Below are positions 1-33,349 of a stretch of 33,349 nucleotides of DNA, piece after piece. Below the pieces are notes generated by a model, which was given only the letters and a program-made list of their open reading frames with translations, was not told the DNA's origin and did no database searches. The DNA comes from Holophagae bacterium. Its GTDB lineage: Bacteria; Acidobacteriota; Thermoanaerobaculia; Thermoanaerobaculales; Thermoanaerobaculaceae. The stretch spans positions 1 to 33,349 of the forward strand of contig JAAYVZ010000030.1 of assembly GCA_012516935.1 (NCBI GenBank), given 5' to 3'. Within the stretch, counting starts at the first letter, position 1; every line of letters begins with the position of its first letter. Position numbers and translations under genes: made by a program.

Positions 1-9
1 CCGTTGCGG

Positions 10-867
10 TTAGCCGATGTGCTCGAGCGCTGCCGCCGCACCCTGGTGGTCCCACCTCTCGGGCGACCCGGCGGCCGGCGCCGCCAGCAGCGCCGGTGCC
101 ACGAACGCGGCCCCCGCCGCCAGGATGCCCCGACCCCGCCGCTGCATGGCGGCGAGCGCCGTAGCTCGGCGCGCAAGCTCCGCAACCGAGCTTGCGCCGA
201 CCCAGGTTGGCGAGAGCGATGCAAGGACGCCAATTCTTGCCGCCACCGCCAGGGCCCTGCCGGCACCCTGGCCGGCCAGTAGCCGACGCAGCTCGTCGAC
301 GACTCGCTCCCTGGCCACCGCTGCAAGGCCCGGTGCCGCTGCTCCCACCTGCCTTTCGGCCTCGGAGGTCAACGCCAGCGGTGGGTGCGTGCTCATGATG
401 CGTACGGCGCGGAGCACGCGCAGGGGGTCGTCGTTCAGGTTCGCGGCGCGCACCACGCGCAGGCGGCGAGCGGCGAGGTCGTCGAGACCGCCGGTGAGGT
501 CGATCAGGGGGCCGCGCGGCAATCGCCAGAAGAGGGCGTTGACGGTGAAGTCGCGGCGCCAGATGTCGTTGGCGAGGCTGCCGGCGGCCCGCGACAGGTC
601 TACCTGATGGCGGCCAATAACGACCCTCCAGGTCACGAGCGGCGGCTTCCCGAGTGGGAACGCGTTCCCCCCGAAGGTCCGAGCGATCTGCTGCGCCGCA
701 GTGGCCGGGTCGCCGATGACGACGAGGTCGAGGTCGTGGGTTGGGCGTCCGAGCAACCTGTCGCGCAGCCCTCCGCCGACCAAGAAGAGCTCGCTTTCTA
801 CCACCTCGGCGAGGCGCCGCAGGAGTGCCGAGGCGACCAGGCGGCGGGCGGCGCCGACGGCGGTCAT
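10..867 (-). CDS. CCA tRNA nucleotidyltransferase / poly(A) polymerase family protein, short form
   Basis: The 285-residue protein carries the class II nucleotidyltransferase head. It has the LVGGGLRDRLLGR loop followed by HDLDLVV, whose aspartates are the metal-binding pair, at about residues 29-50. A DPLRVLRAVR segment near residue 147 is typical of the neck/RNA-binding region. Family members add or repair the 3' CCA of tRNA or polyadenylate RNA. The protein ends soon after the neck and lacks the longer C-terminal body/tail or HD domain found in full-length enzymes of about 400 residues or more. A true TAA stop lies at 10-12, so this is not a window-edge effect. Its ATG overlaps the stop of the upstream histidine kinase by 4 nt, which implies translational coupling. 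Whether it is a complete A-adding or CCA-adding enzyme or a divergent short member cannot be told from sequence alone. Confidence 0.85.
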   Translation of the reverse strand: MTAVGAARRLVASALLRRLAEVVESELFLVGGGLRDRLLGRPTHDLDLVVIGDPATAAQQIARTFGGNAFPLGKPPLVTWRVVIGRHQVDLSRAAGSLANDIWRRDFTVNALFWRLPRGPLIDLTGGLDDLAARRLRVVRAANLNDDPLRVLRAVRIMSTHPPLALTSEAERQVGAAAPGLAAVARERVVDELRRLLAGQGAGRALAVAARIGVLASLSPTWVGASSVAELARRATALAAMQRRGRGILAAGAAFVAPALLAAPAAGSPERWDHQGAAAALEHIG

Positions 868-2216
868 GGCTCGTCAGCCCAGATCGGCAATTCGATCGAG
901 AACCGACTTCCGGCGCGGTTCTGGCTGCTGACGTCGATGCGCCCACCCATCGCCTGCATGAGCCGACGAACGATCGCCAGACCGAGCCCGGCTCCCTCCC
1001 TGGTCGGCGTATGGCGAACTCGGTAGAACTCGTCGAAGATCCGCGGTAGCTCTTCCGTGGGGATGCCGATGCCGGTATCGGTGACCTCGAGCACGGCGGC
1101 GCCGCCGCGGCGACGACAGCTCAGGCGCACCGTGCCGCCGCGAGGGGTGTACTTGAGGGCGTTGTCCAAGAGGTTGCGCAGCACCTGGCCGAGGCGGGTC
1201 GGGTCGGCGCGGGCGGTGACCGCCTGGAGGGGACCCAAGCGGATGTCCACTTCGCCCAGGCTCGCGAGTCGCCGCAGCTCCTCGAACACTGTCCTGAGCG
1301 CCGACGGCGCATCGACGGCCACGAGTTGCAACGGCAGGTTGCCGGACTCCAGGGCAGCGAGGTCGAGCAGCTCCTCGACCAGGCGCTGCAGGCGGCGCGA
1401 CCCCTCCGTGGCCGCGGCGAGGAAGTCCCGCTGCTCGCGGTCGAGACCTCCGACCAGGTCGGTGCCCAAGGCCTCGAGGTACGAGCGGAGGATGGCGAGC
1501 GGTGTCTTGAGCTCATGCGCGGCATCGGATACGAAACGGGTGCGCAGGCGTGCCAGCTCCTCGAGCCGGCGATTGGCCGCCTCGAGTGCCGCCACCCTGG
1601 CCGGCAACCCGGCCGGGCAGGTCGACCCGCTTTGGGCAAAGCCAACTCCGAGCGCCGTGGCCACCGCCGCCGGGTCGCATCCCGCGAGGCGGTGCACGAG
1701 GAGGTGGGCGACGAGGACGGCGAGGCTCACCGTCTCCAACGCCGGTGGCTGGTGGAGCTCGAGGAGCAGCACAACCGGCCCCCCGGTCGGCAAGGGCCCC
1801 AGGAGCGGCAACACCAAGACAGCGGTGTCGGGGCTGTCTCCGGTCGACTGGGCGCCGGGCAGCACCGGCTCGCCCGAGGTTCGGGCCGCCGCCAGCCCGG
1901 GCCAGCGGGGCCCGGCCAGCAGCACATCATCGTGGGTTCCCGGCCGGGAGCCCGCGACCACCAGCCATTCGTCATCGTGCTCGGGGGTGAGCAGGAGTAC
2001 GTCCGCGCCGCAGCTGGTGCTCAGCCACTCGATGGTGAGGAGTGCTTGCGTCCGGGGGTCACCACTGGTCAGCAGCTCCAAGGCGAAAGCCCGGACGCGC
2101 TCGAGGGCCGCTGGCCCGATCCGTTCGCCGGCCTGGCTGCAGACAAGACAGCGGCCGCCTCCGCTCGTCGGCGCCCACCAGGACGATGCCCACGTGCGTG
2201 TTACCATCGCCGCCAT
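864..2216 (-). CDS. Soluble sensor histidine kinase (GAF-like input, HisKA, HATPase_c)
   Basis: The 450-residue protein has a HisKA dimerisation/phosphoacceptor helix with HELKTP (His about residue 234). This is followed by a HATPase_c domain with an N box (LLDNALKYTPRGG), G1 box (DTGIGIP), F box (DEFYRV) and G2 box (GAGLGLAIVRRLM). The roughly 200 residues before it have the alternating hydrophobic pattern of a GAF-type sensor and no transmembrane helix, so it is probably cytoplasmic. A short coiled segment (ALEAANRRLEELARL) links sensor to kinase. The start at 2216 was chosen because AGGGAAGAG lies 7 nt upstream; the open frame continues further upstream but without protein-like composition. 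No response regulator is present in the window, making this an orphan kinase. Its stop overlaps the start of the nucleotidyltransferase gene by 4 nt. The signal sensed is unknown. Confidence 0.9.
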   Translation of the reverse strand: MAAMVTRTWASSWWAPTSGGGRCLVCSQAGERIGPAALERVRAFALELLTSGDPRTQALLTIEWLSTSCGADVLLLTPEHDDEWLVVAGSRPGTHDDVLLAGPRWPGLAAARTSGEPVLPGAQSTGDSPDTAVLVLPLLGPLPTGGPVVLLLELHQPPALETVSLAVLVAHLLVHRLAGCDPAAVATALGVGFAQSGSTCPAGLPARVAALEAANRRLEELARLRTRFVSDAAHELKTPLAILRSYLEALGTDLVGGLDREQRDFLAAATEGSRRLQRLVEELLDLAALESGNLPLQLVAVDAPSALRTVFEELRRLASLGEVDIRLGPLQAVTARADPTRLGQVLRNLLDNALKYTPRGGTVRLSCRRRGGAAVLEVTDTGIGIPTEELPRIFDEFYRVRHTPTREGAGLGLAIVRRLMQAMGGRIDVSSQNRAGSRFSIELPIWADEP

Positions 2217-2459
2217 GATACGGCTCTTCCCTGACGGTCGGAGATAGGCCGTGCCCGAGCACGACGCCGACCGGCGTGCGAGGCCGGCGTGACCCTGGGA
2301 GCCTGGCGGAGAAAGCGGAAGGTCCGCGTTGTGGGTGCCGTGAGGCCAGATGCAAGGCGGAGCACCGAGGGTCGTGTGCTCCATCCACGGGGCGCGACAA
2401 CGCCGCTGATTGCCCCACGCCGCCCGCAACCCACGGAGCGCAGGCGGGTTGCAGGGTGC

Positions 2460-4427
2460 ATGCGGCGTTGCTCGTCGGCCACGATGCTCCTGCATCGCCT
2501 GCCCCTTCGTGCCTTGCCTGCCCCCGGCAAGGCTCCTGCGCGCGGAGCGTTCCATTGCTCTGCCAGGCTGCTCGCCCCCGTGCTCATGGCGCTCTCCCTC
2601 GCTGCCGCTCAGCCGGCGGTGCGGGTTTCCGTACCCGGCGGGGACCGTGCCGAGTGGCTGCGCGGCGAGCCACCTGTGCTGCTGACCCTGGCGCGCCACG
2701 GTGAGGGCTGGATCGGTATCGCGGCCCGACTGTGCGGCACCCCGCGAGCCGCCGCCGAGCTGCAGGCAGCCAACGACGGACAGGCGTGGCCGCTGCGCGA
2801 CGTGCGGGTGCGGATCCCGATCACGCTGCTGCGGGGCGAGCGCGTTCCGGCGATGTTGACGGCGGTGTTTCCCGGTGACCGGCGGGCTCCCGAGGGGTGG
2901 GTCCACGTTGTCTCGGCGCCCTGGAAGGGTGACGCCGAGTCGTGGTGGGAAATGGCCGAGTGGTTCTGTGGCGATGGCGCGGCCTATCCGGAGGTACGGG
3001 AGGCCAACCCGGGGCTCGGGCTCTTCCCGGTGCGTGGCACCCAGGTGCTGATCCCCATCCGGCTACTACGGCCCGAGCTGCGCGCCCTGCAGCCACGGGG
3101 CGGGCCGTTCGCCCCGACACCGGTACCCACCCGTTCGCTGCTGACCCCGCCGCCTGCCACCCCGACACTCGCGGCGGTGGACACCCGGGGCGAGCCGACA
3201 GCTCTTCGGTCCACTCCCAGGGCAACTTCTGCGGCACCCGCGAGCCGTGTGCCGAGCAGAGCGTCTTCGCCTGCCCCGGCATCGATGGCCGAATACCAGG
3301 TTGCGCCTACCGATCGGGAACCTGTGCTCGAGTACGGCAAGGACCAGGTGGTCTACAGGCTGCGCCCGGGCGAGGCGCTGTACTCCGCGGTGGTGGTCCG
3401 CTTCACCGGCCAGCTCCTCGCCGCGGATGTCAACGCTACAGCGGCCGAGCTGGCACGGTTGTCGGAGATCGAGGACGTGACGGCGATTCCGGTGGGCTAC
3501 CCCGTGCGCATCCCGTTCGACCTGCTGCTGCCGGAGTACCTGCCGGTCGGCGACCCCCGGCGCGAGGAGTGGGAGAAGGAGCGCGAGGAGCTGGCGGCGA
3601 TCCGGCGCGCCATCGGCGCCGCCAACCTGGATGGAATCCACGTCATCGTCGATGCCGGGCACGGAGGCAACGACACCGGGGCGATCGTCGGCGGCGTGTG
3701 GGAGAGCACCTACGTGTACGACGTCGCCAGCCGGCTGCGGCGGGCGCTCCAGCGCGACACCCGAGCGACGGTGTGGATGACGGTGCGGGACGCTGGCCAG
3801 GGTGACGCCCCGCCCGAGCGCGACACGCTGCCGGCGGGGCGGCTGCAACAGCTCCTCGTGACTCCGACGTACGACCTCTCCGACGCCTCAACCGGGGTGC
3901 ACCTGCGGTGGGTCCTGGCCAACTCGATCCTCGAGCGTCTCATGGTGCAGAAGGTGAACCCCGAGCGGGTGGTGTTCGTCTCGATCCATGCCGACTCCCT
4001 CCACCCCTCGGTGCGGGGTCTGATGGCCTACGTGCCGTCACGCCACCTCCGCGCCGCTCGGGCGCCGAATCCGGCCGGGATTTGGTCCTGCGAGGAGGCG
4101 CGTACGCTCAAGGCACCGCGGTTCCCGGCCGCTTTCAACTCACGTGCAGAAGCGCTATCCACGCAGCTCGGCGAGGCCATGGTGCGATCGGCCGAGCGCT
4201 TCGGCGTCGCCGTGCACCCATACCGCCCGGTGCGGTCGTCGGTGCTGCGCGGAGGCTCCAGGTGGGTGCCGGCGGTGCTGCGCTACAACCGTGTTCCGAC
4301 CTCGGTACTGGTCGAGATCTCGAACCTCGCCAACGAGGAGGACCGGATGCTGCTGCAGACGGCGCGGTTCCGGGAGAAGCTGGCGCTGGCGTTGGCCGCC
4401 GGTCTGGGCGAAGCTTTCTCGCGATGA
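2460..4427 (+). CDS. Secreted N-acetylmuramoyl-L-alanine amidase (Amidase_3) with three LysM-like repeats
   Basis: The protein is 655 residues from the ATG at 2460. The start is uncertain: ATGs at 2484 and 2586 are also in frame. A basic N-terminus and the hydrophobic run LLAPVLMALSLAAAQP form a signal peptide. Three weakly similar segments follow, each closing with a V-x-V/I-P-x-x-LL pattern (VRVRIPITLL, TQVLIPIRLL, YPVRIPFDLL). They resemble degenerate LysM modules; a Pro/Ala/Thr-rich linker separates the second from the third. The C-terminal 260 residues are amidase_3: VIVDAGHGGNDTGAI (zinc His about 401), WES (second ligand), SIHADS (His about 510) and VEISN (catalytic Glu about 619). Such enzymes cut the peptide stem from peptidoglycan, usually at septation. 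The usual SNxxE motif is altered to SNLANEED. The stop overlaps the following transporter start by 4 nt. Confidence 0.85.
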   Translation: MRRCSSATMLLHRLPLRALPAPGKAPARGAFHCSARLLAPVLMALSLAAAQPAVRVSVPGGDRAEWLRGEPPVLLTLARHGEGWIGIAARLCGTPRAAAELQAANDGQAWPLRDVRVRIPITLLRGERVPAMLTAVFPGDRRAPEGWVHVVSAPWKGDAESWWEMAEWFCGDGAAYPEVREANPGLGLFPVRGTQVLIPIRLLRPELRALQPRGGPFAPTPVPTRSLLTPPPATPTLAAVDTRGEPTALRSTPRATSAAPASRVPSRASSPAPASMAEYQVAPTDREPVLEYGKDQVVYRLRPGEALYSAVVVRFTGQLLAADVNATAAELARLSEIEDVTAIPVGYPVRIPFDLLLPEYLPVGDPRREEWEKEREELAAIRRAIGAANLDGIHVIVDAGHGGNDTGAIVGGVWESTYVYDVASRLRRALQRDTRATVWMTVRDAGQGDAPPERDTLPAGRLQQLLVTPTYDLSDASTGVHLRWVLANSILERLMVQKVNPERVVFVSIHADSLHPSVRGLMAYVPSRHLRAARAPNPAGIWSCEEARTLKAPRFPAAFNSRAEALSTQLGEAMVRSAERFGVAVHPYRPVRSSVLRGGSRWVPAVLRYNRVPTSVLVEISNLANEEDRMLLQTARFREKLALALAAGLGEAFSR

Positions 4428-5296
4428 TCGGCCGCTGCGGTGCTCTGTGCGGGCTGGGTCTCGCGGTGGTCGCGATCTCGTGGGGTGCGCCGCTGGCACG
4501 AATGACCGAGGCAGCGCCGCTGGCGGTCGCCATGTGGCGGCTCGTGCTGGCCACCGCGTTCCTGGTGGTGATCGCCTGCGGGCGGCGCGAGTTACCGCTG
4601 CCTCCCGGGGCGATCCGCCCTGCCCTATGGGCAGGAGCACTGCTCGCTGTGCACTTCGGTCTGTGGATCCCGTCGCTGTTCCTTACCTCGGTCTCTGCCT
4701 CGGTGGTGCTGGTGACCACCACGCCGCTGTGGGTGCTGTTGCTCTCGCCGCGTTTTCTGGGCGTTCCGATCCGGGCTTCGAACTTGGTTACGTTCGTGCT
4801 TGCGATCGCCGGAGTGGCGATCATCTCGTGGGGCGACTTCGAGCTCTCGCCGCGCGCCCTGCTCGGTGACGCCATGGCGCTCGGCGGCGCTTTCGCCGTC
4901 GCCGGGTACATCGTCATCGGCAAGCGGATACGGACCAGGGCGCCGCTTTTGGGTTATCTGGCTGCCGTCAACGGCATGGCTGCGGTGCTGTTGGTGGTGG
5001 CCGTCCTCCTCTCGGGTACGCCGCCCTGGCCTCGAACCGCGATCTCGTGGCTGCCGCTTTTGGGAATGGCGGTCGGGCCAACCGTGGTCGGCCACACCAT
5101 GCTCAACTGGGCGCTGGCCCACCTCGAGGCGTACCGTGTCAACCTCGCGGTGCTGCTCGAGCCGGTCGGGGCGACGCTCCTGACCTGGGCGCTGCTGGGC
5201 GAGACACCGCCGCTGCACGTAGTGCCCGGGGCGGCGCTGGTGCTCGGTGGGCTGGTCTTGGAGATGCTTCCCCGCCGCAGTGAGGCGGCGGGGTAG
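4424..5296 (+). CDS. EamA/DMT-superfamily transporter
   Basis: The 290-residue protein is almost wholly hydrophobic, with about ten predicted membrane helices in two EamA halves, the usual drug/metabolite transporter size and layout. Typical family features include the early TEAAPLAVAMWRLVLA segment, in which an Arg sits in the second helix, and the last-half motif LEPVGATLLTWALLGETP, close to the EamA consensus LEPVxAxLxxxxxLGE. Known members move amino acids, metabolites or drugs across the inner membrane, but the substrate cannot be read from the sequence. The ATG at 4424 overlaps the amidase stop by 4 nt, so both should be translated from one transcript. A shared role with the amidase, such as recovering a wall-derived metabolite, is possible but purely inferred. 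Confidence 0.88.
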   Translation: MIGRCGALCGLGLAVVAISWGAPLARMTEAAPLAVAMWRLVLATAFLVVIACGRRELPLPPGAIRPALWAGALLAVHFGLWIPSLFLTSVSASVVLVTTTPLWVLLLSPRFLGVPIRASNLVTFVLAIAGVAIISWGDFELSPRALLGDAMALGGAFAVAGYIVIGKRIRTRAPLLGYLAAVNGMAAVLLVVAVLLSGTPPWPRTAISWLPLLGMAVGPTVVGHTMLNWALAHLEAYRVNLAVLLEPVGATLLTWALLGETPPLHVVPGAALVLGGLVLEMLPRRSEAAG

Positions 5297-5400
5297 AAAC
5301 CCAGGGTAGTGCCTCCGAGGTGTCCGGCGCGAGTGTCGATCGTGGGCGGGAGACGCTCGGACCCTTTGCCGTTCCTGTAGACTCGCGGCCGGGAGGGGAC

Positions 5401-5871
5401 GTGGGCTACTTCCGCATCGCTCGGCGGTTCGAGATCGAGACCGGGCACCGGCTCTCCAAGCACCTCGAGAGGTGCCGGTTCCCGCACGGCCACACCCGGA
5501 TCGTGGAGGTGGTCCTGCGCGCCCGGACGCTCGACAGCTCCGACATGGTGTGCGACTACAAGGCGCTCAAGCACGTCGTGGCGCGCGCACTCGAGCGCTA
5601 CGACCACGCCATGCTGCTGGCGGCCGACGACCCGCTGCGCGACGCGTTCGCCCCGTTCGCCGAGCGGGTGGTGCTGATGGAGGAGGGCGACCCGACGACC
5701 GAGGTGATCGCGCGCCACCTGCTCGGCGTCGTCAGCGAGGCGTTTCGGCCCGGCGCCGAGGTGCACGGCGACGACGGCGCCGTTTACCGCGTGCCGGAGG
5801 GCGTAGCTGTCGAGCGCGTGCGGGTTTGGGAGACACCCCACACCTGGGCCGAGTACGTGGCGGAGCGCTGA
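5401..5871 (+). CDS. 6-pyruvoyl-tetrahydropterin synthase / QueD family protein
   Basis: The 156-residue protein keeps the active site of the family. The zinc ligands are the His of TGHRLSKH and both His of HGH. The catalytic Cys lies four residues before that motif (CRFPHGH, as in E. coli QueD). The catalytic Asp-His pair is in YDHAML, and the pterin-binding Glu is in VWETPHTW. DSSDMVCDYKALK and PTTEVIARHL match family blocks. The reaction converts 7,8-dihydroneopterin triphosphate to 6-carboxy- or 6-pyruvoyl-tetrahydropterin; which product is made here is not determinable. The GTG at 5401 was preferred because GGGAGGGG lies just upstream and homology begins at once; a GTG at 5320 would add 27 residues. 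A TAGACT box at 5378-5383 could be a -10 element. The next gene begins 1 nt after the stop, coupling this protein to the sphingolipid genes. No other queuosine gene is nearby. Confidence 0.85.
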   Translation: MGYFRIARRFEIETGHRLSKHLERCRFPHGHTRIVEVVLRARTLDSSDMVCDYKALKHVVARALERYDHAMLLAADDPLRDAFAPFAERVVLMEEGDPTTEVIARHLLGVVSEAFRPGAEVHGDDGAVYRVPEGVAVERVRVWETPHTWAEYVAER

Positions 5872-5872
5872 G

Positions 5873-6934
5873 ATGCGCGGCTGGCTCCCGCTTCCCCCGG
5901 AGCTCACCGACGACGAGCTCGTCGGCTGGACCTCTCGTCTGATCCAGCCGGTCGCTGTCACCGGCGCCACCGGGTTCATCGGAGTCAACCTGGTGGAGGC
6001 GCTGGTGCGTGCCTCGCTCCGCCCGCGAGCGCTGGTGCGCAAGATGAGCCGGCTGCCGGCCGAGCTCGCGCCGGCCGTCGAGCCGGTGGTCGGCGATCTC
6101 CACGACCCAGGGGCGCTGCGGGAGCTTCTCCGGGGAGCCGCCACCGTGTTCCATCTGGCCGGGCTGGTCCGGGCTCCCGGCGAGGGCGCGTTCGATCGAG
6201 CCAACCGGGTCGGCACCGCGAGCCTCGTGGAGGCGGTCGCGGAGGTGGCGCCGGGGGCACGGCTCGTGCATCTCTCCTCGCTCGCCGCTGCCGGCCCGAG
6301 CCCCGACCCGAGAGGGCGAGCGCCAGAGGACGAGCCGGCGCCGGTCTCCGCCTACGGGCGCTCCAAGCTCGCCGGCGAGCGCGCGGTGCGCCAGCACCCG
6401 GGCCCCTGGGTGGTGGTGCGTCCGCCAGCCGTCTACGGGCCGCGGGACATCGACATCCTGCAGTTCTTCCGCCTGGCCGCCAGGGGCGTTGTGCCGATCC
6501 CGGCCGGTGAGCGCTTCGTGACGGTGGTGTACGTGGCTGACGTCGTACGCGCCGTGCTGGCGGCGGCCTCCGGCGCGGCGACCGGTCGGGTGCTCCATCT
6601 GGGTGAGCCGTCGCCACTGCGGATCAGCGAGCTGGTGGCGGCGATCGCCCAGGCTGGTGGCGTGAAGGCGAGAATCCTGCCGCTGCCTCCGTGGGTGCTG
6701 AAGGTGGCGGGTCGAGTAGGGGACGGGCTGCAGCATCTCGGGTTCCGCCGCGTCGCGATGACCTCGGACAAGGCCGACGAGCTGCTGGCGCGCCACTGGT
6801 CCGCCCACACCGCTGGGTCGATCGAGGCGCTCGGGCTGACCGGCTACGTACCTTTCGACCTCGGCGCCGCTTCGACCTGGGAGTGGTACCGAAAGCGTGG
6901 CTGGGTGCCGCATGCTAAGATGCGATACGTATGA
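5873..6934 (+). CDS. cerR: NAD(P)-dependent epimerase/reductase, extended SDR; likely ceramide reductase (CerR-like)
   Basis: The 353-residue protein is an extended short-chain dehydrogenase/reductase. The Rossmann glycine motif GATGFIG is at about residues 31-37, the Ser of VHLSSLA follows, and the catalytic YGRSK pair (Tyr about 161, Lys about 165) is intact. VVVRPPAVYGPRD is the usual extended-SDR substrate-side block. Generic annotation would be NAD-dependent epimerase. The specific call rests on context: its stop overlaps the serine palmitoyltransferase start by 4 nt, and a GNAT-type acyltransferase follows. That gene set matches Caulobacter, where an SDR protein, CerR, reduces the 3-keto group of the sphingoid/ceramide intermediate. 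The ATG at 5873 is 1 nt past the QueD-like stop. The symbol is assigned by neighbourhood, not by close sequence comparison. Confidence 0.72.
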   Translation: MRGWLPLPPELTDDELVGWTSRLIQPVAVTGATGFIGVNLVEALVRASLRPRALVRKMSRLPAELAPAVEPVVGDLHDPGALRELLRGAATVFHLAGLVRAPGEGAFDRANRVGTASLVEAVAEVAPGARLVHLSSLAAAGPSPDPRGRAPEDEPAPVSAYGRSKLAGERAVRQHPGPWVVVRPPAVYGPRDIDILQFFRLAARGVVPIPAGERFVTVVYVADVVRAVLAAASGAATGRVLHLGEPSPLRISELVAAIAQAGGVKARILPLPPWVLKVAGRVGDGLQHLGFRRVAMTSDKADELLARHWSAHTAGSIEALGLTGYVPFDLGAASTWEWYRKRGWVPHAKMRYV

Positions 6935-8154
6935 CGCACACGAGCGGCCCCCATCTCGGAAAGCCCGTTGACATCTTCCAGAAGTGCTTCGATTTCGAGG
7001 ACGCAAACATGGTTCGCCAGGCAGGGATGTATCCGTATTTTCGGGTCATCTCGTCGGCGCAAGACCCACTGGTGGTGATGCAGGGCCGCGAGGTCGTGAT
7101 GCTGGGCTCCAACAACTACCTGGGGCTCACCAACCACCCCGAGGTCAAGGAGGCGGCGCGCGCCGCCGTTTCCAAGTACGGCTCTGGCTGTGCTGGTTCG
7201 CGTTTTCTCAACGGCACGCTCGATATTCACGTGGAGCTCGAGGAGAAACTGGCGCGTTTCGTCAACCAGCCTGCCGCCCTGACCTTCTCGACCGGCTTCC
7301 AGGTCAATCTCGGCGTCATCTCCTGCCTGGTCGAGCGTGGTGACGTGGTGTACCTCGATAAGCTCGACCACGCCTGTATCATCGACGGCGCACGGCTGGG
7401 CTTCGGCACGGTCGTCAAGTATGAGCACAACGACATGGCCGATCTCGAGCGGCGCATGGCCCTGCGTGACAGGCGCAGGGCGTCGCTGATCGTCGTCGAC
7501 GGTGTCTTCTCGATGGAGGGCGACATCGTCAACCTGCCCGCCCTCGTCGAGACAGCGGCCAGGCACGGGGCGCGGGTCATGGTGGACGACGCGCACGGGA
7601 TCGGGGTTCTGGGCGAGCACGGTCGCGGTACGGCCGAGCACTTCGGTCTCGAGGACAAGGTCGACCTCGTAATGGGCACGTTCTCGAAGTCGCTCGCTTC
7701 GGTGGGTGGTTTCATCGCCGGCGAGGCGCGGGTGATCGATTTCATCAAGCATCGTGCCCGGTCCCTGATTTTCTCGGCTGCTCCGCCGCCGGCCTCGGTT
7801 GCCTCGGTGCTCAAGGCGGTCGAGATCATCGAGCGCGAGCCCGAACGCCGGCACCGGCTGTGGGAGAACACACGCTACATGGCCGGCGAGCTGAAGAACC
7901 TGGGGTTCGACACCGGCGAGTCGCAGAGCCCGGTCATCCCGGTTATCGTTGGCGGCGACTGGAACCTGGCCTTCCTGATGGCGTACCGGCTACAGGAGGA
8001 GGGTGTTTTCGTCAACCCCGTCGTGGCGCCAGCGGTTCCACCCGACCAGGCACTGCTGCGCACCTCCTACATGGCCACCCATACCCGCGAGCACCTGGAC
8101 CGTGCCCTGGCGGCTTTTGCCAAGGTCGGACGCGAGGTCGGGCTGATCTCGTGA
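6931..8154 (+). CDS. spt: Serine palmitoyltransferase (alpha-oxoamine synthase family)
   Basis: The 407-residue PLP enzyme condenses L-serine with a long-chain acyl thioester to 3-ketosphinganine, the committed step of sphingolipid synthesis. The N-terminal stretch with MYPYFRVI and MLGSNNYLGLTNHP, and GCAGSRFLNGTLDIHVELE, are typical of bacterial serine palmitoyltransferases. The PLP-stacking His is in LDKLDHAC (about residue 147), VDDAHGIGVLG holds the PLP-ring Asp, and the Schiff-base Lys is in GTFSKSLAS (about 253). Family relatives are BioF (8-amino-7-oxononanoate synthase) and Kbl (glycine C-acetyltransferase); neither biotin nor threonine-catabolism genes are nearby. The start overlaps the upstream SDR stop by 4 nt (ATGA), and the stop overlaps the acyltransferase start by 4 nt (GTGA). 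No dedicated acyl carrier protein gene lies in the cluster. Confidence 0.85.
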   Translation: MTHTSGPHLGKPVDIFQKCFDFEDANMVRQAGMYPYFRVISSAQDPLVVMQGREVVMLGSNNYLGLTNHPEVKEAARAAVSKYGSGCAGSRFLNGTLDIHVELEEKLARFVNQPAALTFSTGFQVNLGVISCLVERGDVVYLDKLDHACIIDGARLGFGTVVKYEHNDMADLERRMALRDRRRASLIVVDGVFSMEGDIVNLPALVETAARHGARVMVDDAHGIGVLGEHGRGTAEHFGLEDKVDLVMGTFSKSLASVGGFIAGEARVIDFIKHRARSLIFSAAPPPASVASVLKAVEIIEREPERRHRLWENTRYMAGELKNLGFDTGESQSPVIPVIVGGDWNLAFLMAYRLQEEGVFVNPVVAPAVPPDQALLRTSYMATHTREHLDRALAAFAKVGREVGLIS

Positions 8155-9284
8155 ACCTGCCTCCGGTACGAGTTGCGCCCGCTCGCGGCTCAGGAGACCT
8201 TCGACGATTCATCGACCTGCCGTGGCGTTTGTACGCTGGCGATCCGTGCTGGGTGCCGCCCCTGCGCTCGAAGGTGCGCGAGCTGCTCGACGAGAGGCAT
8301 CCCTTCTACGCCGGCGGTGCGGCCGAACGGGAGGTTTTCCTGGCCAGGCGCGGAGGCCGGGTCGTGGGTCGGGTGGTGGCCGTCGCGAACCACGCCTTCA
8401 ACGTCTATCACAACGATCGCACGGGTTTTTTCGGCTTTTTCGAGTGCGAGGACGACCAGGTCGCTTCCCGGGACCTGCTGGCCGCGGCTGCGGACTGGCT
8501 GGCCGGCAAGGGGTGCGACGCCATGCACGGTCCGGTCAGCCCTTCGACCAACTACGAGGCCGGCCTCCTCGTGGAGGGGTTCGACACGCCCCCGACCGTG
8601 ATGATGACGTACAACCCCAAGCGCTACCAGGAGCTCGTGGAGCAGGCGGGGTTCGAGAAGGCCAAGGATCTTTACGCGTTTATCTCGGAGGTGCACCCCG
8701 CGTCGCTCGACCGCCTGGCGAAGCTCGCCGAGCGTACGAGCAAGCGCGAGCCCGACCTCGTGTGCCGGCCGGTTGACCTCAAGCGCTTCGACATCGAGGT
8801 GGCGCGAATCCGGGACATCTACAACAGCGCGTGGGCGGACAACTGGGGGTTCGTGCCGGCGAGCAACGCGGAGTTCGCGGCGCTCGCGAAGGAGCTCAAG
8901 ACGCTCGTGGATCCCGACCTCGTGCGGGTCGCCTACGTGGGCGACGATCCGGCGGGGTTCCTGCTCGCCTTGCCCGACGTCAACCCGGCTCTGAGGGTGC
9001 TCGATGGCTCGCTGTGGAACCCGATCCGTCTTTTCCGCGCCACCCTCATCGGGCGCCGTAAGGTGGGCCTGCGGCTGATCACGATGGGGGTCAAGGAGCA
9101 GTACCGGTTGCGCGGGATCGAGGGCGTGATGTTCTACCAGGGCCTTCGTTCGGCGCTCGACAGCGGCTACGCCTGGTGCGAGTACTCCTGGATCCTCGAG
9201 GACAACGAGCTCGCCAAGCGAACCGTTCGGCTGATGGACGCCAAGCTCGCGAAGGTATACCGGATCTACGCCAAAGCACTTTAG
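8151..9284 (+). CDS. bcerS: GNAT-fold N-acyltransferase, likely bacterial ceramide synthase (bCerS-like)
   Basis: The 377-residue protein belongs to a GNAT-like acyltransferase family. An N-terminal segment with DPCWVPPL and EREVFLARRGGRVVGRV precedes a conserved core, GFFGFFECEDD and then MHGPVSPSTNYEAGLLVEGF. The second half has the GNAT-like RRKVGLRLITMGVKEQYR followed by RGIEGVMFY, and CEYSWILEDN. No membrane helix is evident. In Caulobacter an unrelated-to-eukaryotes GNAT-superfamily acyltransferase (bCerS) N-acylates the sphingoid base; position after spt and the SDR gene supports the same job here. The GTG start at 8151 overlaps the spt stop (GTGA); translation from an ATG would break the coupling and lose the conserved N-terminus. 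Family membership is clear in outline, but the ceramide synthase role is inferred from context. Confidence 0.68.
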   Translation: MNLPPVRVAPARGSGDLRRFIDLPWRLYAGDPCWVPPLRSKVRELLDERHPFYAGGAAEREVFLARRGGRVVGRVVAVANHAFNVYHNDRTGFFGFFECEDDQVASRDLLAAAADWLAGKGCDAMHGPVSPSTNYEAGLLVEGFDTPPTVMMTYNPKRYQELVEQAGFEKAKDLYAFISEVHPASLDRLAKLAERTSKREPDLVCRPVDLKRFDIEVARIRDIYNSAWADNWGFVPASNAEFAALAKELKTLVDPDLVRVAYVGDDPAGFLLALPDVNPALRVLDGSLWNPIRLFRATLIGRRKVGLRLITMGVKEQYRLRGIEGVMFYQGLRSALDSGYAWCEYSWILEDNELAKRTVRLMDAKLAKVYRIYAKAL

Positions 9285-9309
9285 CCCGGGCTGCGAGGGC
9301 AACGGGAAA

Positions 9310-9331
9310 GGCCACGAGCTCGGCTCGGGCC
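9310..9331. terminator. Hairpin between convergent genes, candidate bidirectional terminator
   Basis: GGCC-A-CGAGC, loop TCG, GCTCG-GGCC forms a 9-bp stem with one bulged A. It sits 25 nt past the acyltransferase stop and about 50 nt from the end of the opposing beta-barrel gene. There is no U-tract on either strand, so intrinsic termination is only suggested by position. Confidence 0.4.
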
Positions 9332-9380
9332 CTCCGATCGGTGCGGAGCTGCCTTGGCCGGGAGGCTTGACGTCGGGCGG

Positions 9381-10121
9381 TCAGAAGTGGAAGACGAGGT
9401 CGAGCGTGGGGCCCGCCAGCGTCATGTCGTACATCACCTTCTGCTTGCCCTTGTGGTTCTCGAAGTCCCAGTCCCAGTACCGGTAGCCGACCGCCAGCGA
9501 GGCGGCGTCGGCAAGCCTGAAGGCGACCTTGGCCTGCGCGTGGTAGACCATGTCGGAGGCGAGACCGAACCCGCCGACGTCACCCCGCAGCGTGAACTTG
9601 ACGCGATCGCCGGCCGGCACGACCAAACGGCCGCCGACGAAAGCGTCGGCCCACTCGGCGTCACCGGGGCGCTTGTAGGGTGCCGGGGTGCCCGGGTACA
9701 CGACGTCGGAGCTCAGCTTCGAGTAGCGGGTGCCGAGCAGCAGCTCGAACGAGCTCCCGAACCGCCAGCTCGTGACGAGCTCGGCCAGAAGCTGGTCGGC
9801 GTCGACCTTGACCCCGGTCTTGGACGTGTAGTCATAGCCGACCGAGAGCACCTCGAGCCCGACCGCCCACTTGGCCCTTCTGACCTGAAACGAGGCACCC
9901 CCGCCCGTCGATAGGCTCGCGAACAGGCTGTCCTTGGTGTAGGCCTTCTGTTCCCCGACCGCATACGACGGAAGGATGAACCCCTCTTTGCCGATCCCGA
10001 CCGCCGAGAGCGAGAGATCGTAGTGGTAGTCCCAATCCTCCTGCGCCAGGGCTGGAGCGGTTGCGCCGAGCAGCACCACCCCCGCCAGGATCACGGCCCA
10101 CGTTCCGCGCTTGAGCGTCAT
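9381..10121 (-). CDS. Outer-membrane beta-barrel protein, hypothetical
   Basis: The 246-residue protein begins with a clear Sec signal peptide (MTLKRGTWAVILAGVVLLG, cleavage probably after APALA). The mature part alternates polar and hydrophobic residues in repeated short strands rich in Tyr, Gly and Trp (YHYDLSLSAVGIG, WAVGLEVLSVGYDYTS, ASLAVGYRYWDWDFENH). It ends LDLVFHF, with a terminal Phe as expected for BAM-recognised barrels. The length would suit a barrel of about 8-12 strands. The exact family is not recognised and no OmpA-type periplasmic domain is attached. The ATG at 10121 has a strong GGAGGGG ribosome-binding site 7 nt away. It faces the ceramide operon convergently and is probably monocistronic. 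A role in transport or structure of the outer membrane is possible, but there is no specific evidence. Confidence 0.8.
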   Translation of the reverse strand: MTLKRGTWAVILAGVVLLGATAPALAQEDWDYHYDLSLSAVGIGKEGFILPSYAVGEQKAYTKDSLFASLSTGGGASFQVRRAKWAVGLEVLSVGYDYTSKTGVKVDADQLLAELVTSWRFGSSFELLLGTRYSKLSSDVVYPGTPAPYKRPGDAEWADAFVGGRLVVPAGDRVKFTLRGDVGGFGLASDMVYHAQAKVAFRLADAASLAVGYRYWDWDFENHKGKQKVMYDMTLAGPTLDLVFHF

Positions 10122-10146
10122 GGCTTGCCCCTCCTGTCCTGACGCG

Positions 10147-10176
10147 ATTCTGAGCCAGCCGAGGGTGAAAACGCAA
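10147..10176 (-). promoter_or_regulatory. Candidate sigma70-type promoter for the beta-barrel gene
   Basis: Read on the minus strand, TTGCGT (10171-10176) and CAGAAT (10147-10152) are 18 nt apart. They would give a leader of about 20 nt that contains the GGAGGGG site. Both boxes are imperfect. Confidence 0.33.
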
Positions 10177-10210
10177 TGGGTCGTGCTGCCGGGGTGAGGG
10201 TGGGTCGGCC

Positions 10211-10222
10211 GTGGCCGGCCAC
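10211..10222. repeat. Perfect 12-bp palindrome
   Basis: GTGGCCGGCCAC is its own reverse complement. It lies about 90 bp upstream of the beta-barrel gene. It could be an operator, but short GC-only palindromes arise easily in DNA of this composition. Confidence 0.3.
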
Positions 10223-10335
10223 CGCAACCCTTGGCTTCGGTTCGCATCGCTATGCACGGGTGGGGGTTGGCCGGCTCTGACCAGAGACCACCGGGTTCCG
10301 GAAGGTCGGGCTGGGGTTCGAAAATGGCGGCCCGG

Positions 10336-10356
10336 CACCACCGCACGATGGTGGTG
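10336..10356. repeat. Inverted repeat CACCACC/GGTGGTG
   Basis: A 7-bp perfect stem flanks the 7-nt loop GCACGAT, in the intergenic region 210 nt upstream of the cysteine-synthase-family gene. No U-tract follows. It may be an operator or a transcript hairpin. Confidence 0.35.
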
Positions 10357-10566
10357 TGAGCCACGGAGATCTGCAGCGTTGCGTCGGAGCTGCCGGAGCC
10401 CGTCGCCGGTGGCGTTGTGCTGCGGCCGAGCTCGGGCTTTCGACCACCCGCCGGCGGCTGTCGAGCAGCGAGGAGAGCCGATTCGGCTCGCCGGGTGGGT
10501 CCAACGGAGTACCATTCGCTCCTGCAGGGCGGTCGAGCTGTCCGCCCCGCGGTGGAGGCAACCAGA

Positions 10567-11547
10567 ATGCCGAACTTCCGTAGCCACGAGTCGGTGCTCG
10601 ACTGCATCGGACACACGCCGATGGTCCGCCTCAACCGGGTGTTCGCCGACCACCCGGCCGAGGTCTACGCCAAGCTCGAGTTCATGAACCCCTCGGGCAG
10701 CGTCAAAGACCGGATCGCGCGCTATATGATCGAGCAGGCAGAGCGGGACGGGCGGCTCAAGCCGGGGTACACGATCATCGAGAACTCCTCGGGCAACACC
10801 GCTCTCGCGCTCGCCATGGTGGCGCTCCAAAAGGGGTACAAGCTCAAGGTCGTGGTCCGTGATCGCTCGAGCCAGGAGAAGCTGGACCAGCTCCGGGCGA
10901 TGGGGGTTGAGGTGATCATGGCCGACTCCAGCCTGCCCCCGGAGCACCCGGATTCCTACAACAACATCACACCGCGTCTGGCCGCGGCTACGCCCAACTG
11001 CTACTTCCCTGACCAGCACTCCAATCGGGAGAACAACGACGCCCACTACTACTCCACGGGACCCGAGATCTGGCAACAGATGCACGGTCAGATCGACTAC
11101 TTCGTCAGCGGCGTCGGGACCGGCGGGACGCTCTGCGGCATCGCGCGCTACCTCAAGGAGCGTGACCCGCAGATCAGGGTCATCGCCATCGATGGCCAAG
11201 GCTCGGTGTACACGGAGTACTTTCGGAGCCGCGTACCGGGCAAGGCGAGCCATCAGCTCGTCGAAGGCCTCGGAGATGAGTTCATCCTGCCGACCATGGA
11301 CTTCGACCTCATCGACGAGATGATGCAAGTGCCCGACCGGGAGGCGTTCAGGGAAGCGAAAGCGATCGCACACACCGAGGGGCTGCTGGTCGGCCCTTCG
11401 AGCGGTGCCGTGCTGTGGGGTGTCCGGCAGGTGCTCGGTCGGGGCAAGGAAAAGGTCCGCGTCTGCACGATCTTCGCCGACGGCGCCGCCCGCTACCTGA
11501 CCAAGATGTTCAACAAGAGCTGGCTCGCCGAGCACGACTTGGTGTGA
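10567..11547 (+). CDS. PLP-dependent cysteine synthase family protein (CysK/CBS-like)
   Basis: The 326-residue protein is a fold-type II PLP enzyme. The Schiff-base Lys (about residue 47) is in NPSGSVKDRIA, the substrate loop is SSGNTA, the phosphate-binding loop is GVGTGGT, and YYSTGPEIW and GLLVGPSSGA are standard family blocks. Members make cysteine from O-acetylserine or O-phosphoserine, or cystathionine from serine and homocysteine. The loop SSGNTALAL departs from the usual TSGNTGIxLA, so the acceptor or donor could differ. There is no C-terminal CBS pair and no serine acetyltransferase neighbour. The ATG at 10567 has GGAGG 9 nt upstream; the frame continues 50 codons upstream without homology. 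It is likely monocistronic, with hairpins following the stop. Cysteine synthase is the default, but the precise substrate is open. Confidence 0.85.
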   Translation: MPNFRSHESVLDCIGHTPMVRLNRVFADHPAEVYAKLEFMNPSGSVKDRIARYMIEQAERDGRLKPGYTIIENSSGNTALALAMVALQKGYKLKVVVRDRSSQEKLDQLRAMGVEVIMADSSLPPEHPDSYNNITPRLAAATPNCYFPDQHSNRENNDAHYYSTGPEIWQQMHGQIDYFVSGVGTGGTLCGIARYLKERDPQIRVIAIDGQGSVYTEYFRSRVPGKASHQLVEGLGDEFILPTMDFDLIDEMMQVPDREAFREAKAIAHTEGLLVGPSSGAVLWGVRQVLGRGKEKVRVCTIFADGAARYLTKMFNKSWLAEHDLV

Positions 11548-11557
11548 CGGGGTCGAC

Positions 11558-11578
11558 GGTGACGAAGGCGTTGTCACC
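11558..11578 (+). terminator. Hairpin after the cysteine-synthase-family gene
   Basis: GGTGACGA and TTGTCACC form an 8-bp stem with one G-U pair around the loop AGGCG, 10 nt past the stop codon. There is no U-tract. The position favours a terminator or 3'-end stabiliser. Confidence 0.42.
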
Positions 11579-11615
11579 CGGCCCCGACCGGTGGACCGCG
11601 GTGAGCCCGGTCGGC

Positions 11616-11650
11616 TGCAACGGCCTGGGGCCCGGCGATCAGCCGTTGCA
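11616..11650. repeat. Perfect 9-bp inverted repeat with 17-nt spacer
   Basis: TGCAACGGC (11616-11624) and GCCGTTGCA (11642-11650) are exact reverse complements. The spacer has a GGGGCCC core that can fold further. It lies in the 344-bp gap (11548-11891) between two plus-strand genes. Apart from this, the preceding hairpin and the promoter box near 11855, nothing else was seen in that gap. It could be an operator or a second terminator. Confidence 0.45.
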
Positions 11651-11850
11651 CACGCCACGCGCCACCCGGGCGCCATCGGGTGACGCCCGCCGCGTCCGGA
11701 ACGGTCGGACGCGCCAGCCACCCGAGCGTCCGTCATGAGCCAGTACCCCGTGCCGTACCTTGCCCCGGGGACTGCCCCTGGCGCTTGTTCGCGCTGCTGC
11801 TCGTGACGAGGCTCTGACCGCGCCGACCACGCAAGGCGGTGGGGGTGGGA

Positions 11851-11859
11851 TGCTACTAT
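11851..11859 (+). promoter_or_regulatory. Candidate extended -10 promoter for the DsbA-like gene
   Basis: TGCTACTAT has an extended TGn followed by TACTAT, 4/6 to the sigma70 -10 box. It would start a leader of about 26 nt containing GGAAGGGG. No -35 box is visible. Confidence 0.38.
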
Positions 11860-11891
11860 CCCCGGGCAGTGACGACGGAAGGGGCCCGACC

Positions 11892-12944
11892 ATGAGGCGA
11901 AACCCAATGCTCACCTTGACCTTCCTATTGAGTGCGGGGGCAGCCGGCGCCCAGACGGTGCTCCCGGTGGCCAACGCATCTGCAACCGCGGTACAGGAGC
12001 CGGCCGTTGCGACTTTCGCCGGGCAGGCGATCACGGCCTCGGAGCTCGAGGCCGAAGGAGCTTCTCGGCTGCTCAAGGTTCGCAACGAGGAGTTCAAGAT
12101 CAAAGCCGAGCTGGCACGGGAGCTGGCGTTTCGTCGATTGCAGGAGCGGGCGGCCAGGGCGCTCGGGATCGAACGCGCCGAGCTCTTTCGGCGGAACGTG
12201 ACCGCCATGGCAGGCGAGCCAGCGAAGGAGGAGGTCGAGGACCTCCTCAAGCGCTACCGCGCCCAACTGCCGCCCGACGAGGCTCAGGCTCGCCAGCAGG
12301 TCGTGCAGTATCTGCGGGAGCAGCGCACCCGCGCCCAAGAGCAGGGCTGGCGGCGGGCGATGCTCGCGGACGCCAGGTTCCGACTGCTCATCGCCCCACC
12401 ACGAGCCGATATCGGTACCGATGACCGGGACCCTTCGCGTGGCCCGGCCGAAGCACCGGTGACCGTGGTCGAGTTCTCCGACTACCAGTGCCCGTTTTGT
12501 GGCCGGGTCCAGAGCTCGCTGCATCAGCTCAAGCAGACCTATGGCTCCAAGCTGCGCTTCGTGTTCAAGCAGCTCCCGCTGGAGATGCACCAGCACGCGC
12601 GCTTCGCCGCCGAGGCCGCGCTCTGCGCCGGCCAGCAGGGCAAGTACTGGGAGATGCACGATTGGTTGTTCGCCAATCAGCAGAAGATTGCGCCGGAGGG
12701 GATCCGCGCCGCCGCTGTCGAGCTCAAGTTGGCCCCAGCCGCGTTTGCTGCCTGCCTGGAGAAGAAGACGTTCGCTCGCAAGGTCGAGGATGACGTGAGG
12801 TTGGCCGGGAGCCTCGGCATCACCGGTACGCCGGCGTTTTTGGTCAACGGCCGTTTCATCGAGGGTGCGCAGCCGTACGAGGCGTTTCAGGAGGTGATCG
12901 ACGACGAGCTGGCGCGGAAAGCGCCGGCCGAACCGGCAAGGTAG
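11892..12944 (+). CDS. Periplasmic DsbA-like thiol-disulfide oxidoreductase with SurA-like N-terminal helical region
   Basis: The 350-residue protein has a signal peptide (LTLTFLLSAGAAGAQ). Residues about 35-165 are charged and helical and begin VATFAGQAITASELEAEG, a pattern seen at the N-terminus of SurA/PpiC-type chaperones. From about residue 175 there is a thioredoxin-fold DsbA domain (Thioredoxin_4): VTVVEFSDYQCPFCGRVQ with the redox pair Cys200-Cys203, FKQLPLEMHQHARFAAEAA, and the cis-Pro at TPAF (Pro about 314). The enzyme should form or isomerise disulfides in secreted proteins. The SurA-like part could hold unfolded clients for oxidation; that pairing is inferred. The ATG at 11892 has GGAAGGGG 7 nt upstream. 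The next gene starts 6 nt after the stop, so the two form an operon. Confidence 0.85.
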   Translation: MRRNPMLTLTFLLSAGAAGAQTVLPVANASATAVQEPAVATFAGQAITASELEAEGASRLLKVRNEEFKIKAELARELAFRRLQERAARALGIERAELFRRNVTAMAGEPAKEEVEDLLKRYRAQLPPDEAQARQQVVQYLREQRTRAQEQGWRRAMLADARFRLLIAPPRADIGTDDRDPSRGPAEAPVTVVEFSDYQCPFCGRVQSSLHQLKQTYGSKLRFVFKQLPLEMHQHARFAAEAALCAGQQGKYWEMHDWLFANQQKIAPEGIRAAAVELKLAPAAFAACLEKKTFARKVEDDVRLAGSLGITGTPAFLVNGRFIEGAQPYEAFQEVIDDELARKAPAEPAR

Positions 12945-12950
12945 CGGGCG

Positions 12951-14123
12951 ATGAGGAGCTCCCTGCTGGCGGTGAGTCTGCTGGCGGTCGCCGCCCACGC
13001 CGCACCGCCCGTCCCGCGGTTCCCAGGTGCTGCGACCACGGTCGTCGTCAACCGCAACGACGGCCGGGTTGCCGCCGTCGTGGGGAGCAAGCTCATTCTG
13101 CAAGACTCGTTGGCCTCGGAGGTGGTGGCGAAAGACTACGATCTCCCCGGGCGTGAGCAGACGATCCGGGAGTTTCGTGGCAATACGCTGGTTTATTCAA
13201 CGCGCAGCGTGGAGGATATGCCGTTCGTCTTGGTGGCGCTGCACGTGGATGGGCGCGAGCGCCTAGCCTGGCCGAACGAGGGGCTTTCCGAGCTCTTTCC
13301 GACCGAGGCGAGTCGTCTGACGCTCGACGGCAGAGGGCTGTATGGCGAGCTGGTGCTGGACGGGGCGGTGCGCGAGTACTTCGAGCTGTCCGACGACATC
13401 CCACTCGGGGCTGGCGTTGCGGCCACCTACCGCTTCGCGGGCGAAAGGCTTTCGGCGCGTGCCTCGGAGGCGTTCCGGCAGGTTGTGGCGCTGACGCCCG
13501 ATGACCTGCTCATCGCCCTCAGTGGCGGGGGCGTGCTCCGCTACAAAGCCGGCGACGGCGTGCTCTGGAGGCAGGATATCGCAGGTGACCCGTGGCGGCT
13601 CGTGGACGTCGACGACAAAGGCCGCCAGCTCCTCGGTTTGGACAGCGGGAAGGTGTTGCGTTGCCTGGCGCTCGACCGCGGGGAGCTGCGCTGGGAGTGG
13701 AGCCTCACGGCGCAGGGTACGAGCCTGGGGGCGGCGCTCGGCATCGAGGACGAGGCGGCGGCCTCGACCCCTACCGTCAAGCGTCGTCGGGGCGACAGGA
13801 ACGCGACGCAGGTGCCGACACCGGCACCGACTCCGGTGAGAATCCGCGATGCCCGCCTGCTGCGGGGCGGCCGCGTGCTGCTGTTCGGCGACCAGCCGCG
13901 GCGGTTTCTGCTCGTGCTCGACCCGGCCGGCAACCGCGTCGTCGGGGATGAGGTGCTCGGCGGTCTCGAGCGCCGCGGCTTCGGAGCCGTGGAGGCATGG
14001 TGGCTCGACGAGGCAACCGACCTGTCCGCCGCCTGGGAGATGCCGGGTACCGCGGGTGTATCGCTGCTTTTGCGCGGTACCGACGGCTGGTACGTGGTGC
14101 CGGTCACGCTGCCGGCCCAGTAG
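12951..14123 (+). CDS. Secreted hypothetical protein, beta-propeller-like
   Basis: The 390-residue protein has a signal peptide (MRSSLLAVSLLAVAAHAA). The rest is mostly short beta strands separated by turns. Recurring patterns such as GGGVLRYKAGDGVLWRQDI, GLDSGKVLRCLALDRGELRW and GGRVLLFGDQPRRFLLVLD resemble PQQ/WD-type propeller blades. No enzyme motif is visible. A charged, low-complexity insert (about residues 270-295, TVKRRRGDRNATQVPTPAPT) interrupts the blades. It begins 6 nt after the DsbA-like stop and is presumably co-expressed, so it may be a client or partner of that oxidoreductase, although the mature part holds only one Cys. No specific family is recognised; the propeller call rests on pattern alone. 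Confidence 0.7.
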   Translation: MRSSLLAVSLLAVAAHAAPPVPRFPGAATTVVVNRNDGRVAAVVGSKLILQDSLASEVVAKDYDLPGREQTIREFRGNTLVYSTRSVEDMPFVLVALHVDGRERLAWPNEGLSELFPTEASRLTLDGRGLYGELVLDGAVREYFELSDDIPLGAGVAATYRFAGERLSARASEAFRQVVALTPDDLLIALSGGGVLRYKAGDGVLWRQDIAGDPWRLVDVDDKGRQLLGLDSGKVLRCLALDRGELRWEWSLTAQGTSLGAALGIEDEAAASTPTVKRRRGDRNATQVPTPAPTPVRIRDARLLRGGRVLLFGDQPRRFLLVLDPAGNRVVGDEVLGGLERRGFGAVEAWWLDEATDLSAAWEMPGTAGVSLLLRGTDGWYVVPVTLPAQ

Positions 14124-14133
14124 TCCCGCCGGC

Positions 14134-14148
14134 CGGGTTTTCGACCCG
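14134..14148. terminator. Small hairpin after the propeller-like gene
   Basis: CGGGT, loop TTTCG, ACCCG forms a 5-bp stem 10 nt past the stop, in the 144-bp gap facing the end of the minus-strand YhbY gene. There is no U-tract, so support is weak. Confidence 0.28.
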
Positions 14149-14267
14149 AACCGGATCGATGGATGCAGGGATCGGTGAGGTGGGATCCGGTCGGGCAGAG
14201 AACCCGGTGAGAGGCTTCCGCCGCTCGACGGGCAGGTGGGGGAAGCGGCCGCGTGGCAGCAGCTACT

Positions 14268-14561
14268 TCACAGCCTGATTCGCTGCTTTTCCGGGTCGGG
14301 GTGGCGGCGGAAGAAGATGCCGATCGAGCCGATGAGCCCGACGCAGGCGCAGCCCAGGCTCTCCTCGATCGTGGTGGCCATCGCCGCCCGTTGGTGGCGG
14401 TCGCCTGCCAGCTTGATCTTGATGAGCTCGTGCTGGGCGAAGGCGTCCCCGACGGCGGCGAGCACGCCACCCGAGAGCCCATCCTTGCCGACCTGGACCA
14501 CCGGCCGCAGCTCGTGAGCCAGCCCTCGCAAATGCTTGCGCTGAGATCCGCGCAGCTCCAT
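14268..14561 (-). CDS. yhbY: YhbY family RNA-binding protein (CRM domain)
   Basis: The 97-residue protein is a stand-alone CRM domain. It shows LRGSQRKHLRGLAHELRPVVQVGKDGLS, close to the family's start, then HELIKIKLAGD and a C-terminal IGSIGIFFRRHPDP. The GxxG loop that contacts RNA is represented by VGKDGLS. YhbY associates with pre-50S ribosomal particles and is thought to help large-subunit assembly. Length matches E. coli YhbY. The start at 14561 was chosen because AGGAG lies 7 nt upstream; a GTG at 14576 would overlap that site. It faces rmuC divergently across 230 bp and faces the propeller gene convergently. Confidence 0.92.
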   Translation of the reverse strand: MELRGSQRKHLRGLAHELRPVVQVGKDGLSGGVLAAVGDAFAQHELIKIKLAGDRHQRAAMATTIEESLGCACVGLIGSIGIFFRRHPDPEKQRIRL

Positions 14562-14595
14562 CTCGTCGCTCCTCACCCGCCGGTGCGGGTGGGAA

Positions 14596-14604
14596 AGCGT
14601 AGCA
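14596..14604 (-). promoter_or_regulatory. Candidate extended -10 box for yhbY
   Basis: The minus strand reads TGCTACGCT, with the same TGCTA start as the box upstream of the DsbA-like gene. It would give a leader of about 28 nt. The -10 match is only 3/6 and no -35 is clear. Confidence 0.25.
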
Positions 14605-14752
14605 TCCTCGGGCGCCTATCAGCACCACGAGGAGAATCCGAATATGGGCGTGGACGTGGACGGGAGGGTGGAGAAGCGGGCGACGACCCGATCGCGGACC
14701 GGGTTCGCTCCGTGACGGCGGGGCGCCGACCCCCCGCCGCGGTCGTGGAAGG

Positions 14753-14758
14753 TACAAT
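14753..14758 (+). promoter_or_regulatory. Candidate -10 box for rmuC
   Basis: TACAAT matches the sigma70 -10 consensus at 5/6 positions, about 34 nt before the rmuC ATG. No acceptable -35 hexamer is found at 16-18 nt spacing. Confidence 0.35.
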
Positions 14759-14791
14759 CCTCGTCGATGAACGCCTCGACGCGGGGTGACG

Positions 14792-16336
14792 ATGGGCAGT
14801 GAGGTCGTGGCTGCGGCGCTGGTGGGGCTGCTCCTCGGAGCTCTGGTCGTGTGGCTGGCGGTGCGGACGCGCGCTGCGCAGGCGCGCGCCGAGGAAGTCG
14901 TACGCAGTGCGGCCGCGGTCGCCGGGCTCGAGGAACGCGTCGTAGCTCGTGTCCAAGAGCTCGAGGGCTTACGCAAACGACTCGATGAGGCCGGCCGCGA
15001 GGTCGAGCTGCTGCGGCAACGCGTTTCCAACGAGAGCGAGCGACGCGCCGCGGCCGAGGAACGGGCGCAGCGTCTGGCAGCTGTCGAGGCGGAGCTCGGC
15101 GTGGCGCACGCATCCAACGCCACCCTCCAGGCGCAGCTCGCCGAGCTGGTAGCGCGAGGCGAAACGGAGCGTGCCGCCGCCGCGGAGCAGCGCGCACTGC
15201 TCGCGGAGGCGAGAGCCAAGCTGGCGGACGCCTTCAAAGCGCTCTCGGCCGAGGCGCTGCAGGCCAACAACCAGCAGTTTCTGGACCTTGCCAAGGCGGC
15301 GTTGGGCAGTTTCCAGGCCGAGGCCCGCGGCGAGCTCGAGGGCCGCCAGCAGGCGATCGAGGCGCTGGTGGCGCCGATTCGCGAGTCTTTGGGCCGGGTC
15401 GACGAGCAGATCCAGGCGATGGAGCAGGCCCGCCAGCACGCCTACGGCGCGCTCGGTGCCCAGGTGCAGGCGCTCTCGGCTGGGCAGGAACGGCTGCAGC
15501 ACGAGACCGCGAGCCTCGTCAAGGCGTTGCGGGCGCCGACGGTGCGTGGCCGCTGGGGCGAGATCCAGCTCCGGCGCGTGGTCGAGATTGCCGGGATGCT
15601 CCCGTACTGCGACTTCGTGGAGCAGGAGACCGTCGGCTCCGGCGAGGCGCGTTTGCGGCCGGACCTCGTGGTGCGGCTGGCAGGGGGAAAGGTCGTGGTG
15701 GTCGATGCCAAGGCGCCGCTCAAAGCCTACCTCGATGCCTTCGAGGCGACGAGCGAGGAGGAGCGGAGGCAGCACCTGAAAGACCACGCCCGGCTGGTCC
15801 GCGACCACATGAGCAAGCTCTCGGCCAAGGCGTACTGGGAGCAGTTTTCCGACTCCCCGGAGTTCGTGGTGATGTTCCTCCCCGGCGAGACGTTCTTTTC
15901 CGGTGCACTCGAGCACGATCCCGGGCTGATGGAGGAAGGCGTCGCCCAGCGGGTGCTGCCCGCCTCACCGCTCACGTTGGTGGCGCTGCTGCGGGCCGTG
16001 GCCTATGGCTGGCGGCAGGAGACGATCGCCGCCAGTGCCCGGCAGGTTGCGGCGCTCGGCCAGGAGCTGTACGGAAGGCTGTGCGTCCTCGCCGAGCACT
16101 TCGAGCGCCTCGGCAGGAGTCTCGGTCGGGCCACCGAGGCGTACAACCAAGCGGTGGGCTCACTCGAGACACGCGTCCTCGTGCAAGCCCGCCGCTTTCC
16201 CGAGCTCGGCGCGGGCGGCGCGCCGGAGGCTCTCCCCACCTTGTCTCAGGTCGAGGTCGTACCGCGGTCGCTGCAAGCGACGGACTGGGAACGACAGGGA
16301 GCAGTGGACGTGGAAGAGGGGACAGGGGAGTCCTGA
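14792..16336 (+). CDS. rmuC: DNA recombination protein RmuC homologue
   Basis: The 514-residue protein has one N-terminal membrane helix (about residues 5-25), then a long coiled coil rich in Glu/Ala/Arg/Leu up to about residue 240. The RmuC nuclease-like core follows. Diagnostic blocks are RGRWGEIQLRRVVEIAGML, RPDLVV, VVVDAKAPLKAYLDA and EFVVMFLPGE. The VVVDAK element fits the restriction-endonuclease-like active site proposed for the family. RmuC limits recombination at inverted repeats in E. coli and is usually membrane-tethered. The length is typical. The ATG at 14792 was taken; a GTG two codons earlier is equally possible. It is divergent from yhbY and convergent with the PIG-L deacetylase gene. 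Confidence 0.92.
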   Translation: MGSEVVAAALVGLLLGALVVWLAVRTRAAQARAEEVVRSAAAVAGLEERVVARVQELEGLRKRLDEAGREVELLRQRVSNESERRAAAEERAQRLAAVEAELGVAHASNATLQAQLAELVARGETERAAAAEQRALLAEARAKLADAFKALSAEALQANNQQFLDLAKAALGSFQAEARGELEGRQQAIEALVAPIRESLGRVDEQIQAMEQARQHAYGALGAQVQALSAGQERLQHETASLVKALRAPTVRGRWGEIQLRRVVEIAGMLPYCDFVEQETVGSGEARLRPDLVVRLAGGKVVVVDAKAPLKAYLDAFEATSEEERRQHLKDHARLVRDHMSKLSAKAYWEQFSDSPEFVVMFLPGETFFSGALEHDPGLMEEGVAQRVLPASPLTLVALLRAVAYGWRQETIAASARQVAALGQELYGRLCVLAEHFERLGRSLGRATEAYNQAVGSLETRVLVQARRFPELGAGGAPEALPTLSQVEVVPRSLQATDWERQGAVDVEEGTGES

Positions 16337-16455
16337 CGGCGCCCGGGGGTCGTGTCGGTGGGTGTCGGGACGTCGACGGGGCCGCAGACGGGCGCGGTTT
16401 CTCTGCCACGGTCCTTGCCGGTCCCGCCAGCGGGTGCAGTGGAGCCCGACCCGGC

Positions 16456-17196
16456 TCAGCCCACATTCCAGGGTGCGTTCGATCGAGCGAGTGCCTGCAC
16501 GGTGCTGCGGGCCAGGCGGAGGGTGCGAAACGACTCGGCGGCGGCCAGGCCTTTCGCAGCACCGACCCGGGCGGCCATGCGAGTGAACGCCTCGCGGGTG
16601 TAGGCGGGGTCGAACTGCGAGGCGTGCTCGCAGATGAGGGCGATCTTCTCGTCCAGGACGTCCGAGATGTCGACCCACTTGTCCGGCTCGTCGCTGGGAC
16701 CGAGCCAGATCTCACTCACGACATGGGGCTCGAGCCCCTCGGCGGCGAGCTCGGGAAAGATGCTGTGCTTCTTCACCGCCGGGTAGATCGCGTCGAGGAC
16801 CGCCTGCCCGGCGGCACGGTGGTCGGGGTGGTTGATATACAGGCCGTGCCTGAACCACATGGTCGGGTCGGAGGAGACGACGATGTCGGGGCGCACCTGG
16901 CGCATGACGCGGACGAGGTCTCGTCGCAGCTCCAGCGTCGGCTGTAGCAGGCCGTCCTCGTAGCCAAGGCGAATGACCTCGGCGCCCAGCTGCGCTGCGG
17001 CCCGCGCCTGCTCCTTGGCCCGGCGGGCGACGACCTGCTCGGGCGTGTCGAGCGGGTCGTTGGTACCCTTATCGCCGTCGGTGATCAGCCCGATGACGAT
17101 GCGGTGTCCCTCCTTCGCCCACTTCAGCAAAGTCCCGCCGGCCATCGTCTCGGCGTCGTCCGGGTGCGCGTTCAGGGTCAGGATCGTCATCGCCAT
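16456..17196 (-). CDS. PIG-L/LmbE family deacetylase
   Basis: The 246-residue protein is a zinc-dependent N-deacetylase of the PIG-L/LmbE fold. The metal-binding AHPDDAE motif is at residues 10-16 and the third ligand is in INHPDHRAAG (His about 126). TDGDKGTND and RPDIVVSSDP are family blocks. Relatives remove acetyl groups from GlcNAc conjugates, as in bacillithiol (BshB), mycothiol (MshB) and GPI precursors. No bshA or bshC homologue is in the window, so the substrate is unknown. The longer MAMTIL start at 17196 was kept; an ATG six nucleotides in (17190) is also possible, and no ribosome-binding site clearly decides between them. It is divergent from pspA across 235 bp. Confidence 0.88.
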   Translation of the reverse strand: MAMTILTLNAHPDDAETMAGGTLLKWAKEGHRIVIGLITDGDKGTNDPLDTPEQVVARRAKEQARAAAQLGAEVIRLGYEDGLLQPTLELRRDLVRVMRQVRPDIVVSSDPTMWFRHGLYINHPDHRAAGQAVLDAIYPAVKKHSIFPELAAEGLEPHVVSEIWLGPSDEPDKWVDISDVLDEKIALICEHASQFDPAYTREAFTRMAARVGAAKGLAAAESFRTLRLARSTVQALARSNAPWNVG

Positions 17197-17310
17197 CGTC
17201 CGGAAAGGCTCCCCACTGCCGTGACCAACCGTCCATCACCAGATCCGATTCCCCGAGGTGGCGCAGGTGGGTGGGGAAGGTGGTGGCTTTCGACGCTCGG
17301 CTCCCGTTAA

Positions 17311-17340
17311 TTGACACCCTACGCACGGCGTTGATAGGCT
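17311..17340 (+). promoter_or_regulatory. Candidate promoter for the pspA-led module
   Basis: TTGACA at 17311-17316 is a perfect sigma70 -35 box. TAGGCT at 17335-17340, 18 nt further on, keeps the TA...T positions of a -10 box. The predicted start is about 85 nt before pspA. No sigma54-type GG/GC promoter was seen, unlike the enterobacterial psp operon. Confidence 0.5.
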
Positions 17341-17431
17341 CGCCAGCGTGAACTCCGGTGCCTGGTCGTCGGCGGGTGGGGCCGAAAGAAGGTGCAACCG
17401 CCGGCCGGGTCGCGCGTAGAAAGGACCTACC

Positions 17432-18193
17432 ATGTGGGCACGAATCCGCAACCTCTTCAAGGGCTTCCTGAGCCTGTTCATCTCCGGTCTAGAGCGAGCC
17501 AACCCCAAGGCCTTGATCGAGGCCGAAAAGGAGAACCTGCGCAAGCAGATCGCCCGCTTCAACGATAGCCTGGCGACTCATGCCGGCTTCTGCGAGCGGC
17601 TCATCCGGCAGATCAAGGGCCTCGAAACACAGGAGCGCGAACTGTCCGCCAAAGCAGCGGCCCACCTGAAAGCCGGCAACCGGGCAGTGGCAGGGCAGTA
17701 CGCACTGCAGCTTCGGACCGTGAAGGAGCAGCTCGACGAGAACCGCCGTCAGCTCGAGGCGGCGGAGGCCACGTACAAGAAGCTGGTGCAGTCGCGTGAC
17801 GTCGCGGTGCGAGATGCGCAGGCCAAGATCGAGACGCTCAAGAGGATGCTCAGCGAGACCGAGATGCTCGAGGCGCAGGCCGAGCTTCAGGAGATGGCAC
17901 AGGGCATGATCTCTTCGATCGGTGGGTCGGGCGACACCATCAACCGCATCGAGGAAGCGCTGTCCGAACGCCGGGACAAGGCCGCCGGTCGCGCCCGGGT
18001 GGCGGCATCGTCGATCGACACCTCCAAGGTCGAGGTGTTGGCGGCCGAGCAGGAGGCGCTCGCCGACCAGGCGCTCTCGGAGTTCGCTGCCTCGTATGGG
18101 CTCGAGATGCCGGGGTTGGTGGCGGTGGAGGAGTCGGTGACAACGACGGCACCGCCCAAGGATATGGGGCCGGCTGCCAAGGAAGGGCAGTAG
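17432..18193 (+). CDS. pspA: PspA/IM30 (ESCRT-III-like) family protein
   Basis: The 253-residue protein opens with an amphipathic membrane-binding helix (MWARIRNLFKGFLSLFISGL) followed by ANPKALIEAEKENLRKQIAR. A long coiled-coil hairpin runs to about residue 190 (AAEATYKKLVQSRDVAVRDA, with TEMLEAQAELQEMAQGM). A less structured tail continues DTINRIEEALSERRDKAAGR. PspA/Vipp1 proteins assemble into ESCRT-III-like rods or rings that bind and repair stressed inner membrane. No pspB, pspC or pspF partner is nearby. Instead the next genes encode an ABC system, with only 77 nt between them. AAAGGA lies 8 nt before the ATG. The C-terminal 45 residues are an acidic, Ala/Val/Thr-rich extension beyond the core. 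Confidence 0.88.
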   Translation: MWARIRNLFKGFLSLFISGLERANPKALIEAEKENLRKQIARFNDSLATHAGFCERLIRQIKGLETQERELSAKAAAHLKAGNRAVAGQYALQLRTVKEQLDENRRQLEAAEATYKKLVQSRDVAVRDAQAKIETLKRMLSETEMLEAQAELQEMAQGMISSIGGSGDTINRIEEALSERRDKAAGRARVAASSIDTSKVEVLAAEQEALADQALSEFAASYGLEMPGLVAVEESVTTTAPPKDMGPAAKEGQ

Positions 18194-18231
18194 CCGGGAT
18201 TCGGTTGTCGAGTCCTGTGCGGTAGGCGGGA

Positions 18232-18249
18232 GGCCGGTGAGGGCCGGCC
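18232..18249 (+). promoter_or_regulatory. Intercistronic hairpin between pspA and the substrate-binding gene
   Basis: GGCCGG, loop TGAGGG, CCGGCC forms a 6-bp perfect GC stem 21 nt before the next ATG and just ahead of its AAGGAGGAG site. It could be an attenuator or a processing/stability element that sets different levels of PspA and ABC proteins. Confidence 0.35.
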
Positions 18250-18270
18250 CAGGAGTCTGAAGGAGGAGCC

Positions 18271-20007
18271 ATGGAGCAGCAGAAGGTCGGGATGACCCCA
18301 CTCGGGAAGATCGTCGTCTTTCTCTTCATCATCGGCTGCGTCGGCGGGGCGCTGTACTACTTCCGCGACTTCATCGCGCCTTCAGGCAGCGGCGACAAAC
18401 CGAAGCAAGTGGACATCGGGAAGTTCCAGGCGCAGCAGGGCAGGGTCGAGGCGCCTGACACCAAGGGCATCACCACGGTCAACGAGTACACCTACGTCCC
18501 GGGGGAAAAGCTGCCGCCGGTGAAAGGCGTCTCAGCGTACAAGTGGAGCAGCGAGAAGATCGTGCAGTTCCCGATCAACGTCTGGATCGGCTGGCTGCCG
18601 ATCGTGGCCGCCAACCACGGGTTCGCGCCCAACACCGAGTCGGTGTTTTTCAAGGAGTACGGCTTCAAGGTGAACCTCAAGCTCATCGATGATCCGGTCG
18701 CGGCGCGCGACGCTTTCGCGGCTGGGGACAGCCACATTCTGTGGGGCACCCTCGACATGATGGCGCTGTTCGCCTCCGACCTCATGAAAGACTCCCGCAC
18801 CGCGCCGCGCGTGTTCCAGCAGATCGACTTCTCGGCTGGCGGCGACGGCATCGTCGTGCGCGGCAACATTCACTCGGTCAAGGACCTCAAGGGCAAGGTC
18901 ATCGTCTATGCCCAGAACAGCCCATCGCAGTACTTCATCAACAACCTGCTGCTTTCGGCGGGCATCCAGCCCTCCGAGGTCACGCACAAGTTCACCTCGG
19001 ATGCCTTCGGGGCGGCGACCGCGTTCGTCGCCGACAAGCGCCTCGACGCCTGTGTCTCGTGGGCACCGGACATCTACAACATCCCGGAGAAGGTGAAGGG
19101 CACCCGCATCCTCACGACCACGGCCGATGCCAACAAGCTCATCGCCGACGTGTGGGCGGCGCGCGCCGACTTCGCCAAGGATCACCCGGAGATCATCAAG
19201 GGGCTCGTGGCGGGGATCTTCAAGGGCATGGACATGCTCAAGGACCCGGCCCTCAAGCAGAAGGCGTTCGCGTGGATGGCCGAGGGATACCAGATGCAAC
19301 CCACCGAGGTGGCCGGGATGCAAGACGATGCGCATCCCACCAACTTCCCGGAGAACAAGGACTTCTTCCTCAATCAGTCGAGCCCGACCAACTTCGAGCG
19401 GACATGGAAGAACATCACCTTCGTGTACCGGGAGCTGGGGCTGATCGGCACCCCGGTACGTTTCGACGAGGTGATGGACTTCTCGGTCATCAAGCAGCTC
19501 GACGCCGAGGGAGTGTTCCGCCACCAGCGCGACGAGTCGCGTACCTCGTTCGCCCCGACCTCGTTCTCCCGCGTCTCAGCCGAGGCGCCGATCCTTACCC
19601 AAACCATCCGCATCAACTTCTATCCCAACTCGGCCAACATCTTCGAACCACAGCACGACGAGCTCGGCAACCCGATGCCCAACACGCTGTACGACCCGAA
19701 CGTCACTGCCACGCTCGAGAAGGTGGCACGCCTGGCGGGCCAGTACGAGCGGGCGGTGATCGCCGTCGTCGGCCACGCGGACTCGTCGATGAAGGGCAAG
19801 GGTGCTCGCACCGAGGACGTCAAGCAGCTCTCGCAAGACCGCGCAGCAGCCGTGAAGCAGGCGCTGGTCAAGAAGTTCAACTTCGACCCGAACAAGTTCC
19901 TGGTCGAGGGTAAGGGGTGGGACGTGCCGGCCGATCCGGACGATCCGCTGAATCAGGCGCTCAACCGGCGCGTCGAGATCTCGGTGTATCCGCCGGAGGC
20001 CAGGTAG
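18271..20007 (+). CDS. Membrane-anchored ABC substrate-binding protein fused to an OmpA peptidoglycan-binding domain
   Basis: The 578-residue protein starts with one transmembrane anchor (LGKIVVFLFIIGCVGGALYY, about residues 11-30) without a lipobox or obvious cleavage site. Residues about 85-415 are an NMT1/SsuA/NrtA-like periplasmic binding domain (INVWIGWLPIVAANHGFAP, DAFAAGDSHILWGTLDMMAL, VKDLKGKVIVYAQNSPSQYF, ADKRLDACVSWAPDI). From about 440 an OmpA_C domain follows: INFYPNSANIF, VVGHADSS, SQDRAAAVKQALV and LNRRVEISVYP. These contain the Asp/Arg positions that bind diaminopimelate. Such a fusion would tie the substrate receptor to both inner membrane and cell wall. The strong AAGGAGGAG site precedes the ATG. 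Permease and ATPase genes follow. The ligand is unknown; relatives bind sulfonates, nitrate or thiamine precursors. Confidence 0.85.
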   Translation: MEQQKVGMTPLGKIVVFLFIIGCVGGALYYFRDFIAPSGSGDKPKQVDIGKFQAQQGRVEAPDTKGITTVNEYTYVPGEKLPPVKGVSAYKWSSEKIVQFPINVWIGWLPIVAANHGFAPNTESVFFKEYGFKVNLKLIDDPVAARDAFAAGDSHILWGTLDMMALFASDLMKDSRTAPRVFQQIDFSAGGDGIVVRGNIHSVKDLKGKVIVYAQNSPSQYFINNLLLSAGIQPSEVTHKFTSDAFGAATAFVADKRLDACVSWAPDIYNIPEKVKGTRILTTTADANKLIADVWAARADFAKDHPEIIKGLVAGIFKGMDMLKDPALKQKAFAWMAEGYQMQPTEVAGMQDDAHPTNFPENKDFFLNQSSPTNFERTWKNITFVYRELGLIGTPVRFDEVMDFSVIKQLDAEGVFRHQRDESRTSFAPTSFSRVSAEAPILTQTIRINFYPNSANIFEPQHDELGNPMPNTLYDPNVTATLEKVARLAGQYERAVIAVVGHADSSMKGKGARTEDVKQLSQDRAAAVKQALVKKFNFDPNKFLVEGKGWDVPADPDDPLNQALNRRVEISVYPPEAR

Positions 20008-20084
20008 GACCACCGGCCGCCCATCCGGTCGCTCGTGGTTCGCGGTTGGCTGTAGAGCCGGCAATGAGGGGGAGATAGACGGCG

Positions 20085-20996
20085 ATGGTCGTGGAGACGG
20101 TGAAGCAGGAGGTGGCGCCGACCGGGCAGGAGGCGGGGCCGGAGAAGCCGGTGGTGCCGTCGGCGAAGACCGATTTCCGGCCGGTCCGACCCGGGGGTGT
20201 GCTGCGTATCAGGGAGTCGATTCCGGGCTGGCTGGCGTGGGTGCTGGGGGTGGTGCCGATCCTGGTGCTGTTGCTCGTGTGGTTCGTCGTCACGGCGGGG
20301 AGCGAGGCGGAGAGCCGGATCATCTCGCCGACCATCCTGCCGAGCCCGGTGGAGGTTCTCGAGTCGTTCCCATCGCTGTGGTTCGATCGGGCGCTGGTGC
20401 GCAACCTGGCGGTCTCGTTCGGCCGCGTGCTGCTGGGGTTCGGGCTCGCCGTGGCGACCGTTTTCCCGCTCGGCGTGCTCATGGGTGGGTTCACCAAGAT
20501 CAAGGCGATGTTCAGCCCGCTGGCGGTGTTCGGGGCGTATATCCCGATCCCGACCCTGGTGCCGCTCACGCTCAGCGTCTTCGGCACCGCCGAGCTGCAG
20601 AAGGTGGTCTTCCTTGCGCTGGCGTTCGGGATCTACCTACTGCCGCTCATCGTCCAGGCCGTGGATACGGTCGACGACACCTACCTCAAGACCGCCTACA
20701 CCCTCGGGGCAGGGCGCTGGCAGGCTGTGCAGAAGGTGCTGCTGGCCATTGCCTGGCCGGATATTTTTCAGGCGCTCCGGATGGGGTTCGGGGTGGGGTG
20801 GAGCTACATCCTGTTGGTCGAGATGGTGGACATGTCGAAGGGCATCGGTGGCCTGATCATGATCTCCCAGCGCCGTGGGCCCCGGGAGCACATCTATCTG
20901 GTGCTGGTGTTCATCGTCGCGATCGCCTTTCTCACCGACCGGCTGTGGGGGTGGGTCGGCAAGCAGCTCTTCCCGTATCGGGAGACCAAGCGATGA
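20085..20996 (+). CDS. ABC transporter permease (SsuC/TauC-like)
   Basis: The 303-residue protein has an N-terminal cytoplasmic stretch of about 50 residues rich in Pro, Glu and Val. A first helix follows (LAWVLGVVPILVLLLVWFVV), then a binding-protein-dependent transport domain with about five more helices. The EAA-type loop that contacts the ATPase is DTYLKTAYTLGAGRWQAVQK; the segment VPLTLSVFGTAELQKVVFLA is typical of nitrate/sulfonate/taurine permeases. GGGGGAGA lies upstream of the ATG at 20085. The stop overlaps the ATPase start by 4 nt. It should form a homodimeric channel working with the OmpA-fused binding protein. The long hydrophilic N-terminus is not usual for SsuC and may contact another component such as PspA; that last point is speculation. 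Confidence 0.9.
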   Translation: MVVETVKQEVAPTGQEAGPEKPVVPSAKTDFRPVRPGGVLRIRESIPGWLAWVLGVVPILVLLLVWFVVTAGSEAESRIISPTILPSPVEVLESFPSLWFDRALVRNLAVSFGRVLLGFGLAVATVFPLGVLMGGFTKIKAMFSPLAVFGAYIPIPTLVPLTLSVFGTAELQKVVFLALAFGIYLLPLIVQAVDTVDDTYLKTAYTLGAGRWQAVQKVLLAIAWPDIFQALRMGFGVGWSYILLVEMVDMSKGIGGLIMISQRRGPREHIYLVLVFIVAIAFLTDRLWGWVGKQLFPYRETKR

Positions 20997-21820
20997 GCGC
21001 CCGCGTCCCCATCGTCGAGTTCCGCAACGTCTCCAAGACCTTCAACCCCGGTACACCGCAAGAGTTCACGGCCCTCAAGGACGTCACGTTCTGCATCGAG
21101 GACAAGCCCGACTACGGCGAGTTCATCGCTCTCGTCGGCCCGTCCGGGTGCGGCAAGTCGACGGTCATGAACCTCATCCACGGGTTCTCGGACGTCTTCC
21201 CACCGACGACCGGCGAGGTGCTGGTCAAAGGCGCGGTGCCGACGGGGCCGGGCCGCGACCGAGGCATGATCTTTCAGCGCTACAGCTCGTTCCCGCACCG
21301 CACGACGCTGCACAACGTCACCTTCGGCCTCGAGATCAACCAGCGTGAGCTCGATCTGTCGCGGTCGGCGATGGAGGATTTGGCGGCGCAGTGGCTGGCG
21401 AAAGTCGGGCTCAAGGGCCACGAGCGCAAGTATCCCCACCAGCTTTCGGGCGGGCAGCAGCAGCGGCTGGCGATCGCTCGGACGCTCGTCCTCAAGCCGC
21501 CGATCATCCTCATGGACGAGCCGTTCTCTGCCCTCGACGAGCCTACCCGTTACGAGATGCAACAGCTCATCATGGAGCTGTGGCACGACATCGAGACGAC
21601 CGTGTTCCTCGTCACTCACTCGCTGTCGGAGGCCGTGTTCCTGGGCGATCGGGTGTGGGTGTTCACCCCCGCACCGGGGCGCATCGGCAAGGAGTTCACC
21701 GACATCATCCCGCACACCCGCGGAGCGGACCCGATCAAGGTCCAGGAGTCGTCGCAGTTCAAGCAGGCCGTAGCCGAGGTCACGGAGGTCTTCCGCGCGC
21801 TCGAGTCGTGTAAGGCGTAA
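20993..21820 (+). CDS. ABC transporter ATP-binding protein (SsuB/TauB-like)
   Basis: The 275-residue ATPase has all nucleotide-binding motifs: Walker A GPSGCGKST (about residues 49-57), the Q-loop in MIFQRYSSFPH, the signature LSGGQQQR (about 151-158), Walker B IILMDEPFSALDEPTR and the switch His in VTHSLSEAVFLGDR. The C-terminal residues after HTRGADPIK match importers of the nitrate/sulfonate/taurine class. PGRIGKEFTDIIPHTR resembles the usual region after the switch loop. The ATG at 20993 overlaps the permease stop (ATGA). The next gene begins 2 nt after the stop. The ATPase is intact, so the complex should be an active machine rather than a regulator-only remnant. Confidence 0.93.
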   Translation: MSARVPIVEFRNVSKTFNPGTPQEFTALKDVTFCIEDKPDYGEFIALVGPSGCGKSTVMNLIHGFSDVFPPTTGEVLVKGAVPTGPGRDRGMIFQRYSSFPHRTTLHNVTFGLEINQRELDLSRSAMEDLAAQWLAKVGLKGHERKYPHQLSGGQQQRLAIARTLVLKPPIILMDEPFSALDEPTRYEMQQLIMELWHDIETTVFLVTHSLSEAVFLGDRVWVFTPAPGRIGKEFTDIIPHTRGADPIKVQESSQFKQAVAEVTEVFRALESCKA

Positions 21821-21822
21821 GC

Positions 21823-22740
21823 ATGTCTGAGGAGAACCTGGGTTTCTGGGACTACGTGAAGGCGGCATTCTGGCACAAGCCGCGCGTCGGGTTTCTGGGT
21901 CCCTTGCCGGTCAACGTCATGGCGCTGTTTGCCTGCATGGTGGCGAGCATTGCCACCCAAAACGCCGGGTTTCTGTTCCTTGGCGGCGCCGCGGAGATCG
22001 GCTACCTCACATTCCTGTCCTCGAACCCCTCGTTCCAGAAGCTCGTGCAGGGACTCCGCCTGCTCGCCAAGCAGGAAGGGTGGCAGCAGAAGGTACAGGC
22101 ATCTCTCGTACGCCTGCGCCCCGACTCGATGGAGCGCTACCGACGCCTGTACGACCAGTGTCGTCTCATTCTCGGCATCTCCGACCGGGTCGCCCCCGAC
22201 GACTTGTTCTCGATCCGCGACCTGCGTGCCGGAGGGCTCAACCAGCTCCTGTGGCTGTTCCTGCGCCTGCTGACCTCGTACGAGCTCATCGTCGCCAACC
22301 TGAGCTCGGTCAAACGGACGGAGCTCGAGTCCGAGGTCGAGCGGCTGAAGGAGCGCCTCGCCGTGGCCGAGCCCGAAAGTGCCCTCGCGCGCTCGTTGCA
22401 GGGCATCCTCGACATCCAGAGCAAACGGCTGGAAAACCTCAGCCGAGCCCAGTCGAGCCTCGAGGTCATCGACGCCGAGCTCGAGCGCATCGAGCAGCAG
22501 GTCCAGCTCATCCGCGAGGAGGCGGCGGTGACCACGAGCCCCGATGCCCTCTCGAGCCGCCTCGACGCCGTCACCGCCACGCTCAGCGAGACCTCCCGCT
22601 GGATGGACCAGCACGCCGAGTTCTTCGGCAGCATCATCGGCGAGGATGACGTCATGGGTGGGGCGGTGCTGACCGGGCTCCCCGAGCCGCCCTCGACACC
22701 CAAGCCGCCGCCGCCCCCGCGCCAGAAGCAGCGGCAGTAG
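21823..22740 (+). CDS. Membrane/coiled-coil protein of unknown family, last gene of the PspA-ABC module
   Basis: The 305-residue protein is not a family I recognise. A short cytoplasmic start (MSEENLGFWDYVKAAFWHKP) leads to two close hydrophobic segments (VNVMALFACMVASIA and AGFLFLGGAAEIGYLTFLSS, about residues 30-66). A helical region with a further hydrophobic stretch (LNQLLWLFLRLLTSYELIV) follows. A strong heptad coiled coil runs from about 155 to 235 (LESEVERLKERLAVAE, EVIDAELERIEQQVQLIREE). The C-terminus is Pro-rich and basic (PPSTPKPPPPPRQKQRQ). It starts 2 nt after the ATPase stop, so it must be co-translated. The coiled coil could pair with PspA, itself a coiled-coil protein; this is inference from topology and context only. 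Confidence 0.75.
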   Translation: MSEENLGFWDYVKAAFWHKPRVGFLGPLPVNVMALFACMVASIATQNAGFLFLGGAAEIGYLTFLSSNPSFQKLVQGLRLLAKQEGWQQKVQASLVRLRPDSMERYRRLYDQCRLILGISDRVAPDDLFSIRDLRAGGLNQLLWLFLRLLTSYELIVANLSSVKRTELESEVERLKERLAVAEPESALARSLQGILDIQSKRLENLSRAQSSLEVIDAELERIEQQVQLIREEAAVTTSPDALSSRLDAVTATLSETSRWMDQHAEFFGSIIGEDDVMGGAVLTGLPEPPSTPKPPPPPRQKQRQ

Positions 22741-22822
22741 GCCGAGCTCGCCACCGGCGCCGACGGTTCGCACGGCCTCGGCTCGCTCCACGGACCGCCT
22801 TCGCAGGACGTGGTGCAGCTCG

Positions 22823-22845
22823 AGCTCACGTGGTACCTGTGAGCT
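22823..22845. terminator. Hairpin between convergent genes, candidate bidirectional terminator
   Basis: AGCTCAC (22823-22829) and GTGAGCT (22839-22845) form a 7-bp perfect stem around a 9-nt loop, overlapping the stop codon of the minus-strand gene. The 103-bp gap lies between the end of the ABC module and the YD/IPTL gene. There is no U-tract. Confidence 0.4.
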
Positions 22846-24322
22846 ACCCGCGGCGGCGCAGGACCGCCCCGCCGACGCCCAGCAGGGCGGCGATCAGGAG
22901 TGCCAGGCTGCTGGCATCCAACGCCGGGATCGGCTCCACCCGAGCTCCCTCGCCGTGCACCGAGACCGTGGCGGGGTTGCCGGCCGGGTCGTTCGATGGG
23001 ATGACGAAGGTGTCGTCGAACCTCCCCTCGGTGGTCGGCAAGAAGCGAACGGTGATCGTGCAGGTGCCGCCCGCCGGCTGCGGCTGCAGGGTCCGGCCCG
23101 AGCAGGTGTCGGCCGTGATGCTGAACGGAGCAGCCAGACCGTCACCCTGCCCGACCGTGCCGATCACCAGGTCGGCGTCGCCGGTGTTACCGACCGTCAC
23201 GGTGCGGGAAGACGGCGAGGCGAGCGGCGTGCTGCCGAAGTCGAGGCTGCTCGTGTCGAGGCGGATGACAGGGGCGGCCAGCACCGAGGGCCCGCCGACG
23301 TCGATGATGAGGCCATCGGCGGTGCGCACATCGTCGCCGCGCAAGGTGTCGACGAAGTGCAGGAGGACGCGTGTGTCGGTGGCGGTCTGAACGACCTCGG
23401 CCCCGGTCGAGCCGCTGCGGTTGAAGTCGTACCAGTGTGGCGCCTCGTTGTCGGGTGTCGGGCCGTACTTGAAGTAGTCCGCGATCGAAGGATCCTTGGG
23501 GAGATGGATCGTCACGACGACGCCAGCGGCAGGCGCGCCCGTGACAGTGAAGGCGAAGAAGCCGTACGGGAACTTGGCCGCCGGGGCGTCGTCGGGGTGG
23601 GGGTTCGGTACCGCCTGGACGCCCACCAGCGACTGCCCGCTCGGCACCTCGAGGGTGACGTAGCCGGCGCCGGTGGCCGTTGAGAGCGATGCCACGTTCG
23701 CCTGCTGGTAGTCGGGGACCCCGTCGCCGTTGCCGTCGTACGACGGATCGTTCCCGCCCGGTCCCATCTCGCCGACATCGGGGACGCCATCGGTGTCGGT
23801 GGAGCCGGAGGCGGCGCCGAAGTACGCGGTGATCCGCCGGTCGGCATCGAGCGTGAAGGTGAATGGGTTGTCGGCGGATAGCATGTCGCCGGCCCAGCCG
23901 AGCAGCTTGAGATCGCCGGTCGCCGGGGACGCGGTCAGCGTCAGCGGCTGGGTGCCGGCGAACGCGTGGACGCACGTCCCGGGGCAGGCGATGCCCGGAC
24001 CGGTGACGCTGCCGCCGCTCGCGGGCGAGACCGCCACGCGCAGTGTGTGGTCCGGGCTCTCCGAAGCCGCCGAGAGTAGGTTGCCGGCCGCGTCGTAGGT
24101 GTAGACGACCGCCCGGCCACCGCCGAGGTCGGCCCGGACCAGCCTTCCGGCGGCGTCGTAGCTGTAGCTCACGGTGTCGGCTCCGGCCGTCGCTGCGAGG
24201 AGGAGGGCGGCCACCGCCAGGCGTGTGAGCGCCGATGACGTTCGGGGCGAGGAACCGGTCGGTGCGACCGTCGGGCGGCCGTCGGCGTGGGCATGCTGGG
24301 AGCTCTGAGACAGGGAGCGCAT
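22844..24322 (-). CDS. Secreted multidomain protein with two YD repeats, TSP3-like, choice-of-anchor domains and IPTL-CTERM-like tail
   Basis: The 492-residue protein has an extended signal peptide (hydrophobic core LTRLAVAALLLAATAGA, residues 32-48). Two YD/RHS repeats follow (YSYDAAGRLVRA, YTYDAAGNLLSA; 54-86). Next come a bacterial repeat unit (GSVTGPGIACPGTCVHAF, GWAGD; about 95-165) and calcium-binding TSP3-like motifs (DTDGVPDVGE, DGNGDGVPDYQQ; 176-207). A choice-of-anchor U-like region spans about 208-330 and a choice-of-anchor D-like Ig fold (LDFGSTPLAS, VTVGNTGDADLVIG) about 355-458. The tail VEPIPALDASSLALL plus hydrophobic helix and RRRG resembles IPTL-CTERM exosortase-type sorting signals, with IPAL for IPTL. 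TAGGAGGA lies 6 nt before the ATG. It begins 11 nt after the RHS stop, so both share a transcript. Surface anchoring is inferred; no exosortase is in the window. Confidence 0.8.
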   Translation of the reverse strand: MRSLSQSSQHAHADGRPTVAPTGSSPRTSSALTRLAVAALLLAATAGADTVSYSYDAAGRLVRADLGGGRAVVYTYDAAGNLLSAASESPDHTLRVAVSPASGGSVTGPGIACPGTCVHAFAGTQPLTLTASPATGDLKLLGWAGDMLSADNPFTFTLDADRRITAYFGAASGSTDTDGVPDVGEMGPGGNDPSYDGNGDGVPDYQQANVASLSTATGAGYVTLEVPSGQSLVGVQAVPNPHPDDAPAAKFPYGFFAFTVTGAPAAGVVVTIHLPKDPSIADYFKYGPTPDNEAPHWYDFNRSGSTGAEVVQTATDTRVLLHFVDTLRGDDVRTADGLIIDVGGPSVLAAPVIRLDTSSLDFGSTPLASPSSRTVTVGNTGDADLVIGTVGQGDGLAAPFSITADTCSGRTLQPQPAGGTCTITVRFLPTTEGRFDDTFVIPSNDPAGNPATVSVHGEGARVEPIPALDASSLALLIAALLGVGGAVLRRRG

Positions 24323-24333
24323 CGGTCGTCCTC

Positions 24334-27300
24334 CTACCAGTTGGCCTGTTTGTTGAGGAGCCCGTCGAGGTACTCGGTGTGCTGTCGAATATGGTCGAAC
24401 CAGGCCTTGCCGGTCGTTCGCGAGGGCTCCACGGTCTGGTAGGAGCGCTCGAAAAACGGCTCCATCATCCACTGCACCCCCTGGTCGACCGGCGCATACG
24501 TCCCCGTGGCTGGATCGAAGTGCAAGCGTGCCTGGCCGATCCCACGCCCGCCGAACCACCCCGCCGCACCGGAGATCACGACGGGCCCCGCGATGTCGCC
24601 CACGGCGAGGGTGGCCACGTCGGTGCCGAGCATTTTGACGCCGTAGGAAACGGTGGCCCGCAAGATGACCTTCTCGTAGGCAATCCGCGCCGCGATACTG
24701 CCCATCCAGTTGCGCCAGTTGCCGAGGGTGCGCTGGAACAGGCCTGGGCCGGCCGGCTGACCTTGCTGTGCGACCATCGCGGGAGGGCTCGGGGCGCTGT
24801 CACGGGGGCGAAAGACGACCGGTCCGGAAGAAGGGAAATTGCGGGGGCGAAAGACGCCGCGCGGCTTGGGCGAGGGGGGACTCTCGATCGTCGGTTCCGG
24901 CGGAAGCGGCGGTCCCTTGATGATCAGGTGATCGTGCTCGATTTGATCGGCGATTTCCTGGATCGGCTTGCTATGGACGTAGGTTCTGATGTCCTTCTCC
25001 CGGAGGTACACCTCGCCGAACTTGTAGACATGGTCCTCGTCCGGGACGAGGTAGCCGCAATCACGAAACCCCAGCTCCGCGCCGCGCTCGAACCAGAGCT
25101 GGAGCGCCTCCTCGATTGACGTCGCCACGAACCCCGTGTCGATCGGGTCCAGCCCCTGAGGATCGACGCGGTTGACGGGGTCGCCGCCGGCGTACGCGTA
25201 CAGGTTGAGGCCGGCGGCCAGACCCAGCGGATCCTCGGTAACGAAACGTCGGGCGTCCGGGTCGTAGTAGCGAGCCTGCATGTGGTACAGGCCGTTCTCG
25301 TCAGCGAGCACGCCGCGCTTGCCGACGAACCGGAACGGGCTCGCCAGCGCTCCGGCCGCTGCGGCCACCTTGCCGTACGGGTCGTAGGCGTAGGCCTGCA
25401 GGACGGTCCCCGAGCCGTCGGTGATCGCCACGACGCTGCCGCGCTCATCGCCGTGGTAGACCGAGATCGTACCCGCCGTGTCGAGCGAGTAGAGGAGCAG
25501 ACCGGCAAAGACGTTGTAGCTCTGGATGGCGCCCGAGCCGTCCAGCGTGCAGTAGACCGTCCCACCCTCGCGGACGTAGCCGGTGGTCGAGCCGTTGTGC
25601 GTCTTGACGACGCGGTTGCCGGCGCCGTCGTAGGCGTACGTGGTGGTATTGACCCCGTCCGACACCGACACCAGCCGGTTGAGGGCGTCGTAGGCGTACG
25701 TCGTGGTCGCGCCCTGGCCGGTCTTCGAGGTCAGGTTACCCCTGAGGTCGAACGCATAGGAGGTGACCACGCCGTCGACGGTGGCCGTGAGCACCCGGTT
25801 GGCGGCGTCGTACGCGAAGGTCGCCAGGGAGTCCACCGACTCGAGCGCTGCCGGCTCGTTGCGCTCGACCGAGGCGATGCGGCCCACCGCGTCGCGGGTG
25901 TAGGTGTAGCTAGCGATCAGCGTGCCGGTCGATGTCTGGCTGCGGCGTGTGGCGAGGCGGCCGGCGGCGTCGTAGGTGGAGAGCTCCTTGGTGCCGTTGG
26001 GGAGCGTCACCTGGACGACGCGGCTGGCGTTGTCGTACTGGAAGACCGTCTGGTTCCCCAGCCAGTCGGTGGCGGTCGCGAGCCGCCCGGCCGCGTCGTG
26101 GGCGTAGGTGACCACGTGGCCGTCGGGATAGGTGAGCGTGCGCAGACGGCCGGCCGCAGTGTACGCGTACGCCATGGTCCTGCCTGCCGGGTCGGTGCGT
26201 CCAAGCCGCCGCCCGCACAAGTCGTAGGTCATCGTCGTGGTCCCGGAGCCGTCGGTCACCGACGTCACGTTTCCCGCCGCGTCGTACCCGTAGCTGACGG
26301 TCTGGCCCGGCATCGTCACCGTCGTCAGGCGGCTGGCGTTGTCGTAGGCGTACGTGATGACGGTGCCGTCGCGCTGCGTCCACCGCTGCAGCCGCCCCTG
26401 CCCGTCGTAGGCGAACGACTCCGTCTTGCCGTTGGGGTCGAGCCTGGAGGTCAGTCGGCCGGCCGCGTCGTACGCCAGCATCCAGAAGTGCCCGAGGGGG
26501 TCGGAGAGGTACAGCGGCCGCCCGCTGGGGTCGTTGATGAAGGAGATCTCCCCGCCGTCGGGCAGTGTGGTCCCGATCAGTCGGTTGGCCTTGGAGTAGG
26601 CGAACTTTTGTGTGCCGCCGAGCGGGTCGGTGATGGCAACCACTCGCCCCGCGGCATCGTAGGTCGTCGCGTGCTGGTTGCCGAGCGGATCGGTGCTGCG
26701 CACCGGCCGTCCCTCGGCATCGTGCTCGCTGGTCCAGGTGGCGCCCAGCTCGTTCGTGACCGAGGACAGGTTGCCGTTGGCGTCGTGGCCGAAAAGCACG
26801 CGGTGGCCGAGCGCGTCGGTCACGCTCGTGAGGCGGTTGGCGCGGTCGTACTGACGTGTGACGGTGATGCCGTCGGCGTCCGTCACCGAGACCACGTTGC
26901 CGTCCACGTCGTAGGTCGTTGTCGTGATGCCGCCGAGGGGGTCGGTGACCTTGACGGGCCGCCCCGCCCAGTCGTACTCGAATCTCGTCGTGGCGCCGGT
27001 GGGAACGAACGTCTGCGAGGCCAGGTTACCGTTGTCGTCGTAGGTGAACGTCGTGACGTTGCCCAGGGGGTCGGTCCGGGTGAGCGGGTGACCGGCCTCG
27101 TCGTACGTCCACTGCATCGTCGCACCGCCTGTCGGCAGCGTGACCTGGGTGACGCGTCCAGCGCTGTCGTGCGCCAGGGTCACGCGGACGCCGGTCGGGT
27201 CGGTGACCGTTTGCGGCAAGCCGCTGGCGTCGTACGTGCTCTTCCACTCGCCGCCGCCCAGGTCCTTGACCACGGTGGGAAGGCCGCTGGCGTCCACCGT

Positions 27301-29397
27301 GATCGAGGCGGTACGGCCCTCGGCGTTGGTGACCGAGGTCAGGTTGCCCTTGACGTCGTAGCCGAACGTGTCGGTGGTGGTCCCCAGCGGTCCGACGATG
27401 GCGGTCGGCCGGTTCAGGGTGTCGAAGGAGATCTGCATCTGGGCGCCGGTGCGGTCCTGCACGATGAGCGGGTTGCCGGCCGCGTCGTGGAACGAGCCCG
27501 AGGCCTTCCCGTTCTTGTCGACCGCGCCGGTGAGCTGGCCGCGGCCGTCGGCGCCGAACGACGCCTCGTGCCCTTCGCCGTCGACGACCCGCACGAGGTT
27601 GTAGGCCCGGTCGTAGACGTGGGTGACGGCGTGCCCGGACGGCGGCGTGATCGTCGTCGTCGTGCCCGCGGCGTCGACCGCGTAGGCGTAGGAGGTCACC
27701 CCTCCGGCCCCGTCGGTCTGCTGGACGACGCGCCCTGTGCCGTCGTACGCGTTGGTGATGACGGTGACGCCCTTGGCGTCGACGTGCGTGACAAGCCGGT
27801 GCACGCCGTCGTAGGTGAAGCGCCAGAGCCGGCCGCGGGGGTCGGTGATTCCGCTGAGGTTACCGGCGGCATCGTACTGGAACGCGACGGTGCTGCCGGG
27901 CCGGATCGGCGACGCAATCGCGGTGATCCGCCCCGCGACGTCGTGGGTGAACGTGACCTGCCTGCCCGCCGTGTCCGTGATGTGGTCGATCTGCCCGGGG
28001 ACGGTGGTCGAGTAGGTGAGCACGATCCGGTTGCCGTTGAGGTCCCCGATCGCCAGCAGCCGGCCGCCGGCGTCGAACTCGTACGTGTTCTGGTTGTGTA
28101 GCGTCGCTACCCATCGCGAGGGCTCGGGCCGCGTGAGCTTGACCGGCGTGTTCGAGCCCACTGGCGTGAACGCGCCGGTACCGTCGTCGTGGAAGCGGTC
28201 CACGTGGCCGTCGCTCCACTTGATCGACACCTGGGTCGCTGGGGGCACCGGGGGCGTCAGGACGGTGTTGAACGCGTGGGTCCAGCCCGGACCGAGCGGC
28301 CCGTTGTAGCCGGTGTCGAGCGAGTTGTAGGTCACCTCGAAGCCGAACGGCACCCCCTTGCCGGGCAGGTCGAACAGCCGCTTCGAGTAGATGTAGTTGC
28401 CGAGCCCGGCGTGGACCGGCTCGCCGACGAGCTGCAGCGCGAGTGCCCGGCCGAGCTGGCTGTCGGCGTCGACAGGTGGGTTGTCGACGTGGGTGAACTG
28501 CACGGTGACCCGATCCTCGGCGCTCGAGATCTTGGCCATCACCTCGTCCGGGCCGGTGACGTTCCCGGGCGAGGAGAGGGTGGCGCGGGCGATTCCGCTC
28601 TCGTCCGTGACCGCTTTGGCCGGCTGGAGGATGCCGAACAGGCTCGAGAAGCTCACCGTCTCGCGGGGCATCGCGACACCAGAGTTCTTCTCGTAGACGC
28701 GGGCGGAGAGCGCGACAGGGGTGCCGTCGGCGGGAGCGGACGTGGGTTCCGCGGTGAGGGCCACCCACTCGCCACCGCCGATCTTGTAGTAGTCCTCGGC
28801 GTCGTTGCCCCAGCCGATGCCCCACCACCCCGACAGGTGCATGGTCGTGACCTTGCGCCAGCGATCCTCGTTTCCGGCGCAGGTAGCCTTGACCTTGAGC
28901 GTGAAGACCGCGCCGGGTCCCCACGCCCCGGCCGAGAGGTGCGCTGGGCAGGTCGAGGTCTCGCTCCACTGGCCGCCTCCCCAGGAGCGGCAGAAGCAGT
29001 GGTCGTTGACCGTCGACCCGGGAGGCGGCGTCCACACCGAGGTCCAGTGCACCGCCGTCCCGCTCACGGAGACGTTGTGGAGCGAGTCGGCCTTGGGCTC
29101 GTAGTCCACCAGCTCGAAGCAGCCGGGGACGAAGACCGTGACGCTGCTCGTGCCGACCAGCGCCCACTGCGAGTAGGCGCACCCCAGGCCTGCCGGAGGA
29201 CCGCCGACGATGGTCGCCGTGATCGTGGCGATGTCGCCCTGGTTGACGACCTTGGGGCTGATCCTACCGGTCGCCCACAGGCCCCAACCCATCGCGTCCT
29301 CGCAGGCGGGCGGCGGGTCGAGAGCAAGAACGGGGATCGTCACCCCGAGCCACATTGCGGTTGCCAGCCCCAGCCAGGTCATCGGTTGTCGTCGCAC
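24334..29397 (-). CDS. Secreted RHS/YD-repeat protein with variable C-terminal domain
   Basis: The 1687-residue protein starts at GTG 29397, chosen because GGAGG lies 6 nt upstream and it yields a tidy signal peptide (RRQPMTWLGLATAMWLG, to VLA); ATGs at 29436 and 29382 are alternatives. A Cys-rich region of about 200 residues is followed by a Big-1-like Ig domain (LTAEPTSAPADGTPVALSA) and a DUF6531-like entry block (GNYIYSKRLFDLPGKGVPFG, about residue 330). Several dozen YD repeats then lead to the RHS core end (GLYHMQARYYDPDARRFVTE) and hallmark PVNRVDPQGL (about 1406-1415). The last roughly 270 residues are non-repetitive: a Pro-rich linker, a helical/hydrophobic stretch (ATVSYGVKMLGTDVATLAVG) and a charged end. 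RHS shells enclose C-terminal toxins in polymorphic toxin systems. This C-terminus matches no toxin fold I know and no cognate immunity gene is obvious. Confidence 0.9.
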   Translation of the reverse strand: MRRQPMTWLGLATAMWLGVTIPVLALDPPPACEDAMGWGLWATGRISPKVVNQGDIATITATIVGGPPAGLGCAYSQWALVGTSSVTVFVPGCFELVDYEPKADSLHNVSVSGTAVHWTSVWTPPPGSTVNDHCFCRSWGGGQWSETSTCPAHLSAGAWGPGAVFTLKVKATCAGNEDRWRKVTTMHLSGWWGIGWGNDAEDYYKIGGGEWVALTAEPTSAPADGTPVALSARVYEKNSGVAMPRETVSFSSLFGILQPAKAVTDESGIARATLSSPGNVTGPDEVMAKISSAEDRVTVQFTHVDNPPVDADSQLGRALALQLVGEPVHAGLGNYIYSKRLFDLPGKGVPFGFEVTYNSLDTGYNGPLGPGWTHAFNTVLTPPVPPATQVSIKWSDGHVDRFHDDGTGAFTPVGSNTPVKLTRPEPSRWVATLHNQNTYEFDAGGRLLAIGDLNGNRIVLTYSTTVPGQIDHITDTAGRQVTFTHDVAGRITAIASPIRPGSTVAFQYDAAGNLSGITDPRGRLWRFTYDGVHRLVTHVDAKGVTVITNAYDGTGRVVQQTDGAGGVTSYAYAVDAAGTTTTITPPSGHAVTHVYDRAYNLVRVVDGEGHEASFGADGRGQLTGAVDKNGKASGSFHDAAGNPLIVQDRTGAQMQISFDTLNRPTAIVGPLGTTTDTFGYDVKGNLTSVTNAEGRTASITVDASGLPTVVKDLGGGEWKSTYDASGLPQTVTDPTGVRVTLAHDSAGRVTQVTLPTGGATMQWTYDEAGHPLTRTDPLGNVTTFTYDDNGNLASQTFVPTGATTRFEYDWAGRPVKVTDPLGGITTTTYDVDGNVVSVTDADGITVTRQYDRANRLTSVTDALGHRVLFGHDANGNLSSVTNELGATWTSEHDAEGRPVRSTDPLGNQHATTYDAAGRVVAITDPLGGTQKFAYSKANRLIGTTLPDGGEISFINDPSGRPLYLSDPLGHFWMLAYDAAGRLTSRLDPNGKTESFAYDGQGRLQRWTQRDGTVITYAYDNASRLTTVTMPGQTVSYGYDAAGNVTSVTDGSGTTTMTYDLCGRRLGRTDPAGRTMAYAYTAAGRLRTLTYPDGHVVTYAHDAAGRLATATDWLGNQTVFQYDNASRVVQVTLPNGTKELSTYDAAGRLATRRSQTSTGTLIASYTYTRDAVGRIASVERNEPAALESVDSLATFAYDAANRVLTATVDGVVTSYAFDLRGNLTSKTGQGATTTYAYDALNRLVSVSDGVNTTTYAYDGAGNRVVKTHNGSTTGYVREGGTVYCTLDGSGAIQSYNVFAGLLLYSLDTAGTISVYHGDERGSVVAITDGSGTVLQAYAYDPYGKVAAAAGALASPFRFVGKRGVLADENGLYHMQARYYDPDARRFVTEDPLGLAAGLNLYAYAGGDPVNRVDPQGLDPIDTGFVATSIEEALQLWFERGAELGFRDCGYLVPDEDHVYKFGEVYLREKDIRTYVHSKPIQEIADQIEHDHLIIKGPPLPPEPTIESPPSPKPRGVFRPRNFPSSGPVVFRPRDSAPSPPAMVAQQGQPAGPGLFQRTLGNWRNWMGSIAARIAYEKVILRATVSYGVKMLGTDVATLAVGDIAGPVVISGAAGWFGGRGIGQARLHFDPATGTYAPVDQGVQWMMEPFFERSYQTVEPSRTTGKAWFDHIRQHTEYLDGLLNKQANW
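25151..28085 (-). repeat. Tandem YD-repeat coding tract within the RHS gene
   Basis: This roughly 2.9-kb tract encodes tandem units of about 20 residues, each with a YDxxGR/N-L core. At DNA level it shows the recurring plus-strand string gtcgtaggcgtacg (for example near 25629, 25687 and 26343). Units are diverged at protein level, so this is protein-repeat periodicity rather than simple-sequence DNA. Such tracts are prone to internal recombination. Confidence 0.8.
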
Positions 29398-29662
29398 TGT
29401 CGCCTCCACCTCGTGATTGCTCCTCGCGCATTTCAATCGGGATGCGGCCGGCGCCTGGCGCGGCGACCTCCGCTCCCGGTGTGCGGGCCGCTGTGAGCGT
29501 CTGCAGGAACGGCAGCAACTCGGCGAGCGAAGAAAACCCCCGGCGCTGCCGGCTCAGCGGGTCCTCGACGCTGCACCGCCACGGCTCGGCGTCGCCGCCG
29601 TCGCGCCACAGGCGGAGGATCAGCGTCGCGCCGTCTCGCCTCTTCGGGGTCTCGCTCGCCAC
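29264..29662 (-). CDS. Small hypothetical protein overlapping the RHS gene start
   Basis: A GTG at 29662 with GAGGAG 8 nt upstream opens a 132-codon frame. Its first half (GATLILRLWRDGGDAEPWRC, then SVEDPLSRQRRGFSSLAELL and PFLQTL) looks like a small-protein family I recall. Members pair an R-L-W strand, a W-R/x-V strand, a GxxRxF turn and an LAELxxF helix, and occur beside large ATPase or repeat-protein genes. The second half is low-complexity and overlaps the RHS start by 134 nt in another frame, so the functional part may be only the first 60 or so residues. It is the first gene of the minus-strand RHS unit and faces the SARP-like regulator across about 135 bp. Function is unknown; a regulator or chaperone for the RHS protein is speculation. 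Confidence 0.5.
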   Translation of the reverse strand: MASETPKRRDGATLILRLWRDGGDAEPWRCSVEDPLSRQRRGFSSLAELLPFLQTLTAARTPGAEVAAPGAGRIPIEMREEQSRGGGDSATTTDDLAGAGNRNVARGDDPRSCSRPAARLRGRDGLGPVGDR

Positions 29663-29797
29663 CGTTCCAGCTCCTCGCGGCGAGTCTCGGGGCCGAGCGT
29701 TGAGACACCGTTGATGGCCGGTGGGGTGACGTACCATGTCGGGCGCGGGAGGTGGGCTACGGCGCGCAGAATGGGGACCGAGCGAGGAGCTGGCCAG

Positions 29798-32700
29798 GTG
29801 GAAGCGCCGGGCATTCGGGTCACGCTGCTGGGTGGGTTCGGGCTGGCGAGCCCCGCCGGCTCTCACCGTCTGGAGTCAGCCAAGACAGAAGTCCTGCTCG
29901 CCTATCTCGTGCTCGCGCCGGGCAGCCACGCGCGCGCCAAGCTGCAAGGGTTGCTCTGGCCCGACCTGACGGAGGAGCGGGCCGCGCGCAATCTGCGGCA
30001 CGCCCTCTGGGACATTCGCCGCACCTTCGCGGCCGCCGGTGCCGGGATTCTCGTCGCCGACCGCTCCCGCGTGGCTATCGCGCCGCACGCCGACGTGGTC
30101 GTCGACGCACGGGAGCTGATCACGGCCTACGAGGCGCTGCGCGGCGGGCGCCAGCCGGCGCCGCGCCTGGCGATCGACGCGCTCCTGCAGGGCGAGCTGC
30201 TCGACGGTGTCTTTCTCGGCGACGCCCCCGAGCTCGAGCAGTGGCTGCTGGCCGAGCGCGAGCGTCTGCGCGCCGTCGCCTACGACGTGCTGCGCGCCCT
30301 CGTCGCCCTCCACCGGCAGCAGGGCGACCTGACGACCGCCCTGGCACAAGCCCGCGCGCTCATCGAGCTGGACCCCTGGCGCGAGGAGTCGCACCGAACG
30401 GTCATGGAGCTACTGACCCAGGCCGGCGAGCCGGCCGCCGCGCTGGCGCAGTTCGAGGAGTGCCGCCGCGTCCTCGCCGAGCAGCTCCAGACCACCCCTA
30501 CGGCCGACACCGTGCGCCTGGCCGAGCGCATCCGCGCCTTCTCGGGGAGCGTCACCGGCGCGGCCGACCCGCCGTTGATCCGCCACAACCTCCCGGCGCA
30601 GGCCACGCCGTTCGTGGGGCGCGAGAGCGAGATCGCGGCCGTCGAGCGGCTGCTCCTCGCACCCGAGTGCCGCCTTGTCAGCTTGCTGGGTCCCGGCGGC
30701 ATCGGCAAGTCACGACTGGCGTTGCAGGTCGCGCAGCGGCAGGTGCTTGGCGGCTGCACGGGCAGGGCTTTCGCCGACGGCGTCTGGTTCGTGCCGCCCC
30801 AGGAGGGGGGCGAGGCCGGCGGTCTGGCGGCGGCGGTGGCGCGCGCGCTCGCGCTCGGGGAGTCGCCCGGGCTCGGGGCGCTGGCGCTGGAGGCTCGTCT
30901 CGAGGACTACCTGCGCCACCGGCGTGTGCTCCTGATCCTCGACGGGCTCGAGCACCTCCTACCCGATGCTGGCGCCCTCGCTGCGTTGATCGCGGTGGCG
31001 CCCCTCGCCAAGGTGCTCGTGACCACCCGCGAGCGCCTCGGCCTGCCGGGTGAGTGGGTCGTCGAGGTCGGCGGTCTGGCGCCACTGGCGGCCGAGGACG
31101 ACCAGAGCCCGGCCGTGCAGCTCTTCGTGCAGAGCGCACGGCGGGCGCGGTTCGGGCTCGAGCTCGCAGTCGAGGAGCGGGCAGCCGTAGCCGGGCTGTG
31201 CGCCGCCGTCGAGGGGTCGCCGCTCGCCATCGAGCTCGCCGGGGGGTGGGCCGGGAGCCTGACGGTGCGGGAGATCGCCGCCGAGGTCGCGCGCCACCCG
31301 GGCTTTCTCGGCAGCCGGGAGGGAGGCCTGCGGGCAATTTTCGACTCCTCGTGGTCGCGGCTCGGCCCCGAGGAGCGGCGGGCGCTCGCGGCGCTGTCGG
31401 TCTTCGTCGGAGGGTGCACCCGTGAGGCCGCCGAGGCCGTGGCAGGCGCCTCGATCGACAGGCTCCGCCGGCTCGTGGACACCTCGTTCGTGCGCCACGA
31501 GCCGTCCGGACGCTACACCGTCCATGAGGTGCTGCGCCGTTTCGCTCAGGACGAGCTCGCGACCGACCCGGCAGCGCTCGAGCGGGCGCGCGCCGCGCAC
31601 GCGACGTACCTCGCGGAGCGCCTCGGATCGCTCTCGTCCGGGGCCGTCGGGATCTCCCAGCGCGAGATACTCGACGAGATCGGCCTCGAGCTCGACAACC
31701 TGCAGGTCGCTTGGCGATGGGCGGTCGCCGCCGCGCGAGCCGACCTCGTGGAGGCGTTCCTGGGGAGCCTGCAGACGTACGCCGAAGCACGCGGCTGGCT
31801 GCGCGCCGCCGAGGCACTCCTCGGTGAGGCGCTTGTCCGGTTCGGCGCGGACGGCGCTGGGCTGGCCGTGGCGCTGCTAACCGCGCGAGGGAGCCTGCGC
31901 AACCGCATGGGCGCTTACGCCGCGGCGGTCGAGGACCTCGATCGGGCGCTCGCCCTTGTGGAAGGCGCCCAGCCGCGTGCCGCGGCGCTCGCGCACCTGG
32001 GCGCAACCGCCTACCTCCAGGGCCGCCACGGCGAGGCCCGCGAGCGGCTCGAGCGCGCCATGGAAGACGCCGGCGTGCCCGGGCTGCGCGCGATGTGCTC
32101 GAGCCTCCTCGGGCGGGTTGCCCTCGAGCAAGGCCGTCACGACGACGCCGAGGCCGCGTTCGAGACCGCCTTGGCGCTGTCTCGCCAAGCCGGCGACAGC
32201 CACGGCGCCGGTTGGGCGACGAACCAGCTCGGGCTCATGGCGTACTTCCGCGGTGCCCTCGACGCCGCGGATCGCCTGTTCGAGGAGGCCCTCGATCTCG
32301 CGCGAACCGCTGGGGACCTGGCGCTCGTCAAGGAGGCAGCGATCGGCCTCGGCTACGTCCGCGAGGACCGCGGCAACTTCGGCGCGGCTCGTGGGTACTA
32401 CCGGGAAGCGCTCGCCGTGAGCCGCGAGAGCGGCGACCGGCGCGGCGAGGCGCACACCCTGATGGTCATCGGCGAGACCCACCGGCGCTCGGGCGAGCTC
32501 GAAGCGGCCCGGAGCTTCTACCGCGACGCCCTCGAGATCGCCGGCGAGATCGGCTCGGCGTACCTCGTCGGCCTGCTCACCGGCAACCTCGCGTACCTCG
32601 AGGCCGCTGCCGGCCGTCTGGACGAGGCGGCCGCCCACGTGCGCGAGGTCCTGCGGGCGTACCTCGAGGGCGGTACCGTCGCTACCGTCCTGCCGGCCCT

Positions 32701-32998
32701 CGTCAGCGCCGCCGAGGTGCTGCACCGTCGGGGAGCGAGCGCACGCGCCGTCGAGCTGCTCGGTCTCGTCTTCGCCCATCCCGCCAACCGCCAGGACCAC
32801 TCGATCGAGGCCGAGCGCGTCCTCGTCCTGGTCGGCGCGGCCGTGCCGCCGCGCACGGTCAAGCGCCACCTCGCCGCCGGCGCCGCCCTCGACCTCGACG
32901 AGGTCGTGCTCTCACTTGCCGAGGAGGGTTCGCTCGAGGCAGCGCCGGACGCGGCCCGACCGGCGAGAAACGGGCGAGAAAGAGCGCCGAGCGGGTAG
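29798..32998 (+). CDS. SARP-like transcriptional regulator: winged helix, BTAD, NTPase and TPR domains
   Basis: The protein is 1066 residues from the GTG at 29798, which has AGGAG 8 nt upstream; an ATG at 29771 would add nine residues. An OmpR-type winged helix (RVTLLGGFGLASPAGS, LWPDLTEERAARNLRHALWD) is at about 5-90. A BTAD domain is at about 95-245 (LDPWREESHRTVMELLTQAG). An NB-ARC/STAND-like NTPase follows with Walker A LLGPGGIGKSRLAL (about 295-308), Walker B LLILDGLEHLL, sensor VTTRERL and SPLAIELAGGW. TPR repeats fill about 600-1010 (LGLMAYFRGALDAADRLFEE, IGETHRRSGELEAARSFYRD). These regulators activate nearby operons when a ligand or nucleotide state is sensed through the NTPase/TPR part. 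There is no C-terminal LuxR helix-turn-helix. The divergent position makes the RHS unit its most likely target. Confidence 0.88.
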   Translation: MEAPGIRVTLLGGFGLASPAGSHRLESAKTEVLLAYLVLAPGSHARAKLQGLLWPDLTEERAARNLRHALWDIRRTFAAAGAGILVADRSRVAIAPHADVVVDARELITAYEALRGGRQPAPRLAIDALLQGELLDGVFLGDAPELEQWLLAERERLRAVAYDVLRALVALHRQQGDLTTALAQARALIELDPWREESHRTVMELLTQAGEPAAALAQFEECRRVLAEQLQTTPTADTVRLAERIRAFSGSVTGAADPPLIRHNLPAQATPFVGRESEIAAVERLLLAPECRLVSLLGPGGIGKSRLALQVAQRQVLGGCTGRAFADGVWFVPPQEGGEAGGLAAAVARALALGESPGLGALALEARLEDYLRHRRVLLILDGLEHLLPDAGALAALIAVAPLAKVLVTTRERLGLPGEWVVEVGGLAPLAAEDDQSPAVQLFVQSARRARFGLELAVEERAAVAGLCAAVEGSPLAIELAGGWAGSLTVREIAAEVARHPGFLGSREGGLRAIFDSSWSRLGPEERRALAALSVFVGGCTREAAEAVAGASIDRLRRLVDTSFVRHEPSGRYTVHEVLRRFAQDELATDPAALERARAAHATYLAERLGSLSSGAVGISQREILDEIGLELDNLQVAWRWAVAAARADLVEAFLGSLQTYAEARGWLRAAEALLGEALVRFGADGAGLAVALLTARGSLRNRMGAYAAAVEDLDRALALVEGAQPRAAALAHLGATAYLQGRHGEARERLERAMEDAGVPGLRAMCSSLLGRVALEQGRHDDAEAAFETALALSRQAGDSHGAGWATNQLGLMAYFRGALDAADRLFEEALDLARTAGDLALVKEAAIGLGYVREDRGNFGAARGYYREALAVSRESGDRRGEAHTLMVIGETHRRSGELEAARSFYRDALEIAGEIGSAYLVGLLTGNLAYLEAAAGRLDEAAAHVREVLRAYLEGGTVATVLPALVSAAEVLHRRGASARAVELLGLVFAHPANRQDHSIEAERVLVLVGAAVPPRTVKRHLAAGAALDLDEVVLSLAEEGSLEAAPDAARPARNGRERAPSG

Positions 32999-32999
32999 A

Positions 33000-33018
33000 C
33001 CCCGGGCCGTTGCCGGGG
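33000..33018 (+). terminator. Hairpin directly after the SARP-like gene
   Basis: CCCCGG, loop GCCGTTG, CCGGGG forms a 6-bp GC stem one nucleotide past the stop codon. There is no U-tract; it may terminate or protect the transcript. Confidence 0.38.
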
Positions 33019-33096
33019 ATCGCGCGACGGGTCCGACGGCGGTCCAATCCGCTGAACGAGCGCTCCCCTCATCGGGGCACCATCGACCCCCTCGGC

Positions 33097-33102
33097 TATA
33101 CT
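33097..33102 (+). promoter_or_regulatory. Candidate -10 box for the DUF3597-like gene
   Basis: TATACT matches the sigma70 -10 consensus at 5/6 positions, about 78 nt before the ATG at 33180. At 17-nt spacing the -35 would be GGGGCA, a 3/6 match. Confidence 0.42.
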
Positions 33103-33179
33103 CGGGTGAGGTCGGGGCGAGCGCACGGTCGCACGTGGATTCCGGCATGCGATCGTCCTGGTCACGGAAGGAGAGCGCC

Positions 33180-33349
33180 ATGGGGTTCATCGACAGCATC
33201 CTCGCCAAGCTCGGGCTCGGGTCCAAGACCACGGTGCCGGCGGAGGCTCCGTCACAGCCTGCGCCGATCGAGCTACCCTCACCGACTCCGATTGAGCCGG
33301 CAGCACCGGTCCCGATCGCGGTGGTCGACGTCGTCGCGCAGCTCGAGAA
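33180..33349 (+). CDS. DUF3597-like protein, N-terminal part (runs off the window)
   Basis: An ATG at 33180 with GGAAGGAG 7 nt upstream opens a frame that is still open at the window end (56 codons seen). It begins MGFIDSILAKLGLGSK, continues with a Pro/Ala/Glu-rich linker (PSQPAPIELPSPTPIEPAAP) and reaches VVDVVAQLE. DUF3597 proteins share a short amphipathic start of the form MGxxxxILxKLGLG, a Pro/Ala linker and a VDVVxxLE entry to a conserved domain of about 80 residues. The conserved domain itself lies beyond the window. The function of that family is not established. The gap before it holds a hairpin and a TATACT box, so it appears to have its own promoter. Confidence 0.7.
   Translation, partial: MGFIDSILAKLGLGSKTTVPAEAPSQPAPIELPSPTPIEPAAPVPIAVVDVVAQLE

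Follow-up and report, generated by a model that had tools for sequence, protein, structure and literature searches.

What does a gene for PspA do in one run with the genes of a complete ABC importer? The question is raised by a locus on a contig belonging to an acidobacterial MAG of 3.7 Mb (genome G000), analysed here as a stretch of 33,349 nucleotides (the window). The locus had been picked out from its sequence as a possibly under-described envelope module with an ATP-driven transporter at its centre.

Gene content of the locus

Five ORFs, all on the forward strand, lie within positions 17432-22740 and encode PspA, a receptor-OmpA fusion, a permease, an ABC ATPase and a protein here called CC. 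Intergenic spacings along the run are 77, 77, -4 and +2 nt; genes, order, strand and spacing are exactly those of the original prediction. A PIG-L family deacetylase gene (16456-17196, reverse strand; PF02585, E = 1e-27) lies upstream of pspA and is divergent from it. A search of the window for RNA features, including tRNAs, found none.

The first gene (17432-18193, forward strand) encodes a 253-residue PspA/Vipp1 homologue of the ESCRT-III superfamily. Its match to PF04012 (E = 6e-8, 33.0 bits) is marginally under the Pfam cut-off of 33.9, while its profile aligns over the full length (positions 1-248) with solved Vipp1/PspA (E = 3e-12), placing it in the family by sequence similarity.

The 578-residue product of the second gene (18271-20007, forward strand) combines an N-terminal membrane anchor, an NMT1-type solute-binding domain (PF09084, residues 126-323) and an OmpA domain (PF00691, residues 475-561). 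It is the binding protein with inner-membrane anchor and cell-wall domain that had been proposed, both domains standing behind one hydrophobic segment (residues 11-29). The best solved relatives are TauA for the receptor part and Omp38/OmpA for the C-terminal part; D504 and R524, which align with peptidoglycan-binding Omp38, are invariant, in keeping with a peptidoglycan-binding OmpA domain.

The permease (303 residues; 20085-20996, forward strand; PF00528, E = 9e-15) is of the type I importer class. The long cytoplasmic N-terminus claimed for it proved to be an extension of only about 50 residues, absent from relatives of 265 to 268 residues. The ATPase (275 residues; 20993-21820, forward strand; PF00005, E = 1e-27) is indeed intact in Walker A, signature and Walker B. 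NMT1-type receptor, BPD_transp_1 permease and ABC_tran ATPase together make up the domain set of a type I importer.

CC (305 residues; 21823-22740, forward strand) was described from the outset as a membrane/coiled-coil protein of no known family, and it gave no convincing match to Pfam, NCBIfam or PDB sequences and no match in plasmids; a search of named genomes returned two loci only. An AlphaFold model made from three sequences, of modest confidence (pLDDT 69), is all-helical; it has a pair of hydrophobic helices around residues 30-67, predicted to form a membrane hairpin, and a 50-residue helix at 187-236. Searching with the modelled fold gave BAR, F-BAR and designed-bundle proteins (best Foldseek E = 0.23; Z up to 9), scores within the range common for helical bundles; ESCRT-III proteins were absent from the matches, which is also non-diagnostic. 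Profile comparison did not support CC as a divergent PspA/Snf7 (hhalign probability 1.6%). An anti-phage system was likewise set aside, the only matches being to IetA, through a generic AAA, and, weakly, to a ZorA coiled coil.

Conservation in the Acidobacteriota

The five genes recur in the same order and on the same strand in 12 further genomes, seven close (L024-L029, L031) and five in a second clade (L035, L038-L041), so chance does not account for the arrangement. Some families have the set with its gene order shuffled (for example, L093 and L105). In the second clade, an extra gene for a 211-residue coiled-coil protein of no clear family precedes pspA where the locus extends that far (L039:4829-5461 and homologues).

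One set of 396 Acidobacteriota genomes was searched with profiles for CC, receptor-OmpA, AAA+ and PspA, and the positions were combined; the best three to six candidates per genome were scored, and absences are lower bounds. CC was found in 87 genomes, as was PspA at the survey threshold, and the two occurred together in 85, against 19.1 expected. PspA lay within 10 kb of CC at 75 of 95 CC loci and directly upstream in sense at 69. An AAA+ gene was present at 45 of the 95 CC loci (downstream in sense at 43) and receptor-OmpA at 31. The co-occurrence on which the original prediction depended is borne out by the 25 loci that carry PspA, CC and receptor-OmpA together: a module joining PspA, an ABC importer, an inner-membrane-anchored receptor with an OmpA domain and a coiled-coil membrane protein is conserved.

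The idea of the ABC transporter as the central machine was not supported. Receptor-OmpA is absent from 50 of the 75 PspA-CC loci, and the importer is therefore accessory to a core of PspA and CC, often with the AAA+ ATPase, whose gene lies off the window. PspA, CC and often AAA+ are linked genes to which a subset of loci adds the anchored receptor-OmpA importer, and the present locus is the ABC-bearing form of this acidobacterial PspA system.

Some loci vary the theme further. In family f34 the absence of AAA+ beside PspA-CC was read directly at two loci (L088 and L089); the third gene there encodes a protein of 312 to 319 residues, ATP-grasp-like by eye and with no Pfam match (L089:4423-5361, L088:4703-5662). 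In G418 (L091:6095-10690) PspA-CC stands beside a solute-binding protein and a receptor-VWA fusion that replaces receptor-OmpA, and no AAA+ was found in the genome. In G038 (L030:7893-12208) the order permease, ATPase, CC, AAA+ is kept, but neither receptor-OmpA nor PspA could be recognised in the part of the locus that was read.

Transport or sensing

The receptor, permease and ATPase domains are canonical, and receptor residues that include W158, D162, G190-G193, W264 and D267 are invariant among homologues with only about 30% identity, as a functional ligand site would lead one to expect. Both features would suit an ordinary type I importer of a taurine-, sulfonate- or nitrate-like solute, with PspA and CC co-expressed for membrane protection and taking no direct part. 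TauABC, SsuABC and NrtABCD indeed share the NMT1-type receptor, BPD permease and ABC ATPase. However, the receptor here is membrane-anchored and fused to OmpA, both conserved among its homologues, it scores far below all substrate-specific equivalog cut-offs of NCBIfam, and it belongs to a fixed partnership with PspA, CC and AAA+: among 39 genomes with receptor-OmpA, 38 have CC and 36 have PspA. An ordinary importer is thus an unlikely description of the locus.

The tether between inner membrane and peptidoglycan that the anchor and the OmpA domain, with its conserved Asp and Arg, would provide also suits a ligand- or strain-gated sensor. Such a device would transport little; ligand at the wall-tethered receptor would switch the ABC complex and thereby PspA assembly, and it is in keeping with this that the PspA-CC core can dispense with the ABC genes. 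Against it, the transporter motifs are fully importer-like and the conserved gene set has no transcription regulator, and we consider pure sensing improbable. An importer that is an optional attachment to a PspA-CC core remains the preferred reading.

Receptor-OmpA proteins also occur in plasmid cassettes of Vibrio (L168:7456-18341 and L169:6380-16502), each with two receptor-OmpA proteins, an ABC ATPase, a permease, a urea-type receptor, a VWA protein and TelA (PF05816). The cassettes thus resemble the present locus in joining receptor-OmpA, ATPase and permease, but differ in having TelA and the VWA protein and, by profile search, no PspA, CC or AAA+.

The displaced AAA+ gene

In relatives, a gene for an AAA+ ATPase of about 600 residues follows CC, usually directly (CC-to-AAA+ distance about 1.3 kb in L026 and about 1.8 kb in L031). 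No AAA+ gene is adjacent to CC in the window. G000 has an intact copy on a separate contig of 3.6 kb (C193), 70% identical to the protein of G005. In G001, a genome of the same genus, CC and the AAA+ gene share one contig, the latter some 9 kb further downstream. The last 190 bases of the window (33160-33349) match G001 3.2 kb before this gene, and the match of C193 to G001 takes in the AAA+ gene and extends past it. The simplest reading is an operon split within the genus, in G000 by an insertion of about 14 kb and in G001 by other content, with the gap between the two G000 contigs inferred. The window would then be without the AAA+ gene because this insertion, the left part of which occupies 22741-33349, parts it from CC.

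The putative inserted region encodes a 571-residue protein (22844-24559, reverse strand), an RHS-like protein, judged by eye from its YD repeats (24334-29436, reverse strand), and a BTAD/NB-ARC/TPR regulator (29417-32998, forward strand). At the equivalent place G001 has genes for a C39 peptidase, a metallo-beta-lactamase fold, ChW repeats and an ECF sigma factor.

Operons of this type are not new, since Ravi et al. 2024 (PMC11237479, section 18) already listed extended operons in which PspA is joined by a Snf7 homolog that bears a TM segment, an AAA+ whose N-terminal copy is inactive, ABC ATPase, permease and PBPB-OmpA (for example, OGG56892.1). 'Under-described' is a fair term for the system, but not if taken to mean a new operon type. 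PspA, ABC ATPase, permease and receptor-OmpA share one operon in the window as in that class, and the AAA+ of the relatives likewise has no Walker A in its N-terminal half. The AAA+ gene stands beside CC in most relatives read, whereas that of G000 is outside the operon on C193; the relatives belong to the published class and the window is its displaced-AAA+ member. CC, which has a hydrophobic helix pair but showed no resemblance to PspA in the profile comparison above, could not be matched to the 'Snf7 homolog with TM' of that class.

The AAA+ ATPase

The C-terminal half of the AAA+ protein, including the G000 copy (L044), has Walker A (GxxGTGKT), a KWVG pore loop, Walker B (DEAD or DEGD) and an arginine finger (KR-x-GR); the first 300 or so residues have no Walker A. 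Proteins of the relatives match PF00004 at E = 1e-23 to 1e-27, which makes this a classical AAA domain.

ESCRT-III/Vps4 systems (CdvB/CdvC) similarly place a gene of the ESCRT-III superfamily beside a classical AAA gene with a KWxG-type pore loop, and in both cases presence of the motor gene goes with a motif at the C-terminus of the polymer protein. They differ in that the AAA+ here has a degenerate N-terminal half and CDC48/VCP/AFG2 as nearest solved relatives of its profile. No MIT domain was found in five family proteins scanned against Pfam, and for this reason the AAA+ is not filed as Vps4; the likeness is a functional analogy, in motor motifs and setting. A 2024 survey (PMC11188069) found systems of ESCRT-III with Vps4 confined to archaea and eukaryotes. 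A structure model of the AAA+ made from two sequences only (pLDDT 40) was discarded as unusable, and a literature search for a likeness to Ycf46 found nothing.

A related AAA+ is encoded on plasmid pSC2 of Paenibacillus polymyxa (L170:5695-7317; 30% identity over 72%, profile E = 1e-96), where it sits among hypothetical genes with no PspA found beside it.

A tail motif in PspA that tracks the AAA+ gene

PspA ends in a variable linker rich in proline and alanine, with the motif [KR]-x-[LMI]-G-P near the end; in the window this is K243-D-M-G-P247 (18158-18172, forward strand). In one PspA clade the tail terminates exactly in KTM. Neither form, K-x-M-G-P or terminal KTM, matches a known MIM, the motif type of ESCRT-III/Vps4 systems.

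Presence of the motif follows presence of the AAA+ gene across genomes. It was found in 52 of 57 PspAs from genomes with AAA+ (47 strict, 5 variants of KTLG/KTIG type) and in 2 of 30 from genomes without, both of the latter from MAGs of families in which AAA+ is usual. Sampling across the phylogeny is uneven, with 26 of the 28 motif-negative tails from genomes without AAA+ coming from one family. Shuffled tails gave the motif at 0.4%. A Fisher test relating the motif to an AAA+ gene within 10 kb (p = 7e-7) is descriptive only, as the genomes are related. On a tree of the PspA core, AAA+ was lost on four branches. Two of these are tips formed by one MAG each; the remaining two, those of the f34 clade and the G418/G281 pair, coincide with motif loss, of which there are four cases in all; the rough chance of two such co-losses is 0.0025, from only two independent events. 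G373 provides an internal control: its PspA beside AAA+ ends in NKTM, whereas the copy without AAA+ has GKQIGAG.

Two lineages (G338/G407 and G088/G440) kept AAA+ without the motif. In G088/G440, Walker A of the retained AAA+ reads GSAKT where others have GTGKT (L036:3-1694, L103:6097-8496). The motif is present at PspA-CC-AAA+ loci that have no ABC genes (L098 and L104), and thus follows the AAA+ gene and not the transporter.

The pattern suggests, from sequence comparison, that the motif is a candidate docking tag for a Vps4-like motor. Alternatively, the partner of the tail may be CC or a general chaperone, and common descent may explain why the motif correlates with AAA+. The small number of independent co-losses leaves room for this, f34 PspAs without AAA+ retain a different short motif (KQI-x-x-G), and chaperones act on the C-terminal tail of VIPP1 in chloroplasts (Li et al. 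2025, as cited in PMC13051332). A partner other than AAA+ is nevertheless doubtful: CC is present in motif-less genomes (f34 and G418), the motif occurs at the AAA+ loci that lack ABC genes, and in G373 it is confined to the PspA copy beside AAA+.

Proposed mechanism

Docking of AAA+ on the PspA tail, the preferred reading, can be set in a scheme of PspA polymer, CC as membrane partner, AAA+ as tail-gripping motor and an optional wall-tethered importer, to which as a whole we give a probability of about 0.5. By analogy with ESCRT-III proteins, PspA would polymerise on the inner face of the membrane, where CC, fixed by its putative membrane hairpin, may recruit or organise it. The AAA+, through its active C-terminal domain and KWVG pore loop, would grip the tail motif and extract or recycle PspA subunits, the role that Vps4 has for ESCRT-III. 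Where present, receptor-OmpA and the ABC transporter would form a wall-tethered complex that binds and imports a solute, and could in this way make PspA activity depend on a ligand or on the condition of the envelope. In the genus of the window, the AAA+ gene would have been parted from the operon by insertion, yet is intact.

More tentatively, we suggest a bacterial Vps4-like cycle, in which the operon's AAA+ would recognise the C-terminal K-x-[LMI]-G-P or terminal KTM of PspA and remodel or disassemble the polymer at a site set by CC, with the optional wall-tethered importer as an input. The scheme is limited by the presence of CC without AAA+ in many genomes, and CC itself could read the tail.

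Significance

Ravi et al. 2024 (PMC11237479), in the parts dealing with these operons, proposed a tie between membrane remodelling and solute transport, with a reading in terms of solute and peptidoglycan similar to that of the original prediction. The main text of that paper makes no mention of the tail motif, which looks to be a new element of an otherwise published system. Whether a Vps4-like motor, be it PspF or an equivalent ATPase, acts on PspA/Vipp1 is described as unclear by Liu et al. 2021 (PMC8281802). Should the tail motif not be a docking site, the operon would still be a known PspA system that is experimentally untouched. Ravi et al. pointed to PspA-linked AAA+ genes, and the tail motif gives that idea a concrete handle of five residues on PspA.
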